Under the pieces are notes generated by a model that made no database searches, had not been told where the DNA came from, and was given only the letters and a program-made list of their open reading frames with translations. Source: Bradyrhizobium guangxiense (GTDB taxonomy: Bacteria; Pseudomonadota; Alphaproteobacteria; Rhizobiales; Xanthobacteraceae). Taken from it: a stretch of DNA of 64,000 nt. The DNA is taken from assembly GCF_004114915.1 (NCBI RefSeq), contig NZ_CP022220.1, positions 868,001 through 932,000 of the forward strand, written 5' to 3'. The translations under genes and the position numbers were made by a program. Of the stretch, positions 1 to 64,000 are shown piece by piece (the first letter of the stretch is position 1; the number at the start of each line of letters is the position of its first letter).

Positions 1-1
1 A

Positions 2-463
2 GCGCCATTTACAGGGATACCTGGACCGATCATGATGATCATCGCGGCGGTCGCGTTGAAGCTGACCAAGATCCTACCGAACGAGATGGAGCTCGGCGCC
101 TACCAGATCAACAAGTTCATGTCGACCAACCTGACCTTTGCGATCCTCGTCGCCATGGGCGCATTGCTGGTCAAATGGGAACAACTCGTCGCCTCCTTCA
201 ACCCGGGATACATCATGATCTGCACCGCGACCGTGCTGGCCATGATTGCCTCCGGCTTTTATGTCGGCAAGTGGCTAAACATGTATCCGGTCGAGGCTGC
301 GATCGTCACCGCCTGCCATTCGGGACTGGGCGGCACCGGGGATGTTGCCATCCTTGGCGCCGCCGATCGCATGGGCCTCATGGCATTCGCCCAGATCGCC
401 ACTCGTGTCGGCGGGGCGATCATGATTGTGATCGCGACCCTGCTGCTGAAGTCGCTATCCTGA
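2..463 (+). CDS. 2-hydroxycarboxylate transporter (2HCT family), C-terminal part
   Basis: Open from the left window edge, so only the last about 150 residues are present. The visible part is hydrophobic with several membrane segments and carries a glycine-rich stretch reading GLGGTGDVAIL, followed by a conserved block on MGLMAFAQIATRVGG. This matches the second re-entrant loop region of the 2HCT family, which moves citrate, malate or lactate in symport with sodium or protons across the inner membrane. The stop lies 24 bases before the preferred start of the next gene, so co-transcription is likely. The actual substrate cannot be told from this fragment. Confidence 0.8.
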   Translation, partial: APFTGIPGPIMMIIAAVALKLTKILPNEMELGAYQINKFMSTNLTFAILVAMGALLVKWEQLVASFNPGYIMICTATVLAMIASGFYVGKWLNMYPVEAAIVTACHSGLGGTGDVAILGAADRMGLMAFAQIATRVGGAIMIVIATLLLKSLS

Positions 464-487
464 TCTGGCGTGTTGGAGATGCAACAA

Positions 488-1702
488 ATGGATCGGCGCG
501 ACTTTACAAAGGCCCTATTGGCCATGTCCGCCAGCGCTGGCATGTCAGGTGCAGCGGTCGCGGAGCAGGAGCCAAGCGGCGGCGTCCCTTCGCTTGCCGT
601 GCGCGTCAACGACAAGATCAGGCTGGGTGGCCAACGCAACTTCGACAGAGGACCGGTGACCTCGCGGCAGAACATGCAGTGGCACCAGCGGTGGGGCATT
701 CGCTATCTCGATGTCTCGCTGGAGACGAGAAACGCCGCTCCGGACGTCTTTGGAAGCGATACGCCCGACGAGGGTGCGCTTGCTCGCGCTCAGGCGCTCG
801 GCACGGGCATGGGAGGCGCGCGGCTTCAGCCCACCACGCGCTGGAGCCTCGAAGGCATGATGCGCATCGCCGACACGCTGCAGAAAAACGATCTCATCTG
901 GGAGAGCATCCGGATGGATTCGGCGTACATCGCGATGGCGCCGGGGCCGGAACGCGACCGTTATCTGGATCTGATTTGCGAAAACGTCCAAACCGCCGGC
1001 CGCGCCGGGGTCAAGATCATCAGCTATCATTGGAATTTGACCCCGATCCGGCGCAATCGCAAAGTTCAGGGCCGTGGTGGGTCGGAATACGACGCGTTCA
1101 AGCTAGAAGACAATTGGCGCGACCTCCCGCCGACCCCTGCAGGCCGTGTCTCAGCGGACGACTATTGGGAGCGCCTGCATGTTTGGGCGTCCCGCGTCAT
1201 CCCCGTGGCCGCGGAGAGCGGGGTCAAAATGGCTTGCCACCCCTACGATCCGGGCGGCCTGCCTCTCGGCTATCTCGGTGTCGACAGCTTCGATGCCGGC
1301 GATTATGCGAACGCGCTGCTCAAATACGAGAAGCTGTACGATTCACCTCATAATGGCTTTCAATACGATACCGGGGTCTCACGGGAATCGATGCCTGAAG
1401 GGGTTGATCAGCTTGCGCTGTTATACGGTTTGATCAAGAGAAAGAAGATTCATCAGATCCACTTCCGCAATGTCCGCGCCAGCCAGAACGACTTCGTCGA
1501 GGTCTATCATGACGAGGGCGATGTGGACTTGTTCAACATCATTCGCCTGCTTCGCGACAGCGGCGGCTCACTGCTGGCCGATCATAGTCCGCGTCATCAG
1601 GATGATCCCTCTTACGTGATAGGCTTTGCGTTCGCAAACGGCTACATTCTCGGCCTCCTGCGCGCTGCCCATGAAGAGGCGCTCAAGTCCATCGCACGAT
1701 AG
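488..1702 (+). CDS. Mannonate dehydratase-like TIM-barrel protein with Tat-type leader
   Basis: About 404 residues from the ATG at 488, which has a GGAG nine bases upstream. Longer starts at 470 (GTG) and 479 exist but place the Shine-Dalgarno inside the gene. The N-terminus MDRRDFTKALLAMSASAGM resembles a twin-arginine leader without an ideal hydrophobic core, with AVAEQ as possible cleavage region. The body resembles the UxuA/xylose isomerase-like TIM barrel, with histidine-bearing strands (IISYHWN, KMACHPYDP, IHQIHFRNV, LADHSPRH) suited to metal binding. UxuA enzymes convert D-mannonate to 2-keto-3-deoxygluconate. Export would be unusual for that role, so substrate and location are uncertain. 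It follows a carboxylate transporter. Confidence 0.7.
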   Translation: MDRRDFTKALLAMSASAGMSGAAVAEQEPSGGVPSLAVRVNDKIRLGGQRNFDRGPVTSRQNMQWHQRWGIRYLDVSLETRNAAPDVFGSDTPDEGALARAQALGTGMGGARLQPTTRWSLEGMMRIADTLQKNDLIWESIRMDSAYIAMAPGPERDRYLDLICENVQTAGRAGVKIISYHWNLTPIRRNRKVQGRGGSEYDAFKLEDNWRDLPPTPAGRVSADDYWERLHVWASRVIPVAAESGVKMACHPYDPGGLPLGYLGVDSFDAGDYANALLKYEKLYDSPHNGFQYDTGVSRESMPEGVDQLALLYGLIKRKKIHQIHFRNVRASQNDFVEVYHDEGDVDLFNIIRLLRDSGGSLLADHSPRHQDDPSYVIGFAFANGYILGLLRAAHEEALKSIAR

Positions 1703-1723
1703 CCCGTTATGGAACCAGATCGG

Positions 1724-3031
1724 ATGAAGAAAATGAACAGGCTGCTAAAGCTCAATCCCAACAGGTTCACAATGAAGTCGGTGCTCGCAATCTCGATCCT
1801 TTCGGCCTTGGCATTATCCGAGGCCTTCGCGCAGAACACCGCGCTGCCGACTGGCCCCCAATGGGGCGATCAAAACCTATCGGCTTTTTATCGTTGGACC
1901 GATCCGCTGCCCACAAGGCCGGGCGTGATGCTGCGTGAAGAGCCAATGAAGGCCCAGCCGGAGATCACGAAAGCGGCTCTCGCCGAACGCATTCTCTACA
2001 GTTCGACGGATGTACGTTGGCACGCCGGGATCGTACCGGTGAGCGGGACACTGTATCTGCCGGTTGGAGAACCGCCGGCCGGAGGCTGGCCCCTCGTGGC
2101 CTGGGCTCATGGCACGCTGGGCGTTGCGGACGTGTGCGCGCCGTCCTGGGCCGGGCACAAGCCGCGCGATGCAACCTACATCCAAAAATGGCTAGAGAAT
2201 GGGTTTGCGGTCGTTGCCACCGATTACCAGGGTCTCGGCGGTCCCGGCCCGCATCCTTACCTGATCTGGGAAGCTGAAGGGCATTCCGTGCTCGATGCCG
2301 TCCGGGCAGCGCGCGCCGCCCATGGCGACAAGCTCGCTCCCAAGGTCTTCATCAGTGGTCAGTCGCAAGGCTCAGGCGCAGCTTTGGGCGCAACAACGGT
2401 CGCACCGAACTATGCGCCAGATGTACCCTTGCTCGCCACAGTCGCCACAGGGGTCGTGTCGACCTTTCCCGACGGCCCTTACCGGCCTGCGGAGGCATTC
2501 AAGGTTGGCTCGCCGATTTACCTCACCCTCATGATGCTCGGCGGTTCGCTTCCCGATGAGGCACCCCCCGTAGACAACCTCGTGACTGACAAGGGAAGGC
2601 TCGTCTTACGCGCAGCACGAGAAGGCTGCACCGGCGAGATGCGCGCGATCGCGCAGAAAGATACTGTCACCGCCGACAACGCCTATGTCCAACCGATCGC
2701 GAACATCGAAGCGAGCCTTGCGTCTCCGACCGACATGAAGCCCGTGCGGCTGCCGGTGCCCGTTCTGCTTGGCACGGGTCTGGCCGATTCAGTACTGCCG
2801 CCCCGTCGCCAATATGCAGCCGTGGCGGCCTTATGCTCGGCCGGAAACGAGGTCGTTTGGAACACCTATCCTGGTGCCACTCACAACGGGGGCCTGATTG
2901 CCGCTTTCCCGGACGCATTGGCGTTCTTCAAACAGACACTTGAAGGCAAAAAGACGCCAAGCAACTGCGCGCGCATTACCGAGCCGGGGCTTCCGACGAC
3001 ACCGGCGCCTGGTATACCCTTCAATGACTGA
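1724..3031 (+). CDS. Secreted lipase-like alpha/beta hydrolase
   Basis: An export signal is clear: a basic N-terminus, a hydrophobic run SVLAISILSALALS and an AFA-Q cleavage motif. Starts at 1709, 1724 and 1772 all keep it, and no Shine-Dalgarno decides between them. The mature protein shows the secretory-lipase/alpha-beta hydrolase pattern: a WAHGTLG oxyanion-type loop, nucleophile elbow GQSQG near residue 210, an acid in GLADSVLP and a catalytic His in GATHNGG. It probably cleaves esters in the periplasm or outside the cell. It starts just after the mannonate-dehydratase-like gene and ends at a strong stem-loop. With a T2SS elsewhere in the window it could be a secreted substrate, but nothing here proves that. 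Confidence 0.75.
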   Translation: MKKMNRLLKLNPNRFTMKSVLAISILSALALSEAFAQNTALPTGPQWGDQNLSAFYRWTDPLPTRPGVMLREEPMKAQPEITKAALAERILYSSTDVRWHAGIVPVSGTLYLPVGEPPAGGWPLVAWAHGTLGVADVCAPSWAGHKPRDATYIQKWLENGFAVVATDYQGLGGPGPHPYLIWEAEGHSVLDAVRAARAAHGDKLAPKVFISGQSQGSGAALGATTVAPNYAPDVPLLATVATGVVSTFPDGPYRPAEAFKVGSPIYLTLMMLGGSLPDEAPPVDNLVTDKGRLVLRAAREGCTGEMRAIAQKDTVTADNAYVQPIANIEASLASPTDMKPVRLPVPVLLGTGLADSVLPPRRQYAAVAALCSAGNEVVWNTYPGATHNGGLIAAFPDALAFFKQTLEGKKTPSNCARITEPGLPTTPAPGIPFND

Positions 3032-3053
3032 CTAGCGGTTCTTTGCATCTTAG

Positions 3054-3079
3054 CGCATCGGTTTGCACGAACCGATGCG
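3054..3079 (+). terminator. Perfect 10-bp stem-loop after the lipase gene
   Basis: CGCATCGGTT and AACCGATGCG form a perfect 10-bp inverted repeat around a six-base loop, 23 bases after the lipase stop. No T-run follows, so it may be a rho-assisted or mRNA-stabilising hairpin rather than a classical intrinsic terminator. Confidence 0.5.
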
Positions 3080-3313
3080 ATCCAAGCCAGGCAGTCCTTT
3101 CTGAGAAGCTCTGGGCTGCCGGTTTGACCTGCGCCTTCGGCTAAATTGAGCCCCTTCCAAGTGCGCCAGGGGAGGCTTTCGTTGGGTTAGTCTCGTCGAG
3201 CGCGATCCTTTCGATTTCTAGCGCTCGCGCCCGTGACGACCGGCGGCTTATTTCTTGTTTCTTATCGGTCGGCATATGCCGCGACCGTCTCTCCGCTCTT
3301 GAGGTAGAAAGCC

Positions 3314-3634
3314 ATGTCAGGAACTTTAGCCATCGTCGCGCGCTTTGTCGCGAAGGCGGGTTGTGAGGAGGAATTGAGGGCTACACTACTAGAGGCTGCG
3401 GCAATCGCCCTGGCGGAGGAGCCTGGCTGTCGTCGCTTCGAAATCCTGCAGGCGGTTAATCCTGATGGCGTGGTGCTGCCGGATACTTTCATGTCCAATG
3501 AACTCTTCGACGACTACGAGGCCGTCGAGGCGCACCGTAACTCCAGGCACGCTCCCGTCCGCAAGGCTCGGATCCGTGCTCTTGTGTCGAGCCAGACCCG
3601 GATCGAGATGGGCGCTGTGATTGATGAAGTCTGA
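3314..3634 (+). CDS. ABM-domain monooxygenase (YgiN-like quinol monooxygenase type)
   Basis: 106 residues, the usual length of a single antibiotic biosynthesis monooxygenase (ABM) domain. The pattern GTLAIVARFVAKAGCEEELRA, then EEPGCRRFEILQAV, ends in a FDDYEAVEAHRNSRH segment typical of small dimeric ferredoxin-like ABM proteins such as YgiN. The ATG follows a GAGG about ten bases upstream. Relatives oxidise quinols or degrade small aromatic or heme substrates without cofactors, while others have no known activity. It stands alone between the hairpin at 3054 and the aldo/keto reductase, about 80 bases away on the same strand. Substrate unknown. Confidence 0.75.
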   Translation: MSGTLAIVARFVAKAGCEEELRATLLEAAAIALAEEPGCRRFEILQAVNPDGVVLPDTFMSNELFDDYEAVEAHRNSRHAPVRKARIRALVSSQTRIEMGAVIDEV

Positions 3635-3717
3635 TGACGCTCCCCCGAGATCGAGCATCCAAAATGAGCCGCTTTGCAACGAGGCAAGCACAGGGTGCTT
3701 ATGGCTAGGACAATGTG

Positions 3718-4749
3718 ATGGAACATAGGGGTGTCGGCCGTTCAGGGCTGAGGATCCCAGCCCTGGCCTTTGGGACAGCGACTTTCGGCGGTGGGAACGA
3801 GTTCTTTCGCAAGTGGGGCACGACCGATCTATCGGAGGCCCGACGGCTCGTCGACATATGCCTCGATGCGGGGCTGAATCTCTTTGACACCGCCGACGTC
3901 TACTCGATGGGCGCGGCGGAAGAAATCCTCGGAAAGGCTCTGGGCTCACGCCGATCGCAGGCCCTGATCGCCACCAAGCTCGGCTACCGCTCGCATAGCG
4001 GGCCGAACGGAATGGGGGCGAGCCGGCAGCACATCATAATGGCGTGCGAGGCCTCGCTGAAGCGACTTGGCTGCGATCACCTCGACCTGCTGCAACTCCA
4101 CGGCTATGACGAAAATACACCGATCGAGGAAACACTGCGCGCCTTCGAGGAACTGATCAAGGCCGGGAAGGTCCGCTATATTGGGGCGTCTAACTTCTCC
4201 GGATGGCAGCTGGCCAAGATGGCCACCACCGCTGACTGGCTTGGCTTGCCGCGCCCCATCTCGCATCAGGTCCACTATTCCTTGCTGTGCAGGGACTATG
4301 AACACGAATTGATGCCCGCGGGTTTCGATCAGGGCATAGGCGCCATCATATGGAGCCCGCTATCCGGCGGCAAGCTTAGCGGCAAGATCAGCCGTGACCG
4401 GCCGCCGCAGGCCGACAGCCGAGCGGCGAAATTCGGAGGCCTGACCGAGCGCGACGCCAAGCTCTTTGACATCGTGGATGCGCTCAACGATATCGCGCAG
4501 GAGCGCGGGACAAGCGCGTCTCAAGTTGCGATCAATTGGCTACTCGCCCGGCCAACCGTCTCAAGTGTCGTCATTGGCGCCCGCACGGCCGAACAGCTCG
4601 TTGAAAACATCGCAGCCCTCGACTGGCAACTTTCCATCAAGGAGGTGGAGCGCTTGAACCAAGTGAGCGCCTCGCCAGCACCCTATCCCTATTCACATCA
4701 GTCTATGTTCCCTGAATTACTTCGTCCGCTCAGCGGAATCTCTCGGTAA
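3718..4749 (+). CDS. Aldo/keto reductase
   Basis: About 343 residues from the ATG at 3718; a GTG lies directly before it. The fold is evident from an N-terminal GRSGLRIPALAFGTATFGGG and the catalytic tetrad pattern: Asp and Tyr in DTADVYSMG, Lys in IATKLGY, His in LLQLHGYD. Then come YIGASNFSGWQ and the NADPH-binding C-terminal block VIGARTAEQL. Members reduce sugar or small aldehydes with NADPH in the cytoplasm. It belongs to the group related to YajO/voltage-gated channel beta subunits. The next gene is convergent. Substrate not predictable, though neighbours handle sugars. Confidence 0.88.
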   Translation: MEHRGVGRSGLRIPALAFGTATFGGGNEFFRKWGTTDLSEARRLVDICLDAGLNLFDTADVYSMGAAEEILGKALGSRRSQALIATKLGYRSHSGPNGMGASRQHIIMACEASLKRLGCDHLDLLQLHGYDENTPIEETLRAFEELIKAGKVRYIGASNFSGWQLAKMATTADWLGLPRPISHQVHYSLLCRDYEHELMPAGFDQGIGAIIWSPLSGGKLSGKISRDRPPQADSRAAKFGGLTERDAKLFDIVDALNDIAQERGTSASQVAINWLLARPTVSSVVIGARTAEQLVENIAALDWQLSIKEVERLNQVSASPAPYPYSHQSMFPELLRPLSGISR

Positions 4750-4895
4750 TGCATGCAACTGGCAGGCTAGGGTCTCGCAATGTTTGGCACTTTCGAACAA
4801 TGCTCGCCTGAACGGTCCATCCCTGCCGGGGCGCGGCGCTTGCAAAGGGAGACCAAATGTCCGACGCCATCCGCAGCTTTGACCATCCGCGGCTA

Positions 4896-5792
4896 TCAAC
4901 TCATGGAAATCACAACAGAGCCCTTCAGCTCGTCTCCGGGTTCCAGAATCACAGTTCCAGTGTCAGCACAACCGCGAGCGAACAGGTTGAACCCGTCCGC
5001 AACGTGGCTGACGGGCTCTGCGCATAGATGTGCGGCATCAGCGGGCCGATGCAGCACAAAATGCGAAAATGCAGGATCCCCTCGCATTTCAATCCGATCA
5101 CCATTCGAGCGGTGAATAACGCAGAGCCCGCGCCATCCACTGCGATAAAGCGTCACCTCACCGGGCGGCAATGAATCTGCTGTGGGCCCGGCAGAATGGG
5201 CATCCGGCAGCGCGGCGAGATAGTCCGTCGTCACGGCCCAGTCGATCGGTGCGTCAAACTCTATGTTGTCATCGACTTGGTGCTCGAAATAGGGATGCAG
5301 GCCGATTCCACCCGGCATCGGCGTCTGCGCCTCGTTTCGAAGATTGAGACAAAATATGGCACGCGAGGGTTCAAGTTCGACCTTAAGAGTTGCGCTGAAC
5401 GCCCAAGGCCAGTCGGCGCCTCCCTTGTGCGAGTATCGCATCGTCACCTGCGATGGCGTCAGCGAGATCGTCTCCCAAGGCATCCTGTGCGCATGCCCGT
5501 GCAACGTATGCGGCAGCGCGTCGGGATGGGCCGCAAGCTCGTACCGCTTACCCTGGAAGAGAAGAACCCCATCCCTCACGCGGTTGCTATAGGGGACGAG
5601 GGGATAGATACCACCCTTGGGCCAGCGCAGTAACTGAGCGGGCTCTACCCCGGCCGGGAACGGACGCAAGACCCGTCGCGGCAAGCCGCTACCCTTGCTG
5701 CTGCACAGCTCGAGAGAGGTCACGCGTCCGCCAGCGGACGCCGAGAAGCCAAGTCGAGCCGCACCGGCCGTCAAAAGCTGGTTGGTGATCAT
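4896..5792 (-). CDS. Aldose 1-epimerase family protein
   Basis: 298 residues. The mutarotase fold is indicated by GGRVTSLEL near the N-terminus, PLVPYSNRVRDG, a LPHTLHGHAHRMPW block carrying the conserved histidines, and GIGLHPYFEHQ with the general-acid His. The C-terminal catalytic Glu would lie in HLCAEPVSHVADGFN. Such enzymes interconvert alpha and beta anomers of aldoses in the cytoplasm. It lies 58 bases downstream of an ABC transporter ATPase on the same strand and is probably the last gene of that operon. That hints that the transporter, annotated by homology as amino-acid type, may handle a sugar-like or sugar-acid ligand. No strong ribosome site precedes the ATG. Confidence 0.85.
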   Translation of the reverse strand: MITNQLLTAGAARLGFSASAGGRVTSLELCSSKGSGLPRRVLRPFPAGVEPAQLLRWPKGGIYPLVPYSNRVRDGVLLFQGKRYELAAHPDALPHTLHGHAHRMPWETISLTPSQVTMRYSHKGGADWPWAFSATLKVELEPSRAIFCLNLRNEAQTPMPGGIGLHPYFEHQVDDNIEFDAPIDWAVTTDYLAALPDAHSAGPTADSLPPGEVTLYRSGWRGLCVIHRSNGDRIEMRGDPAFSHFVLHRPADAAHLCAEPVSHVADGFNLFARGCADTGTVILEPGDELKGSVVISMS

Positions 5793-5850
5793 AGAACGCC
5801 ATTCAAACCATTTGAGATGGACCGTTTGAGCGCCCGTTCACTGCCGCAGC

Positions 5851-6585
5851 TTAATGCTCAGCTGATTCGGCGACGAACGCCGCCAGCTCGGGCGTCGCAG
5901 GCATCCGCAGGATGTCCGACGATCCCATTTCGTGCACCTTGCCATCGCGCATATAAATGACGCGGTCCGCCACCTTGCGGGCAAAGGCCATTTCATGGGT
6001 CACCAGGATCATGGTCATGCCGTCGGCCGCGAGCTGCTCCATGACACGCAACACTTCTCCCGTAAGCTGCGGGTCGAGCGCTGAAGTCACTTCATCGAAC
6101 AGCATCAACTTAGGCTCCATGGCAAGGCTGCGGGCAATGGCTACGCGCTGCTGTTGCCCGCCGGAAAGCTGTTCCGGATAGCAGTCCATCTTCTCCCGCA
6201 GCCCCACTTTGGCGATCACAGTATCCGCAATTTCGCGGGCCTGCCGCTGCTTCATGCCTTTTACCATGCGCGGGGCCAACATGATATTTTCGGCCACGGT
6301 CAGGTGCGGGAAGAGGTTATAGCTTTGAAAAACGATTCCGACATCGCGTCTCAAAGACTTCAAGTCGATGTCGTCATCATGGAGCTCGTGGCCGCAGATC
6401 AGCATCGAGCCGCCTTGGATGGTCTCCAGGCGATCCATGCAACGTAGCGCCGTGCTCTTGCCCGATCCGCTCTGGCCGATGATAGCGGCGACTTCGCCCC
6501 TGTTCACCTCAAAGGTGACACCTTTAAGGACTTCCAGCTCGCCAAAGCTCTTGCGCACGTCCTTTAATTCAACGATTGGCGACAT
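5851..6585 (-). CDS. Polar amino acid-type ABC transporter ATPase (GlnQ family)
   Basis: About 244 residues from the ATG at 6585, which has AAAGGA eight bases upstream; the longer reading to 6639 lacks this. Full ATPase signature set: Walker A GQSGSGKST, Q-loop FQSYNLFPH, signature LSGGQQQR, Walker B LMLFDEVTSALDP and H-loop VTHEM. The closest family is the PAAT group (GlnQ, HisP, ArtP). It powers uptake by the two permeases upstream, which overlap it by 17 bases. It is the fourth gene of a five-gene operon ending in the aldose 1-epimerase. Confidence 0.95.
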   Translation of the reverse strand: MSPIVELKDVRKSFGELEVLKGVTFEVNRGEVAAIIGQSGSGKSTALRCMDRLETIQGGSMLICGHELHDDDIDLKSLRRDVGIVFQSYNLFPHLTVAENIMLAPRMVKGMKQRQAREIADTVIAKVGLREKMDCYPEQLSGGQQQRVAIARSLAMEPKLMLFDEVTSALDPQLTGEVLRVMEQLAADGMTMILVTHEMAFARKVADRVIYMRDGKVHEMGSSDILRMPATPELAAFVAESAEH

Positions 6586-7216
6586 TGAGTTTCCTTTCGA
6601 GGGCTCTGCTTTGAACCGACAGCGGATAGCAGATCGCAAAGTACATCAGGGCAGCGATGCCGAAGTAGAGAAACGGCTCAAATGTTGCGTTGTTGATGAT
6701 CTTTGCGTTGTAGGAGAGCTCGGCGTATCCGACCACAAGTGAGGCGATCGATGTGTTCTTGACGATCTGGACCAAGAAGCCGACTGTCGGTGGAATGGCA
6801 ATGCGCAGAGCTTGCGGCAGGATGACAGCCCTCATGCGCTGCCAGCGCGTCAGGCCGAGGCACTCTGCGGCTTCCCATTGCGGCTTCGCCACCGCCTGAA
6901 TGCAGCCGCGCCAGATCTCGCCCAGATAGGCGCTGCTGTAAAGTGTGAGCGCGAAGGTCGCTGCCGTCAGCGGAGATAAGGAGTCGTAGCCCAAAATGCT
7001 CGGCCCGTAAAAGCACAGACCCATGAGGACGAGCAACGGAAGTCCCTGCATGATCTCGATATAGGCCGCCGCCCCGCGCGAAATCGCCCAATTCCGCGAG
7101 ATGCGTGCCAGAGCGACGATGAAGCCGGCGATGCCGCCAAACAGGAAAGTTAACAGGCTCAATACGACCGTCGCCCATAGCCCCTGGAGCAACGAGAGAA
7201 TGTAGGCGCTATTCAT
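6569..7216 (-). CDS. Polar amino acid-type ABC transporter permease
   Basis: 215 residues with about five membrane spans and the BPD-transport coupling loop, visible as EAAECLGLTRWQRMRAVILPQALR, the EAA motif of HisM/GlnP-type permeases. GGAG lies about seven bases before the ATG. It overlaps the ATPase gene by 17 bases and follows the other permease by 15, so the two are probably translated together and form a heterodimer in the inner membrane. Confidence 0.93.
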   Translation of the reverse strand: MNSAYILSLLQGLWATVVLSLLTFLFGGIAGFIVALARISRNWAISRGAAAYIEIMQGLPLLVLMGLCFYGPSILGYDSLSPLTAATFALTLYSSAYLGEIWRGCIQAVAKPQWEAAECLGLTRWQRMRAVILPQALRIAIPPTVGFLVQIVKNTSIASLVVGYAELSYNAKIINNATFEPFLYFGIAALMYFAICYPLSVQSRALERKLNVANR

Positions 7217-7231
7217 CTGCTATCTCCATGC

Positions 7232-7915
7232 TCACAGCGGGGTTCCGAGCTTGCGGCGGCGAGGAAACATCGCAAGCCCGAGGAGAGCAAACCCCCCACG
7301 TACCAGTATGGCGAGACCTAGATAGATGCCGCCGAGCACGACGAAGATTTCGAAATTGCGATAAGTCTCGCTCTGGATACGGTTAGAGATCCCGAATAGC
7401 TCCTCAACGCCAACCGAGGACACGATGCTCGAGGCCAGCATCAACAGAACATACTGGCTCGACAGCGCCGGATAGACGCGCTCCAGCGCTGGCCGAATAA
7501 TCACATGCAGATAGGTTTGGGTGCGCGACAGTCCAAGGCAGGTCGCCGCCTCAAGCTGGCCGCGATGGATCGATTCAATGCCCGCACGCACGATCTCAGT
7601 CGTATAAGCTCCGATATTGACCGTCAGCGCGATGGTCGCACCAACCAGGATGGGCAACCGAATTCCCATGCTCGCAATGCCAAAGATTAGGAAGTAGCAC
7701 TGCACGAGCAGCGGCGTATTGCGGATGAACTCCACATACAAGGAGACGATCCAACGGGCCCAGGTTGGCCCGCCGGTCCGGACCACGGCGCAGGCACCAC
7801 CTAAAAGGATGCCGAACACCGTGCAGAATAAAGTGAGCCGTAGCGTCGTCCAGATACCCTCCAACAGGAGCGGCCAATAAGCCAGCACGGCTGCGAAGTC
7901 GAAATTGTAAGTCAT
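7232..7915 (-). CDS. Polar amino acid-type ABC transporter permease
   Basis: 227 residues, about five membrane spans, with the EAA coupling motif in LEAATCLGLSRTQTYLHVIIRPALER. Sequence features mark it as the second PAAT-type permease, partner of the gene at 6569. No good Shine-Dalgarno is seen before the ATG. It starts 34 bases after the stop of the receptor gene, in the usual receptor-permease-permease-ATPase order. Confidence 0.93.
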   Translation of the reverse strand: MTYNFDFAAVLAYWPLLLEGIWTTLRLTLFCTVFGILLGGACAVVRTGGPTWARWIVSLYVEFIRNTPLLVQCYFLIFGIASMGIRLPILVGATIALTVNIGAYTTEIVRAGIESIHRGQLEAATCLGLSRTQTYLHVIIRPALERVYPALSSQYVLLMLASSIVSSVGVEELFGISNRIQSETYRNFEIFVVLGGIYLGLAILVRGGFALLGLAMFPRRRKLGTPL

Positions 7916-7949
7916 AGGACTTTGCTCGTTTCAAGGGCCGTAGGCCATG

Positions 7950-8747
7950 TCATTGAGACGCGGCGATGACTTCCTGGGGCAGGTCGGCGCCCTGAAACTT
8001 CTTGAAGATCGCTTGGAGTTTTCCGTTGGCGATGTTCTTCTTCACCCAGCTGTCGACCCATTCCTTCAGATCCGTATCCTCCTTACGCATGCCAACACCC
8101 ATAGGCGCGGTCCGAAGCGGCAGCTTCAGCTCAAGCTCTTTGGCCGGGTTCTTCTTATTGATCAGGTCGACAAGGGTCGGCACCTGCGCGACCAAGTCAA
8201 GCTGGTTGGACACGACCGCCGTCATGGTCGTTGCTTCATCCTCAAAGCGCACGATTTCCGCATCTCGCGGGGCCGCCGCAGTCACATCCGCATCGTTCGT
8301 CGTGCCGCGCGTGACGGCAATGCGCTTTCCCGACAAATCAGCGAACGTCTTGATCTGCATGCTCTTCGGTGCTGCCACATAGGACGTCGCTCCAGAATAT
8401 GGCAGCGAGAACGCGATCAGCTTCTTGCGCTCATCAGTGATCGACAAGGCCGAAAGGACTGCGTCTGCGCGATGCGACATCAGGAAAGGAATGCGATTGG
8501 CGCTGTTCGTCCCCACGATCTCCATCTTCACGCCGAGATCGGCAGCCAAGAGCTTAGCTGTTTCGACTTCCGAGCCAGTGGGATTGAGGTCTTCGTCCTT
8601 GAATGCCCAGGGAGGGACACTGAGATCGACGGCGATGCGAATGATACCCGCGGACTTGATCTTCTCAAGCGTCCCGGCTGTCGCTGTTTGCCCCAAGAGG
8701 GCCAGCGAGACAACAGCAGCTGTCAAAACTCTAGCAAGAGTCTTCAT
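7950..8747 (-). CDS. ABC transporter periplasmic receptor, family 3 solute-binding protein
   Basis: About 265 residues from the ATG at 8747, chosen because GGGAGG sits seven bases upstream and the leader MKTLARVLTAAVVSLALLG ends at an A-X-A type site (TATAG). The mature protein follows the SBP_bac_3 pattern: GIIRIAVDLSVPPWAFKDE, GSEVETAKLLAADLGVKMEIV, LSALSITDERKKLIAFS and an IAVTRGTTNDAD hinge block. These receptors usually bind amino acids or opines. The linked aldose epimerase leaves room for another ligand. First gene of the operon. Confidence 0.92.
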   Translation of the reverse strand: MKTLARVLTAAVVSLALLGQTATAGTLEKIKSAGIIRIAVDLSVPPWAFKDEDLNPTGSEVETAKLLAADLGVKMEIVGTNSANRIPFLMSHRADAVLSALSITDERKKLIAFSLPYSGATSYVAAPKSMQIKTFADLSGKRIAVTRGTTNDADVTAAAPRDAEIVRFEDEATTMTAVVSNQLDLVAQVPTLVDLINKKNPAKELELKLPLRTAPMGVGMRKEDTDLKEWVDSWVKKNIANGKLQAIFKKFQGADLPQEVIAASQ

Positions 8748-9101
8748 TTTCAATCCTCCCGATGGCAATTGACTGTTCGAATTAGAGCTACGCCCAGATT
8801 TTCGGCTAGAAGAGGTCGATTCGGACTCGGTATTCGGAGCGCATCCGCTTCCGCCCCGGCGTTATTCTCGTCGCGGCGGTGCCAGGCAGAGCGACCACTC
8901 AGGGAGCAGGCGGCGATCGATTCCTTTGGCCCGACCGCCTCGATGGCGTTCGCAAGTGTCTCCTCCAGAGTGCCAAGTATTGTTGTTATGATTGCGCGAA
9001 ACGTTAGCGAGCGCGGCTTTCAACGTGAAGCCCGTCTTTCATTGTCCGCGAGAGATCGTCTCACTTCGTGAGACTGTCGCCGTTAGTGAGCGGTCTGATG
9101 C
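8748..9101. other. Intergenic region upstream of the ABC operon
   Basis: No gene recognised. It must hold the promoter of the leftward ABC operon, but no convincing -35/-10 pair was found. A GTCTCAC-TTC-GTGAGAC hairpin at 9058-9074 lies 28 bases past the end of the shikimate-dehydrogenase-like gene and could end that operon, although no T-run follows on the minus strand. Confidence 0.4.
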
Positions 9102-9896
9102 TCAATGACCAGAGGTCATGAAGGAGAACAGAAGCGCGATCTGTCCATCCAGCATGTGCGTGCCGTCTCGCGTGGCGCAGCCAATCTTGGCTGCCTCCGA
9201 CAGGAGCCTTGTCGGGACCGGATCGGTGATAACGTCGGCAACGATCATGTGCGGCGCAAGTTGAGCGGGATCGACTGGTAGCGGGTCGCCGTCCCGCAAG
9301 CCTGCCGACGTCGCATTGACGACAATATCGCAATCGCGAGGAACGGCAGTATCGATGGAGACCTTGCCTGGATATGCCTTACTAAGCCTGTCAAACAGGC
9401 TGTTCTGGTTTGACGCGTCGAGGTCGTGGAAGGTCAACCGGCGGGCGCCTTCTTCGAGCATGGAGACGCCGATCGAGGAGCCTGCACCGCCCGCGCCGAC
9501 CATGAACACGTTTTTGCCGGCGATGGCATGGCCCGCCTTCTTCAATCCGGCAGTCAGACCGGCACCGTCGAAATTGTCGCCGAGCCAGCGGCCGTCCTGT
9601 TCTCGTCGCATGGCGTTGATCGCCCCGAGGACCTTGGCGCGATCAGACAGGCGGTCGCAATGCGCGATCGCCCCGAATTTGTGTGGCAGCGTGATAAGAA
9701 TACTGTCGATGTTGAGCATTGCTTTGAGGGCCGCCAGAGCCGTGTCAAGATTGCCTCTCTCGACCTGCAGCGGCACCAGCACACCGTCATATCCGGCATC
9801 CTCCATTCGCTTGGTCAGCCAGCCCGGTGCCAGCACCTGCGAAATAGGCGAGCCTATTAGCGCATGAACGCGTGTCTTTCCGGTCAGTGAGGTCAT
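9102..9896 (-). CDS. Shikimate/quinate dehydrogenase-like protein (AroE family)
   Basis: 264 residues, usual AroE length. The substrate domain shows IGSPISQVLAPGWLTKRM, the ITLPHK loop with the catalytic Lys, and an Asp in GDNFDGAG. The nucleotide domain has the GAGGAGSSIG dinucleotide loop and NATSAGLRDGDPLP. Family enzymes reduce 3-dehydroshikimate or oxidise quinate/shikimate with NAD(P). The substrate end departs from biosynthetic AroE (GDNFDGAG in place of the common GxNTDGxG). As last gene of a catabolic-looking operon it more likely acts in degradation of a cyclic polyol acid or related compound; that role is inferred. A separate biosynthetic aroE would be expected elsewhere. Confidence 0.82.
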   Translation of the reverse strand: MTSLTGKTRVHALIGSPISQVLAPGWLTKRMEDAGYDGVLVPLQVERGNLDTALAALKAMLNIDSILITLPHKFGAIAHCDRLSDRAKVLGAINAMRREQDGRWLGDNFDGAGLTAGLKKAGHAIAGKNVFMVGAGGAGSSIGVSMLEEGARRLTFHDLDASNQNSLFDRLSKAYPGKVSIDTAVPRDCDIVVNATSAGLRDGDPLPVDPAQLAPHMIVADVITDPVPTRLLSEAAKIGCATRDGTHMLDGQIALLFSFMTSGH

Positions 9897-9913
9897 GAAC
9901 AGGCCCGGGCGCT

Positions 9914-10387
9914 TCAGGACAATTTGGGCGGAGGCGAGGGCGGCGCCATGGCATAGCCCCTGGCCTCATAGTCGAAGTCATGCAGCTTGTTGACTGTCTC
10001 GGCCTTGTTGACGGGAGAGGCATAGTAGGCCCGGATCTCGGCAATCCGTGTGACGTCGTCGTTGAAGACGTACCATTCATCGCCGCGCAGCACCTCACCA
10101 AGGGCCGTCTTCCAATGGGTCCATTCGATCACCGCTTCGTGGCCGTCCGAGCTGGCCAGAACCTTCTCAATGGTCCAGCGCGATCCCATCGTTTTGACAC
10201 ACCAGACCCAGCCGTCGGCTATTGCCTGAGCGCCGCGCCAGGGCGCACCAGGCAGGCCGGGTGGGAAATAGTGGACAGCATTGCTCGTGAAGCAGTCCAG
10301 CAGCGCCTGGTGATCGGCATCGTTGCAGGCTTGAAAGTATCGGCGGATCAAGGCCTCCGCCTGCGCGGCTTTCGTGAGCGCACCCAT
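9914..10387 (-). CDS. SnoaL/NTF2-like small protein
   Basis: 157 residues with the NTF2-like cone-fold pattern: a helical start KAAQAEALIRRYFQACNDAD, FTSNAVHYFPPG, GAQAIADGW, then strands around EWTHWKTALGEVLRGDEWYVFND and EIRAYYASP. This superfamily includes delta-5-3-ketosteroid isomerases, SnoaL polyketide cyclases and non-catalytic binding proteins. The ATG has GGAG seven bases upstream and follows the RraA-like stop by four bases, so it is tightly operonic. It may isomerise or bind an intermediate of the pathway encoded around it; no catalytic residue can be assigned with certainty. Confidence 0.75.
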   Translation of the reverse strand: MGALTKAAQAEALIRRYFQACNDADHQALLDCFTSNAVHYFPPGLPGAPWRGAQAIADGWVWCVKTMGSRWTIEKVLASSDGHEAVIEWTHWKTALGEVLRGDEWYVFNDDVTRIAEIRAYYASPVNKAETVNKLHDFDYEARGYAMAPPSPPPKLS

Positions 10388-10391
10388 CGCT

Positions 10392-11120
10392 TTACTCCGC
10401 CGCTCGCCGGGCTCGCCATTCCGCGTATTCCTTCAGCGTTGCCTCGTTCGGCGGGTAGGTGCCCCAAAGAGGCGCGCCAGCATCGATCTTGGTGAATAGA
10501 AATCTCTCGCGCAGCTCCTGCTCATGAGACTCCTCCGCCACCTCCTCGGCGATGGCACGTGGGATGACGACGACGCCATCGCTGTCCCCGACGATGATGT
10601 CGCCGGGGTAAACGGCAACATCGGCGCAGCCGATTGGCAATTGCATGTCAACCGCGCGATGATAGGCAGGGCGCGTCGAGGCCGTGTTGGCCCTGCAGTA
10701 AGCGGGAAACGCCATTTTTGAGATTTCTGTCCCGTCGCGGAATGCGCCGTCGGTAATGGCTGCCGCAACGCCCTTGCGCATCATGCGCGTCATCAACATG
10801 TTGCCGGCCGATGCGGCACGCGGGTCGTTGCGGCTGTCGATCATCAGGACTTGGCCTGCACCAATCGCCTCCACGGCCTCCCACTGCATATTGTCCTCAC
10901 CCCGCTTGCGGAGATCAGAAAGATCCCAGTCCTTGTCTTCCCGCGAGGGAATGAAGCGCAAGGTGAAAGCCTCCCCGGCAAACGCACCAGCGCTCGGATT
11001 GAGCGGCGTGATCCCAACCAGGAATTGCTGACGATAGTTGCGCTTGAAGAGCTGCGTGGTCAGCGTCGCTGTCGAGCAGGCCTTCAGCTTTTCGAGGGTT
11101 TGGGAAGCAATCGGAGCCAT
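10392..11120 (-). CDS. RraA-like / HMG aldolase family protein
   Basis: 242 residues. The RraA-like beta-propeller-free swivelling fold is shown by AGNMLMTRMMRKGVAAAITDGAFRDG, with the Arg-Asp pair of class II HMG/CHA aldolases, and PGDIIVGDSDGVVVIPRAIAEEVA near the C-terminus. Relatives are 4-hydroxy-4-methyl-2-oxoglutarate aldolases or oxaloacetate decarboxylases, while true RraA inhibits RNase E and lacks the Arg-Asp pair. Because that pair is present and the neighbours are catabolic, an aldolase or decarboxylase is favoured. GGAGG lies nine bases before the ATG. Confidence 0.82.
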   Translation of the reverse strand: MAPIASQTLEKLKACSTATLTTQLFKRNYRQQFLVGITPLNPSAGAFAGEAFTLRFIPSREDKDWDLSDLRKRGEDNMQWEAVEAIGAGQVLMIDSRNDPRAASAGNMLMTRMMRKGVAAAITDGAFRDGTEISKMAFPAYCRANTASTRPAYHRAVDMQLPIGCADVAVYPGDIIVGDSDGVVVIPRAIAEEVAEESHEQELRERFLFTKIDAGAPLWGTYPPNEATLKEYAEWRARRAAE

Positions 11121-11258
11121 GCGTATCTACCTCCAAGAACGGAATCTAAACCAGCGCAAGCAGTGCAATGCTTGCCTTCAGGCATCACCATAGCGGCAGC
11201 AGTGCTCGGCGGAAGGCCTATCAAGCTCGCAGCGAGTGCGCCGTCTCACATGTTGAGA

Positions 11259-12365
11259 TCAGGTGCGGGGAGCGTAGCGCTTGAGGACATCGAGATCTGG
11301 TTCAAAGCCGATGCCGATGCGATCAGATGCGCTGACACCCCCCTTCCCCGGCTTCGGTGTGCTCGCGAGCCACACTTCAGGGTCGACGAACAGGAACTCG
11401 ATCAGCGTCTTCTCCTGCATCAAAGGCAGCATCGCCAGGGTCGCAAGATATCCCGGCCCGAAGTAAGGCGTATGTGGCATGACGCTCTTACCGTGTCGCT
11501 CGCATGCGGCCAAGATCTTGACGAATTCGGAGATCCCGCCGACTTTTGTCATACTCGGCTGTGGATAGGTAACAGCGTTGATGATCCGCATGAAATCAAA
11601 GGCCGTGCTGGCGTTCTCACCGCTGCCAACGGGGATTGCGGCCTTCTCAATCTCCTCCATACTCTTGTAGTCGTCGGGCGGGAATACCGGCTCCTCCACC
11701 CACAAGGTGTTGCAGGCGCGGAACGTTTCTCGCAAAGCGATCGTCTCCTGCATGGACCAGGCGCAATTGGCGTCAACCATCAGCGCGACACCGGGCCCGA
11801 TGACCTCGCGCGCGTGCCTGATTACATCCGGGGCGATCTCGTGAAGCTTGATGTGCCGGTAGCCGCGCTCGAGCGCCCGCTTGCATTGCTCAGCGACGAG
11901 GTCCTTGTCGCCATACCTGACGAGGCTCGCATAGGCCGGCCGGTGCGTCGGCGCATTCGCCCGGAAAAGCCGCCATAGCGGCACGCCCTGCCGTTTCGCC
12001 TTCAAGTCCCACAGCGCGATGTCGACCCCTGACAGCGCGAACATGGTTATGCCGTAGCGTCCAAAGAGATGAAGTTTCTTTTGCACCTCCAGGTTCCAGG
12101 CAGCGATATCGTCGATGGCTGCCTCGGTCACAAACGGCGCGATCATGTGATCGACGGCCGCGCGCACCGCCTCCAAGCAGAAATAGGCAAAGGCATCGCC
12201 CCAGCCGACATGCCCATCCTCATCTTCGATACGAATCAGCACCATGTCGAGGCGATGCCAGCGGGACGGCGTGCCGCCCGTGCCCGGGCCGCCATCGGCG
12301 AACGGAATGCGCACCGGAAAGGTTTGCAGTGAGATGATCTTGGGTACGGTGTTGCTTTGGGGCAT
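11259..12365 (-). CDS. Enolase-superfamily dehydratase/racemase (MR/MLE type) with a KxH motif
   Basis: About 368 residues from the ATG at 12365. A TTG at 12386 overlapping the upstream stop is an alternative that would give translational coupling. Metal ligands are visible as Asp in MVDANCAW, Glu in WVEEPVFP and Glu in GSGENAS, with the general base His in MPHTPYFGPG. The strand-2 acid/base motif reads IKLHE, so KxH rather than the usual KxK of mandelate racemase or muconate cycloisomerase. The family abstracts a proton alpha to a carboxylate. Context (aldolase, dehydrogenase, IclR sensor) suggests an acid-sugar or cyclic acid dehydratase; the exact substrate is unknown. Confidence 0.85.
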   Translation of the reverse strand: MPQSNTVPKIISLQTFPVRIPFADGGPGTGGTPSRWHRLDMVLIRIEDEDGHVGWGDAFAYFCLEAVRAAVDHMIAPFVTEAAIDDIAAWNLEVQKKLHLFGRYGITMFALSGVDIALWDLKAKRQGVPLWRLFRANAPTHRPAYASLVRYGDKDLVAEQCKRALERGYRHIKLHEIAPDVIRHAREVIGPGVALMVDANCAWSMQETIALRETFRACNTLWVEEPVFPPDDYKSMEEIEKAAIPVGSGENASTAFDFMRIINAVTYPQPSMTKVGGISEFVKILAACERHGKSVMPHTPYFGPGYLATLAMLPLMQEKTLIEFLFVDPEVWLASTPKPGKGGVSASDRIGIGFEPDLDVLKRYAPRT

Positions 12366-12382
12366 AATGCGAGTGGCCTGGG

Positions 12383-14035
12383 TCAAAGCCTTGCGACTGG
12401 ATCGGCGAGGCCGCGCTCGCCGACATCGATCGACAGGAGGTGTCCCGAAAGAGGAGCATTGGCGAGGCTTTCGCGCGACAGGCCGGTGCGGGCACTGGTC
12501 ACGAAGAGCTCGGACAGGGAGGCTCCTCCAAACGCGATACCGGTTGGTCTTGGCACGGGGAGGGCGACGGTTCGCTCAATCTCTCCGCTCTCATTAAGCT
12601 TCACGACGCTCCAGCCGTCCGACAATCCAACCCATGGGTTAAATTGCTCGTCGACGGCGAGGGCGCAAGGAGCGCCCGCGACCTTCGGAATATCGGCGAA
12701 TTTTCGCTTTCGCGCCGCCTTTCGCTCAAGCAGATAGACGCATTGACGCGATGGCTCCGTCGCGAACAGGCCGGCATCACCGCAAAAGGCGATGTCGCTC
12801 ACCTGGCCTTGCACTTCGAACACCGGTTCCATCCCCGATTGCCGTCGCCACGGTCCAACCAGGCTTATGTTGGCCTCGGCGCTGTAGGCTGCTGCCCAGA
12901 TCTCACCAGCCTCCGAGACGCGCAGCACTTTGAAGGAAATACCCGGCTTTCCTTCAATGCGCTCCTGGCCGCCCGATAAATTGTCGATCACGATGTCATG
13001 GCCAACTGAATAGGCGACGCCGCCCTCGACAAGGCACAGCGAGTTGATGCCCTCAGAGAGCGCCTGCAGCGAGACGGTGAAGGGATGCCCGCCGTCGGCG
13101 CGGATAGCAGGCGCCAACAGGTCGGCCCAAACCAAGTTCTGCGCGCGCGCATCCCAGCGCGGCGCCGCGCCCACAAAGGCTGTGCTCTTCGTCCAGACCT
13201 TGTAATTTCCCGGATCATGCCGAGCGCTCTTGATGGCAGGTGCGAGCAGGCTCGAAATCCGTCTTGCGACATCAACGAGCTCTTGCCCTAATCGTTCGGC
13301 GCGCTCGGCGGTGATGCGAAAAGTCGGGCCGGCCACGCTGATGGCCGCAAGCGGTTTGCCGGCGGGATCGAGAATAGCCGTTCCGACGCAGCGGGTGCCG
13401 AGAACTATCTCTTCGTCATCGATCGCATAGCCGCGCGCACGGACGATGGCCAGATGTGCCTTCAACTGCTCGCCGTCACAAATCGTCTTCTCGGTAAACT
13501 TGGCAAGCCCGTCGCGGACCACCAAGTCGAGTTGCGCGTCGGAGAGATGAGCGAGGATCGCCTTGCCCTGGCTTGTGCAATGCATCGGTTTAAGCGCGCC
13601 GAGCCTCGCATTGGATCGCTCGGAATGTGCGCTCTCGAAGCGGCCGAGCGAGAGCACGTGGTGACCGTCTTGAACCGCGAGATAGGCGGTCTCACCGGTC
13701 AAATCGCGTAAGCGCCTCAACTCTACGGACGCAATTGACGCAAGGTCAGACGACGACCAAGCATTCTGTGCAAGATCGAGAAAGTTGAAACCAAGCGTGT
13801 AGGCCTGGGTGCGCGGATCTGCCCGGATCAGTCCACGCGAGATCAGCGCCGCAAGGATGCGATACAGGGTCGCCCTGGGGATGCCCGTCTGGTCCGCAAG
13901 ACGCGCCTGGTCGAGGACGCCGGGTGATCTGCCGATCAGCTCGAGAATATCGCAGGCCTTTCCCAGAAGCGCCGTCCCGGCGACATTCTTAGGATGGATC
14001 AGCTCCGGCGACCACTCGACTTCGTGTTCAGACAT
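12383..14035 (-). CDS. IclR-family regulator fused to an SMP-30/gluconolactonase-like beta-propeller
   Basis: 550 residues, about twice normal IclR length. Residues 20-85 are the IclR winged helix (GKACDILELIG, QTGIPRATLYRILAALISRGLI). Residues 95-265 are the IclR effector domain (TAYLAVQDGHHVLSLGR, LGALKPMHCTSQGKAILA, YAIDDEEIVLGTRCVGTAI). From about residue 275 the chain continues with propeller repeats typical of SMP-30/LRE proteins: VWTKSTAFVGAAPRWDARAQNLVWAD, GINSLCLVEGGVAYS, GEIWAAAYSAEANISL and PRPTGIAFGGASLSELFVTSAR. Reading is continuous with no stop, so this is a true fusion. It heads the operon and likely senses the pathway substrate, perhaps a lactone, through either domain. The SMP-30 part may still be a lactonase. 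Confidence 0.88.
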   Translation of the reverse strand: MSEHEVEWSPELIHPKNVAGTALLGKACDILELIGRSPGVLDQARLADQTGIPRATLYRILAALISRGLIRADPRTQAYTLGFNFLDLAQNAWSSSDLASIASVELRRLRDLTGETAYLAVQDGHHVLSLGRFESAHSERSNARLGALKPMHCTSQGKAILAHLSDAQLDLVVRDGLAKFTEKTICDGEQLKAHLAIVRARGYAIDDEEIVLGTRCVGTAILDPAGKPLAAISVAGPTFRITAERAERLGQELVDVARRISSLLAPAIKSARHDPGNYKVWTKSTAFVGAAPRWDARAQNLVWADLLAPAIRADGGHPFTVSLQALSEGINSLCLVEGGVAYSVGHDIVIDNLSGGQERIEGKPGISFKVLRVSEAGEIWAAAYSAEANISLVGPWRRQSGMEPVFEVQGQVSDIAFCGDAGLFATEPSRQCVYLLERKAARKRKFADIPKVAGAPCALAVDEQFNPWVGLSDGWSVVKLNESGEIERTVALPVPRPTGIAFGGASLSELFVTSARTGLSRESLANAPLSGHLLSIDVGERGLADPVARL

Positions 14036-14225
14036 GGCCCAATTTTAGGTTCACGAGACGAGACCATCCAGCCTGTCGCAGGCTTGGTGCGCCTCATCCA
14101 GCCGGGTTGCCCACATGGTGAGACCCGGAGGGGCAGATTCCGAGCCAGTGAAGCGAGGGGTTATGTGCTTGGTTTCAAAAAGGCATTTGTCTTGTGGGAA
14201 CGTCGCATTGATATAACTCCTTGTG

Positions 14226-14252
14226 CAAAATCTTGACACTTGCAAGGTTTTG
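14226..14252 (+). promoter_or_regulatory. Inverted repeat at the abiEi promoter
   Basis: CAAAATCTTG, a seven-base spacer and CAAGGTTTTG form an inverted repeat matching at 9 of 10 positions just before the antitoxin start. AbiEi-type antitoxins are known to repress their own operon by binding inverted repeats at the promoter, so this is a good operator candidate. TTGACA (14233-14238) and TATCAT (14253-14258) are present but only 14 bases apart, so the exact promoter is unclear. Confidence 0.5.
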
Positions 14253-14256
14253 TATC

Positions 14257-14916
14257 ATGCGGGTTTCCATGAGGAAGCAACCACAACGCCAGAGGGATAG
14301 GGCGATCTCGCTTCTTCAGAAGCGGGGCATGATGCGCCTTTCTGAATTTCTCCAGGAAGGGATCACGGCCGCAACCATTTCCCGAATGGAACAGAAGGGC
14401 ACGCTCAATCAGCTCAGCCGCGGCCTTTACCAGCTACCCGATGCACTGCTCGACAGTAACCACTCGCTCGCAGTTGCTGCGAAACTCATTCGAAACGGCG
14501 TCATCTGTTACGAGTCTGCGCTCGCCTTCCATGAGCTGACAGACCGCATCCCGCCCTATGTATGGATGGCGATCGGTCCGCGCGACTGGCGGCCCAAGAT
14601 TGCGCGGCCTCGCATTCAAATTACGCGCTTTGGTCCCAAGGAGTTTGACAAGGGGATCAAGCATTACACCATCGAAGGGATCTCGGTACCGATCTACACA
14701 CCGGCCAAAACTATCGTCGATCTCTTCAAGAGCGGCCAACGTCAAAAAGCCTTCTACAACGTCCCCACAGGCCTTGCGCACGCCACGCAAGCGATGAAAG
14801 ACGCGATCAGACTGCGCAAAGCGACACCCTCCGAAATCGCAAAATACGCCGCCGAAGCCGGCATATGGGACAAAATCGTTCAGCCGCGCCTTGAGACGCT
14901 GACCTTGAATGCGTAG
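14257..14916 (+). CDS. abiEi: AbiEi family antitoxin/transcriptional regulator (type IV TA)
   Basis: 219 residues from the ATG at 14257 (AAGG nine bases upstream); 14269 is also possible. The N-terminal winged helix is seen as AISLLQKRGMMRLSEFLQEGITAATISRM. It is followed by the strongly conserved AbiEi block: LSRGLYQLPDA, GVICYESALAFHELTDRIPPYVWMAIGPRDWRP, then IQITRFGP and VPIYTPAKTIVDLF. AbiEi represses the abiE operon and neutralises AbiEii, a nucleotidyltransferase toxin, without binding it. Here the gene looks intact, but the toxin that overlaps its 3' end is broken, so this is an orphan antitoxin. Composition is less GC-rich than the flanking genes, fitting acquired DNA. Confidence 0.87.
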   Translation: MRVSMRKQPQRQRDRAISLLQKRGMMRLSEFLQEGITAATISRMEQKGTLNQLSRGLYQLPDALLDSNHSLAVAAKLIRNGVICYESALAFHELTDRIPPYVWMAIGPRDWRPKIARPRIQITRFGPKEFDKGIKHYTIEGISVPIYTPAKTIVDLFKSGQRQKAFYNVPTGLAHATQAMKDAIRLRKATPSEIAKYAAEAGIWDKIVQPRLETLTLNA

Positions 14917-15084
14917 GCCGCTGACGAATGTCGGAGCATCCATCCGTGGCCGCCTGCTCAATCTTGCAAACAGCGTAACGAGCCTTTCGATCTCTTGCTC
15001 ACACAGTATGCGTTCGAACGGCTGCTCTACAGGCGAAATCTGCGGATCCCTGCTGTTGATTCCGACGTAGACCGAGTTAGCTAA
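14909..15084 (+). pseudogene. AbiEii toxin remnant, frameshifted and truncated
   Basis: The ATG at 14909 overlaps the antitoxin stop by eight bases, the classic abiE arrangement. Frame one reads MRRPLTNVGASIRGRLLNLA, the normal AbiEii start. Near 14975-14985 the frame shifts and the family sequence continues as EPFDLLLTQYAFERLLYRRN, then stops at 15084. The nucleotidyltransferase core that should follow (about 250 residues) is missing. The toxin cannot be functional. Confidence 0.8.
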
Positions 15085-15111
15085 GGAAAGCGCCTTGGTT
15101 TAGTTAGGGTT

Positions 15112-15136
15112 TGCCCGATGGTGGGCCGGGCATTTT
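15112..15136 (+). terminator. Possible terminator of the abiE operon
   Basis: TGCCCG, a nine-base loop and CGGGCA are followed directly by TTTT, placed 28 bases past the end of the toxin remnant and just beyond the 3' end of the convergent Fic gene. The stem is short (6 bp), so strength is uncertain. Confidence 0.45.
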
Positions 15137-15725
15137 ATGATCGCGCGAAAGCGATGAGGGGCCCGAAATCATGGTTGTCGGCAGCCTGAAGCGCTGCAAT
15201 GTAGGCCCTGCGTGCGGTGCCGGCTGTCTGCAAGCCGGCGGCGCCCCATGTAAAGCGCCGGCCCCCAAGCTGCACGATCAACAAGTCAGCAGCCAATCGT
15301 GACCAGCGACCGTTGCCGTTTGGGAACGGATGTACGGATACGAGGCGGTGATGGAAGCGAACCGCAAGTTCGTCCGGTGGATAGGTGTTGTTCTCAATCC
15401 AATACCTTGCGTCGTCGAGCACCTGATGCAGCGAAATTTCGATCAGATGTGGCGCGACACCAAGATTGCGCTCCGTCGTTCGAAATTTTCCAGCCCAGCG
15501 CCAGACGCGTTCGAACATGCGCCGATGCAAACTCTTGAGAAAACTTTCCCGCGTCGGAACCTTGCGGCGGCCAAACGCCCAGCGGTTTGCCGTCGCGATG
15601 TTCTGCTGCTCCAGTTCGTTCAACTCGCTACGTAAGGTAATGTGCGTTGGGATAAGATCTTCGCGCTCCTGAGGGGTCAGCGGTGTCGCGTGATCGTCGG
15701 CGGCATGCAGATCAGTCTCAGTCAT
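15135..15725 (-). CDS. Mobile mystery protein B, Fic-domain protein
   Basis: 196 residues. The Fic core motif HPFPNGNGR lies at about residues 131-139, matching HxFx(D/N)GNGR of enzymes that transfer AMP or other nucleotides to target proteins. Upstream is the helical Fic segment with FERVWRWAGKFRTTERNLGVAPHLIEI. The position normally acidic in the Fic motif is Asn, which may change metal binding or transfer chemistry. Its start overlaps the stop of the HTH gene upstream by four bases. The pair is the known mobile mystery protein A/B couple found on genomic islands, which behaves like a toxin-antitoxin module by layout. The role of the pair is not established. Confidence 0.9.
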   Translation of the reverse strand: MTETDLHAADDHATPLTPQEREDLIPTHITLRSELNELEQQNIATANRWAFGRRKVPTRESFLKSLHRRMFERVWRWAGKFRTTERNLGVAPHLIEISLHQVLDDARYWIENNTYPPDELAVRFHHRLVSVHPFPNGNGRWSRLAADLLIVQLGGRRFTWGAAGLQTAGTARRAYIAALQAADNHDFGPLIAFARS

Positions 15726-16174
15726 TCGTCGTCCCAGAGGCGCGCGGGGCGTTTCAACAAATCCTCGATCGCTTGTTCCCGAAGCGCGCGGGCAGCCTGA
15801 TTGTCCTCCCCCGCTTGGTCCTCGAGCCGCATCGTTTGCTCGATAGCTCGTGATTGCCGCTCGGCGACCTCAGCAGCTCGCTTGGTTACAACTTCTGCGA
15901 GGGGGCGGTCGGGTACAAGCACATAGACCAGCCTGCAGCCGAGGGCCTCGGCCGCGCGTTGAAGCGTATTGAGGGTTACGCTGCCGCCTTGCTCGGATTT
16001 TTCGAGTTCCACGATGCGTGGCTGCGAAACCCCCAGCCTCTTGGCATATTGGGCGGTGGTCATGCCGAGGGCGTCGCGGATCGCGCGAATCCAGCCCTTG
16101 GGAGGGCGCTGGGAGTGCGAGAGCGCTCGGAGCGCGGCAAAGCGGCTGTCGAGATGCCGGATAGCGTCTTTCAT
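15722..16174 (-). CDS. Mobile mystery protein A, XRE-type HTH protein
   Basis: 150 residues. The N-terminal half has a lambda-repressor-like HTH: GWIRAIRDALGMTTAQYAKRLGVSQPRIVELEKSEQGG, followed by VTLNTLQRAAEALGCRLVYVLVP. The C-terminal half is charged and helical (ERQSRAIEQTMRLEDQAGEDNQAARALREQ), probably for dimer or partner contact. It precedes and overlaps the Fic gene and likely represses the pair by binding the AT-rich repeats upstream. It is the presumed antitoxin or regulator of the Fic partner. Confidence 0.88.
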   Translation of the reverse strand: MKDAIRHLDSRFAALRALSHSQRPPKGWIRAIRDALGMTTAQYAKRLGVSQPRIVELEKSEQGGSVTLNTLQRAAEALGCRLVYVLVPDRPLAEVVTKRAAEVAERQSRAIEQTMRLEDQAGEDNQAARALREQAIEDLLKRPARLWDDE

Positions 16175-16176
16175 CC

Positions 16177-16292
16177 GATAAGATATACCATATAACGAGC
16201 TGATAAATCTATAAGGAATACCATATTAATATTTCCCGCGGTAATAAGCTTTTTCTTATAATACACAAGGTTGACAATAAGATAAATCTTAT
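16177..16292 (-). promoter_or_regulatory. AT-rich repeat region upstream of the mobile mystery A/B pair
   Basis: A sharp AT-rich block. ATACCATAT occurs twice as an exact direct repeat (16185-16193 and 16218-16226, 33 bases apart). ATAAGAT occurs at 16178 and again at 16277 as half of an ATAAGAT-AA-ATCTTAT inverted repeat (16277-16292). These are likely operators for the HTH protein; the promoter must lie here but no clean hexamer pair was found. Confidence 0.5.
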
Positions 16293-16420
16293 CGAAGTGA
16301 CGCAGGGCCTTCACTACGACCTTTCGTCAACCATTTAACATCATTGCAGAAGTAAGCGACGAGCCACCCCAGGGCGGCGGTGGCGGACCGAATCCGGGTC
16401 CGCGTTCTGGTTAGTGGCCT

Positions 16421-17338
16421 CTAGGGCTGCAGCTGCAAGGGCCGGCGGACACCGCTGCCCTCGTCCCGAAAGGCAAGCTCGCGCAGGCGCGGTAAAACAG
16501 GATTGCGATTGTCACTTCTCCAGATGGCGTGCAATTCAGCAAAGATAGAGCGCCCAAAGCGGATAGGCCGAAACACGACATTGTCGAAGCAGGCATTGCG
16601 GGTCTCTCCGGGAACAATCGCAAGACCCAACCCCGTGCTGACCAGCGCGAGGATGGCTTGTGCCTGGCTCATCGACTGCACGACATTCGGCCGGATGCCG
16701 GCGGCTCCAAACGCCATGGTCAGCAGCGAGTTCATGTAGGGGCCAGCGCTCGAATACATGATGAAGGGTTGCCCATCGAGCTGCTCAAGCTCGGGCCGGC
16801 GCCGCCCCGCGAGCGGGTGATCGAGTGGCAGGGCGAGCGCCAGCTCCTCGCGGAACACGCATGCGCTTCTGACCGTCTCGGCCGTCTGCAATGGGCGCAC
16901 CAAGCCGAAATCGATTTGCCCTGATTTGAGAGCTTCGAGCTGCTCGCGCGAGGTCAGCTCGACAAAGCTTGCTTCGATGTGCGGTAGTTCGCTGCGCAAG
17001 CACGAGGCAAGCCAAGGCAAATACCCGTAAGTTGTAGCCCCCACGAAGCCGATCGTCAGGGCACCACCAGCCAATAAGGCTGCTTGTCGCGCAGCCTTCA
17101 CCGCATTCTCCCGTTGCTGAAGCAGCCCTCGCGCTTCAGAGAGAAACGCCCTTCCAGCGACGGTCAGCTCAACCGACCGGCTCGTTCGCTCAAGCAGCGT
17201 CACATCGAGCTGTTGCTCGAGCATCTGGATGTGCCGGCTGAGTGGCGGCTGAGTCATGTTGAGGCGCTTGGCCGCTCGCCCGAAATGAAGCTCGTCGGCA
17301 ACCGCAACAAAGGCACGAATTTGTGCAAATTCGATCAT
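16421..17338 (-). CDS. LysR-family transcriptional regulator
   Basis: About 305 residues from the ATG at 17338; the longer frame to 17512 would run far past the usual LysR start. [49 protein letters not shown]. The effector domain follows with GALTIGFVGATTYGYLPWL and QIDFGLVRPLQTAE. It is divergent from the MFS transporter gene, starting 123 bases away, and most likely controls the MFS/talarate dehydratase/lactonase operon in response to an aldarate or its lactone. Confidence 0.9.
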   Translation of the reverse strand: MIEFAQIRAFVAVADELHFGRAAKRLNMTQPPLSRHIQMLEQQLDVTLLERTSRSVELTVAGRAFLSEARGLLQQRENAVKAARQAALLAGGALTIGFVGATTYGYLPWLASCLRSELPHIEASFVELTSREQLEALKSGQIDFGLVRPLQTAETVRSACVFREELALALPLDHPLAGRRRPELEQLDGQPFIMYSSAGPYMNSLLTMAFGAAGIRPNVVQSMSQAQAILALVSTGLGLAIVPGETRNACFDNVVFRPIRFGRSIFAELHAIWRSDNRNPVLPRLRELAFRDEGSGVRRPLQLQP

Positions 17339-17460
17339 TGATAACTTTAAGGTATTAGCTCGATCCAAAATTGAGTTTAGACGTGAATTGATCCTGCGTC
17401 TAGGTTGGGCTCCGTGATCGGCGAGAGATCGATCCGGGAAAACCTCGACGGGAGGATCGT

Positions 17461-18813
17461 ATGTCAGGGAGCAGAGTGGCGCGCTTCCAATTTCGTTTCG
17501 TGATCTTGGCACTCATCACGATGTTGCTGGCACTAAGCAGCGGCGATCGAGCGACGCTCTCGATCGCGGGCCCCAATATGTCCAAGGCTCTTGGCATCAG
17601 CCCGGTCGAACTCGGCTGGATGTTTTCCGCTTTCGCATGGGCCTACGTGCTGGCTCAGGTGCCCGCTGGCTGGATCACGGACAAGCTCGGCGCAAAGCTC
17701 AGCATCCTGGTCGGATTGATCCTCTGGTCGGTCGTCACGTTCCTGATGAGCGGCGTGGCCTGGCTCGCCTATCCGTTTCTGGCCATGCTCGCCTTGCGCT
17801 TCCTGCTTGGCGTGTTCGAATCTCCAGTCGGGCCGGCTGCTGGGCGCATCATCGCTGCCTGGTTTCCATCGAGCGAGCGCGGCATTGCCGGCGCGATCTT
17901 CAACAGCGCGCAATATGTCTCCCTCGTGATCTTCACGCCTTTGATGGGCTATCTAGATCATCGCTTCGGCTGGGAGCACATCTTCACTGTGATGGGCGTC
18001 CTAGGGCTCGCATTCTCCGCCCTCTGGTTCGTCACGTACTATCCGCCTGCTCAACATCCAAAAGTCGCGCCAGCTGAACTCGATCACATTCGCTCTGGTG
18101 GCGGCCTTGTCGACCTCGGCGCAGCTCCTGTGCGCTCCGCCGAGCGCGGTCCAAAATGGTCGGATCTGGCCGAAGTCTTCCGCAGCCGCATGCTCGTCGG
18201 CATCTTCCTCGCGCAGTACGGCATTACATCCATCACCTGGTTCTTCGTCTCCTGGTTTCCGAGCTATCTCGTCAAGGCCCGCGGCTTTTCGGTACTCGAC
18301 GCAAGTTTAGTGGCGACCATCCCGGCCATCGCCGGCTTCGTTGGCGGCGTCATGACCGGCTTCTTCTCAGATTGGCTTCTTCGCAGGACCGGATCGCTAA
18401 GCACCGCGAGGAAGACGCCGATTACGATTGGTCTGTTGATGACGATGCTGATCATCGGCTGCAATTACACAGACTCCACCACGTTGATCCTAGTCCTGAT
18501 GAGCGCCGCCTTTTTCGGCAAGGGCTTTGGATCGCTAGGTTGGACCGTAGTGGCCGATACCGCGCCAAAAGAAGTCATCGGGCTGACCGGCGGCGTCTTC
18601 AACGCGATCGGTAATACTGCCGGCATCACGACCCCGGTTGCGATCGGCTACATCCTTGCAGCGACCGGATCCTTCAATGGCGCGCTGCTCTATGTCGGCC
18701 TCCATGGCCTACTCGCCATTATCAGCTACTGGGTCATCGTGGGCCCGATTCAACGTGCCGTCATTCAGGAAAGGCCCGAGCTTCCTCGCGCTGCGCCAAT
18801 ACCAGCCGAATAG
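17461..18813 (+). CDS. MFS transporter, anion:cation symporter (ACS) family
   Basis: 450 residues with about 12 membrane spans. GGGAGG lies five bases before the ATG. Motifs of the ACS family, which takes up glucarate, galactonate, tartrate and phthalate, are visible: SSGDRATLSIAGPNMSKALGIS, GWMFSAFAWAYVLAQVPAGWITDKLG, FLLGVFESPVGPAAGRIIAAWFP and ERGIAGAIFNSAQYVSL. It is followed 46 bases later by an L-talarate/galactarate dehydratase, so it most likely imports a C6 aldarate. Confidence 0.9.
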   Translation: MSGSRVARFQFRFVILALITMLLALSSGDRATLSIAGPNMSKALGISPVELGWMFSAFAWAYVLAQVPAGWITDKLGAKLSILVGLILWSVVTFLMSGVAWLAYPFLAMLALRFLLGVFESPVGPAAGRIIAAWFPSSERGIAGAIFNSAQYVSLVIFTPLMGYLDHRFGWEHIFTVMGVLGLAFSALWFVTYYPPAQHPKVAPAELDHIRSGGGLVDLGAAPVRSAERGPKWSDLAEVFRSRMLVGIFLAQYGITSITWFFVSWFPSYLVKARGFSVLDASLVATIPAIAGFVGGVMTGFFSDWLLRRTGSLSTARKTPITIGLLMTMLIIGCNYTDSTTLILVLMSAAFFGKGFGSLGWTVVADTAPKEVIGLTGGVFNAIGNTAGITTPVAIGYILAATGSFNGALLYVGLHGLLAIISYWVIVGPIQRAVIQERPELPRAAPIPAE

Positions 18814-18859
18814 ACGCCGGGCCGCAGAAGAGTATTCAACGACGAAAGAGGACGAACAG

Positions 18860-20056
18860 ATGAACTTTATGCAAAACACGACACGCATCATTGCCAATCC
18901 GCTAGCTGCGGGACTTGCGCCCGGCGAAGCCACCACCGATCGAATCGCATGGGTCAAGCTATCGCTGGTTTTCCTTCCACTTGCCGCACCGATCAGCGAC
19001 GCGAAGGTGCTTACCGGCCGCCAAAAGCCGCTCACGGAGATCGCGTTCCTGTTCGCGGAGATCGAAACCGAGCAGGGCCATAGTGGCATCGGCTATAGCT
19101 ATTCGAAGCGCGCGGGAGGGCCCGGGCAGTTCGCTCATGCCAAGGAAATTGCCGGTGAACTTATAGGTGAGGATCCCAATGACATCGCGCGCATCTGGGA
19201 CAAGCTGGTCTGGGCCGGCGCTTCCGTCGGGCGTAGTGGACTGTCAACCCAGGCAATTGCCGCCTTTGACATTGCGTTGTGGGATCTCAAGGCCAAGCGA
19301 GCGAAGCTGCCGCTGGCCAAATTGCTCGGCGCCCACCGAGATTCGGTTCGCTGCTACAACACATCCGGCGGCTATCTCTCCATGCCCATCGAGGAGGTCA
19401 AGGAGCGCGTCTCGATGGCGCTCGAAAAGGGCATCGGCGCCATCAAGCTCAAAGTCGGCCAGCCCGACCCGATGGTTGATCTCGCCCGCATCGAGGCAGT
19501 GCGCAAACATATTGGCGACGTACCGCTGGCGATCGATGCCAATCAGCAATGGGACCGCACGACTGCACTGAGGTTTGGTCGCATTGCCGAGCAGTTCAGC
19601 CTGACCTGGATCGAAGAGCCGCTGGATGCTTACGATTACGAAGGGCATGCCGCGCTCGCCAAGGAGCTTGCAACCCCGATCGCCACGGGTGAGATGCTAA
19701 CAAGCGTCGATGAACATTACGAGCTGATCCGGCACAATTCGGTCGACTTCATTCAGCCAGACGCCCCCCGCGTCGGGGGCATCACCCCCTTCCTGAAGAT
19801 CCTCGCGCTTGCCGACCATAAGAAGCTGCAGCTCGCTCCCCATTACTGCATGGAGATCCACCTTCATCTGACGGCGGCTTACGGCCGCGAGCCCTGGGTC
19901 GAGCACTTCGAGTGGTCGGAAGCCATGTTCAACGAGAAACTCCATGTCGTGAATGGACGCATGATCGTGCCAAACCGACCGGGCCTCGGCTTCAGCCTCT
20001 CGGATCAGGCTCGGGCATGGACTCGCGCCACTCACGAAGCCGGAAAGCGGCCCTAA
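18860..20056 (+). CDS. L-talarate/galactarate dehydratase (enolase superfamily)
   Basis: 398 residues from the ATG at 18860, with AGAGGA seven bases upstream; the frame continues upstream into the MFS gene but that part is spurious. It closely follows the Salmonella TalrD/GalrD pattern as I recall it: WVKLSLVFLPLAAPISDAKV, TGRQKPLTEIAF, GYSYSKRAGGPGQFAHAKEI and ASVGRSGLSTQAI. The KxK acid/base pair is near residues 196-198 (IKLKVGQ), metal ligands in IDANQQW, IEEPLDAYDYEGH and ATGEML, and the catalytic His near residue 328 in LAPHYCMEIHLHL. It dehydrates galactarate or talarate to 5-keto-4-deoxy-glucarate. Preceded by an aldarate-type MFS importer. Confidence 0.9.
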   Translation: MNFMQNTTRIIANPLAAGLAPGEATTDRIAWVKLSLVFLPLAAPISDAKVLTGRQKPLTEIAFLFAEIETEQGHSGIGYSYSKRAGGPGQFAHAKEIAGELIGEDPNDIARIWDKLVWAGASVGRSGLSTQAIAAFDIALWDLKAKRAKLPLAKLLGAHRDSVRCYNTSGGYLSMPIEEVKERVSMALEKGIGAIKLKVGQPDPMVDLARIEAVRKHIGDVPLAIDANQQWDRTTALRFGRIAEQFSLTWIEEPLDAYDYEGHAALAKELATPIATGEMLTSVDEHYELIRHNSVDFIQPDAPRVGGITPFLKILALADHKKLQLAPHYCMEIHLHLTAAYGREPWVEHFEWSEAMFNEKLHVVNGRMIVPNRPGLGFSLSDQARAWTRATHEAGKRP

Positions 20057-20063
20057 TAAACAG

Positions 20064-20096
20064 AAGGCTGGTCCGGCCCCGCCGGCCCAGCCTTTT
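20064..20096 (+). terminator. Rho-independent terminator after the talarate dehydratase gene
   Basis: AAGGCTGGTCCGGC and GCCGGCCCAGCCTT pair over 14 positions with one mismatch around a CCC loop; TTTT follows. It lies eight bases past the stop and may partly separate the lactonase gene from the dehydratase operon. Confidence 0.75.
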
Positions 20097-20139
20097 GAGG
20101 CCGAGTAGACTTAGCAGCACGTTACGAGGAGTTGAACGC

Positions 20140-21390
20140 ATGAACCGCGCAGTGTCACTCAGCCGCCGTACGTTTGTAGGCCTCCTTGCCGCAGCGGGGC
20201 TATCGCCACGAGCAGTTGCTGCGCAGAACACAGCTCGCGCGGTCCTCTACGTCGCAGTTGGGTCCGAGCTGATGTGTTACGAGGCCGACGACACGAAGCT
20301 CGCCTTGCAGAAAATTGACACTATTCGCGTGCCAGAGGCGGTTCAGTACGCCTGGAAGCATCCATCAAAGCCGCTGCTCTACGTGGCTTTTAGCAACCGG
20401 TATACCTCCAAGGCTGACGACCGGCACGGGGTCGCGGTCTATGCGATCGATCAAGACACGGGGCGGCTGCAGCAATTTGGAGAGCCTGTCTTTCTCAAGA
20501 ACCGCCCAGTTAACCTCACGCTCGATCCGGCAGGGCGCTATCTGCTTGTTGCTTACAACATGCCGTCAGATCTGACCGTCCATGCGCTCGGGGAGAACGG
20601 CTCCATCGGAGTTGAAATCAAGCAGTCCGGCTCAATCGATGCCGGCATCTATGCTCACCAAGTCCGTGTCTCACCGTCTGGCAAGCTCGTCGTGCTTCCG
20701 ACGCGCGGCAACGATCCGGGCGCCGGCAAGCCCGAAGATCCCGGAGCCCTGAAAGTCTTCCGATTTGAAGCGGGGCAGCTTTCGCATGAGACTTCGATCA
20801 CTAAAGGAAACGGACTTGGCTTCGGCCCGCGGCACGTCGACTTTCATCCGGAAAAACCGTGGATGTTCGTATCGATGGAACGCAACAACCAGCTGCTGGT
20901 CTATGGGACGAGTGACGAAGGCATCGATCCTAAGCCGCTGTTCGAAAGATATACTGCTGAAAACCACGAAGCTAGGCTACCGGTCCAGTTCGTCGGCCCC
21001 ATCCACGTGCACCCCAACGGCCGGTTCGTCTATCTTGCCAACCGCTCGGACGGAACGATCGATTTCGCGGGCCGAAAGGTCCATGGGGAGGGAGAAAATA
21101 CTGTCGCCGTGTTTTCGATCAATCCCGCAAGCGGAGAGCCGACGCTCATCCAGACCATTGATACCCTGACCTTCCATTGCAGGACATTCTCAATCCATCC
21201 GGCCGGACGAATGCTGGTCACAGCTGCGGTTGCGCCGCTTGACGTTCGCGACGGTGGCGCCGTTCGGACGGTTCCAGCAGGGTTGACAGTATTCGACGTC
21301 GCCGACGATGGCAAACTGAACTTCGCTCGCAAATACGAGGTCGATATCGGCAAAGATTGGATGTTCTGGTGTGGAATGGTTGCTCTCTGA
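20140..21390 (+). CDS. Lactonase family protein (seven-bladed propeller, YbhE/Pgl-like) with Tat leader
   Basis: 416 residues from the ATG at 20140 with GAGGAG about eight bases upstream. The N-terminus MNRAVSLSRRTFVGLLAAAG has a twin-arginine SRRTF motif and an AVAAQ cleavage region, so the protein is probably exported folded. The body repeats propeller blades typical of the 6-phosphogluconolactonase YbhE family: VQYAWKHPSKPLLYVAFSN, RPVNLTLDPAGRYLLVAYN, HQVRVSPSGKLVVLPTRG, RHVDFHPEKPWMFVSME and HVHPNGRFVYLANRSDG. It may open sugar-acid lactones in the periplasm before import by the neighbouring MFS carrier. Substrate not shown by sequence. Confidence 0.85.
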   Translation: MNRAVSLSRRTFVGLLAAAGLSPRAVAAQNTARAVLYVAVGSELMCYEADDTKLALQKIDTIRVPEAVQYAWKHPSKPLLYVAFSNRYTSKADDRHGVAVYAIDQDTGRLQQFGEPVFLKNRPVNLTLDPAGRYLLVAYNMPSDLTVHALGENGSIGVEIKQSGSIDAGIYAHQVRVSPSGKLVVLPTRGNDPGAGKPEDPGALKVFRFEAGQLSHETSITKGNGLGFGPRHVDFHPEKPWMFVSMERNNQLLVYGTSDEGIDPKPLFERYTAENHEARLPVQFVGPIHVHPNGRFVYLANRSDGTIDFAGRKVHGEGENTVAVFSINPASGEPTLIQTIDTLTFHCRTFSIHPAGRMLVTAAVAPLDVRDGGAVRTVPAGLTVFDVADDGKLNFARKYEVDIGKDWMFWCGMVAL

Positions 21391-21473
21391 GCATGCAGCT
21401 CTGCACGACGCGCTCGCGGGAGCTCTCGCACGAGCGGGCGCCTTATGTAGGCGAACGAACGAGCTTTGCCAGC

Positions 21474-22769
21474 TTACGACGTCTGTTGCCTAGTCGGCGC
21501 AATCAGAACGGCCCGAATGTCATTGACATTTGTGAGAGTGGGACCTGTTCGAACGAGATCACCAAGACGCTCGAAAAAGGTGTAACTATCGTGAGCCGTC
21601 AGAAGCGCGCGGGCATCGAGCTGGCTCGCAGCGGCGCGATGCAAGGTATCTGGCGTCACCAAAGCGCCGGCGGCATCCTCCGTTCCATCAATCCCGTCAC
21701 TATCCCCGGCAATGGCCCAAATGCCCGCCGCTCCATCAAGGGCCACCGCAAGTCCGAGCAAGAACTCGGTATTGCGACCACCACGACCTGCTCGGCCATG
21801 ACCGATGCTAACTGTCGTCTCTCCTCCTGAAAGCAGAACGGCCGGCGCCTTTACAGGATGCCCGTGCTGAGCGACCGACCGGGCAATTCCGGCCATCATG
21901 GTACCGAGCTCTCGGGCCTCCCCCTCGATTGCGTCCCCAAGTACAACAGCGCTCAATCCCTCGCGCTTGGCGAGCTGCGCTGCAGCATCAAGGGCCGTGA
22001 GTGGCGCGGCGATAATACGGACATCTTCGGCAATGTCCCCAGGCTTCGCCGTATCTTGTCCGCCGTCTAGAACGGCTTGCGCAGAGTCGGGCAGCTTGAT
22101 CCCGAAACGGCGAACGATCTCGCGCGCATTGGCCTTCGTGCTGGCATCCGGCAGCGTCGGGCCGGAGGCGATCGCAGCCGGATCGTCCCCCGGAATGTCT
22201 GAGATCACGAGGGTGAGGAGGCGCGCAGGGCGCGCTGCAAGCGCCAGCCGACCGCCTTTGATCGCCGACAGGTGCTTGCGCACCACATTCATCTCCGCAA
22301 TCGTCGCCCCGCTCGCGAGTAATGCCCGGTTTACCGCTTGCTTGTCCGCGAGGGTCATCGGAGGGGCGGGAAGGGCCATCAGTGCGGACCCGCCACCGGA
22401 CATCAACGCTAGGACCAGGTCATCCTTCGTCAGCCCTCTGACCGCATCCAGCATCCGCAGCGCCGCGGCCTCGCTCGAGTGGTCCGGGACGGGGTGCGAC
22501 GCCTCAAGGACTTCGACCCCGCCCGCCGGCACCGCGTGCCCGTGCCGCGTCACAACGACCCCCGACAATTCGACGTCGGGCCAGGCCGCATCGACCACCG
22601 CAGCCATTGCCGCGGACGCCTTGCCGGCTCCGACAACAATACAGCGTCCGCTGGGCTTTGGCGGCAGATGCGTCGTGACGGCTATGCGCGGATCAGCGCT
22701 CGCGATTGCGGCATCAAAGAGTTGCCGCAGCAAGCTGCGAGCCCGTGCGTCGGTCCACACAGCGGACAT
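21474..22769 (-). CDS. ttuD: Glycerate 2-kinase/hydroxypyruvate reductase-type protein (MOFRL family, TtuD-like)
   Basis: 431 residues of the DUF4147-MOFRL family. An N-terminal CIVVGAGKASAAMAAVVDAAWP is followed by VLEASHPVPDHSSEAA, LVLALMSGGGSALMALPA and the block ISDIPGDDPAAIASGPTLPD; the MOFRL domain has LLSGGETTVSI, RGGRNTEFLLGLA and AGDSDGIDGTEDAAGA. Proteins of this family phosphorylate D-glycerate to 2-phosphoglycerate; the Agrobacterium vitis TtuD was first described as a hydroxypyruvate reductase. It lies nine bases after ttuC, the order of tartrate operons. It completes conversion of tartrate-derived glycerate to a glycolytic intermediate in the cytoplasm. Confidence 0.88.
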   Translation of the reverse strand: MSAVWTDARARSLLRQLFDAAIASADPRIAVTTHLPPKPSGRCIVVGAGKASAAMAAVVDAAWPDVELSGVVVTRHGHAVPAGGVEVLEASHPVPDHSSEAAALRMLDAVRGLTKDDLVLALMSGGGSALMALPAPPMTLADKQAVNRALLASGATIAEMNVVRKHLSAIKGGRLALAARPARLLTLVISDIPGDDPAAIASGPTLPDASTKANAREIVRRFGIKLPDSAQAVLDGGQDTAKPGDIAEDVRIIAAPLTALDAAAQLAKREGLSAVVLGDAIEGEARELGTMMAGIARSVAQHGHPVKAPAVLLSGGETTVSIGHGRAGRGGRNTEFLLGLAVALDGAAGIWAIAGDSDGIDGTEDAAGALVTPDTLHRAAASQLDARALLTAHDSYTFFERLGDLVRTGPTLTNVNDIRAVLIAPTRQQTS

Positions 22770-22778
22770 TGGGGGGCT

Positions 22779-23855
22779 TCACGCGTTTTCCGCTTGGATC
22801 GCGCTCACGACAGCGTCTGTCACCTTGCGGGTGTTCGCCGATCCTCCAAGGTCTGGCGTATGCAGTTCGGGGTTGGCGGTGACGCGCTCGATTGCCTTCA
22901 TGAGCCGCTGCGCGGCTGCATTCTCCCCCAGATGCTCAAGCATCATAACCGCCGACCAGAATGTCCCGACGGGATTGGCAATGCCCTTGCCTGTGATGTC
23001 GAAGGCGGAGCCATGGATGGGCTCGAACATCGATGGGAATTTGCGCTCGGGATTGAGATTGGCGGTCGGGGCGATGCCAAGCGAACCGGCAAGGGCAGCG
23101 GCAAGGTCGGACAGCACATCAGCATGGAGATTGGTAGCCACGATCGTATCGAGGCTCTGCGGGCGCATGACCATGCGCATCGTCATGGCATCGACCAGCA
23201 TCTTGTCCCACGTCACGTCAGAAAACTCGCGCGCGACCTCCGCTGCAATTTCATCCCACATGACCATTGCATGCCGCTGTGCATTGGATTTCGTCACGAC
23301 GGTCAACAACTTGCGGGGACGAGACCGTGCAAGGCCGAAGGCAAAGCGCATGATCCGCTCCACACCGGCGCGCGTGAACATAGCGACATCGGTTGCTGCC
23401 TCCAAAGGAGATCCCTGATGGACCCGTCCGCCGACGCCCGCATACTCGCCTTCCGAATTTTCCCGAACGATGACCCAGTCGAGCTCCTTGTCCTTGACGG
23501 CACGCAAGGGCGAGGTGATGCCGGGAAGGATGCGGGTCGGACGCACATTCGCATATTGATCGAACGGCTGACAGATCGCGAGCCGCAGGCCCCAAAGCGT
23601 GATGTGGTCCGGAATTTCTGGGTGCCCTGCGGAGCCAAACAGGATTGCATCGTGATTACGGATCAGATCGCGCCCGTTTTCGGGCATCATGCGGCCATGC
23701 CGCTTATAATATTCCCCACCCCAATCAAAGTGGTCGAAGTGAAAGGTGAATGCCCCATCGCGCTTCGCCAGCGCCTTAAGAACTTCGACGCCGGCATCCA
23801 CAACTTCGGAGCCGATACCGTCGCCTGGGATTGCCGCAACGTTGTAGGTCTTCAT
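22779..23855 (-). CDS. ttuC: Tartrate dehydrogenase/decarboxylase (TtuC family)
   Basis: 358 residues of the isocitrate/isopropylmalate dehydrogenase superfamily. IPGDGIGSEVVDAGVEVL and an FDHFDWGGEYYKRHGRMMPEN segment at the start are typical of tartrate dehydrogenase rather than LeuB. ICQPFDQYANVRPTRILPG supplies substrate arginines, VRENSEGEYAGVGGR follows, and metal-binding Asp residues lie in ATNLHADVLSDLAAAL. The enzyme oxidises tartrate, malate or decarboxylates meso-tartrate to D-glycerate with NAD and divalent metal. AGGAAGGA lies eight bases before the ATG. It sits between TtuB- and TtuD-like genes, supporting the assignment. Confidence 0.9.
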   Translation of the reverse strand: MKTYNVAAIPGDGIGSEVVDAGVEVLKALAKRDGAFTFHFDHFDWGGEYYKRHGRMMPENGRDLIRNHDAILFGSAGHPEIPDHITLWGLRLAICQPFDQYANVRPTRILPGITSPLRAVKDKELDWVIVRENSEGEYAGVGGRVHQGSPLEAATDVAMFTRAGVERIMRFAFGLARSRPRKLLTVVTKSNAQRHAMVMWDEIAAEVAREFSDVTWDKMLVDAMTMRMVMRPQSLDTIVATNLHADVLSDLAAALAGSLGIAPTANLNPERKFPSMFEPIHGSAFDITGKGIANPVGTFWSAVMMLEHLGENAAAQRLMKAIERVTANPELHTPDLGGSANTRKVTDAVVSAIQAENA

Positions 23856-23882
23856 GAGAGATATCCTTCCTCTTCCGTATGA

Positions 23883-25175
23883 TTAGTGCGCGACGGCCGC
23901 CTGATGGCGGCCGATCGAGCGCGCGAGCAGCAACGTCAGCGTGGCGGACAACAACAAGAGTGCGCAGACGAAATAGAGCCCGCCCTCGAAGCTGCCGGTG
24001 AGGTCCTTGATCCATCCGATCATGGCCGGACCGACGAAGCCGCCGAGATTGCCGATGGAGTTGATGGTTGCGATGCCGCTCGCCGCGGCCGGACCGGCCA
24101 GGAACAGTGTCGGCATGCTCCAAAGCGGCGGCTTGGCGGCGCTGATGCCGACGTTCACCAGCACCAGCGCAGCGATAACTGAAGCAACGCCAGTCGACAT
24201 GCCTGCCAGCGCGAGCCCGGCCGCCGCAACGAGGCAAGCGATGACTACATGCCACGTCCGTTCGTTGGTGCGGTCCGAATGCCTTGACCACAGATACATG
24301 GCCACCACGGCGATCGTCGGCGGGATCGCATTGAGCGATCCAACCGCCATATTCGACAGGCCGAAGCCTTTGATGATCTGCGGCGCCCATACCCCCAGCG
24401 TGTACAGTCCCGCCGACGTGCCGAAGTAGACGAGGGACAAAGCCAGAACGCGTAGATCCGTCAGTCCCCGCCAGACGCTATGGCTCGCCGACCCTGCCTT
24501 GGCCGCCCGCTCCGCATTCATGGCCTCGACCAGCCAGGCCCGCTCATCATCGGCAAGCCACTTCGCCTGTTCCGGCCGATCCGTCATGAATCCGAGCACG
24601 ATGAACCCAAGCACGATGGCGGGTAGCGCCTCGAGGAGAAATAGCCATTGCCACCCCTTAAGGCCGAACAAGCCGTGCAACTCCAGAAGAGCGGCCGAGA
24701 CGGGCGATCCGAGGACCGTTGAAAGAGGCGCCGCTGCCATGAACAGAGCGGTGATCCCGGCACGCTGGCGCGCGGGAAACCAATAGGACAGATAGAGGAT
24801 AATTCCTGGGAAGAACCCAGCTTCGGCCGCGCCGAGCAAGAAGCGAAGAACGTAGAAGCTTGTTTGCCCTTGGACGAACGCCATTGCCCCGGATATCAAG
24901 CCCCAGGTGATCATGACCCGAGCGATCCACAGTCGGGCTCCCACCTTGTCCAAAATGATGTTGGAGGGCACCTCGAACAGGAAGTAACCCCAGAAGAAAA
25001 TGCCCGCACCAAATCCGTATACGGAGGAGGAGAAACCAAGATCCTTGTTCATCGTCAGCGCTGCGAAGCCGATGTTCACTCGGTCGATAAACGCGACGAA
25101 GTAGAGTAGCATCACGAATGGCACGATCCGGTAAGCTACTCGACGGATCGTGCGCTTCTGAACCTCGTTCACCAC
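23883..25175 (-). CDS. ttuB: MFS transporter, TtuB-like tartrate carrier
   Basis: About 430 residues from the GTG at 25175, preferred because GAGGAGG lies six bases upstream; the ATG at 25220 adds a basic tail and has poor spacing. About 12 membrane spans with ACS-family signatures: PFVMLLYFVAFIDRVNIGFAALTMN, FGAGIFFWGYFLFEVPSNIILDKVGARLWIAR, and FLLGAAEAGFFPGIILYLSYWFP. This pattern matches TtuB and phthalate-type carriers in the inner membrane. The ttuC gene follows 27 bases later. It is divergent from a LysR gene, as ttuB is from ttuA in Agrobacterium. Confidence 0.88.
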   Translation of the reverse strand: MVNEVQKRTIRRVAYRIVPFVMLLYFVAFIDRVNIGFAALTMNKDLGFSSSVYGFGAGIFFWGYFLFEVPSNIILDKVGARLWIARVMITWGLISGAMAFVQGQTSFYVLRFLLGAAEAGFFPGIILYLSYWFPARQRAGITALFMAAAPLSTVLGSPVSAALLELHGLFGLKGWQWLFLLEALPAIVLGFIVLGFMTDRPEQAKWLADDERAWLVEAMNAERAAKAGSASHSVWRGLTDLRVLALSLVYFGTSAGLYTLGVWAPQIIKGFGLSNMAVGSLNAIPPTIAVVAMYLWSRHSDRTNERTWHVVIACLVAAAGLALAGMSTGVASVIAALVLVNVGISAAKPPLWSMPTLFLAGPAAASGIATINSIGNLGGFVGPAMIGWIKDLTGSFEGGLYFVCALLLLSATLTLLLARSIGRHQAAVAH

Positions 25176-25277
25176 CTTGGGCCTCCTCGTTTTTCGGCTG
25201 GCGCCCCGGCTGGCAGCCATGCCTTTTATCTACGGCCAGCCTAGAAGGAAGAGACGGCGTCACTCAATACGCCCTTA

Positions 25278-25302
25278 TTTGTACAAAAAAATGGTATAAT
25301 GG
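25278..25302 (+). promoter_or_regulatory. Promoter element of the LysR gene, shared with the paralog at 27553
   Basis: TTTGTACAAAAAAATGG followed by TATAAT (25295-25300) sits just upstream of the LysR gene. The same element, 19 of 23 positions identical, lies upstream of the paralogous LysR gene on the other strand (28501-28525). TATAAT is a good -10; no consensus -35 is seen, which suits an activator- or self-regulated promoter. Confidence 0.6.
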
Positions 25303-25328
25303 CTCGGATTCGACAAAAGGGCCTGCTC

Positions 25329-26246
25329 ATGGAGCTGCGTCAATTGAGATGTTTCGTCGCCGCCGCCGAGCAGCTGCATTTTGGCCGCGCGGCCCAACAC
25401 CTGCAGATGCTACCTTCCGCCTTCGGCCGCCACATCAAACTCTTGGAAGAGGATCTTGGTACGCGGCTGTTTGCAAGGACCACGCGAGCCGTCTCTTTGA
25501 CCGACGACGGCGCGCTACTTCTTCGGGAGGCGCGCATCATTCTCTCAAAGGTCTCGACCGTGGAGGCCGTCTTGCGCGGTCGCTCGCGTTCGGTCGGAGC
25601 CCGGAATCTCAAGGTAGGCGCCATAGACAGTGCTGCGGCCGGGCTTATGCCGCAGCTGTTGCGAGACTTCCGCGCGAAATACCCCGACGTCACCGTTCAT
25701 CTTCTGGAGGAAAAGACGTTCCGGCTGCTTCCCAAGGTCCTTTCCGGAGCGCTCGATCTCGTTTTCATCCGTCCTCCGGAGAAGATGGACCGAAGGCTCG
25801 AATGTAAAACTCTGCTCATGGAAACCGCAGTGGTCGCCCTTCCCCGCAGGCACGCGCTTGCACGTAACGAATGTCTGTCGCTCTCGGCGATCGCTCATCA
25901 ACCGATGATCGTTCCTGATCGGCGATCTCGGCCCCACAGCCACGACTTGACCATGAAGCTGTTCGAGGACGCCGGGCTGACGCCCCGCATCGCTCAGCTC
26001 GCCGATGAAAAGCAGACGATCGTGAACATGGTTGCGGCTGGACTGGGACTGGCCGTCGTCCCCCGCTGGACCTCTCGCATGGCTGTTGCGGGCGTTCGCT
26101 TTGTTCCGCTCAAGCTGGAGCGCTTTGGAGCAGTTGGACGGCTTCCGCTCGCTGCAAGTTGGCTGCGTGGTTCCCGCGATCCTATTCGCGATACGCTTTT
26201 GACGGTCCTCGAAAAGCGGTTGCGGTCTTATGCCAAAGGTGCCTGA
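25329..26246 (+). CDS. LysR-family regulator divergent from the tartrate operon (TtuA-like position)
   Basis: 305 residues from the ATG at 25329 (MELRQLRCFVAAAEQLHF). HTH segment: [40 protein letters not shown]. The effector domain has [32 protein letters not shown], the motif [19 protein letters not shown] and VNMVAAGLGLAVVPRW. It faces away from ttuB with about 150 bases between the genes, the usual target geometry for LysR regulators, so it most likely activates ttuBCD with tartrate. It is clearly related along its length to the LysR at 27553, pointing to a duplication. The gene symbol ttuA is not assigned because orthology cannot be shown here. Confidence 0.9.
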   Translation: MELRQLRCFVAAAEQLHFGRAAQHLQMLPSAFGRHIKLLEEDLGTRLFARTTRAVSLTDDGALLLREARIILSKVSTVEAVLRGRSRSVGARNLKVGAIDSAAAGLMPQLLRDFRAKYPDVTVHLLEEKTFRLLPKVLSGALDLVFIRPPEKMDRRLECKTLLMETAVVALPRRHALARNECLSLSAIAHQPMIVPDRRSRPHSHDLTMKLFEDAGLTPRIAQLADEKQTIVNMVAAGLGLAVVPRWTSRMAVAGVRFVPLKLERFGAVGRLPLAASWLRGSRDPIRDTLLTVLEKRLRSYAKGA

Positions 26247-26533
26247 TGATTCTTGCAGAAAGCCAGGCGCCGAGCTCCGATGCGAGCGCAAATGTCAAGC
26301 TCGCCGGTCCGAAAGTGTTTGAACCGTGTTCGGTCGGGTACCGATGGTCATCGTTGAGCGCATCTGGAAAGGGAGGCAAGGAGCACGAATACTCATGAGC
26401 CGTCGATTGTCGAGGCATCCTGCAAGCCCACTTCGCGTGCGTTTCGATGTTCATCAGCGCGATCCAAGTTGGACGACCGATCGGGGGTGCGATCCGCTGC
26501 TAGCCCCGGAGCCGTAACTATTGCGTTTCACAA

Positions 26534-27292
26534 ACACCTCTGTTCGACCGCGACGGTCGAGGAATGCAGATGACCGAGGCAAGCCTTCTCTTGCACCGGA
26601 GCGCATCTCAGATCCTGCGTGACCTTGCCGGTTAGGAAGTCATGGCCGACGGAAAGCATCTCACCAGTGATGTCATCATCGGTGCTACCCCGTCCGTCAT
26701 TGCATTGGCAGGCGCGGAGCTGATCAGGGCCTACCGGGAGCGTCTGCCCGAGTACGCCCGCACTTGCTAGAGGGACGTTGACGCGCTCGATCGACGTCGC
26801 GTTGGTCCACGTCTTCAACCAGAAAGCCCACGCTTAATCAGCAAGCGCCTCGCAGTGGAGCGGCTGTTCGCAATCGGGCCGCCAGAAATGTTCGCCGGCG
26901 ATCCGGTCAGCCCCGCGAGCCTGCTTGCTATACTCTTTCCCTCTGCTCAAAATCCGATTCGAAGCCTTCTCGACGCCGGTGCCGCGGGCATCGATCTGTC
27001 GGTGTCGATTGTGCTGGAGATCGACACGATGATTCCTCTAAAAGACCTCGTCCGGCAGCGCCTTGCCCCGGCGTCCTCCCGTTCTGCGCGGTCAGACATG
27101 AGTTCGTGACGGAACTTTGAGCGCCGGCTCAATCGTCAGGCCGAAATCAGAAGGGATCTGGGCCTTATCTGCCTTGCGGATCCGGCCGCCGACGCGCGTC
27201 GCCTCCGAGCTGATTGCCCGCTTCGGTATATCCTGCGCAAGATCGTCTCCGGAAAGAGAGGACACGGTTTCGTCGATCCGATAACCGCCTAA
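26534..27292 (+). pseudogene. Decayed LysR-family gene, copy of the regulator at 54558
   Basis: Translation in shifting frames matches the intact LysR at 54558-55517 from its residue about 47 to near its C-terminus: LFDRDGRGMQMTEASLLLHR, then VMADGKHLTSDVIIGATPSV, RLAVERLFAIGPPEMFAGDP, SAQNPIRSLLDAGAAG and, in another frame, a C-terminal KIVSGKRGHGFVD. At least two internal stops (26633 and 26767 areas) and several frameshifts are present, and the DNA-binding N-terminus is absent. It cannot make a working regulator. It lies between two intact LysR genes of a different subgroup, so it reflects past rearrangement rather than local duplication. Confidence 0.85.
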
Positions 27293-27489
27293 GATAGTAG
27301 GCCCCTAAATATACAGCGATGGCGCGATGAGGCGGCGCTCCACCAACTTTGGAAGCACAACAAAACCAAGATCCGCGGTGTCTATAACGCGGCCGCTTGA
27401 ACCCCATGGGCTTCTTCCGAATCTACCTCGAGTGGCCCGAAATGATGTAGCCTTCCGGCCCGGTGGTTTTCCCAGTCTGCCTAACTCCC

Positions 27490-27517
27490 AAAAAAACGCC
27501 CGCCATAGGTGGCGGGC
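27490..27517 (-). terminator. Rho-independent terminator of the LysR gene at 27553
   Basis: GCCCGCCA-TAGG-TGGCGGGC forms a perfect 8-bp GC-rich stem. On the minus strand it is followed after one base by seven T, the classical intrinsic form, 36 bases past the LysR stop. Confidence 0.88.
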
Positions 27518-27552
27518 AGTCTGCGGGAGAGAGTAGTGCGATCGGGTGCGAC

Positions 27553-28458
27553 TCAAGCTTCCTTTGCGTAAGCTGCAAGATCGGCCCGCAGCATCTTCAA
27601 TATGTCGTCTCGGATGGGATCCCTGGTCCCGCGCGACCAAGCAGCCGCAAGGGGAAGTTTGTTCATGTCCGACGCCACGAGCCGGACATAGCGAACCCCG
27701 CGGCTCGCCAGGCGCGACGTCCAGCTAGGTACGATAGCGATCCCCCAACCGGCCGACACCAGGTTGACGATCGTTTGCTTTTCCTCCGCAATCTGAGCAA
27801 TCCGGGCGTCTAGCCCGGCTTCCGCAAAGAGCTTCATCGTTAGATCGTGGCTATGAGGCCTGGACCGCCGTTCGGGAACGATCAGTGGCTCGTTCTTGAG
27901 ATCCGCAACCTTGACCATCTTCCTCGACGCAAGTCGATGATGGTGCGGAAGGGCTACGACGGCTGTCTCAAAGAAGAGAAATAGAAACTCCAGCCGCTTG
28001 TTGGCGTCTTTTGGGGGGCGCACGAAGGCGAGATCAAGCCGTCCGGTCAAAAGGCGCGGCAACAGACGAATGGTCTTATCCTCGACCAGTTGAATCGTTG
28101 CATCAGGCCGACGCTTGCGAAAGTCTTTAAGAAGTTTCGGAATAAGTCCGGCGGCAGCACTGTCGATGGCACCAACGCGTATGATTGTTGCCCCTTTGCG
28201 CGAGCGCGTCCGAAATCTGACCGCAAGCGCATCGGCTTGCGTCAGCAGCGCACGCGCATCTTTAAGCAAGACAACACCGTCGTCCGTCAGCGCGACGTTT
28301 CGCGTCGTGCGCGTCAGAAGCCGCGTGCCGAGATCCTCCTCCAGCAGCCGAACAAACCGCCCCAGGGCCGAGGGAAGCATATTCATTCGTTGCGCCGCTC
28401 TTCCGAAGTGAAGCTCTTCGGCTGTTGCTACGAAGCAGCGCAGTTGTTGCAGGTCCAT
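27553..28458 (-). CDS. LysR-family regulator, paralog of the gene at 25329
   Basis: 301 residues. [21 protein letters not shown] then [40 protein letters not shown]. The effector domain repeats the special motifs of the 25329 protein: [52 protein letters not shown] and [16 protein letters not shown]. The two probably sense related ligands. No intact divergent target remains: beyond its promoter lies the ruined pyruvate kinase gene. It ends at a strong terminator. It may now act on the ttu operon in trans or only on itself. Confidence 0.9.
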
Positions 28459-28500
28459 CAGTTCCTCCGTACGACGACGATAACATCAAAAACGCCGGTC

Positions 28501-28525
28501 TTATTATGTCATTCTTTTGTATAAA
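28501..28525 (-). promoter_or_regulatory. Promoter element of the LysR gene at 27553
   Basis: Read on the minus strand, TTTATACAAAAGAATGA is followed by CATAAT as -10, 43 bases before the start codon. It is the counterpart of the element at 25278-25302 and retains 19 of 23 positions. Confidence 0.6.
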
Positions 28526-28900
28526 CGATTGGAGATTGAATCCGCTCTGCCTTGATTGCAGCGTTTTCTCGATAGCGCCGTCGATGCGCAGAACAATCAA
28601 ACGCCGATCGGGCCAGGAGCCCATCCGGCTTGACGAACGATCTGGAGGTCCGGTTTGCGAAAGTGATGCTGCTCTACTTGGCTGGGACGGAGACGCCGAG
28701 TGCGCCAGGCACGATCGTGCGCCGAGCGCGCTAGGCCAGGCACATGCGGCACACTTCGATCCGCTCTTGCCTCGCGGCCCGCGATAGCAACGGCCTTCTT
28801 GATCGCGTCGGCGCTCTCATTCGCATCGATTCGATACGCACGAACGTCGGCAATGTCAGGGCTGTTTGATGGGCGGCCCCGCAATTTCGCGAGGTAAAAC
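28526..28900. other. Non-coding or decayed stretch before the pyruvate kinase relic
   Basis: No gene recognised. The minus strand is open for about 107 codons (28597-28920) but its translation shows no family resemblance and has no ribosome site. AGGTAAAAC just before 28901 is probably the old ribosome site of the pyruvate kinase gene. Confidence 0.4.
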
Positions 28901-29885
28901 ATGCATCGTCGGCGAGCCAAGATTATTGCGACCGTCGGACCCGCCAGCCGTTCGCCAGAGATGCTCGCGGCATTGGGCCAGGCGGGCGGATACGTTCCGA
29001 CTTACAGGCAGATCACGCAAGGCGTCATGGCGCAATTCGTCAACTCGAACGAAGATTCAGCCGCCCTATTGGTATTCTTCAGGACTTGCAGGGGCCAAAG
29101 ATCCGGGTTGGTACCATAAGGAATGGCAGATTTTCCCTCAGTGCCGGTGACGCCGTTCGCTTTGTTCCGTCGGTCGGCGTCCGGGCATATCGATGACATC
29201 GTGCGCCTCTCCGATGGGATAGTGATCGCGCGCGTTGATCTTGGCGTCGCAATTCCGCATGCGGAGGTTCCCGGCCGACAAAAGGAATTGATCCGATCGT
29301 GCCGCCTCGACGCTCAATGGTTGCTGCGCCGACGCCGACACGCGCCGACACTTCGGATGCGGCCACAGCGATCTATGGCGGAGCCGACGCGATCATGCTG
29401 TCCGCGGAATCTGCGACCGCGCAATATCCGTGCGAGGCCGCCACCAACATGAGCCGCATAATCGAAAGCACCGAGCGACATAAAATGTATCGTTCGATCG
29501 TCAATGCGTCGGAGCCGGACGAGGAGCAGACCGCCCCGACCGCGGCGGCTGCGGATCTCGCAACGATGATCGGAGCCTCAGCGATCCTCGCCTTCACCTC
29601 GAGCGGTACGACTGCAACGCGCATCGCGCGCAAACGTCCCAAGGTACTGATCCTCGCGATCACACCGGAGGAACGGGTCTCGCGCCAACTATGCCTGTTG
29701 TGGGGGCGCCCACGGCATGAAGTCCCCCAACATAAGCTCCTACGAGGAGATGGTCGAACGCGCGACGCAAACCGCTCTCAACGTGAACTTTTGCGGAGAA
29801 TGCCGATGTCATCGTCGCCGTGGCCGGCATACGTTTCGGCGATGCCGGCACAACCAATAATTTACGCGTGGTGACGATTGCTTAA
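28901..29885 (+). pseudogene. Pyruvate kinase relic, probably the lost ttuE of the tartrate region
   Basis: Pieces in different frames line up in order with pyruvate kinase: MHRRRAKIIATVGPASRSPEML at the start; LQGPKIRVGTIRNGRFSLSAGDAVRFVP; LSDGIVIARVDLGVAIPH; PTRADTSDAATAIYGGADAIMLSAESATAQYPCEAA, the substrate and hinge region; ILAFTSSGTTATRIARKRPKVLILAITPEE; and AVAGIRFGDAGTTNNLRVVTIA before a TAA at 29885. Frameshifts separate these blocks and much of the catalytic barrel between them is deleted (about 330 codons of space against about 470). In Agrobacterium vitis the tartrate operon includes a pyruvate kinase gene, ttuE, which explains its position here. Not functional. Confidence 0.85.
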
Positions 29886-30117
29886 GCGCTTCGCCGCCAT
29901 CCTGGCCGCCCCCTTCCTCTAACCAGCTGACGTCGCAGCGCGGCCTATGCCGTTTGCCGGCCCAACCTTGCGCAACTGCCCAGCAGATCACGTCCTCGCA
30001 AGAAATTATTCTAATCGTTTGTATATTATAATGAGCATTGAGGTCAGCGAGCCAGTGACCTTAAGATTATAGATTAGCGGGCGAATAAGTTCCGTTTTGC
30101 AATCGGGAAACGTCGGG

Positions 30118-31095
30118 GTGAAACCATTAGCACAAGATCTTGAGGTGTTTATCGTTGCGGCGCGGCGGGGAAGTTTTGCTGCGGCGGCGACAGAGTTAGG
30201 TGCGTCGCCTGCCTACGTCAGCAAGCGCGTCGCGCTACTTGAGCGGGCACTCGGACGCGTGTTGTTCCTGCGTACCGCTCGACAAGCGGTGCTCAGCAGC
30301 GATGGGGAAGTGTTGCTGTCCAAAGCGCAGCGCGTTCTCGATGCCTATGCGGATTTTGTAGCTGACGGTCCTGAGACCGATTCCGTCGCCCGCGGCAGCG
30401 TACGAATTACGGCAAGCTCGGGTATTGGCTGCAATCATGTCGCACCACTTGTATCGGAGTTGGCGCTCCTACACCCGGAATTGGATATTCGGCTGGAAAT
30501 CGTCGATCGGAGCGTGGATCTGGTTGAGGAGAATGTCGACATTGACATTCGGGTCGGCAGGGTACGCGAGCCTCACTTGCTCGTGCATCCTATTGCGCAG
30601 GGAAGACGCATTCTCTGCGCGGCTCCCAGCTATCTCAATCGACGCGGCATGCCGGAGGAACTCGGCGATCTCGCTGGACATTCGTGCCTGGTCATGCGCG
30701 AACGTGACGAGGTGTTCGAGCGCTGGACTTTGCATGGTCCCATCGGGATGCGCACCATCAACGTCACCGCTGCCCTCTCCACCAACCATGGCGATATCAT
30801 CCGCAATTGGGCGATTGCCGGCCGTGGGATAATGCTGCGTTCTTATTGGGACGTGGCCAAGGGGCTCGCGAATGGCCAATTAGTCCACGTGCTTCCCCTC
30901 TGGTGGCAGCCGGCTGATATATCTGCCGTCACCAAAGTCCGCTCAAGCAGTGTGTACCGATATTATCTTTGCGTCCGCTATATTCGCGAGCGGCTCCGTG
31001 ACGGGCCATTCGCACTTGCCACAAAGCGATGGCCCGAGACTCCAGGTGAAACAGAGCTCACACTTGAGGAGGCTCCCGCGCTTCATGAGGCCTGA
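30118..31095 (+). CDS. LysR-family regulator upstream of the T2SS genes
   Basis: About 325 residues from the GTG at 30118, which has GGGA ten bases upstream; a TTG at 30097 is the longest alternative. HTH: LEVFIVAARRGSFAAAATELGASPAYVSKRVALLERALGRVLF. The effector part (RGSVRITASSGIGCNHVAP, DIDIRVGRVREPHLLVHPI, GDIIRNWAIAGRGIMLRSYWDV) matches the large DmlR/CrgA-like group. Its 3' end overlaps the start of gspE by 11 bases, so the regulator and the secretion genes are probably one transcript. A TATAAT at 30027-30032 may be its -10. Whether it controls the T2SS is inference from position. Confidence 0.88.
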   Translation: MKPLAQDLEVFIVAARRGSFAAAATELGASPAYVSKRVALLERALGRVLFLRTARQAVLSSDGEVLLSKAQRVLDAYADFVADGPETDSVARGSVRITASSGIGCNHVAPLVSELALLHPELDIRLEIVDRSVDLVEENVDIDIRVGRVREPHLLVHPIAQGRRILCAAPSYLNRRGMPEELGDLAGHSCLVMRERDEVFERWTLHGPIGMRTINVTAALSTNHGDIIRNWAIAGRGIMLRSYWDVAKGLANGQLVHVLPLWWQPADISAVTKVRSSSVYRYYLCVRYIRERLRDGPFALATKRWPETPGETELTLEEAPALHEA

Positions 31096-32752
31096 AACCG
31101 TGACTGAGTTTGCAGAGCGCCTTCGGGGCGATGCGCATGTCGCAGCCGGCATGGGCGGCCTTGTCGCCGAAAAGCTCACGCTGCGCCAGCTTTTCGAATC
31201 GTCCGACCTGTCGGCCCAGGAGTTTGCCGACGCGGTCGCAGCCTTTTTCAAACATGACCGTGCGGCTTTAGCCGACCTCTTGGCTGGGACGAGCTTGGTC
31301 GAACACTTCTCGCCTCGCTTCCTCCGGGAAATGACGATTTTTCCGTATCAGCTCGCGAATGGACGCGCCGTGATTGCCCTGTTCGATCCCACGGACACGG
31401 CAGCGATCAGCGCCGCGGAGATTGTACTCGGCCCCGCGGTAAAGGTCGCCATCGCGTCGTTTGAGGACATTGATACCGCGCTCTCTCAGCGCCTTAGCGA
31501 AGGCGAGACCACCGCAGCGAATAGGGATAATACCATCGCTGTCCGCGAGGAGGATATCGAAAGCCTCCGCGACCTAGCTAGCGGCGCGCCGGTCGTCCGT
31601 GCCGTCTCCGAATTGATCGAAAAGGCCGCCGAGCTTCGCGCCAGTGACATACACATTGAGCCTTTCAGGACGGAACTGGCAGTGCGTATGCGGGTTGATG
31701 GCCTGCTTCGCCATATCCCCTCACCATCCCATGTACTCCCACAGGCCATAGTCTCCCGCATCAAGATCCTGGCGGGTCTCAACATAGCCGAGCGCCGATT
31801 GCCTCAAGATGGCGCCGCGCGTGTCCAACTTGGGCGAGCTGAAATGGATTTGCGCGTCGCTATCATGCCGACGCAGCATGGTGAGTCTGCCGTCATTCGG
31901 CTTCTGCCCAAGGAGCGGGGACTCCTTGCGATCGAGAAGCTCGGCTTTGCGCCCGACGACGAAGCAAAGCTCCGCGCAGTCCTGACGCTCCCGCACGGTC
32001 TCATCGTGGTCACCGGACCAACCGGCAGCGGTAAAACCACGACGCTTGCGACCGTGCTCGGCCTCCTCAACGAATCCTCCCGGAAGATACTGACGATCGA
32101 GGATCCGGTAGAATACGAAATCAAGGGCATCAATCAGTCCCAGGTAAACTCTGCTATCGGCCTGACTTTCGCGAAGGCATTGCGCGCTTTCGTGCGGCAA
32201 GATCCGGATGTCATCATGGTGGGCGAGATCCGTGATGCCGAGACAGCGGAAGTAGCGATCCACGCTGCCCTGACCGGGCACCTCGTCCTGACCACGCTGC
32301 ACACCGAAACCGCTGCGGCCGCCGTGCCGCGACTGCTGGACCTCGGCGTCGAGGCGTTTCTGTTGAGTTCAACCCTCCGTGCCGTGATCGCGCAGCGGCT
32401 GGTGCGGCAGCTTTGCGACCGGTGCAAAACAACGAGCCGGCTCGAGCACTCGGAGTTTGCGGCCGATCGGCGGTACGCCGCGATCGGCCTTCGGGTTGGT
32501 GATGAAGTTTACAAGGCAGGCCGATGCGAGCGTTGCGGCGGAACGGGCTACCGCGGCCGCGTTGGCCTGTTCGAGGTCCTTGAAGTGGCCGATGAGGTTC
32601 GTCAGCTGATGAATGCGCACTGCGACGCCGTGTCGATTGATCGAACAGCGGTTCGATCTGGAATGACCACCATGATCCAAGACGGCCTCGCGAAATGCCG
32701 AGCCGGCGTCACGTCGCCCGCGGAAGTTCTCCGCGTAACGACCATACGATAA
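31085..32752 (+). CDS. gspE: Type II secretion ATPase GspE
   Basis: 555 residues from the ATG at 31085 (GAGGAGG 12 bases upstream); a GTG at 31100 is possible. An N-terminal GspE/MshEN-type domain is followed by the ATPase: Walker A GPTGSGKTTT near residue 310, an Asp-box region ILTIEDPVEYE, Walker B/His box PDVIMVGEIRDAETAEVAIHAALTGHLVLTTLHT near 370-395. The zinc-binding tetracysteine CDRC...CERCGGTGYRGR lies near 443-485. GspE is the cytoplasmic motor that drives pseudopilus assembly through GspF and GspL. First structural gene of the gspE-N run; gspF starts five bases after its stop. Confidence 0.96.
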   Translation: MRPETVTEFAERLRGDAHVAAGMGGLVAEKLTLRQLFESSDLSAQEFADAVAAFFKHDRAALADLLAGTSLVEHFSPRFLREMTIFPYQLANGRAVIALFDPTDTAAISAAEIVLGPAVKVAIASFEDIDTALSQRLSEGETTAANRDNTIAVREEDIESLRDLASGAPVVRAVSELIEKAAELRASDIHIEPFRTELAVRMRVDGLLRHIPSPSHVLPQAIVSRIKILAGLNIAERRLPQDGAARVQLGRAEMDLRVAIMPTQHGESAVIRLLPKERGLLAIEKLGFAPDDEAKLRAVLTLPHGLIVVTGPTGSGKTTTLATVLGLLNESSRKILTIEDPVEYEIKGINQSQVNSAIGLTFAKALRAFVRQDPDVIMVGEIRDAETAEVAIHAALTGHLVLTTLHTETAAAAVPRLLDLGVEAFLLSSTLRAVIAQRLVRQLCDRCKTTSRLEHSEFAADRRYAAIGLRVGDEVYKAGRCERCGGTGYRGRVGLFEVLEVADEVRQLMNAHCDAVSIDRTAVRSGMTTMIQDGLAKCRAGVTSPAEVLRVTTIR

Positions 32753-32756
32753 CGTG

Positions 32757-33971
32757 ATGCAAACCTTTCGCTATCTAGCTATGACCCAGAGCGGTGAGCT
32801 CGTAAACGGTATGATCTCCGCGTCCACCGCGAAGGAAGTTTTCGCGCGTATCGAGTATCTCGGTCTCGTTCCGATCGAAACAGTCGCTCAGGACACTAAG
32901 GTTGCGGTCGCTCATATCGCTGCTGGTTTTCTTGGGCGACCACGCGCCGAAGACGTGACCATCTTTACACGTGATCTTTCTTTGCTGCTCAAGGCGGGCG
33001 CGAGGCTTGACGATGCACTGGAGTTGTTGTGCTCAGATGACGACATCGGCCGCCTGCGCCCGATTGTGAGTAAACTCCGCGTCGCAGTGCTTGCGGGCGA
33101 AAGCTTCGCTGAAGCCGTCGGCAAATATCCGAGTTGCTTTCCGCCTATCTATGCGGCGCTCGTGCAAGTCGGCGAAACGTCCGGGAAGCTCGGCCACCTT
33201 CTCGATATGCTGGCAAGCGAGCGCGCGCGCACGGAGGCCTTGCGCCGAAGAATTACTGATGCGCTGCAATATCCTGCATTCGTGTTGCTCGCTGCATCCT
33301 GCGTGCTGGCATTTTTTGTTCTCGTGGTACTGCCACAGTTCGGAGCTGTGTTGCGCGATTTCGGCGCCAAGCAGGACTCGCTGATTGTCACGGTGCTTGG
33401 CGTTTCTGAATGGACGCGCTCCAACGGTCTGGCGATTCTTGGAGTCGCAGGGGCCGCCATCTTTGCAGCCTATGCCGTCCTCCGCCGGCCCGTGATCCGG
33501 TTCCGGCTGCTCGCAACACTGATGCGATTGCCGGGCCCCAGTTCGATTTTTCGGGCCTACCAAACTGCGGTGTTCTGCCGCAATCTCGGCATCCTTGCTG
33601 GCAGTCAGGTACCTTTGACCACCACCCTGCGCATCCTCGTCGATATCATGTCCTTTTCGGGCGATGTTCCCGCCTGGACAACCGCGGCTGATCAAGTACG
33701 ACACGGCGCGAAGCTTTCTGACGCCCTTTCCCAGTCAACGGTCTTGCCCATGATGGCGATCCGCATGATCCGCATTGGCGAAGAAACCGGCCAGCTGCCA
33801 ATACTCGCCGGGCGCATCGCGGAGTTCTACGAAGCCAAGCTACAGAGGAGTCTTGACCGGCTCCTCGCCGTTATCGGACCGGCGGCCGTGATCGGCATTA
33901 GCGTGGTTGTCGGCGGTCTCATCGTTTCCATTATGACGGCCCTGCTGTCTATCACTCAACTCGTATCGTGA
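32757..33971 (+). CDS. gspF: Type II secretion inner-membrane protein GspF
   Basis: 404 residues with the two repeated GspF/PilC helical domains: TIFTRDLSLLLKAGARLDDALELL in the first and YQTAVFCRNLGILAGSQVPLTTTLRIL in the second. GETSGKLGHLLDML and GEETGQLPILAGRIAEFYE are the matching conserved halves. Three membrane segments lie near residues 170-195, 222-240 and 370-400. It is the platform protein contacted by GspE. A GTG stands just before the ATG at 32757. Its stop overlaps the gspG start as GTGA. Confidence 0.95.
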   Translation: MQTFRYLAMTQSGELVNGMISASTAKEVFARIEYLGLVPIETVAQDTKVAVAHIAAGFLGRPRAEDVTIFTRDLSLLLKAGARLDDALELLCSDDDIGRLRPIVSKLRVAVLAGESFAEAVGKYPSCFPPIYAALVQVGETSGKLGHLLDMLASERARTEALRRRITDALQYPAFVLLAASCVLAFFVLVVLPQFGAVLRDFGAKQDSLIVTVLGVSEWTRSNGLAILGVAGAAIFAAYAVLRRPVIRFRLLATLMRLPGPSSIFRAYQTAVFCRNLGILAGSQVPLTTTLRILVDIMSFSGDVPAWTTAADQVRHGAKLSDALSQSTVLPMMAIRMIRIGEETGQLPILAGRIAEFYEAKLQRSLDRLLAVIGPAAVIGISVVVGGLIVSIMTALLSITQLVS

Positions 33972-34462
33972 TCTCAAAACAGCGAGCGCAAATGACGCTT
34001 ATCTCATCCCGCGCAATGGCCTGGCGGCGGCGGTCGTTCGCAGCGGGCGAGAATGGATTCACCTTGGTCGAGATGCTGGTCGTCATTACGATCATCGGGC
34101 TGATCATGGGACTGATCGGCCCCCGCGTGTTGAACTATCTCGCTGAGTCCAAGGTCAAGACGGCCAAGATACAAATCCGCAGCCTCGCCAGTTCGCTCGA
34201 TCTCATGTTTCTCGACACGGGACGCTATCCGTCATCTTCGGAAGGCCTTAACGCCCTGGTAAAACCCGCAGCTTCGATGGCCGGATGGCACGGTCCCTAC
34301 ATCGATGGAAATAGCCTACCGAACGACCCGTGGGGTAGGCCCTATGTTTACCGGTCGCCCAGTGGGAACGCCAAGTTTGAGATCATGTCCTACGGGGCTG
34401 ACGGGCATGAGGGCGGTGCGGATTCTGCCGCCGATATCTCGTCAAACAGCAATGAGAAATAG
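33968..34462 (+). CDS. gspG: Major pseudopilin GspG
   Basis: 164 residues from the GTG at 33968 (overlapping gspF); 33992 is an alternative ATG. The leader is long (about 29 residues) and ends in the prepilin peptidase site NG/FTLVEMLVVITIIGLIMGL, with Gly at -1, Phe at +1 and Glu at +5. The C-terminal half is the classical GspG domain: RYPSSSEGLNALVKP, GPYIDGNSLPNDPWGRPYVYRSPS and FEIMSYGADGHEGG, including the calcium-binding loop. It polymerises into the pseudopilus in the periplasm. Confidence 0.95.
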   Translation: MISKQRAQMTLISSRAMAWRRRSFAAGENGFTLVEMLVVITIIGLIMGLIGPRVLNYLAESKVKTAKIQIRSLASSLDLMFLDTGRYPSSSEGLNALVKPAASMAGWHGPYIDGNSLPNDPWGRPYVYRSPSGNAKFEIMSYGADGHEGGADSAADISSNSNEK

Positions 34463-34916
34463 CCCGGAAGCACAAAACGGATTTACTTTGCTTGAGATGG
34501 TCTGCGTGTTGTCCATCGTCGCAATGCTGGTCGGTATCCTTCTGCCACGGCTTTCGCCTGGAACGTCGCGGCCGCGGCTCGAGGCATCGGCACTCGAAAT
34601 CGCGTCCCTATTGAAGATCGACCGGAACGCGGCAGTTAAGAGCGGGATGCGCGTGCTGACCAGAATCGACGCGAGCACCCGGCGCCTGCAATCAGGTTCG
34701 AACGGCAGCGTTCTCGTGGTACCGGACGATGTGACGCTGGACGCACTATTGCCACGGGATTGCGAAGGACGACCCGCCCTTTCGACCATAAGTTTTTTCC
34801 CGAGCGGGTTCTCGTGCGGTGGCACGCTTAGACTCTCGCGTCTGAATACTGTCTACGAAGTTCGTGTGAATTGGCTTACGGGGGGAATCGAGATTGTGCG
34901 CGTTCCGGCTGTGTAA
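34452..34916 (+). CDS. gspH: Minor pseudopilin GspH
   Basis: 154 residues from the ATG at 34452, overlapping gspG by 11 bases. The frame opens earlier but there only shadows gspG. A short leader ends at NG/FTLLEMVCVLSIVAMLVGILLPRL, a type IV pilin-like N-terminus with Glu at +5. The rest has the GspH pattern (LEASALEIASLLKIDRNAAVKSG and a C-terminal ISFFPSGFSCGGTLRLS block). It is a minor pseudopilin at the pseudopilus tip or shaft junction. Confidence 0.87.
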   Translation: MRNSPEAQNGFTLLEMVCVLSIVAMLVGILLPRLSPGTSRPRLEASALEIASLLKIDRNAAVKSGMRVLTRIDASTRRLQSGSNGSVLVVPDDVTLDALLPRDCEGRPALSTISFFPSGFSCGGTLRLSRLNTVYEVRVNWLTGGIEIVRVPAV

Positions 34917-35292
34917 TGCCTCCCGCAGCGTCGCGGGGTTTACGATCGTCGAGGCATTGGCCGCTCTCGCGATCGCCACCGCCATGCTGGCGGCGATCGG
35001 CTCGCTCATGTCGACCAGCATAAAAGGCGCGCGGAGGATTGATGATCGCATGGTCTTGGTGGAGACGGCGCGCACTCTGGCGGCAGCATTGCCGCCGCGC
35101 GGCGACGCAACCACGGGCGTAACGTCGGGTGAACTCAACGGCATTGTCTGGCGCGTCGATATATCGCCCTTGCTCAGGACAGCGTCCGACAAGCAGCAAT
35201 GGGTGCCGAAACGGGTCCGGATCCAGGTTAAATCTTCAGCAGGTACGAGCTTCGCCCTGGAAACTGCGCGTCTGGGCCGGAGGTCGCAGTGA
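34894..35292 (+). CDS. gspI: Minor pseudopilin GspI
   Basis: 132 residues. Leader then AG/FTIVEALAALAIATAMLAAIG, with Glu at +5. ARRIDDRMVLVETARTLAAALPP and the later strand VWRVDISPLL fit GspI. It overlaps gspH by 23 bases and gspJ by four (GTGA). It forms the tip complex with GspJ and GspK. Confidence 0.87.
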   Translation: MCAFRLCNASRSVAGFTIVEALAALAIATAMLAAIGSLMSTSIKGARRIDDRMVLVETARTLAAALPPRGDATTGVTSGELNGIVWRVDISPLLRTASDKQQWVPKRVRIQVKSSAGTSFALETARLGRRSQ

Positions 35293-36023
35293 TAGCCCGG
35301 GATCACCTCTCCCAAGCCTTGCACCGCGCGAGTATCGCGGGGTTCACGCTGTTCGAAGCTCTCGCGGCGATCGTACTTATGGGGATTGTTGTTTTTTGTC
35401 TAAGCACAATCGCGACGCATTGGCTACCCAGCTGGGATCGTGGCCTGGCGCGCGCGCAACGCGCCGAGCTTATTGGCATCGCCCTTGACCGTTTAACCGC
35501 CGATCTTGCGGCATCGCAGTTCATTTCCGCCAACGGCGGAAGCAAAAAGCCGCTGTTCAACGGCACAGAAGGATCTGTCACTTTTGTGCGCACGGTTACA
35601 AGCCCCAACGCCAAGTCGGGCCTCGAGATCGTTAAAATCGAAACAATCAAGGACCCTACTGGTCTCGTCCTCATACGCTCTTCGAGGCCCTTCGTCTTGT
35701 TTGAAGGTGCGATTGACCCGTCTGGCTTTGGTAATCCCGTCGTCCTGCTGCGATCGCCCTATCGGGCCGAGTTCGCCTATGCGGGACCCGGCGGCGTGTG
35801 GAAGGCGAACTGGCTGAATGTCGGCCACTTGCCGGCCGCCATCCGCCTCACGGTCCAAGATCACACCCTTGGGGAGGCGAGGGTAATCTCGACCACGACG
35901 CTTATTCATGTTGACGCGCCTGCACTATGCATCAGCGGAAAGAGCACGGATTGCACGGGAGAGCCCGACACTAGTCCCGATACGGCTCCCGCAGCGGACT
36001 CTCTCGAGAGCCGTCGGACCTGA
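35289..36023 (+). CDS. gspJ: Minor pseudopilin GspJ
   Basis: 244 residues. Leader then AG/FTLFEALAAIVLMGIVVFCLS, with Glu at +5, followed by LARAQRAELIGIALDRLTADLAASQF, the helix typical of GspJ. The C-terminal tail (SGKSTDCTGEPDTSPDTAPAADS) is rich in Pro, Asp and Ser and is probably flexible. It overlaps gspI by four bases; gspK follows after seven. Confidence 0.87.
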   Translation: MIARDHLSQALHRASIAGFTLFEALAAIVLMGIVVFCLSTIATHWLPSWDRGLARAQRAELIGIALDRLTADLAASQFISANGGSKKPLFNGTEGSVTFVRTVTSPNAKSGLEIVKIETIKDPTGLVLIRSSRPFVLFEGAIDPSGFGNPVVLLRSPYRAEFAYAGPGGVWKANWLNVGHLPAAIRLTVQDHTLGEARVISTTTLIHVDAPALCISGKSTDCTGEPDTSPDTAPAADSLESRRT

Positions 36024-36030
36024 GGCCACA

Positions 36031-36969
36031 ATGATATTTTGCAATCCGCAGGAAGGACACTTATCTGGGGGGCGGGAGGGCTTTATCCTCATTGCGGTCC
36101 TCTGGATGTTGATTGCACTCGCGACACTTGCGTCCATCTATTCGATTTACATAGGCAGTTCTTCCTGGTCGAGTTCGGTGATCGAGCGCCGTCTGCAAGC
36201 CGATCAATTGGTGTCAGCCAGCCTTAATCTCGCGACCCAACGCCTTGCTGTGGCAGACCAGCGCGATCGACCTACGCATGGCCACTTCAGCTTCCGGCTA
36301 GGCCAAGCCAACGCATCGGTCAGATTCGTTTCCGAAGCGGCCCGGCTCGATCTCAATCAGGCCCCGCGCGAACTACTATCGAGTTTCTTCATAGCGATCG
36401 GCGCATCGGAGGAGGATGCCCCGCGTTTTGCTGCGCGGATTGTTGGTTGGCGAGAGCGCTTAAGACCATCCGATCGCGCTAATGAAGCGCAGCTTTACCG
36501 CGCCGCCGGCCGCGGCTATGGACCGCGAGGCGCTCCCTTCGCACATGTAGGAGAGTTATGGTTAGTTCAAGGTCTGCCGCAGGTCATCATAGAACGAATG
36601 TTGCCTCTGGTGACCGTTTACAGCGGCAGGGCCGATATTAACGTCTTCGACGCGCCGCCCGAGCTTGTTGCGGCTTTGCCTGGCATGACCCTAGATCGTC
36701 TGAATGGTTTTCTTGGCCAACGGCAGCTCGTGGCTCCCAGTAAGGACGCTCTAGTCCGACTGCTCGGTTCAGATCAAACCGCCGCGACCGCCGATGCAAG
36801 TGACGCGTTCCGGCTGGACATAAAAATAGGGGGCGCAGGGGGATGGAATAGCTGTGCGGAAGCGGTCATCTTGCTACAGGGTCCGGACGATCCTTTTCAT
36901 ATCCTTGCCTGGGATGACAGTTTGCGCGGTGACTGTCGTCAGGGCATGGCAACGGCGAACCCGCCATGA
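36031..36969 (+). CDS. gspK: Pseudopilus tip protein GspK
   Basis: 312 residues from the ATG at 36031 (GAGG five bases upstream). The pilin-like segment reads EG/FILIAVLWMLIALATLASIY and has Ala instead of Glu at +5, as expected for GspK, which caps the pseudopilus. Then come ERRLQADQLVSASLNLATQRL, RLDLNQAPRELLSSFF and FAARIVGWRERLRPSDRANEA, the SAM-like domain, and later INVFDAPPELVAALPGM. The stop overlaps gspL as ATGA. Confidence 0.9.
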   Translation: MIFCNPQEGHLSGGREGFILIAVLWMLIALATLASIYSIYIGSSSWSSSVIERRLQADQLVSASLNLATQRLAVADQRDRPTHGHFSFRLGQANASVRFVSEAARLDLNQAPRELLSSFFIAIGASEEDAPRFAARIVGWRERLRPSDRANEAQLYRAAGRGYGPRGAPFAHVGELWLVQGLPQVIIERMLPLVTVYSGRADINVFDAPPELVAALPGMTLDRLNGFLGQRQLVAPSKDALVRLLGSDQTAATADASDAFRLDIKIGGAGGWNSCAEAVILLQGPDDPFHILAWDDSLRGDCRQGMATANPP

Positions 36970-38039
36970 TCCTGTTTAATTCGATAGCGGCAGGCCTCGC
37001 TTCGTGGGTACAAGCCGTGGCGTCCGAAGTTTCATCGCTCTCGAACGGCTTGCGCCGACGCTCGCAGGTTCGGATGGTGGAATTCGAGAAGGATCAATTC
37101 ACCCTTCATCTCGTGACCGACCCCAAAAACGCGAAAGCGCCTGACCACGCGCTCGCGGTCCTGGAGGGAGCGGTTGCTAGCCCAATCCCTCCAGCATGGA
37201 AGTTAGCTCTGACTGGAAGTCAGCTTGAACTTGTCCTTCACCCGGCGCGATTTCTGTTTCGCCCGCTGGATTTGCCGAGGCGCGCTGCCGAATATGCGGC
37301 GGGTGTCGTGAGGTCCCAAATCGACCGACTAACCCCGTGGGATGTGCAAGAAGCGGTCTATGGTTGGAGTGCTTCACCTGACGAGACTGGCGACCGCATT
37401 CAGCTGACAATCGCTGCCACGCCTCGCGCTAAGCTAACGCCCTTGCTCGATGCTATCGGATCGCTTGGGACTTGGTCAATCCTGGTCTCCACGTCACGTT
37501 CGAACGTGCCAATTAGGATCGTTGAGACACAAATACACGGACCGACCGATTTCCGTCGTGTTCGTACGTGCCTGATGGTAGTTCTGCTGTTAAGCGGCTT
37601 TGCTGCCACTTCGTCGCTTTGCATTTCAGCGCTCATTTCGGACGGTTTGGCCCTGAGACGGGAAGAACTCTCTCGAAAGATATCGGTGCTCACAAGAGCG
37701 TCGCAGAATGTTGTTGCCGAATCCGCTTTGCGAGAGCTCGAACAACAGAAGCGCAACACTCCTTCGCCCGTAATGGCGATTGAGGCGCTGTCGGATCTAC
37801 TGCCAGACAACACGTTCCTAACGGAGCTGCGTATCGATCACGCGAAACTACAGATAGCGGGCCTTACGAGCGACGCCGCATCGCTCATCCGCCTGATCGA
37901 GCAGTCGCCCCAGTTTTCACACGCGATCTTCTTCGCTCCAACCACACGGTCTGAAGGAGCAACCAAAGAGCAATTCCACGTCGAGGCTCAAATCAACCCC
38001 GCATTCGCCGCTATCCATGAACCAGACCTACCGCATTAG
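36966..38039 (+). CDS. gspL: GspL/PilN-type cytoplasmic-membrane protein
   Basis: 357 residues. The N-terminal cytoplasmic part is shaped like the GspL actin-like domain but shortened (HLVTDPKNAKAPDHALAVLEG, RAAEYAAGVVRSQIDRLTPWDVQEAVYGW). One membrane segment follows near residues 200-220 (TCLMVVLLLSGFAATSSLCIS). After it a coiled region leads to a PilN-like domain: ALSDLLPDNTFLTELRIDHAKLQIAGLTSDAASLIRLIEQS. GspL links the GspE motor to the inner-membrane platform. It overlaps gspM by 23 bases. Confidence 0.85.
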   Translation: MILFNSIAAGLASWVQAVASEVSSLSNGLRRRSQVRMVEFEKDQFTLHLVTDPKNAKAPDHALAVLEGAVASPIPPAWKLALTGSQLELVLHPARFLFRPLDLPRRAAEYAAGVVRSQIDRLTPWDVQEAVYGWSASPDETGDRIQLTIAATPRAKLTPLLDAIGSLGTWSILVSTSRSNVPIRIVETQIHGPTDFRRVRTCLMVVLLLSGFAATSSLCISALISDGLALRREELSRKISVLTRASQNVVAESALRELEQQKRNTPSPVMAIEALSDLLPDNTFLTELRIDHAKLQIAGLTSDAASLIRLIEQSPQFSHAIFFAPTTRSEGATKEQFHVEAQINPAFAAIHEPDLPH

Positions 38040-38574
38040 ACGCTACGTCAGCGCCATTCCGTTCGTTGCCACAATTTGTTACGCGGCAATGACGGGATTT
38101 CTATTGCTGATCACGGGCTGGACGGCGTTGGACCTGGCGGAACAGCATCGTACGCTGGCGAACGCGAACGAAATGTTCGACAGGTTGCAGTCACAACAGC
38201 GGGCGGCCCGCAGCACGAACGACGGGGCGCTCGCTGTGAGTCCACCAGTTGTCGAAGGTCCCACGGTCACAGTCGCGGCCGCCGTGGTGCTGCAGCACGT
38301 TTCTGCAGAAGCGACGCGGATGGGAAGCAACATCTTATCGTCGCAGGTCGATCTGCAGGACGCAGGAGCACAACACGGGATCGTCAGAGTCTCTGTCGAT
38401 CTCGAGATCGAGCAGCCGGCCCTTCAAGGCCTCCTTTACGAGCTGGAGGCGGGATCGCCCTTCCTGTTCATCGATCAATTGGTCATACAGGTACCCGAGT
38501 CGTCGACAAGACACGCCGCGACGAAGGTGCGCGTCGCAATTGTCGTCTCCGGATGGTGGCGGAGTGTCAAATGA
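38017..38574 (+). CDS. gspM: GspM-type inner-membrane protein
   Basis: 185 residues with one N-terminal membrane span (VATICYAAMTGFLLLITGW), a short coiled segment (LAEQHRTLANANEMFDRLQSQQRA) and a periplasmic ferredoxin-like region. The segment IVRVSVDLEIEQPALQGLLYELEAGSPFLFIDQLVIQ is characteristic of the GspM subtype b group. It partners GspL. The start overlaps the gspL end and the stop overlaps the next start by four bases (ATGA). Confidence 0.85.
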   Translation: MNQTYRIRRYVSAIPFVATICYAAMTGFLLLITGWTALDLAEQHRTLANANEMFDRLQSQQRAARSTNDGALAVSPPVVEGPTVTVAAAVVLQHVSAEATRMGSNILSSQVDLQDAGAQHGIVRVSVDLEIEQPALQGLLYELEAGSPFLFIDQLVIQVPESSTRHAATKVRVAIVVSGWWRSVK

Positions 38575-39170
38575 AGTGCCCCCTCACGATTCAAGCTCTC
38601 GCGCTGGCCTTCCTGATCTTGGCAGTCGAATCGGGGAGGCGGCCTGCCGAGGCGAGTCAGACTTCAACGGCTACTGGCCTGAATCCGCCAGTGTCGCCCA
38701 CAATGGAGTACCTGCTTGCGAAGGAGCCATTCGAGGCTACCCGATCGGAGCATAATCCCATTGCCAAAGTCCCCCTTGCGCAGCTCAATAAAACGCAAGA
38801 GCGCCCGCTATTCTCTCCGTCACGCCGCCCTCCGTCTCTGCCGCCGCCGAACGCGCCCACTATCCCCGTTGTCGTCGCGGCTCCCAAGCCGCTCGAGCCT
38901 GAGCTTCCGCCATTTGAACTCGTGGGCACGATAACTGGGGGCGCCGACAGCATCGCCGTCTTTGTGAATCGCGCGACTGGCGAGACGGTGAAGTTGCGGC
39001 AGGATGAAGTTCAATCAGGATGGACGTTGCGCGACATCGGAGCGCGTGAAGCCACGCTTTCGAACGGCGAGAACATCAAGGTTCTGGCTCTCGCCTTGCC
39101 CGGCACGACCGCAGATCCGGCGCCTGTGGAAGCCAGCACCGCTTCAATACGGCATCCTGCGAAGCGTTAA
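38571..39170 (+). CDS. GspN/GspC-like periplasmic T2SS protein
   Basis: 199 residues from the ATG at 38571. A hydrophobic leader (IQALALAFLILAVESG) is followed by a segment RPLFSPSRRPPSLPPPNAP, a proline-rich linker, and a small domain FELVGTITGGADSIAVFVNRATGETVKLRQDEV then GWTLRDIGAREATLSNGENI. That domain resembles the homology region (HR) of GspC, which contacts the secretin. No separate gspC is visible in the locus, so this protein may bridge GspLM to GspD. Annotated as GspN in similar alphaproteobacterial loci by my recollection; the role is inferred. Last gene of the gspE-N run. Confidence 0.7.
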   Translation: MKCPLTIQALALAFLILAVESGRRPAEASQTSTATGLNPPVSPTMEYLLAKEPFEATRSEHNPIAKVPLAQLNKTQERPLFSPSRRPPSLPPPNAPTIPVVVAAPKPLEPELPPFELVGTITGGADSIAVFVNRATGETVKLRQDEVQSGWTLRDIGAREATLSNGENIKVLALALPGTTADPAPVEASTASIRHPAKR

Positions 39171-39573
39171 GGGTAAATGCGATTATGTTAGCGGATCAAT
39201 CGCAACCGCCAAGTGTGCCGCGCTGCGATGGGTCGCCTTCAGGTACACCGACACGACGATCTCGTAGCCGCTCGTGCCATTGCGTGCAATGCCGCAGACC
39301 CTACGTTGCAGCGCACAGAGGCAATTCATCTTGACAAGCAACACTTCGTGTCGCTCGACAACACACCTCAGATATTGATGTCCGTCATTCAGTCCCTAGC
39401 ATCGCGAGAAAGCGCCTTATGAACCGCTTTTCGTTTGGCGCGGCTGGCGGGGGACTTTCAAACATCAATGGCCCGATCCGATCTGTCGCCTATCTACTCG
39501 GAAACACGAGCGAGGCTTTTCGAGATGGCGACCTTCACTCTAACGATTGAACAACCGAAAGAGGAACCTTTAT
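39171..39573. other. Intergenic stretch before the MBL-fold gene
   Basis: About 400 bases without a recognisable gene. Short open frames exist on the plus strand but have no family resemblance or ribosome sites. It likely holds the promoter of the MBL-fold gene; no clear hexamers seen. GAGGAA at 39561-39566 is that gene's ribosome site. Confidence 0.4.
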
Positions 39574-40908
39574 ATGTTACGCAGGAACTCAATCCCAACC
39601 AAGTGTGCCTTGGCTTTGGCCGCGACGCTCATGGCAGGTTCGGCGTTGTCGACCACGGCTCACGCAAACAATGGCGACTTGATCGCAGCGCGTCAGAAAT
39701 TTTTCGGCGACGAGAACGTCGATCCCGAGTCCGGGCGGGTCAGTCCCGACAAGGTCATCTTGTCGTGGCTCTCGAATTCAACTCTGGCGGCTTCCATTGC
39801 CGGCCACGTTTTGCTTTTGGACACTTACGTCACTCGGCTCGAAGTTTCGCCGGGCCGCACGCCCTTCGTTATCGGCGATTTGGTTGCTCTCAAACCAGAA
39901 GGCCTTCTAATCGGGCATGGTCACTTCGATCACGCGGACAACGCGGCCTACATCGCTGCGATGACCGGCGCGAAACTCTACGCCACCGCGGAAACCTGCG
40001 TTGCCCTGCAAGCCGATTTCGCGCGCGAGCAGGCCGACCCGGCGATTCAAGGTAATCCGGCTACGGCGTTTCCTCACAAGGCGTCGATCTCCTGCAACAC
40101 GGTCACGACGACCGGTTCGGTTCCCGGCACCCAAATTGTCAAACTGGACTTCCTGGAACCGGACGCCTGCGTAATCGCCTTCCGACACTTGCACTCGGTT
40201 GCAGTCCCGGTCGACCCGACCTGGCCGCGGGCACCTAATCCGTCCGTTTATTATGCGGTTGACCCGCGCGATCCGGGGCTGTTTCCGGCCGGAACGCCGC
40301 TTGCGCCCGGGAAAAGTGGGACGCTGCCTGGGCAGATCAACATTGCTACCAGCGGCAGTGGTGGTCCGGGTGGCCCTATTCCGCTGTTTTTCGATTTTGT
40401 GTTGCGCGAAGGTCGTCACTTCACCTTTGCTTGGTATAACTCGTCGGGAGCACTCAAAGAAGGATTGGGAAGCGGGTGGCCCAACGGCACGCCAGCTGAC
40501 GGCCAGCGTATCACGAACATCCTGAAGAGTTTACCGGCCACCGATGTGGATGCCGGTACGATTGCGACAGCCAATTTCGATAACAATTCTTATCGTGATC
40601 CCTTCGCGTATATTCAATCGCTGAACCCGAAGATCTTCATTCCGTTGCATCTGACCACCGGGTCGACCTTCAAGGAATCCATCTCGCCCGCCGTTTACGG
40701 CGGATACCTGGATCAAATTAAGCGCCTCGGCCTGACACTCGATCAATGGCCAGACACACGATGGCTCGTTGATCCCGAAGATTACGCAAAGCCCATCGTC
40801 TACGACATTCGGGACCCGCGCTGGGACAATCCAAAGAAGCTGCCCGCCATCAAGCATTATTGCGGTTCTGATCCAGACGACCACCACGACGACCACGGGA
40901 AGCCGTGA
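39574..40908 (+). CDS. Exported metallo-beta-lactamase-fold hydrolase with His/Asp-rich tail
   Basis: 444 residues from the ATG at 39574 (GAGGAA seven bases upstream). Sec signal: KCALALAATLMAGSALSTTAHA/N. The MBL-fold zinc motif is GHGHFDHADN, with further ligands possible in FRHLHSV and IPLHLTTGS. The usual Asp bridging position is not clear, so one-zinc use is possible. Between these lies a Gly/Pro-rich insertion (SGSGGPGGPIP). The C-terminus ends in CGSDPDDHHDDHGKP, a likely metal-binding tail. It lies inside the T2SS locus between the gspN-like gene and gspD, so it is a good candidate T2SS substrate. Reaction unknown; family members cleave esters, lactones, amides or phosphoesters. Confidence 0.8.
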   Translation: MLRRNSIPTKCALALAATLMAGSALSTTAHANNGDLIAARQKFFGDENVDPESGRVSPDKVILSWLSNSTLAASIAGHVLLLDTYVTRLEVSPGRTPFVIGDLVALKPEGLLIGHGHFDHADNAAYIAAMTGAKLYATAETCVALQADFAREQADPAIQGNPATAFPHKASISCNTVTTTGSVPGTQIVKLDFLEPDACVIAFRHLHSVAVPVDPTWPRAPNPSVYYAVDPRDPGLFPAGTPLAPGKSGTLPGQINIATSGSGGPGGPIPLFFDFVLREGRHFTFAWYNSSGALKEGLGSGWPNGTPADGQRITNILKSLPATDVDAGTIATANFDNNSYRDPFAYIQSLNPKIFIPLHLTTGSTFKESISPAVYGGYLDQIKRLGLTLDQWPDTRWLVDPEDYAKPIVYDIRDPRWDNPKKLPAIKHYCGSDPDDHHDDHGKP

Positions 40909-40990
40909 CCACCGCGCCGACGGCTGCTCGAAAAGAGGAGCCGTCGCGCCCTTCCACGATCCGCGCGCCGGATGCAACTGAAATGATGCA

Positions 40991-41641
40991 ATGAAACGCT
41001 CTCTGATTTGGTTCGTAATCGTCGCAACGCTGTGTGTGTGCATCCACGCAAGGCACGTCGACGCTCATCCGGATATATTGGTTCACATGCATGATGCGGT
41101 TATCTTTGATGGAAATGGCTCTATCAGCGGCGTCCGCGTATCTTGGACCTACGATAGGGAAACGTCGGTGACGGCATTGCGAAGTAGCGGCCTCAACGAA
41201 AGCGCCCCACACCTCGGGCGTGACCAGCTTGATCCGCTGGCCAGGGCGACGGTTAATTCGCTGCGCGCGTCTGACTTCTATACGTTCGCGCGCGTCAATG
41301 GCACCAAGCAGCCATTCGATGGCGCATCCGATTCATGGCTCGAGTGGGATGGATCGGTGCTAACATTGCATATGGCTCTCAACTTCAAGCAGCCCGTGAG
41401 CAACAGCAATTTCACGCTCGAGCTCTTCGATGAAACAGACGAGATCGAGTTCGATTTCCAAGAAGGAGACGCCGTCATCATGACGAAGGCACCCAAAGAC
41501 TGCGCGCTCGTCGTCGCACGGCCAGGCGATGCCGCCGCTCAACGGGAACTTCTCGGCGATGCTTATCTCAATCCCAACGTTCAACCGGTCGGTTGGGATG
41601 CGCAATACTCAAACAAGGTTTCGGTGCGATGTCTAAGTTAG
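40991..41641 (+). CDS. DUF1007 family exported protein
   Basis: 216 residues with a Sec-type leader (LIWFVIVATLCVCIHARHVDA/HPDI). The mature N-terminus HPDILVHMHDAVIFDGNGSISGVRVSWTYD is the DUF1007 pattern, where a HPH-type start is thought to bind metal. The protein is one domain and likely periplasmic. DUF1007 proteins are often linked to metal (nickel/cobalt or zinc) transport genes; here the link is to a metallo-hydrolase and T2SS genes. Possibly it supplies or buffers metal for the exported hydrolase, which is only an inference. Confidence 0.7.
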   Translation: MKRSLIWFVIVATLCVCIHARHVDAHPDILVHMHDAVIFDGNGSISGVRVSWTYDRETSVTALRSSGLNESAPHLGRDQLDPLARATVNSLRASDFYTFARVNGTKQPFDGASDSWLEWDGSVLTLHMALNFKQPVSNSNFTLELFDETDEIEFDFQEGDAVIMTKAPKDCALVVARPGDAAAQRELLGDAYLNPNVQPVGWDAQYSNKVSVRCLS

Positions 41642-41920
41642 AGGCAATTACAGCCTTGCTCAACCGAATGAAGTCGCCGCTCGACGCTGAACAAGCTGTC
41701 TTATGAGCGATTTCGCGCGCGGAGACATTGCTTTGCAGAATTGTCACGGGCGAAACGAAAGTGTCGGTGCAGCGATATTGTTGCATGCGGCTTAGCCGTT
41801 GCGACAACAACATAAGGAGTAACGTCAATCATTGAGAAGATTGGGCGCCGCGCGGTTCACGCGCTCGACGATCTGCTCGCATTTGTAATGAAGACGCGAG
41901 AGAGTGAGAGGCTACGCGCT

Positions 41921-44218
41921 ATGTTGACACGCCTGCACCGTTTGCGATGTGGCGCGAAGCTGAAGAAGACAATTGCCCTAGTTGCCGCGGGGGCTCTGAC
42001 GGGATGCGGCGCGCCACTCACGTGGCAGGACACTCACACCAAACCTGACGTAATGGATGAGGTTCGTAATCAGGATCTGCTTCCCCGATTTCCGGAACGC
42101 ACCGCAGAAGCCGATCTGCAAGGCACTGTCCGGCCAGGTCGCGCCCAACTCTTTTCGGCCGAGCCGGTCTCTTCTATGCAGGCAATCGTGGCCCCGGCGA
42201 CGAGTACCGGCACCGGTCCCGGGTATGAACTGAATTTCGAAAACGCCACGATTGCGTCGGTTGCAAAAACTGTACTCGGCGACATCCTGAAGACGAGCTA
42301 CACAATCGACCCGCGTGCTCAGGGCAATATCAATATTGCGTCGGGAAGGCCGGTTCCGAAGCAGGACTTGCTGTTCGTGTTCGAGAGTGCGCTCCGATTG
42401 GCAGGAGTCGCGCTCGTCCGCGACGGCGCCGCTTATCGAATTGTCCCACAGACAGAGGCACTCGCAGCCGGCAGTCTTGATTCGCAGCCTGCAAACGTGG
42501 AGCCGGGATTTGGCGTCTCTGTCGTGCCGCTTCAATACATATCGGCCGGGACGCTGATGCAGCTCCTGGATAGTTTTGCTACGAAGCCCGGTGCGGTTCG
42601 CGTGGATAAGGCTCGCAACATGCTGCTGGTTCAGGGCACAGGGCCCGAGCGTCGCACGGTCGTCGATACGGCTGTTGGTTTCGACGTTGATTGGATGCGG
42701 GGGCAGTCAGTCGGTATCTTTCCACTCCAGAACAGCGCTCCTGAGCCTGTCCTGACAGAACTCGAAAAAATCTTGAATTCAAAGGAAGGCGACGTTGGGC
42801 ACGATCTTGTCAAGTTTCAGGTAATGGAGCGCCGCAACGCGATTTTGGCGGTAACCTCCAAGCCGCAGCTCCTGCGAACGGTCCAGACTTGGATTGGCCG
42901 ACTCGACGCATCAGATCCTGCCCGTGTTGTTGTACATGTCCGCCGGGTCAAGTACGGCGACGCCCGGCAGCTCGCGAAAGTGCTCGGCGAAATCTTCGGC
43001 GGAGGCAGCTCAAATGCAACCGACAGCGCGGCGGGACAGGTCGCGCCTGGGAGCGGTTTGGTGAGGACATCGTCCAATGCCGACCGACTACCAGCCATCT
43101 CAACGACTTCCAGCTCCTCCACAAGCACAAAAGGCAATACTGATTTCGGCGGAGGCGCACTCGGGGGCGGATCGCGAACAGGGAACGACACTGGCGGCTC
43201 GGAGCTACAGAGCGCTGGCCTTAGCGGCAGGCCCGTGATGGAGGGGATTCGCATCGCAGCCGACGTTTCCACGAACTCCCTGCTTATCTATGCGAACGCT
43301 CAGAATTACCGGACCGTCGAACAGACCATACGCCAGCTCGACCAACCGCAGGCTCAAGTCGCGATCGATGCGACCATCGCTGAAGTTACGCTCAACAACA
43401 ATCTGAGCTACGGGGTTCAATTTTTCATCCAAAGCAAAAACCTCGGTATGGCTCCCGATCGAGGCTCCGCCCTGAACGTCCCAAGCTCCCCCCCAGGACA
43501 GCAGTCGAGCGTCCTCAATGGCGTCGCATCCGCTTTCCTTAACCGCGCCTTCCCAGGCTTTAATTTCCTCGTCGGCCCTGAGGCGCAGCCCAACATGATC
43601 ATAGATGCGCTGCACGCGGTGACAGATGTCAAGATATTATCGAACCCTTCGCTGGTTGTGATCGACAATCAGGTCGGCACACTACTCGTTGGGAACGAGA
43701 TCCCGGTATCGACCGGCACCGGCAACGTTCTCAATTCGGCGACCGGCACCAACAACACGATCATCAACTCAATCGACTATCGCAACACCGGCATTATCTT
43801 GCGCGTCATTCCTCGGGTTAGTCCCGACGGCAACGTGCGCCTCGATATCGAGCAAGAAATCAGTCAGGCGACGAACGCGACCGCGAACTCGCTCACGCCG
43901 ACCGTCTCGCAACGCAAAGTGAAGAGCTCTGTCGCCGTGCCGAACGGGCAAACCGTACTCTTGGCAGGCCTCATTCAGGAAAACACTGAAGTCGATCGTG
44001 GTGGGATTCCGGTTCTCGACGAGATACCGAAAATTGGCGACCTCCTGTCGCACCAGAACAAGACGACGACCCGGACCGAGCTCATTATCTTCATCCGTCC
44101 GCAAGTCATTCGGGACAGCATTGCCGCCCACTACGTCGCCGAGGAGTTTCGGGCAAAGCTGCGCGGAACGGTCGAGTCCCTTCCTTCCAGGGGAAGACAA
44201 CCGCCACTACTTCAATGA
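41921..44218 (+). CDS. gspD: Type II secretion secretin GspD
   Basis: 765 residues from the ATG at 41921 (AGAGG upstream); an ATG at 41888 extends it. The leader ends at a lipobox-like LTG/C, so the secretin may be self-piloted as a lipoprotein. Domain order: N0 (YELNFENATIASVAKTVLGDIL), N1 (VVPLQYISAGTLMQLLDSFATKPG), N2 (FPLQNSAPEPVLTELEKIL), N3 with a long Ser/Gly-rich insertion (about 43010-43220), and the secretin barrel (VAIDATIAEVTLNNNLSYGVQFF, VKILSNPSLVVIDNQVGTLLVGNEIPV, VPNGQTVLLAGLIQE, LLSHQNKTTTRTELIIFIRPQVI). It forms the outer-membrane channel. It lies apart from gspE-N, about 2.7 kb downstream. Confidence 0.95.
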   Translation: MLTRLHRLRCGAKLKKTIALVAAGALTGCGAPLTWQDTHTKPDVMDEVRNQDLLPRFPERTAEADLQGTVRPGRAQLFSAEPVSSMQAIVAPATSTGTGPGYELNFENATIASVAKTVLGDILKTSYTIDPRAQGNINIASGRPVPKQDLLFVFESALRLAGVALVRDGAAYRIVPQTEALAAGSLDSQPANVEPGFGVSVVPLQYISAGTLMQLLDSFATKPGAVRVDKARNMLLVQGTGPERRTVVDTAVGFDVDWMRGQSVGIFPLQNSAPEPVLTELEKILNSKEGDVGHDLVKFQVMERRNAILAVTSKPQLLRTVQTWIGRLDASDPARVVVHVRRVKYGDARQLAKVLGEIFGGGSSNATDSAAGQVAPGSGLVRTSSNADRLPAISTTSSSSTSTKGNTDFGGGALGGGSRTGNDTGGSELQSAGLSGRPVMEGIRIAADVSTNSLLIYANAQNYRTVEQTIRQLDQPQAQVAIDATIAEVTLNNNLSYGVQFFIQSKNLGMAPDRGSALNVPSSPPGQQSSVLNGVASAFLNRAFPGFNFLVGPEAQPNMIIDALHAVTDVKILSNPSLVVIDNQVGTLLVGNEIPVSTGTGNVLNSATGTNNTIINSIDYRNTGIILRVIPRVSPDGNVRLDIEQEISQATNATANSLTPTVSQRKVKSSVAVPNGQTVLLAGLIQENTEVDRGGIPVLDEIPKIGDLLSHQNKTTTRTELIIFIRPQVIRDSIAAHYVAEEFRAKLRGTVESLPSRGRQPPLLQ

Positions 44219-44234
44219 AGGAGCAACGAGGAAA

Positions 44235-44834
44235 ATGCCGGAACGCCTCTCGCGTTGCTCGCAAAAGTTTCTCACGTTCCGAGCACCGACCCACGTCACG
44301 GTCACGGCGGCATTCGTCCTCTGCGCCGTCTGCATGGCGACGAGCGTCGCAGCGGATCCGAGCTCCGCAGGCCTCCTCGGGGCGGCATTCTCCGCCGTTG
44401 CCATCGCAATCGCCGTTATAGATGCGCGACTCTTCGTAATACCAGACGAACTGACCATCCTGGCGCTTGTACTCGGATTGGCAAACGTGTTCGTGCAACC
44501 TCCAGACTGGATGGTGCCGACGCTCGCGACGGCAGCATCGCGCGGAGCGGCATTAGCCGCGATGTTCTGGCTATTGCGCATCGCCTACAGGTCCGTCCGT
44601 CTGCGCGACGGCATCGGGTTGGGGGACGTCAAACTCGCCGGCGTTGCTGGAGTCTGGCTCGATTGGAATCTGATTCCAATCGCAATCGAGGTCGCGGCCG
44701 GATCAGCTTTAATCGCCTGCGGAATTGCGGCGCTTCTCCGTCGCGACAGCATCCAAGCCATCACCCGGCTGCCGTTCGGTCTGTTCTTCGCGCCAGCCAT
44801 TTGGGTCACATGGCTGATATGGAAGGTCTGGTGA
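44235..44834 (+). CDS. gspO: Short prepilin peptidase (A24 family), no methylase domain
   Basis: 200 residues from the ATG at 44235 with GAGGA upstream; the frame opens earlier but overlaps gspD only as a shadow. Aspartyl protease motifs are present: IDARLFVIPDELT with the first catalytic Asp, and IGLGDVKLAGVAGVWL with the GxGD motif. About six membrane spans. The N-terminal methyltransferase domain with paired CxxC motifs, present in PilD/GspO (about 270-290 residues), is absent. It should cleave the leaders of GspG-K, while methylation of the new N-terminus would need another enzyme or not occur. It starts 16 bases after gspD. Confidence 0.88.
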   Translation: MPERLSRCSQKFLTFRAPTHVTVTAAFVLCAVCMATSVAADPSSAGLLGAAFSAVAIAIAVIDARLFVIPDELTILALVLGLANVFVQPPDWMVPTLATAASRGAALAAMFWLLRIAYRSVRLRDGIGLGDVKLAGVAGVWLDWNLIPIAIEVAAGSALIACGIAALLRRDSIQAITRLPFGLFFAPAIWVTWLIWKVW

Positions 44835-44879
44835 GGTTCGAATGATCGTTGCAGATTGCAAATCGACTCGGGAACATCT

Positions 44880-45365
44880 ATGAAGAATGCACGCCCCCTG
44901 ATCGGAACTTTGTTCCTCACACTGTGGACTATCGGCAACGTGTTCGGCGCCGAACTCTCCGAAAACGGGCGCTCATTCGCGCGGCGACATGTTTCGGCGG
45001 CGGGCGGTGCGATTGAAGCATGCCGGTCCGCTCGAGCCGCAGCTGTCTTGGGCTTCAGGCACGAACATGGCTTCAATGTCCCGCAGTCCTACGAGATAGC
45101 CGCGGCGTATTACCACACGGCAGCCGCATGCGGTGATCCGACAGGCCAATATTTGTTCGGCCTCTCCTACGATAAGGGGCATGGCGTTGCGCAGGATGGC
45201 GTTCTTGCGTACATGTGGCTGAATTTGGCTGCCGCCCACGCTCCTCAGCTACGGCGCCCGTATTACCTTCGAACAAGAGACGCGGTAGCCAATAATCTCA
45301 CGCCTGCACAACTCAGCCAAGCTCAATGGCTAGCCATTCAATGGCGGCCCGGAACGGCACCTTAA
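44880..45365 (+). CDS. Exported Sel1-like repeat protein
   Basis: 161 residues from the ATG at 44880. Signal sequence LIGTLFLTLWTIGNVFGA/E. The mature part has Sel1-like alpha-helical repeats: AVLGFRHEHGFNVPQSYEIAAAYYHTAAACGDPTGQYLFGLSYDKGHGVAQDGVLAYMWLNLAAAH. Such repeats mediate protein contacts. It follows the prepilin peptidase by 45 bases and is probably the last gene of the T2SS locus, perhaps an accessory factor. Role unknown. Confidence 0.75.
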   Translation: MKNARPLIGTLFLTLWTIGNVFGAELSENGRSFARRHVSAAGGAIEACRSARAAAVLGFRHEHGFNVPQSYEIAAAYYHTAAACGDPTGQYLFGLSYDKGHGVAQDGVLAYMWLNLAAAHAPQLRRPYYLRTRDAVANNLTPAQLSQAQWLAIQWRPGTAP

Positions 45366-46097
45366 TCCCACTTTTCGAGGTTCCGACCAGGCCTTCTTCG
45401 ATCATGTGCGAATGGTGCTAGCCGTCGCTTTTCGCGGCGCAGCTAGGATGCATCTGTAGACTCTCGGTTCGGCGGCGTGGCGGTCGACGTCGGTTCTGAT
45501 CTGCTCGGGTTCGGCGCACGAGCCACCGGTCTTGCGCGCCTTCTGCTCAATTCCTTCGCTCGGAATAGCGAAATTCACAGCGAGCAGATCATTGCCGTGC
45601 CTTCTTAAGTTACGCCTTGCTTGCGTATTCACGTGGAGCCAGCCCGGCAATTTGGCTATAAAATGCGGAAAGTCAGTCCCATGGGCGGGTGACAAGGTCT
45701 GCCGGAGTTGCCGCCCCGGCGCCGAGCGGTTTTGGCGGTCCCAATCCGTCCAACATGATTGCATCGCCTTCCGGCGGCACCAACCTACTCCGCATGCGCC
45801 GGCTCGGGCTGTCCTGTGTTCGTGCTGAATTCGTTACTGGGCGTCGTTGCCGAGTAAGAACTCTGCGGCGTAGCACTATATATATCGCGTCAGGGCCCAG
45901 AGTTGTGTTACCGCACACAGTTCGAGGGGATGACGGAGCGTGCGCGGTAAGACCCTCACGATCCATATTCGGCCGCAGCCAGTCCAAGAAGGATAGCCAG
46001 CACGAAACTTCTTGGGCATCGTTTGAACGCGGCTGCTGGAAGTCGCCTGAGTTGCCGATGCGAAGCGCGGGCCCCCGAGCCCTAGAGACCGATCCGG
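45366..46097. other. 732-base stretch without a recognised gene
   Basis: Short open frames occur on both strands (for example 45402-45764 minus and 45689-46153 plus) but none has a plausible ribosome site or family resemblance. It separates the T2SS locus from the convergent TRAP receptor gene. No RNA gene or repeat was recognised. Confidence 0.4.
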
Positions 46098-47183
46098 TCA
46101 CGTCTTGTACAAGCTATACAGATTGGATTCGAAGCTCGCTTCTGCGACCCTGAACCAGGTCACGATGTCCTCACGAAACTTCAGCCATTCGCTGTAGATC
46201 TTGCGAAACTCGGCATTCTTCTCCGTCTCTTCGGCGTAGAGCGAGAATGCCGCGCGATAGCCGCCCTCCATGATCTCGCGCGAGAATGGCCTGAGCTCGG
46301 TGCCGTTTGCGATCAGCCGACGCAGCGGCGCCATGTTGCTGGCGTCGTAATGCGACAGCATGTCCCAGGAGGCCTCCGCGGCGGCCACCTCGAATGCCCG
46401 CTGATAATGAGCAGGCAAGGCCGACCAAGCCTTCGCTCCTACATAGAAGGCCAACTGCCCCGTGCAATCCCACCAGCCCGGGTAATAGTAATATTTTGCG
46501 ACTTTGTTGAAGCCCAGCTTCTCGTCATCGTAGGGGCCGACCCATTCGACCGCGTCAATCGTGCCTCTTTCTAGTGCAGCATAGGTGTCGCCGCCGGCAA
46601 TGTTCTGAGGAACGACGCCGAGGCGTGCGACCACGTCGCCCGCAATGCCGGGGATGCGCATCTTGAGGCCCTTCAGATCATTGAGCGTATTGACCTCGCG
46701 GCGAAACCAACCGCCCATCTGCACGCCCGTGCTGCCGCCGGGAAAGTTCACGACGCCGTAGGACTTGAAGAACTCCCTGAACAGTTCGAGCCCGCCGCCG
46801 CGATACATCCACGACAGATGCTGGCGTGGCGTCATTCCGAACGGCAGCCCGGTGTCGATCGCAAACGCCTTGTTCTTGCCGCTGTAGTAGATCGATGCCG
46901 TGTGTCCTATCTCGACCGTTTCGCTCTGCACGGCATCGAGTACCTGCAGGCCTGGCACGATTTCCCCGGGGCCGAACACCTGAATCTGGAAGCCGCCATC
47001 CGTCATCTCCTCGACGTGCTTGGCAAGGCGAACGGCGATACCGTGAATGGTGTCGAGGTTCTTGGGATAGCTGGACGCCAGGCGCCAGCGGATCGTGGCC
47101 TTTTGCGCTCGGACGACAGAGGGGGCGGTCAGCGGCAACAGGCCGACCGCGGCAACTCCAACAATAGCTCGACGGGTCTTCAT
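46098..47183 (-). CDS. TRAP transporter periplasmic receptor (DctP family)
   Basis: 361 residues from the ATG at 47183, with AGGGTGG seven bases upstream. The leader MKTRRAIVGVAAVGLLPLTA ends at VVRA/Q and may use Tat or Sec. Typical DctP/TakP features follow: ATIRWRLASSYPKNLDTIHG, LAKHVEEMTDGGFQIQVFGPGEIVPGLQVLDAV, LKGLKMRIPGIAGDVVARLG and ERGTIDAVEWVGPYDDEKLGF. The last pattern with EWVGPYDD is seen in the TakP subgroup for 2-oxoacids. No TRAP membrane subunits (DctQ/DctM) are encoded nearby. It lies 88 bases downstream of the ThDP enzyme gene. Confidence 0.9.
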   Translation of the reverse strand: MKTRRAIVGVAAVGLLPLTAPSVVRAQKATIRWRLASSYPKNLDTIHGIAVRLAKHVEEMTDGGFQIQVFGPGEIVPGLQVLDAVQSETVEIGHTASIYYSGKNKAFAIDTGLPFGMTPRQHLSWMYRGGGLELFREFFKSYGVVNFPGGSTGVQMGGWFRREVNTLNDLKGLKMRIPGIAGDVVARLGVVPQNIAGGDTYAALERGTIDAVEWVGPYDDEKLGFNKVAKYYYYPGWWDCTGQLAFYVGAKAWSALPAHYQRAFEVAAAEASWDMLSHYDASNMAPLRRLIANGTELRPFSREIMEGGYRAAFSLYAEETEKNAEFRKIYSEWLKFREDIVTWFRVAEASFESNLYSLYKT

Positions 47184-47271
47184 GGTTCCACCCTGGTTCT
47201 TTATGATTGTTGATTGTCGTAGGTTGGATCGCTGACGGCGTGCCCGCTCCTCCGGCGCGCCGTCCGCCAAT

Positions 47272-48948
47272 CTAGAGCTTCCGTTCCATCACGGCATCGA
47301 AATTGGTGACGGGCGGAAAGGCTTCCTTGTCGATGACGACGTCGATCACGAACGGATTGGATGCCTTCATTGCGACCGCCATGGCTGCCACAAATTCCTC
47401 GCGATTGGTGGCGCGTGCGCCCCTTGCACCCAGCGCGATTCCGGCCGCGGCGAAGTCGACGCGCCCGAAATCGTTCGCTTCCGCAACCACATTTCCCTTC
47501 CAGCGATATTTCTCGTGATATTCGAAGGCGAGCGCGCTGTTGTTCATGACGATGATCACGACCGGCAGCCTGTAGCGAACCGCCGTCTCGACATCAGCCA
47601 GGTGATAGCCGGCGCCGCCGTCGCCGGTAATGCATACCACCTTCTCCGATCGCGCGATCTGGACGCCGAGCGAGGCGGGGAGCGCCCAGCCGAGCGATCC
47701 GACTGCGCGGAAGAAGGCGTCGTAACGCAGCGTCGGGAACAGCACGCCGGTCCAGGCAGCCATGTAACCTGTGTCTGCGACCAGCGTGATCTCGCTGCCA
47801 TAGCGGGAGAGCTCGTCGAGCACCGAAAGCGGGGAGAGGGCCGTGTTGCCACCTGACGCAGCGAGTTGTTCGCGGTGATTAGCTGTCCATTTATCAGTAT
47901 CGCGGCGGCAGCGGTCCAGCCAGGCGGACGATGTCCGCAAATTCTGCTGTTTAACGAGGTCAAGTAGGTCGGTGAGGAAGATCTTGATGTCGGCGCGGAC
48001 ACCGAGGCGTGGCGCGTAGGTGTTAATGAGGGAAGCCGGATCATGGTCGATCTGGATCACGGTCGCCTTGCGGCTCGGCAAAGTGTAGCCGTTGGTTGCC
48101 AGTCCGCCCAATCGGGTCCCGAGAGCGAGGGCGCAATCGGCCTCTGCCACGAGCTTGTTGGCGCTCACCGAGGAATAGCGTCCGACGATGCCGCAGAAAT
48201 TCGGGTGTGACGTCAGAATGGCCGGCTTGCCGCCAGCCGTGGCGACGATCGGGATGCCCGCAAGGTCCGACAGCAGTGCCAGTTCGGCCCACGCGCCGGC
48301 AAGCCGCACGCCCTCGCCGACAAACAGAACCGGGCGCTCCGCGCGCTTGAGGAGGTCGAGCGCCGTAGCAACCTCGGTGCCGAGCGCACGCACCTTGCTG
48401 GCGGCATTTGAGTAGGAACGTTCTAGCCGGTTCGCGGTTTGCGGGTCCCCGGGCAGCGCGAAGAAATTCTTCGGCACGTCGAGATGGGTGGGTCCGCATG
48501 TCGGTGTCGCCGCGATGTGAAGCGCCTGCGAGACGAGACTCCCAGTCATCTCAGGAGCGGCGACGGCACCGTTCCACTTCGTGACGGGCTGGAAAATGAC
48601 ATGTTGGTCGAGGTCCTGATACTCGTTCATGTGCAGGGCTTGCGTCGCGGTCGCTCCTGTCAGCGCGAATACCGGCGATTGGGCCCAGACGGCATCTGCC
48701 AGTGCGGCCGCGACGTTGGCGGCGCCGGGCCCGGCCTGCCCATAGGCCGGCGCGACGCGGCCGCTGGCGCGGGCATAACCGTCCGCCATGTAGACCGCGC
48801 TGGCCTCGCTGCGTGCGACCACCATTCGAATTCCGGCATCGCGAAGCGCGATCCACAACGGCTGGTCGCCGCCGGTGAGGAGGAAGAAGTTCTCGACACC
48901 GGCATGCTTTAGCGCAGCGGTGATGTCGGTGGCCACGTTGTTTGTCAT
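47272..48948 (-). CDS. ThDP-dependent enzyme, acetolactate synthase/2-oxoacid decarboxylase type
   Basis: 558 residues from the ATG at 48948, with GGGAGG nine bases upstream. Three-domain ThDP enzyme: the PYR domain has the activating Glu in ARSEASAVYMADGYARASG and GQAGPGAANVAAALADA. The central domain has PVLFVGEGVRLAGAW and ALGTRLGGLATNGY. The PP domain has GDGGAGYHLADVETAVRYRLPVVIIVMNN, the Mg-ThDP motif. It is not clearly IlvB, as no IlvN-like small subunit follows and the operon is catabolic. The adjacent aldehyde dehydrogenase suggests a decarboxylase whose aldehyde product is then oxidised. Confidence 0.87.
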   Translation of the reverse strand: MTNNVATDITAALKHAGVENFFLLTGGDQPLWIALRDAGIRMVVARSEASAVYMADGYARASGRVAPAYGQAGPGAANVAAALADAVWAQSPVFALTGATATQALHMNEYQDLDQHVIFQPVTKWNGAVAAPEMTGSLVSQALHIAATPTCGPTHLDVPKNFFALPGDPQTANRLERSYSNAASKVRALGTEVATALDLLKRAERPVLFVGEGVRLAGAWAELALLSDLAGIPIVATAGGKPAILTSHPNFCGIVGRYSSVSANKLVAEADCALALGTRLGGLATNGYTLPSRKATVIQIDHDPASLINTYAPRLGVRADIKIFLTDLLDLVKQQNLRTSSAWLDRCRRDTDKWTANHREQLAASGGNTALSPLSVLDELSRYGSEITLVADTGYMAAWTGVLFPTLRYDAFFRAVGSLGWALPASLGVQIARSEKVVCITGDGGAGYHLADVETAVRYRLPVVIIVMNNSALAFEYHEKYRWKGNVVAEANDFGRVDFAAAGIALGARGARATNREEFVAAMAVAMKASNPFVIDVVIDKEAFPPVTNFDAVMERKL

Positions 48949-48993
48949 TCTAGTCCTCCCCGCGCGGGTTCGTCGACCTGCAACGTCAATAAA

Positions 48994-49098
48994 GTATGTC
49001 ATACCGTATTATTGCAAAAGATATTTTGTCAAACCTCCCTCAGGGCGCGTAGTAAGCAATAGCTTGACCTCACTAAAAGCCAATAATACGATATTATG
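48994..49098. promoter_or_regulatory. Divergent control region with paired palindromic sites
   Basis: GTATGTCATAC (48994-49004) is a perfect inverted repeat around one base. CGTATTATTG (49005-49014) recurs in opposite orientation as CAATAATACG (49081-49090), inside AATAATACGATATTATG. The sites flank the start regions of the divergent ThDP and aldehyde dehydrogenase genes and resemble the GTATCATAC repeat upstream of the GntR gene at 54004, so they are likely its operators. Confidence 0.5.
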
Positions 49099-49131
49099 AT
49101 TCCAGATATTTATGCTGCAGGGAGGCGTTCC

Positions 49132-50607
49132 GTGAAGAAGTACCAGATGTATATCGGTGGAAAGTGGGAGGATCCGGCCTCGGGCGAGTGGTTCGAGACC
49201 ATGAATCCCTACACCGCCGAGCCATGGGCGTTGATCCCGCGCGGCAATGCCGAGGATGCCGCGCGCGCAGTCCAGGCGGCGCATCGGGCGATGAATGTGG
49301 GGCCGTGGCCCAAGCTGAATGCAACGCAGCGCGGCGCGCTGATGCGCAAGCTGGGGGACCTGATCGCGGCGAATGCAGAGCGGCTCGCCGAGATCGAAGT
49401 GAGGGACAACGGCAAGCTGATCAGCGAGATGCGAGGGCAGCTCAATTACATTCCGCAATGGTACTATTACTTCGGCGGCCTCGCGGACAAGATTCAGGGC
49501 TCGGTCATCCCGATCGACAAGCCCAACATGTTCACCTACACCAAGCACGAGCCGGTCGGCGTCGTCGTCGGTATCATCCCCTGGAATTCGCCGTTGATGC
49601 TGGTCGCCTGGAAGCTTGCGCCGGCGCTGGCGGCCGGAAATACCGTGGTGCTCAAGCCCTCGGAATTCACCTCCGCATCGCTCCTCGAGATGATGGCGCT
49701 GGTGGAGGAGGCGGGCTCCCCCCCTGGGGTCATCAACGTGGTTACCGGCTTTGGCAATGAGGTCGGGCCGGCGCTGGTCGAGCATCCTCAGGTCGCCAAG
49801 GTCGCGTTCACCGGCTCCGATGCCACCGGCCAGAAGATCTACAAGGGCGCTGCGCGCGGCCTGAAACGCGTCAGCCTGGAGCTGGGCGGCAAGTCGCCCA
49901 ATATCGTGTTCGACGACGCCAATCTCGACAATGCGGTCAACGGCGCCATTGCCGGAATCTTCGCGGCCGTCGGGCAGGCGTGCATCGCCGGTTCGCGAAT
50001 GCTGGTACAGGAATCTGTCCACGACGCCTTCGTCGAAAAGCTCCTGAAGGCGGCGGCCACGATCAAGATGGGCGATCCAATGCAGAACGAAACACAGGTC
50101 GGGCCGGTCGCCAACCGGCCGCAGTTCGACAAGGTCCTCGCCTATATGGAGATCGGCAAGAAGGATGGCGCGCATCTGGCACTCGGAGGCGATCGTGCCC
50201 ATCGGCCGGAATGCGGCAAGGGTCTCTTCGTCGAGCCCACGGTCTTCACCGGCGTCAAGAACAGCATGAGGATCGCGCAGGAGGAGGTGTTCGGCCCGAT
50301 CCTGTCCGTGATCCCATTTCGCGATGAGGAGGAAGCCGTCGAGATCGGCAACGACATCCTCTTTGGTCTGGCCGCAGGCGTCTGGACGCAGAACATGAAG
50401 CGCGCCCATGTCATGGCTGACCGGCTAAAGGCCGGCATGGTCTGGGTCAATACCTACCGCACGGTGAGCTACATGGCCCCGTTCGGCGGTTACAAGCGCA
50501 GCGGTCTCGGTCGCGAAAACGGCATCGAGGCCATCAACGAATACATGCAGACCAAGACCGTCTGGATGAGCAGCGGCGACGAGCCCTATCCGTTCGTGCT
50601 GCGATAA
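49132..50607 (+). CDS. NAD(P)-dependent aldehyde dehydrogenase
   Basis: 491 residues from the GTG at 49132, with GGGAGG six bases upstream; the ATG at 49096 lies inside the control region. Standard ALDH motifs: PWNSPLMLVAWKLAPALAAGN, FTGSDATGQKIY, the catalytic Glu in LELGGKSPNIVFDDA, the catalytic Cys in GQACIAGSRMLVQ, and EEVFGPILSVIPF then PFGGYKRSGLGRENG at the C-terminus. It oxidises an aldehyde to the acid in the cytoplasm. Divergent from the ThDP enzyme with shared operator-like sites, so the two probably act in sequence. Confidence 0.95.
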   Translation: MKKYQMYIGGKWEDPASGEWFETMNPYTAEPWALIPRGNAEDAARAVQAAHRAMNVGPWPKLNATQRGALMRKLGDLIAANAERLAEIEVRDNGKLISEMRGQLNYIPQWYYYFGGLADKIQGSVIPIDKPNMFTYTKHEPVGVVVGIIPWNSPLMLVAWKLAPALAAGNTVVLKPSEFTSASLLEMMALVEEAGSPPGVINVVTGFGNEVGPALVEHPQVAKVAFTGSDATGQKIYKGAARGLKRVSLELGGKSPNIVFDDANLDNAVNGAIAGIFAAVGQACIAGSRMLVQESVHDAFVEKLLKAAATIKMGDPMQNETQVGPVANRPQFDKVLAYMEIGKKDGAHLALGGDRAHRPECGKGLFVEPTVFTGVKNSMRIAQEEVFGPILSVIPFRDEEEAVEIGNDILFGLAAGVWTQNMKRAHVMADRLKAGMVWVNTYRTVSYMAPFGGYKRSGLGRENGIEAINEYMQTKTVWMSSGDEPYPFVLR

Positions 50608-50667
50608 ATCGCTGAGTTAGGTGATCCAGGGCGCATCGTCTCGGGATCAATTGCTAATTGCTCGTAA

Positions 50668-50679
50668 TATAGTACTATA
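50668..50679. promoter_or_regulatory. Perfect 12-bp palindrome before the amidohydrolase gene
   Basis: TATAGTACTATA is self-complementary and lies 60 bases before the amidohydrolase start, in an AT-rich pocket. It resembles the other GTAT/ATAC-type sites of this region and could be a regulator-binding site. Confidence 0.4.
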
Positions 50680-50738
50680 AGATTTAATGGCCCCTGGGAC
50701 CAACCCGTGGGGAACGAGGAAACAGGGAGGAGCGCCGC

Positions 50739-52109
50739 ATGAGAGCCGCATCGGTCGTCATCTTGGCCATCGCGGGCCTGTGTCTATCGGGCATGCCGGG
50801 ACAGGCGCAAACAAAGTCAGTCGTCCTGAAGGGAGCCACTCTGATCGACGGAGCGGGTGGAAAGCCGCTTCCCGATTCCGTCTTGGTCATTCGCGACGGA
50901 CGCATCGCGGCCGTTGGGTCCGTAACGGCGGTGCCGGTGCCATCCGATGCCGATGTCGTTGACCTCAAGGGCAAGTCCATCATCCCCGGCATGATCTCGG
51001 ATCATTCCCATGTGGGTATCGTCAGGGGCCTCAAGGCGAGTCCGGACAACTATAATCGCGACTACATCTTGTCCCAACTTCGACAGTGGGAGGCCTATGG
51101 CGTCACCACGATCACGTCGCTGGGCCTGAACGCACCTGAATTCTACGATCTGCGAGCGGATCTACATGCCGGCAAGGCGCCAGGGGCCGACATCTTTGGC
51201 GCCGACCGCGGCATTGGGGTTGCGATGGGAGCACCGCCCGTGGCGATCGTTCCCGTCGGCCCGAACCAGATCTATCGCCCGGATACGCCCGACGCAGCGC
51301 GCGAAGCGGTGAGGGAGATGGCGGGACGCAAGACCGACCTGATCAAGATCTGGCTTGACGACTTCGGCAAGCTGCTGCCAGTCAAAGTGAAGCCGGAGGT
51401 CTATACCGCCGCCGTCGACGAGGCCCACAAGAACGCGCTTCGGGTCGCCTTCCACATCAACGACCTCGAAGATGCTCAGGCCGCCCTGAAGGCCGGCGCT
51501 GACATTCTGGCGCACGGCATCCGTGACAAAGAGATCGATCCGCCGACGATCGAATTGATGAAGAAGAATGCCGCCTGGTACGTTCCCACCTTGGCGCTCG
51601 ACGATTCAAATTTCATTTTTGCCGACAAGCCGCAGGTCTCGGCGGATCCGTTCGTGAACCGGGCACTGGATCCCGCCGTGAAGACGCAATTGGAGGATCC
51701 GGCTTGGCAGCAGAAGGTCCATGACGCACCAGCTTCCGAGCGCGCCCGCAAGGCGCTGGCGATGAACCAGAAGAACCTGATGACGCTTTACAAGGCAGGT
51801 ATCGGCATCGGGTTCGGATCCGATTCCGGCGTGGGCCTGCGTTTCCCCGGCATTGCCGAACATCGTGAGCTCGATCTCATGGTTGAAGCCGGCCTCACGC
51901 CGATGCAGGCGCTGACCATCGCGACCAGCGGCGCGGCGAAGCTGCTCAAGCTGGATGACCGCGGTGTCCTGCTAGCTGGCAAGCTCGCCGATCTCGTCGT
52001 GCTCGACGCCGATCCATCGGCCGACATAGCCAACGTCCACAAGATCTCGGCGGTCTGGCACCGCGGAAAACCTGTTGCAGGGCCGATCGCAACGTTTGCG
52101 CAGCGATAA
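50739..52109 (+). CDS. Exported amidohydrolase family protein (imidazolonepropionase-like)
   Basis: 456 residues. Sec signal MRAASVVILAIAGLCLSGM then PGQAQ/T. The amidohydrolase frame is present: GATLIDGAGGKPLPDSVLVIRDGRIAAVG, the metal motif region GMISDHSHVG with paired His, a Lys in LIKIWLDDFG that may be the bridging residue, His in VAFHINDLEDAQAALKAGADILAHGI, and Asp in GFGSDSGVGL. It ends in GVLLAGKLADLVVLDADPS. Enzymes of this group cleave cyclic amides or dipeptides. It lies after the aldehyde dehydrogenase and before a Bug receptor on the same strand, so it may process the imported compound in the periplasm. Confidence 0.85.
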   Translation: MRAASVVILAIAGLCLSGMPGQAQTKSVVLKGATLIDGAGGKPLPDSVLVIRDGRIAAVGSVTAVPVPSDADVVDLKGKSIIPGMISDHSHVGIVRGLKASPDNYNRDYILSQLRQWEAYGVTTITSLGLNAPEFYDLRADLHAGKAPGADIFGADRGIGVAMGAPPVAIVPVGPNQIYRPDTPDAAREAVREMAGRKTDLIKIWLDDFGKLLPVKVKPEVYTAAVDEAHKNALRVAFHINDLEDAQAALKAGADILAHGIRDKEIDPPTIELMKKNAAWYVPTLALDDSNFIFADKPQVSADPFVNRALDPAVKTQLEDPAWQQKVHDAPASERARKALAMNQKNLMTLYKAGIGIGFGSDSGVGLRFPGIAEHRELDLMVEAGLTPMQALTIATSGAAKLLKLDDRGVLLAGKLADLVVLDADPSADIANVHKISAVWHRGKPVAGPIATFAQR

Positions 52110-52210
52110 GGAGAATGGGCGGGGCCGGCGACGCTTGCATGCCGTCCTGGGCCCCCCCCCGAACTGTTGGTCCGAAGTCTTGTTCTCGATCATCACCTCG
52201 GGAGAAACAC

Positions 52211-53182
52211 ATGGGACAACTGACACGACGTGCCGTGCTCGCCGGCGCACTCGCCACCCCCTTTGTTGCCAGGGCAGAGGACTGGCCTGCGGGTCAGATG
52301 AAGTTCATCATCCCGTTTCCTGCCGGCGGAACGCTGGACGCTATCGCCCGTCTGGTTCAGCCGGGTTTGCAGCAGAGACTGGGAACGACGATCATCATCG
52401 AAAACCGTCCGGGCGCAGCGGGCAGCATCGGCGCGGCGGCAGTGGCGAAGTCACCGCCAGATGGCCGCACGTGGCTGTTCGTATTCGATACTCACGCGAC
52501 CACCCCGGTGACGCAGCCGAGCCTGCCATATAATTCCGAGACAGATCTGGATCCGGTCATGCTGGTCGGTACGGCGCCGAACATCATTGCCTGTCAGCCG
52601 TCACGCCCTTACCAGACTTTGGCTGAGTTGATCGCTGCGTCGAAAGCCAAGCAGGGCGGCTTCGCATTTGCGTCGGCTGGAACGGCGAGTCTTGGCCATC
52701 TCACGATGCTGCTGCTTGCCAAACGCTCCGGCGCGCAGTGGAGCCACGTTGCCTATAAGGGAGCAGCCCCCGCGGTGAACGACGCGATTGCGGGACATAT
52801 TGACCTGATCATCGCAGCGACCACGGTGCTCAACAGCCAGATCGACGCCAAGTTGCTGCGCCCTCTCGCTCAGACCGGCGCAACACGCCACCCGACCCTT
52901 CCCGACGTACCGACGCTCGCCGAAAGCGGGTTTCCCGATCTCGTCGCGACGCCTTGGTGGGGACTGTATGCGCCCGGGAAGACGCCCAAACAGATCATCG
53001 CGCGTTTCAATACAGAGATGCGCGCGGTTCTGAAGGACGCCAGCGTGACGGGACGGATCAACGCGATGGGGCTGACGGTCGCTGCGAGCGATCCGGACTA
53101 CATGCGCAACTTTTACGCGGAGCAGGCGCATATTTGGGGGCAGGTGGTTCGAGACAACGGTCTCCAGGCCGAGGGTGGATAG
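52211..53182 (+). CDS. Bug/TctC family solute-binding protein
   Basis: 324 residues from the ATG at 52211 (GGGAGA upstream). A short Tat-like leader MGQLTRRAVLAGALATPFVARA/E is followed by the Bug pattern: MKFIIPFPAGGTLDAIARLVQPGLQQRLGTTIIIENRPGAAGSIGAAAVAKSPPDG, DPVMLVGTAPNIIA, VAYKGAAPAVNDAIAGHIDL and PTLAESGFPDLVATPWWGLYAP. These receptors bind carboxylates for tripartite tricarboxylate transporters. No TctA/TctB membrane genes lie nearby, which is common for Bug proteins. It is convergent with the GntR gene. Confidence 0.92.
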   Translation: MGQLTRRAVLAGALATPFVARAEDWPAGQMKFIIPFPAGGTLDAIARLVQPGLQQRLGTTIIIENRPGAAGSIGAAAVAKSPPDGRTWLFVFDTHATTPVTQPSLPYNSETDLDPVMLVGTAPNIIACQPSRPYQTLAELIAASKAKQGGFAFASAGTASLGHLTMLLLAKRSGAQWSHVAYKGAAPAVNDAIAGHIDLIIAATTVLNSQIDAKLLRPLAQTGATRHPTLPDVPTLAESGFPDLVATPWWGLYAPGKTPKQIIARFNTEMRAVLKDASVTGRINAMGLTVAASDPDYMRNFYAEQAHIWGQVVRDNGLQAEGG

Positions 53183-53209
53183 CAGATAGACCATCGCGCG
53201 GACCGGTTT

Positions 53210-54004
53210 TTACATCGTCACCCTACCGACCGGATTATTTGGTGCCGCGTCACGGCGCGGCCGTCCCCGCGGACGTTTCGCCCGAAGCGCGGCTTCCGCG
53301 TCCAGCGCGGCCTGGTGTTCCGCCGCCACCTCCAGCTGCTCCAGCACCTTGAGGGTTGCTCTCGCGCCCATGTTGACGTGATTGACGGCAGCCTGCCACG
53401 CCGCCTGCGGCTTCCGTGTGATGATCGCGTCGATTATCGCATGGACCTCGACAGCGTTTTCCTTCAGGCGTTCGGGCTGCGACAGAACAATGGGACGAAG
53501 ATAGCTGAGACGTGCGCGAATGACGCTCACGAAGCCCTTGACGACGCTGTTGGCCGAAACGCTCATCAGGAATTCGTCGAGCTGATTCTTGCATTCGAGC
53601 ACCTTAGCAACGCTACCTGATTTGAAGGCGCGGTCCAAATCTCGTTTGAGCCGGTGCAAGTCCTTGATTTCGCGCTCAGAGATCCGCTCGGCGGCGGTCC
53701 TTGCCGTCAGCCCTTCCAGCATACCCCTGACTTCATAGTGTTGCCGCGCCTCGTCGGGGGATACCCGCGCCACCACGGGTCCTTGATTGGGGATGTTGTC
53801 GACGATGCCCTCGGCCTCCAGTTGCCGCAGGGCTTCACGGACGGCAGTCCTACTGACGCCGGTCCATGCACACAGCTCGCCTTCCTTCAACCGCTCGCCT
53901 GGTTGAAAGCGGCCATCAATGATGGCGGTGCGCAGATTGCTTGCGACCTGTTGCCGGAGCGGTGCGGCCTTGGCCGGTACGCGCTGGACTTTGGAAACCT
54001 TCAC
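53210..54004 (-). CDS. GntR-family regulator, FCD (FadR/VanR-like) type
   Basis: About 264 residues from the GTG at 54004, chosen because AAGGA lies eight bases upstream; the ATG at 54046 falls within the palindromic operator. N-terminal winged helix: PLRQQVASNLRTAIIDGRFQPGERLKEGELCAWTGVSRTAVREALRQLEAEGIV. FCD ligand domain: YEVRGMLEGLTARTAAERIS, NQLDEFLMSVSANSVV and HAIIDAIITRKPQAAWQAAVNHVNMGA. A basic tail AKRPRGRPRR resembles an AT-hook and is unusual. Likely represses the ThDP/ALDH/amidohydrolase module and itself. Confidence 0.92.
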   Translation of the reverse strand: MKVSKVQRVPAKAAPLRQQVASNLRTAIIDGRFQPGERLKEGELCAWTGVSRTAVREALRQLEAEGIVDNIPNQGPVVARVSPDEARQHYEVRGMLEGLTARTAAERISEREIKDLHRLKRDLDRAFKSGSVAKVLECKNQLDEFLMSVSANSVVKGFVSVIRARLSYLRPIVLSQPERLKENAVEVHAIIDAIITRKPQAAWQAAVNHVNMGARATLKVLEQLEVAAEHQAALDAEAALRAKRPRGRPRRDAAPNNPVGRVTM

Positions 54005-54035
54005 GCAGTAATTCCTTGTACTAATTCGGTAATTG

Positions 54036-54044
54036 GTATCATAC
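54036..54044. promoter_or_regulatory. GTATCATAC operator-like site before the GntR gene
   Basis: GTAT-C-ATAC is a perfect inverted repeat 32 bases upstream of the preferred GTG start, in TTGGTATCATACAATACTAG. It parallels GTATGTCATAC at 48994 and fits autoregulation by the GntR protein. Confidence 0.5.
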
Positions 54045-54046
54045 AA

Positions 54047-54557
54047 TACTAGTTGATTATCCTGCTGCCTAGCTGCGATTTAGTCTCCTCAGGCTTGAGA
54101 CGCTCGGACTGACATTGCCGAATATCCAACTTGCACTGGGCGAGAACGAGCCGCGGTCGAAAGAGTTGCCGCCGCACGCGCCTTGCCATCCTTGCTCACC
54201 AGGCGTCAAGGTCGGAAAGGGGTCCTGCGGATTGCGGCTCAACGAAGCACGTTCTCGCGGTCCTTTTCGCAGATCGCCGTTCAGGCCCCGCAGACCCATT
54301 CATACCTACGATGCCGGAGAGCTCGGCAGCCGCCGCCCTTGCGATGCGTTTGCCCAAGCTAGCTGGCGAATGGGCGAGGAAGAAACCAACGTCTACTGGT
54401 GCGCTCTGCCAGGCTCGCATAAGCTGAGTGGCTAACATGTGAGGGCCAAAAATTCATGCGGCAAGCTCGGTTTGACGGTTGGTTGCAGAGCTGTCGCGGT
54501 CCCGTCCGCACAAGCCGAACGGCATTTGCTATGTATCAATTCGCCCGTTCATAAGCC
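54047..54557. other. Intergenic stretch between the GntR and LysR genes
   Basis: About 510 bases, no gene recognised. Open frames on both strands (for example 54196-54438 minus) have no family resemblance. It holds the start region of the GntR gene at its left edge and the promoter of the LysR gene at the right. Confidence 0.4.
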
Positions 54558-55517
54558 ATGGACCTACGACAGCTTCGGTACTTCGTTTTCGTCGCGGATC
54601 TGAAGAGCATCGCCCGCGCTTCGGCTCACCTCGGCGTAGCAGGCCCTGCCATCAGCCGGTCAATCAGTGCTCTCGAAGACGAACTGCGAACGCCGCTGTT
54701 CGACCGAGACGGGAGAGGCATGCAGATGACGGAAGCAGGCCTCATGCTGCACCGAAGCGCATCCCAAATCCTGCGCGACGTGGAGCTTGTTCGTCAGGAG
54801 GTCATGGCCGAAGGAAAACACCTGACCGGCGACGTGATTATCGGAGCCACGCCGTCGGTTATCGCCATGGCGGGAGCGGAGCTCATCAGGGCCTGTCGCG
54901 AACGTCTGCCTCGCGTTCGTCCGCGCTTACTTGAGGGATATAGCGCTTATTTGCAAAACTGGGTGCTGACCGGCTCGATCGATGTCGCATTAGTCAACGG
55001 CCTTCAGCCAGATAGCCCGCGCCTCGTCAGTGAGTGCCTTGCCGTCGAGCGGCTGTTCGCCATCGGGCCACCAGGGATGTTCGCTGGCGATCCGGTCGGC
55101 CTTGCGAGCCTCCTTGAACATGCTCTGCTGCTTCCGTCGGCTCAAAATCCGATCCGAAGTTTGCTGGATGCGGGCGCCGCTGGCCTCAATCTCTCCGTAT
55201 CCACGGTGCTGGAGATCGATTCCGTTACCCTTCTGAAAGACCTCGTGCGACAGGGCCTTGCTCCCGCTGTCCTCCCCTTCGGCGCTGTCAAATACGAGCT
55301 CGAGACTGGCGTCTTGAGCGCCAGCCCCATTGTCACCCCCGAAATCAGAAGCGATCTGGACCTCATTTACCTTGCCGATCGTCCGCCAACGCGAGTGGCA
55401 TCCGAGGTGATCGACATGCTTCTGGAAATCCTACGCCAGATCGTTTCCAAAAAGGAGCCGAATGGTTTCGTCGAGATCCGGCATCGCGCCAGCGTCCGCC
55501 GCAAGGCAAAGACGTAG
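54558..55517 (+). CDS. LysR-family transcriptional regulator
   Basis: 319 residues. HTH: MDLRQLRYFVFVADLKSIARASAHLGVAGPAISRSISALEDELRTPLFDRDGRGM. Effector domain: TGDVIIGATPSVIAMAGAELI, GSIDVALVNGLQPDSPRL, FAIGPPGMFAGDPVGLASLLE and LKDLVRQGLAPAVLPFGAV. The segment patterns match the nitrogen/cysteine-type LysR subgroup loosely. A decayed second copy is found at 26534-27292. No divergent gene is adjacent, and the next downstream sequence is an integrase relic, so its target is unknown. Confidence 0.88.
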   Translation: MDLRQLRYFVFVADLKSIARASAHLGVAGPAISRSISALEDELRTPLFDRDGRGMQMTEAGLMLHRSASQILRDVELVRQEVMAEGKHLTGDVIIGATPSVIAMAGAELIRACRERLPRVRPRLLEGYSAYLQNWVLTGSIDVALVNGLQPDSPRLVSECLAVERLFAIGPPGMFAGDPVGLASLLEHALLLPSAQNPIRSLLDAGAAGLNLSVSTVLEIDSVTLLKDLVRQGLAPAVLPFGAVKYELETGVLSASPIVTPEIRSDLDLIYLADRPPTRVASEVIDMLLEILRQIVSKKEPNGFVEIRHRASVRRKAKT

Positions 55518-55739
55518 CCAAATCGCCGACAGCCAGAAGCGCGTGCCCACATAGCTCGATAGTGTCCACTGCTCGTAAAGGCCGGTGCGCAACACTCGAA
55601 ACGAGGCAATGGTACCGGAGCCAAAGGCCATCATGGGTGTTAAGCGCTGGCGACTTCGCAATGAAGGCGTGATCCCTTTGTCGGCCTAACTGTTTCTGCG
55701 CGTTTGAGATGGGGCGTCTGAGGTTGACCTTCGCCAAAC

Positions 55740-56300
55740 CGTCGCACGGATTCCGGCCGCCGTGAACGGCAGCAACTCCAGCCAAGGCTCAATTTCCCAG
55801 ACCGTGATCTTCACTGGCCTTTCCGCGTCGGAATTGTGGGGCAGGCAGGGGTCAATGTCGATTTCACCAAGCGTAAGTTTCATGTTCATGAGCGCGCCGA
55901 CGAATACAATCAGCTCGGCCGCCCGAAATCAGGCTCGGAGGAGCGTTCGTCCCATTGCCGCCGATCGCATTCAATGCGTTGCGTGAATGGAGGCTGCAAT
56001 GTCCCAAGCCCGATCTCGGATCGGTGTTTCCAGTCCGGTGAAGGACGTCGAGATCGTCACCCGCGATTACATGGTCAAACGGGGCCCTGTGACCGGTGCA
56101 AATCGCCGCCGGTATCACCAAGTTAGGTAAGGCTCCAACGAGAAGGCCATGGACGCCGCAAAATATCCGGGCTTCACTCTCTTTCGGCACTTCTTTGCGA
56201 GCTGATATATAAACCGCAAGGTTGATGGCGGGCTTGAATTGCGGCGCCTAAGGTGGTCCAGGAGCGGCTCGGCCATTCGGTACTGGGGCAGTTGGATTGT
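55740..56300 (+). pseudogene. Tyrosine recombinase (phage-type integrase) relic, catalytic half
   Basis: Family sequence appears in order but in shifting frames: FTGLSASELWG (normally ASELRGLRW), VNVDFTKRKFHVHERADEYNQLGRPKSGSEER (strand region before the catalytic Lys), a stretch ending FQSGEG or DVEIVTRDYMVKRG, QIAAGITKLGKA, then AKYPGFTLFRHFFAS followed by a stop, YINRKVDGGLEL and VVQERLGHS. The final Tyr motif is missing and the HxxR box has lost its first His. The N-terminal arm and core-binding domains are not seen. It marks an old integration event next to the toxin-antitoxin genes. Confidence 0.75.
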
Positions 56301-56307
56301 GACGCCA

Positions 56308-56835
56308 TTAGAGTGCGTCGATGGCAGTTTCGATAGGGAGGAAAAATGTTCGGGACCCAATCGGACTTTCTATGAATTCCGCTTCTTTCCAAAAAGCGGC
56401 AGCCTTCTCATCGATCGCGTGTACCAGGATGGCGCGAATACCGATCGTTTCAGATGCGTGAACGATTTGGTGGAGGGCATGTTGAAGCAGGTCTTGGCCG
56501 AGCCCCTTGCCCTTGTAGGTAAGATCTCGCGCCAAGCGGCCTATAATGGCTACAGGTACGGGATTTGGGAGTCCGTGCCTTTTTATGGGCGGCTTGGGAA
56601 TTGCAGCCCTCTCAACACTTCCAGAGGCGATGCAGTAGTAGCCTACGACCGAATTGCCCTCGCAAACAACATAGGTGCGAGCAGTCTTGCCCTCGCTGTC
56701 GAGGGCGCGATTCTTCAACCAATCGGTCAGGGCTTCATTACCGCAATCAAAGCGGCTAAAGTCATGCGTCGGCTTGAGAAGCGTGGGGGAGGTTATGCCC
56801 GCACGCTTCCTCGGATGTTCGATTACTTCTGCCAA
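56308..56835 (-). CDS. tacT: GNAT-type toxin, TacT-like
   Basis: 175 residues, the usual TacT length. PTLLKPTHDFSRFDCGNEALTDWLKNRALDSE at the start is typical of TacT/AtaT-like toxins, followed by TYVVCEGNSVVGYYCIASGSV and the acetyl-CoA loop ARDLTYKGKGLGQDLLQHAL. The C-terminal end AILVHAIDEKAAAFWKEAEFIESPIGSRTFFLPI completes the fold. Toxins of this kind acetylate the amino group of charged aminoacyl-tRNAs and block translation. Its start overlaps the antitoxin stop by 13 bases. The gene appears intact. Confidence 0.9.
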   Translation of the reverse strand: MAEVIEHPRKRAGITSPTLLKPTHDFSRFDCGNEALTDWLKNRALDSEGKTARTYVVCEGNSVVGYYCIASGSVERAAIPKPPIKRHGLPNPVPVAIIGRLARDLTYKGKGLGQDLLQHALHQIVHASETIGIRAILVHAIDEKAAAFWKEAEFIESPIGSRTFFLPIETAIDAL

Positions 56836-57137
56836 AGCGGCTTACGCTTCATCAGTGCCTTCAACTTGGTCCCGGCCGGAGGCGGGTTATCAAGTGCATT
56901 CAAGAAGGCATCGTGCTTCTCTGGATCAAGGACAAATAACCTTTGGTCCAAAAGCACATCGATGGCATGTTGCCGCGCACTATCCAGCATGAATTCGCTA
57001 AGCGTCTTGCCCACCGCCACTGCAGCGGTATCGATCAAGTGCTTTACCTGTGCGGTAGCGCGAATGTGGATATTGGTTTCGCTCCGGACGCGGCGCGACC
57101 TTACTCGCGCCGCAGGGCGCTGTAGTGCTGCTTCCAT
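56823..57137 (-). CDS. tacA: DUF1778 antitoxin, TacA-like
   Basis: 104 residues from the ATG at 57137, with GAGGAG eight bases upstream. It has a ribbon-helix-helix N-terminal region (ETNIHIRATAQVKHLIDTAAVAVGKTLSEFMLDSARQHA) and a C-terminal toxin-wrapping segment (FVLDPEKHDAFLNALDNPPPAG). The first about 20 residues are basic and extra compared with common DUF1778 proteins. It neutralises TacT by direct binding and represses the operon. A strong promoter with a palindrome lies just upstream. Confidence 0.9.
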   Translation of the reverse strand: MEAALQRPAARVRSRRVRSETNIHIRATAQVKHLIDTAAVAVGKTLSEFMLDSARQHAIDVLLDQRLFVLDPEKHDAFLNALDNPPPAGTKLKALMKRKPLWQK

Positions 57138-57165
57138 TGCGGTTACTCCTCACTTCTTATGAAGC

Positions 57166-57195
57166 GTTATATTGCATTCGTGTACACAATGTCAA
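57166..57195 (-). promoter_or_regulatory. Promoter of the tacAT operon
   Basis: On the minus strand TTGACA (57190-57195) and TATAAC (57166-57171) are 18 bases apart, close to the sigma-70 consensus. GTGTACAC, a perfect 8-bp palindrome, lies in the spacer and is a likely TacA operator. Confidence 0.65.
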
Positions 57196-57451
57196 CACGG
57201 TTCGAATGGTTCCGAAGAAACTATCCAAAAAAGGGCCGAAGAGGACATAAGTGACCAATGGATCAACCGAAACGTTCACATAACCCAACTTAACTCCCCA
57301 AGTCGATTCTCAACGGGCGAGGTCCCTGGCAACGGTCGGAAAACCAAAAGCGGAAAAAACCCAGCTGCGGTCGAGCGGGGTCGCCGCTTGCTTGGTCAAT
57401 GCCAAACTAAGCCGCTGTCGGCGTCTCAAATGATTGGACATCCCGGCGCAG

Positions 57452-57549
57452 ATGTCGTCGATCGGCGACATTCTAAAATGTTGTCAAACGCTGACATTTC
57501 CGATTGTCAGCGAACGGCGACACGGTAATGTAAGCGATCGCTGACATTT
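57452..57549 (+). promoter_or_regulatory. Operator repeats upstream of the first hipB-like gene
   Basis: CGCTGACATTT occurs twice exactly, 50 bases apart (57489-57499, 57539-57549). CGCTGAC at 57489 also pairs with GTCAGCG at 57506-57512. Upstream, ATGTCGTCGATCGGCGACAT (57452-57471) is a 20-base palindrome with two mismatched positions on comparison with its complement. Multiple operators of this sort are typical of HipB autoregulation. The left part, 57196-57451, holds no recognised gene. Confidence 0.55.
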
Positions 57550-57558
57550 GGATGTTCC

Positions 57559-57846
57559 ATGCTCACACGTACCGCAGCCGATCTTGGCGCCGTCATCCGC
57601 GACCGGCGCAAGCGCCTCAAGCTCGATCAGTCGACGCTAGCTAAACAGGTTGGTGTCAGTCGCCAATGGATCATCGAAGTCGAGCATGGCCACCAGCGCG
57701 CAGAACTCGGGCTCATCCTTCGCGTCCTTGATGCTCTCGGCATCAAGCTCGATGCAGACAGCAATCTCTCCTCGGGCCACGCCGCCCCGAAGTCCGCCGT
57801 CGATCTGGATGCCATTGTGGCGAAAGCCAAGAAAGGAAAGCCATAA
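57559..57846 (+). CDS. HipB-like XRE-family antitoxin (module 1)
   Basis: 95 residues. HTH: DLGAVIRDRRKRLKLDQSTLAKQVGVSRQWIIEVEHGHQRAELGLILRVLDALGIKL, then a short flexible tail. This is the common form of HipB partners. Its stop overlaps an ATG (TAATG) that begins a HipA-like reading, but that gene is frameshifted and lost after about 70 bases. The antitoxin is therefore an orphan preserved after loss of its toxin. It would act as an autorepressor on the repeats upstream. Confidence 0.85.
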   Translation: MLTRTAADLGAVIRDRRKRLKLDQSTLAKQVGVSRQWIIEVEHGHQRAELGLILRVLDALGIKLDADSNLSSGHAAPKSAVDLDAIVAKAKKGKP

Positions 57847-57915
57847 TGGCCGAGCTCATTGCACTCCTTGAACGAAGTCGGTCGCGTCCGTAGTGATGCA
57901 CGCGGCCGGCTGATC
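57846..57915 (+). pseudogene. First bases of a HipA-like toxin gene (module 1), broken
   Basis: MAELIALLE begins at the TAATG overlap with hipB. After a +1 shift the HipA N-terminal pattern continues as NEVGRVRSDARGRL, then ends abruptly. From about 57915 onward the plus strand no longer resembles HipA; the opposite strand carries another hipA running the other way. Only about 20 of 400 or more residues survive. Confidence 0.6.
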
Positions 57916-58790
57916 GTCGACGTTGGAAATCAGTGCATTGAACGTCATGCGTCGAAAAAGTTCTTTCGCATCCTTTCCCGGCTCCTCCGTGACCCGGCGC
58001 ATCTCTTCCGCCATCAACACATAGGACCAGCGATCGCGCATCTCGACGGCTTCATCAGCTCGCAAACCGGTTAGCCCGCTGATCATCCGCGAACGCAAAT
58101 ATCCCTTGCCCGTCTACGTGCGATCAAAGCGCTTGACGAGAAGAACGTCCTTCGCTGCAAACCTTGGCCAACTCGAGCATCGCGCGTTCGACGCGAGTGT
58201 TGTTCCAGCGGTCGTCCGGACGATTGAACTTTGCGATCCAGAATCCGTGGTCATCTTCGACGACAGCTTTCGGACGGGCTCCGCCCATGGAGGTGCCGAG
58301 CAGCATCCAGTCTCGAACCTGGGCGCCTTCCTCGGTTTTACATCTTCCTAGAGCATCAAGGCTTCGGCGATTTCCTGAAGCTTTGCAAGTTCGAGCGTCT
58401 TGTTGAATTTGCGACGTGGTGCCGGAGGTTGTTGACCAAGTCCAAACCAAGCGCCCCTACGCCGTCGTCGGCTGAATTCAGCAGATAGTCGAGTTCGCCA
58501 AGCTGGGGAACCCCGGCATGCTTCTCGATGACGCGGCGACCCCAATAGTCCGAGCTTGCATCGCGTAACGCGCCAAAGACCGCCATTCAGTCGGCCTGTT
58601 TCGTAAGTCTCATCCGATAATTCAAGCTCGATAGGATCAATCGCGACCGCATCTCCGTTTGAGAGGTACAACTTGCCGTAGACGAAGCGAGCCAATGCAT
58701 TGCCACGGCGATCCTTAGCGAGCTAGAATCGGGCCGGCGGTTATCGGTTCGGTCTGACACGGCAGCGTGATGTAGACGAAGCATTCGGTG
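57915..58790 (-). pseudogene. HipA-like toxin gene (module 2), frameshifted and truncated
   Basis: Read right to left in shifting frames: ECFVYITLP; DRRGNALARFVYGKLYLSNGDAVAIDPIELELSDETYET; VFGALRDASSDYWGRRVIEKHAGVPQLGELDYLLNS; LLGTSMGGARPKAVVEDDHGFWIAKFNRPDDRWNN, the ATP-binding region of the HipA kinase; and WSYVLMAEEMRRVTEEPGKDAKELFRRMTFNALISN, just before the catalytic DDH block, where only VDDQP remains. The C-terminal kinase half is gone. At least three frameshifts, so not functional. It lies directly after the HipB-like gene at 58796. Confidence 0.8.
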
Positions 58791-58795
58791 TTGCT

Positions 58796-59137
58796 TTAGA
58801 AGTCATTGTCGAGCCCTCCGGACTTGCGCGCCCGCTTGCGTTCCCGCGTCGCTTGCAGAGCAATCCCTTCCCTGTCCTTTGAGGGGTCAGCGAGTTCTTC
58901 GAGGGGCTGGAGCATATCGTAGAGCCACAGCAGCCCGGCATACACCACGATACCCGTCGATGCTTTGCCCTTTTCGGCGTCCATAACAGCGCGCACGCCC
59001 GTTCCAATTCTGCTGGCTGCGTCCTGCATGGTCATGTTGCGGCGGATGCGTGCAGTACGCAGATCCGCTCCCAATTGCGTGAGCGTCCGTGACACCGGGT
59101 AAGGGGGCGCCTTTTGAAGTTTGTTGGTTGCTACCAT
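58796..59137 (-). CDS. HipB-like XRE-family antitoxin (module 2)
   Basis: About 113 residues from the ATG at 59137, which lies just past the predicted transcription start; the open frame to 59206 would run through promoter and operator. HTH region: RTLTQLGADLRTARIRRNMTMQDAASRIGTGVRAVMDAEKGKASTGIVVYAGLLWLYDML. The tail DPSKDREGIALQATRERKRARKSGGLDNDF matches antitoxins paired with the larger HipA subgroup. The gene is intact but its toxin is decayed, so it is another orphan antitoxin. Confidence 0.82.
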   Translation of the reverse strand: MVATNKLQKAPPYPVSRTLTQLGADLRTARIRRNMTMQDAASRIGTGVRAVMDAEKGKASTGIVVYAGLLWLYDMLQPLEELADPSKDREGIALQATRERKRARKSGGLDNDF

Positions 59138-59160
59138 GCTCTTGAAGGCCATTAAGCAGA

Positions 59161-59254
59161 TTATTATGCTCTTAAGAGCATACAGCAATTTCCTGCAGTT
59201 TGCCATATTTTGCTTTTAAGAGCGCTTTATGTGCGATAATTTGCTCTCAAGAGC
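59161..59254 (-). promoter_or_regulatory. hipB module 2 promoter with three related palindromes
   Basis: ATGCTCTTAAGAGCAT (59166-59181) is a perfect 16-bp palindrome filling the 16-base spacer between -35 TTGCTG (59183-59188, minus strand) and -10 TAATAA (59161-59166). GCTTTTAAGAGC (59212-59223) and GCTCTCAAGAGC (59243-59254) are variants upstream. This is a clear layout for repression by the HTH protein encoded next to it. Confidence 0.7.
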
Positions 59255-59443
59255 ACTTATTCCATTTTCTAGTGCCGTAAATATATCAACGGGATATGTA
59301 ACCAAAATATGCAGCTATTAGTTGTGAAAGTTCCTATGATAATCTATTTGGGAAGCTCTTTGACTCGTCAGGGGCAGCCATTTGGGACCAGCACCGAGGG
59401 TGCCGCCAGTCACGACTAACCAGGCGGGTCGGAATCCAGAAAC

Positions 59444-59960
59444 ATGTCTGGAGCCAACAACGAACAGCTTCGTCCGCCGCCGAGCTGGGACAAATTCGAG
59501 GAAATCTGCGCGGATCATTTTTCGCGCATCTGCAAGGACAACCAACACGACCGTGCCGGGCAAGGCAACTCGGCGTCGATGACTACGGCAAGGATAGCGG
59601 AGCTGATGCGAGATGAAGCGTGAGTTGACCTCCGAGATCGTCACGCGCGTTGTCAAGGAGGTGCGAAGCACTAATGTTGTTGCTGGTCCCAGCCCTGCGC
59701 AGGCACCGACCGGTCGGTCTGATCCACTGGACAACGGCTGACGGAAGCGCTCGAGCGCGACTACGCTGCGCGTTGCGAACCCCTTCTCCAGCAATCGGTC
59801 TTTCCCGAACTCCACAAACGAGACGAGCTCCCGCCGCTCCTTCCGATTTGCTGGAAACGAAAGGCAGGCCGCGTACGCTTCTCCCGGCACAGACGCTCGC
59901 GTCCGTGAATCAGTCGCAGAGATCCAGGCTTCGCCATCGTCTCCGGATCTCTCGCGAAAT
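59444..59960 (+). pseudogene. Relic of a restriction-endonuclease-like defence protein
   Basis: An open frame from 59444 reads LRPPPSWDKFEEICADHFSRICKD then QHDRAGQGNS; a +1 shift continues GVDDYGKDSG. This order (PPxxWxxFE, then G-x-Q-G and GVDxYG) is the start of a restriction-endonuclease-fold domain found at the N-terminus of large NTPase defence proteins. A second frame from 59613 gives KRELTSEIVTRVVKEVRST, and a third ERDYAARCEPLLQQSVFPELHKRDEL, both fitting continuation of such a protein. Stops and shifts break it. Recognition rests on short motifs, so certainty is limited. Confidence 0.4.
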
Positions 59961-60235
59961 ACGGCCTTGCTGACTTTGTCGCGTGACAGATTGGCCCTCC
60001 CAGGCTTGTCACCGTACGCATCAAGACTCTGGAGAAGAGGCTGCTTAGATGGGCACGGAACGGGAGGAACTCTTCTCACACGATGATCAAGAAGGGGGCG
60101 TCGGGCACGCCGCCGCCGCAGCAGGCAGCCGCGGGCGGAGGACTAATGCTCCCTTAAAGCTGGATTGCCCAAACGGTAATTCGGCTGTCACCCCATAGTC
60201 GCTAATCCTACCAAATCCTGAATTTGGAGGAGCGG

Positions 60236-62299
60236 ATGCGTTTAGGCGCCGATATTGGGGGAACTTTCACAGATATCGTCCTGGTCGACGATGAGACCGG
60301 TTTATTTCGGCTCGGTAAGGTCCTGACAACTCCAGATCAGCCTGACAATGGCGTAATCAATGGAATTAAGCAGGTCATCAACGGTGATGCAGGCCAAGTT
60401 TCGCATGTTGTGCATGGGACGACGCTTTTCACCAACGCGCTGATCGAGAGAAAGGGGGCGCTGACCGCTCTCGTCACGACCCGCGGATTCCGCGATGCCG
60501 TCGAAATTGCGCGCGAGCACCGCTACGACATGTACGACCTTCGGCTGCGTCGTCCCGCCCCGATTGCCCGGCGGCGTCACCGGTTTGAGATTGCCGAGCG
60601 AATTCTGTCGGATGGAACAATCCGCCAGGCCCCCAACGAAGACGACGTCGCGCGCATCGCCGAGGAGATGCGCAGAATAGGCATCGAAGCGGTTGCCGTC
60701 AGTCTCATCAACGCCTACGTTTGTCCGGATCACGAGCGCATCGTTGGCCGCATCCTACGGGAAAAGCTCCCCGGCGTTGCGATAACTCTCTCCAGCGACA
60801 TCTCCCCGGAAATCAGGGAATTCGAGCGTTCGACGACGGCGCTCTGCAATGTCTATGTCAAGAGCATCGCCGAGAAATATCTGACGCGGCTCGAAGCGCG
60901 TACGCGCGACGAGCTCAGCGATGCAGCCGGTCTTTATGTGATGCAATCGAATGGCGGTCTGCTCACCGCCAGCCAAGCCATCGAAGCGCCGATCCGTCTT
61001 GTTGAGTCGGGACCTGCGGCCGGCGCGTTGGCTGCGGCACATTATGCCAAGTCACTCGGACTTTCAGACGTGCTCTCTTTTGACATGGGCGGCACCACCG
61101 CCAAGGCCTGCCTCATCGTCGATGGCGAGCCTCTGCTGGCCCCGGAATTCGAGGTCGATCGGCAATATCAGTTCAAGAAAGGCAGCGGTCTCCCAGTCAA
61201 GGTGCCCGTCATCGAAATGATCGAGATCGGCACGGGCGGCGGTTCGATCGCGCAGATCGATGCACTCGGCCGCCTCAAGGTCGGGCCGCATAGCGCCGGA
61301 TCCGTGCCAGGACCTGCCTGCTACGGGGCGGGCGGGGAACGACCAACGGTCACTGATGCCGATCTGCTGCTCGGTTACCTCAATGCAGGCTTCTTCCTCG
61401 GCGGAGATATGAAGCTCGACAAGACCGCCGCAGAACGTGCCATTAACGAACAAGTCGGGGCCTCGCTTGATCTCGACACGATAGCCGCAGCCTGGGGAAT
61501 CCATCAACTGGCAAACGAAGCAATGGCTTCTGCTGCACGCATCCACGCCATCGAGCGGGGGCGCACCATTTCCCAGTTTCCGATGTTTGCGTTTGGTGGC
61601 GCGGGGCCGGTTCACGCCTACGGCGTCGCGCGCGTCCTGAAGTTGCCGAAGATCATCTATCCGTTCGGTGCGGGCGTCATGTCGGCCGTCGGCTTCCTCA
61701 CCGCGCCACTGGCATTTGACTTTGTGCGATCAAGCCCGGCACGGCTGGAACAACTGGATTGGGGCGCAGTCAATCGGTCTCTCAAAGAAATGGAGGAGGA
61801 GGGGCGAAGCCGTCTTGCTCATTCAATGGGTGATCGAGAGGTCTCGTTCCGTCGCTGGGCCGATATGCGCTACCGCAAGCAAGGCTTTGACATCCGTGTG
61901 CCGATTCCCTCCGGTAAACTTGGGCCAGACAGCATCGCGGAAATCACCGCTTCGTTCGAGCGGGTCTACACCGAACTCTACGGACATACCGTACCCAACA
62001 CGCCAATCGACGTGATGTCATGGCGAGTGGTCGCATCGGGGCCCAAGCCTGACTTCAAGCTACCGGTCAATACGTCGAAGTCCGACGGTCCACTCAAGGG
62101 CTCCAGAAAGATCTACGTCCCTGACGCAGGACTCATCGACGTGCCGGTCTACGACCGTTATCGCCTTGGAGCCGGTGATCGCCTGCAGGGGCCAGCCATC
62201 ATCGAAGAACGTGAATCGACCGTTGTTATCAACGGACCCGGCGAAATTAGCGTCGATCAGAACCGTAATCTCATTGTCGATCTCGAGGTGGCCCGATGA
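60236..62299 (+). CDS. hyuA: Hydantoinase/oxoprolinase subunit A
   Basis: 687 residues from the ATG at 60236, with GGAGGAG about seven bases upstream. ATP-grasp-free ASKHA-type N-terminus: LGADIGGTFTDIVLVDDETG. Further family blocks: HGTTLFTNALIERKGA, LVTTRGFRDAVEIAREHRYDMYDL, RPAPIARRRHRFEI, SFDMGGTTAKACLI, GTGGGSIAQIDALGRLKVGPHSAGSVPGPACYG and FAFGGAGPVHAYGVARVL. The family hydrolyses cyclic amides (hydantoins, 5-oxoproline) with ATP, or carboxylates acetone/acetophenone. It overlaps hyuB by four bases (ATGA), the usual A-B operon. Substrate not predictable. Confidence 0.93.
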   Translation: MRLGADIGGTFTDIVLVDDETGLFRLGKVLTTPDQPDNGVINGIKQVINGDAGQVSHVVHGTTLFTNALIERKGALTALVTTRGFRDAVEIAREHRYDMYDLRLRRPAPIARRRHRFEIAERILSDGTIRQAPNEDDVARIAEEMRRIGIEAVAVSLINAYVCPDHERIVGRILREKLPGVAITLSSDISPEIREFERSTTALCNVYVKSIAEKYLTRLEARTRDELSDAAGLYVMQSNGGLLTASQAIEAPIRLVESGPAAGALAAAHYAKSLGLSDVLSFDMGGTTAKACLIVDGEPLLAPEFEVDRQYQFKKGSGLPVKVPVIEMIEIGTGGGSIAQIDALGRLKVGPHSAGSVPGPACYGAGGERPTVTDADLLLGYLNAGFFLGGDMKLDKTAAERAINEQVGASLDLDTIAAAWGIHQLANEAMASAARIHAIERGRTISQFPMFAFGGAGPVHAYGVARVLKLPKIIYPFGAGVMSAVGFLTAPLAFDFVRSSPARLEQLDWGAVNRSLKEMEEEGRSRLAHSMGDREVSFRRWADMRYRKQGFDIRVPIPSGKLGPDSIAEITASFERVYTELYGHTVPNTPIDVMSWRVVASGPKPDFKLPVNTSKSDGPLKGSRKIYVPDAGLIDVPVYDRYRLGAGDRLQGPAIIEERESTVVINGPGEISVDQNRNLIVDLEVAR

Positions 62300-63957
62300 G
62301 CGCCAAGGAACTGGACCCCATTACGCTCGATATCATGTGGGGGCGGCTCATTGCCGCCGTGAACGAGCAGGCCGCGGCCCTGATGCGTTCGTCCTTTACG
62401 TCCATCGTCCGGGACGCCGAAGACCTTTCTGCGTGCGTGTTCGATCGCCGCGGCCGGATGGTGGCCCAATCGGTCACGGGCTCGCCGGGGCACATCAATT
62501 CCATGGCGACAGGAATGGAACACATCTTGAAGACGTTTCCGCTGGATACGCTCCAGCCCGGGGACGTCATCATCACGAATGATCCTTGGATTACGGTCTC
62601 TCAGCTTCACGACATCACGATTGCAACGCCCGTATTCCACAATGGGCGAGTCGTTGCGCTTTTTGCAAACTGCTGTCACGCGCTCGATATCGGCGGCAGG
62701 GGGCTGTCGTGTGATGCCCGCTCCGTCTATGAGGAGGGTCTCTTCATCCCGATCATGAAGTTGCATTCGAAAGGAGAACCCGTCGAAGCCGTTTATCGGC
62801 TGATCGCGGCCAACGTGCGGACCCCCGATGAAGTGATTGGCGATATTCATGCACAGATCACCGCGAACGAAGTCGGAGCAAAGCAGCTCAAGTCTTTCCT
62901 CGAAGAGTTCGATCTTGCGGATATCGAAGGGGTGGCAGACGCCATCGTCGCGCGCACCGAAAGGGCGATGAGAGCCGCCATTACGGCTCTGCCCAACGGA
63001 TCGCATCCGTTCAAGATCACCATTGACGGGTTCGAAAAGCCGATCGAGATTCAGGCCAAGGTCACTATCAAGGACGATGAGGTCATCGTCGACTATGAAG
63101 GGTCTTCCTCAACGGTTGATCTCGGTATCAACGTCGGTTTCAATTATACCGTTGCTTACACCACCTATGGCGTGAAGTGCGCAATTGCGCCAGACGTGCC
63201 CAATAACGCCGGTTCGTTCACGCCGATACGCACGATCGCCGCCGTCGGGTCAATCCTCAACGCTCAGCATCCTGCTGCCGTCGCTGGCCGTCATACGGTC
63301 GGTCACTTCCTCCCTTCAGCCATCATGGGCGCGTTGTCAGGTATCCTGCCGGATAAGGTGATGGCACCCGGCGCCGACAGTCTCTGGAATACGCATATCA
63401 GCGGCTTCGATAAGCGCGACAATCAGTTCTTCTCGTACACTTGGTTCTCTACCGGCGGAACTGGCGCCCTCAAGGGACTCGATGGCCTCTCGGCCACCTC
63501 CTATCCAAGCGGTGTCGCCGGTGTGCCCGTGGAAATCATCGAAGCTTTGACGCCTCTGGTCGTACGGCAAAGAGCGCTTCGACCTGACTCCGGCGGAGCC
63601 GGCGAACATCGTGGTGGCTTGGGCCAGACAATGGAAGTCGAGGTTCTGACCGAGAAGCCCTATCTCTTCTCAGGCATGTACGATCGATGTCACTATCCAG
63701 CACCAGGTTTGTACGATGGCAAATCCGGCGCGACCGGTTCGATCGCCAGTTCGAATGGCGAGGAGGTCCGCCCCAAGCTGAGCCGCATGTTGCCGCCAGA
63801 TACGGTTTTAACGCTCTCGCTACCCGGCGGCGGCGGATTCGGTGACGTTAAACGTCGGGACCGGGAGGCGATCCTCAACGACGTGCTGGACGGTTACGTA
63901 ACGCCGGAGGCGGCGAAACGTGACTACGGCTTTGAATACACTCCTCCTCACAAGTAG
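62296..63957 (+). CDS. hyuB: Hydantoinase/oxoprolinase subunit B
   Basis: 553 residues. Conserved HyuB blocks: DPITLDIMWGRLIAAVNEQAAALMRSSFTSIVRDAEDLSACVFD, GSPGHINSMATGMEHIL, DVIITNDPWITVSQLHDITI, HALDIGGRGLSCDARSVYEEGLFIP and, near the C-terminus, LRPDSGGAGEHRGGLGQTMEVEVL then LSLPGGGGFGDVKRRDREAILNDVLDGYVTPEAA. It forms the complex with HyuA in the cytoplasm. It starts with an ATGA overlap. Another gene begins 14 bases after its stop, so the operon goes on past the window. Confidence 0.94.
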   Translation: MSAKELDPITLDIMWGRLIAAVNEQAAALMRSSFTSIVRDAEDLSACVFDRRGRMVAQSVTGSPGHINSMATGMEHILKTFPLDTLQPGDVIITNDPWITVSQLHDITIATPVFHNGRVVALFANCCHALDIGGRGLSCDARSVYEEGLFIPIMKLHSKGEPVEAVYRLIAANVRTPDEVIGDIHAQITANEVGAKQLKSFLEEFDLADIEGVADAIVARTERAMRAAITALPNGSHPFKITIDGFEKPIEIQAKVTIKDDEVIVDYEGSSSTVDLGINVGFNYTVAYTTYGVKCAIAPDVPNNAGSFTPIRTIAAVGSILNAQHPAAVAGRHTVGHFLPSAIMGALSGILPDKVMAPGADSLWNTHISGFDKRDNQFFSYTWFSTGGTGALKGLDGLSATSYPSGVAGVPVEIIEALTPLVVRQRALRPDSGGAGEHRGGLGQTMEVEVLTEKPYLFSGMYDRCHYPAPGLYDGKSGATGSIASSNGEEVRPKLSRMLPPDTVLTLSLPGGGGFGDVKRRDREAILNDVLDGYVTPEAAKRDYGFEYTPPHK

Positions 63958-63971
63958 CAACGGAGCGCTTG

Positions 63972-64000
63972 ATGCCGATCCAATCCCGCTTTGTCCTGAT
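63972..64000 (+). CDS. Start of a further gene, cut by the window edge
   Basis: ATG at 63972 with CGGAG seven bases upstream, reading MPIQSRFVL to the edge. Tight spacing after hyuB suggests an operon member. Too short to identify. Confidence 0.4.

Follow-up and report, generated by a model that had tools for sequence, protein, structure and literature searches.

Some transcriptional regulators use an enzyme fold as their effector module; MocR/PdxR proteins combine a GntR regulator with an aminotransferase-like domain, and ROK repressors have a kinase fold. The gene analysed here, located in a 64,000-nucleotide stretch of DNA from Bradyrhizobium guangxiense (the window), encodes an IclR regulator fused to a propeller of the SMP-30 type. 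It would resemble these regulators in the use of an enzyme fold, and differs from them in its DNA-binding family, in the enzyme fold itself, and in also keeping the IclR effector domain.

The fusion has the helix-turn-helix (HTH) and effector domain of the IclR/AllR/BhcR branch, and its effector half resembles AllR and IclR of Escherichia coli. Its best NCBIfam match is BhcR (198.5 bits, under the NF045644 equivalog cut-off of 350). In contrast to this branch, it carries an extra 275-residue propeller. In E. coli IclR, the residues binding the oxygens of glyoxylate or pyruvate are Gly160, Ala161, Asp212, Ser239, and Ser241 (Table 1 of PMC11323563), and activity depends on the dimer/tetramer state, according to the same paper. 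In SMP-30, the metal is bound by Glu18, Asn154, and Asp204, the substrate is contacted by Asn103 and Arg101, and Tyr219 is a pocket residue (PMC3551927).

The architecture is already in databases, where some sources label homologues 'IclR family regulator/sugar lactone lactonase YvrE' or 'SMP-30/gluconolactonase/LRE family protein'. It is without description in the literature searched, whose scope left out most subscription journals: no account was found of IclR joined to SMP-30/SMP30 or to a fused beta-propeller, and IclR and gluconolactonase were mentioned together only in genome papers, as judged by title.

Results

An uninterrupted gene encodes both domains

The fusion gene (12383..14035, minus strand) starts with an ATG at 14035 and encodes 550 amino acids with no stop or frameshift between the domains; the plus strand of this interval is interrupted by stops. 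Pfam assigned HTH_IclR to residues 24–74 (44.5 bits; cut-off, 22), IclR_C, the effector domain, to residues 91–261 (135.1 bits; cut-off, 24), and SGL to residues 439–516. In an AlphaFold2 model analysed with VIA-align, a linker at residues about 266–275 is followed by a predicted six-bladed SMP-30 fold spanning residues about 275–550, beyond the Pfam SGL match; the relative placing of the two domains in this model is uncertain (pTM 0.53). The Pfam matches and the fold of the model bear out the sequence-only reading, which had described a complete IclR protein and a propeller in a single uninterrupted 550-residue frame.

A separately recorded complete plasmid of Bradyrhizobium guangzhouense (NZ_CP030054.1) carries the identical DNA, base for base. 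Because of this separate record and of homologues carrying both parts, a sequencing artefact is very unlikely. RefSeq begins the identical gene on that plasmid (L107, 12379-13653) at residue 127, giving 1,275 bp and 424 amino acids with the HTH cut off, although the 550-residue frame is intact there. For the homologue in Sinorhizobium americanum, the annotated gene is close to full length, at 1,650 bp.

Fusion is the norm in one clade

A protein search gave 609 relatives at E ≤ 1e-10 among 7,998 candidates scored. IclR_C and SGL are present in each of the 120 relatives listed, and the IclR HTH in every one except P0040. Among the best 80 loci of GTDB genomes, 38 match both halves, one is broken (L052), one is truncated (L071), and 40 match the IclR half only. 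The frame runs unbroken through both halves in 36 of the 38, that is, in 36 of 40 fusion-derived loci, across alpha-, beta-, and gammaproteobacteria. Of the four exceptions, L049 (9163-10734; MAG contig) has an in-frame stop, yet the match continues beyond it, and L062 (9893-11344) lacks the beginning of the HTH half. The propeller is lost in L052 (10001-10692; Bradyrhizobium neotropicale), where an internal stop and a frame change occur and the remainder was not found, and in L071 (10001-10435; Pseudomonas), where the match stops after about residue 164. The fused form is thus the rule in the clade, and the earlier concern that homologues might always carry the two parts separately does not hold. 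Two genomes have fusion genes in two loci each, namely Pseudomonas sp. T1-3-2 (L038/L056) and Pantoea sp. Ap-967 (L045/L050).

In a tree of IclR halves, a branch supported at 100/99 separates the window and the 38 fusions from 26 of the 40 IclR-only rows. Since all fusion IclR halves fall on one side of this branch, the simplest reading of the tree is a single fusion origin. The fusion is sparsely distributed, being present in 2 of 59 other genomes of the genus (E ≤ 1e-90), in 16 of 72,556 plasmid records (E ≤ 1e-80), and in at least 1 of 398 phylum genomes, its own only (E ≤ 1e-80; a lower bound, with three candidates scored per genome). No second IclR-SGL fusion was found in its own genome; a 566-residue frame at C1:4866415, considered as a paralogous fusion, proved to be an SGL protein with a C-terminal extension and no IclR part. 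A search with the propeller only, covering proteins of about 302–962 residues and hence no shorter standalone ones, returned 46 proteins, 41 of them fusions and five standalone SGL proteins of 302–308 residues (27–39% identity).

The propeller has lost the catalytic ligands and is conserved unevenly

The fusion propellers were aligned with standalone SGL proteins by profile alignment (probability 100). Ligand positions were taken from this alignment instead of a keep-length alignment, which misplaced three of the eight SGL proteins of the same genome (L004, L006, and L008). In the window fusion, the profile alignment places Ala290, Ser413, and Cys457 at the positions of Glu18, Asn154, and Asp204, and Lys369 and Ser367 at those of the substrate residues Asn103 and Arg101. 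Across the fusion rows (158, consisting of the window, 119 listed homologues, and 38 loci), Glu was found in 0/158, Asn in 3/157, and Asp in 0/157 at the metal positions. The fusion is therefore unlike SMP-30/regucalcin, gluconolactonase, and the Caulobacter xylonolactonase, as Glu18, Asn154, Asp204, and Asn103 are all missing. At the metal positions, the five additional fusions P0121-P0125, which are not among the 158, show A or D, T or N, and T, R, C, or S, with Asn at the Asn154 position in one of the five and the full set in none; P0121 and P0123, both from Martelella, have Asp at the Glu18 position with the other ligands missing. The standalone SGL proteins of the same genome keep all three ligands in the five that align at those columns.

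The sequence-only reading had offered two ideas for the propeller, turnover of a lactone or a second sensor, and had named the Glu, Asn, and Asp ligands as the place to look. Cleavage of a lactone is not supported by this comparison, and an active lactonase was rejected as a candidate on the ligand counts. Since the catalytic metal ligands are replaced, the propeller appears to be a dead lactonase, likely to work as a sensor and not as an enzyme.

Conservation of other propeller residues was high at specific positions. Trp303, Asp305, Gly474, and Trp475 occur in 157/157 fusion rows and Arg516 in 153/157; Trp475 aligns with Gly222 of SMP30, close to Tyr219 of the pocket (PMC3551927). The charged residues conserved at ≥90% are Asp305, Arg444, Asp462, and Arg516, of which Asp305, Asp462, and Arg516 occur in ordinary SMP-30 proteins too. 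Mean identity to the window was 0.60–0.63 for the IclR half. The first blades reached 0.37, 0.23, and 0.31, the two lower values belonging to blades 2 and 3, and the last blades (C-terminal residues 438–545) reached 0.50 and 0.61. We calculated dN/dS for 112 pairs passing the filters (L043 and L049 were not used) and retained only the seven with an IclR dN < 0.1; the other 105 were distant, with dS saturated or GC-skewed, and gave propeller values up to 1.15. In the seven near pairs, the propeller dN/dS was 0.075–0.41, above that of the IclR half in six. The invariant residues and the low dN/dS in near pairs indicate that the propeller domain is not junk.

The IclR effector pocket is altered in the fusions

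Pocket columns were read from an alignment of the 158 fusions to E. coli IclR, whose numbering is used here. Three of the five oxygen-binding positions mostly differ: Gly160 is Ser in 144/158, Ala161 is Gln in 157/158, and Ser241 is Ala in 152/158. Ser239 is retained in 157/158, and the Asp212 column holds Asp (116) or Glu (42). A hydrophobic patch has turned polar, with Met146 replaced by Ser (149/158) and Leu154 by Lys (154/158), and Lys149 and Gln156 of the fusion are near-invariant. The 26 IclR-only relatives have V (23), L (2), or I (1) in the Ala161 column, and N (10), G (7), A (5), D (1), or R (1) in the Leu154 column (24 rows shown). A search of the literature for these IclR residues of the fusion found nothing.

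Glyoxylate was considered as the effector because of the kinship with BhcR, IclR, and AllR, and was rejected, as three of the five pocket residues differ; the residue set of the BhcR glyoxylate test (Gly160, Asp212, Ser239, and Ser241) is likewise not kept in full by the fusions. The altered pocket residues and the polar patch suggest an effector larger than glyoxylate, acidic or polar in nature.

Genes of a putative sugar-acid pathway recur around the fusion

Directly downstream of the fusion gene in the window is a gene for an MR/MLE enzyme (mandelate racemase/muconate lactonizing; enolase superfamily; 11259..12365). Its frame is open as far as 12386, and the start that RefSeq gives in the identical plasmid falls at the equivalent of 12365; its product reached no NCBIfam equivalog cut-off. 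Further along are genes for an RraA-like protein (10392..11120; aldolase/RraA fold, above the cut-off of the NCBIfam PRK08245 subfamily), a SnoaL/NTF2-like protein (9914..10387), an AroE/shikimate-dehydrogenase-like protein (9102..9896), an amino-acid-type (family 3) ABC transporter comprising a binding protein, two permeases, and an ATPase (5851..8768), and an aldose-1-epimerase (mutarotase)-like protein (4896..5792). All of these genes are on the minus strand. On the other side of the fusion gene, a second acid-sugar set (17461-25220) comprises genes for an MFS transporter, an MR/MLE enzyme, a separate beta-propeller lactonase family protein, glycerate kinase, tartrate dehydrogenase, and another MFS transporter. 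Between the two sets lie an AbiEi-type antitoxin gene and a 'mobile mystery protein' A/B pair (14221-16174).

Neighbours were counted by tblastn (E ≤ 1e-25, half of the query covered) in the 38 fusion loci among the best 80 and in 41 controls (the 40 IclR-only loci and L071); ORF clustering chose some wrong frames in high-GC loci, and its counts were not used. RraA-like genes were found in 29/38 fusion loci and SnoaL-like genes in 28/38, each against 0/41 controls; the 9/38 and 10/38 loci without them within the flanks are upper bounds, as are all absences, because some contigs stop near the fusion gene. Of the neighbours counted, these two (9914-11120 in the window) accompany the fusion most constantly. 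In 20 of the 29 loci, the RraA-like gene is divergent and lies ≤500 bp upstream of the fusion gene; the window has it downstream, on the strand of the fusion gene. Also found near the fusions were genes for MR/MLE enzymes (21/38; 1/41 controls), aldehyde dehydrogenases of the L037 type (20/38; 0/41), mutarotases (16/38; 0/41), MFS transporters (16/38; 0/41), uronate-dehydrogenase-like (UDH-like) proteins (15/38; 0/41), galactarate-dehydratase-like proteins (9/38; 0/41), alpha-ketoglutaric-semialdehyde-dehydrogenase-like proteins of the L026 type (4/38; 1/41), and AroE-like proteins (3/38; 0/41). We know of no pathway role for the RraA-like and SnoaL-like pair, and a literature search for the gene set with these partners found nothing.

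For the UDH-like protein of L037, uronate dehydrogenases are among the nearest solved structures. The aldehyde dehydrogenase of L026 is nearest to the alpha-ketoglutaric semialdehyde type, yet below the cut-off, and among the examples scanned no hexuronate or aldarate pathway enzyme exceeded an NCBIfam equivalog cut-off. Neither a UDH-like nor an aldehyde dehydrogenase match was found in L025, the locus closest to the window. With UDH-like proteins and aldehyde dehydrogenases among the neighbours, the pathway looks like the oxidation of a uronic or sugar acid, and a lactone stage is plausible. The analysis supports an IclR regulator that heads a putative acid-sugar cluster and has conserved neighbours.

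A palindrome precedes three predicted transcription units

Upstream of the fusion genes we found a common 17-bp palindrome with the consensus GTYYCA-N5-TGRRAC. The matrix was built from 37 upstream regions (the window and 36 loci, leaving out the near-copy L025 and the short L062), which were set by match start, with annotated start codons used in the window only. A site was found in 36 of the 37 regions, with none in L028. The total score was 641 against 289 ± 13 in 25 block shuffles run from the same seeds, a comparison that favours the real set because the seeds were picked from real sequences; cross-training is the fairer test. Of 14 alpha loci, the window among them, 13 had an upstream site of ≥10.2 bits by a matrix from 23 beta/gamma loci, and in nine of the 14 the upstream site was the top one of the entire locus; a matrix trained on alpha loci gave ≥8.0 bits in 23/23 beta/gamma loci.

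A matrix whose training set excluded the window puts the three highest-scoring sites of the 64 kb in the cluster, all on the minus strand. Predicted operator A (GTCTCACCATGTGGGCA; 14108..14124; score 16.3, second best) is 73–89 bp upstream of the fusion ATG and precedes the fusion-MR/MLE pair. Predicted operator B (ATCTCAACATGTGAGAC; 11243..11259; 19.7, best) lies between the MR/MLE and RraA-like genes, overlapping the last base of the MR/MLE stop codon, and precedes the RraA-like, SnoaL-like, and AroE-like genes. Predicted operator C (GTCTCACGAAGTGAGAC; 9058..9074; 15.9, third best) is upstream of the ABC transporter genes. In 100 shuffles of the window, such hits averaged 0.14, with a maximum of one. 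A fourth match (57423-57439; 14.4 bits) is in a stretch without an ORF of ≥150 residues. The strict pattern occurs at seven places in the 8.2-Mb genome, two of them in the window, and a reversed control pattern at three. Because the simple consensus at one mismatch is not above chance by number (17 matches in the window vs 21.6 expected), the operator prediction rests on the weighted matrix.

As the predicted operators sit in the gaps, the cluster is probably divided into three transcription units rather than one. The proposal that the fusion gene heads an operon holds, as the MR/MLE gene begins within 17 bp of it by the RefSeq start.

The palindrome was also considered as a feature specific to the fusions. 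This was rejected, as a site of ≥12 bits occurs upstream of 22 of the 40 IclR-only relatives, about half of those examined (e.g. L065 9887 and L096 9997). The DNA specificity therefore probably predates the fusion, and the palindrome may serve as operator across a broader IclR branch.

Discussion

We consider, with moderate confidence, that this protein is an IclR regulator whose SMP-30 propeller, missing the residues that hold the catalytic metal, is predicted to serve as a second, non-enzymatic sensor, and that it likely controls its own sugar-acid cluster via the three GTYYCA-N5-TGRRAC sites. What the sequence shows is an intact fusion, a model that matches the SMP-30 fold, replacement of the metal and substrate residues, clade-specific pocket changes, the palindrome before three units, and conserved neighbours. 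As a role for the propeller, a second sensor is the better of the two earlier ideas. The IclR half would bind the three palindromes as a dimer or tetramer, a step grounded in the conserved sites. A sugar-acid intermediate of the pathway may bind the IclR pocket, where Lys149 and Gln156 are near-invariant, and the dead propeller may bind an acid or lactone of this pathway, leave it uncleaved, and pass the signal to the DNA-binding half, tuning the response. More tentatively, and short of even confidence, a captured lactonase may have lost its enzymatic function and been retained as a receptor for the lactone. One pathway would then have two sensors, the IclR pocket for the acid and the pseudo-lactonase for the lactone, which would constitute a new class of one-component regulator.

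The main rival, which we regard as rather unlikely, is that the propeller binds no small ligand and that the IclR regulator, with a single sensor, uses it as a module for assembly or for docking of partners, controlling oligomerization or contacting RNA polymerase or an enzyme. Beta-propellers often bind proteins. Conservation is concentrated in the C-terminal blades and not in those that held Asn103 and Asn154; because blades 2 and 3 are poorly and the last blades well conserved, docking or assembly fits this pattern as well as a sensor does. The dependence of IclR activity on the dimer/tetramer state (PMC11323563) is also in keeping with it. However, the invariant Trp475, at the position near Tyr219, looks as if the pocket had been rebuilt rather than abandoned, and relatives of the same fold bind sugars and lactones.

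It is highly improbable that the propeller is still a lactonase, with another metal site or none, so that the regulator turns over its own inducer. The fold is kept in the model, and a lactone intermediate is plausible given the UDH-like genes in the fusion loci and the solved uronate dehydrogenases near the L037 protein. Nevertheless, Glu and Asp are replaced in every row and Asn in all but three, the Asp at the Glu18 position in two fusions outside the 158 comes without the remaining ligands, and three of the four conserved charged residues, all except Arg444, are shared with ordinary SMP-30 proteins. We give equally little credence to the idea that the propeller is left over from a gene fusion, now decaying and without function: although 4 of 40 fusion-derived loci are broken or short and divergence is faster in the first blades than in the IclR half, a probable single origin was followed by an unbroken frame in all the others across three proteobacterial classes, with low dN/dS in near pairs and invariant residues.

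Compared with what the databases already hold, the family-wide loss of catalytic residues, the rewired IclR pocket, the predicted operator, and the recurring regulon are new here. The predicted operators and recurring neighbours form a directly testable regulon, undescribed in the literature searched, which may help to establish what RraA-like, SnoaL-like, and enolase-superfamily enzymes without a known function act on, and the fusion protein could seed lactone or sugar-acid biosensors. If the second-sensor reading is true, this family would show an enzyme fold becoming a receptor while fused to a regulator, with a single origin and lost residues that are readable in the sequence.
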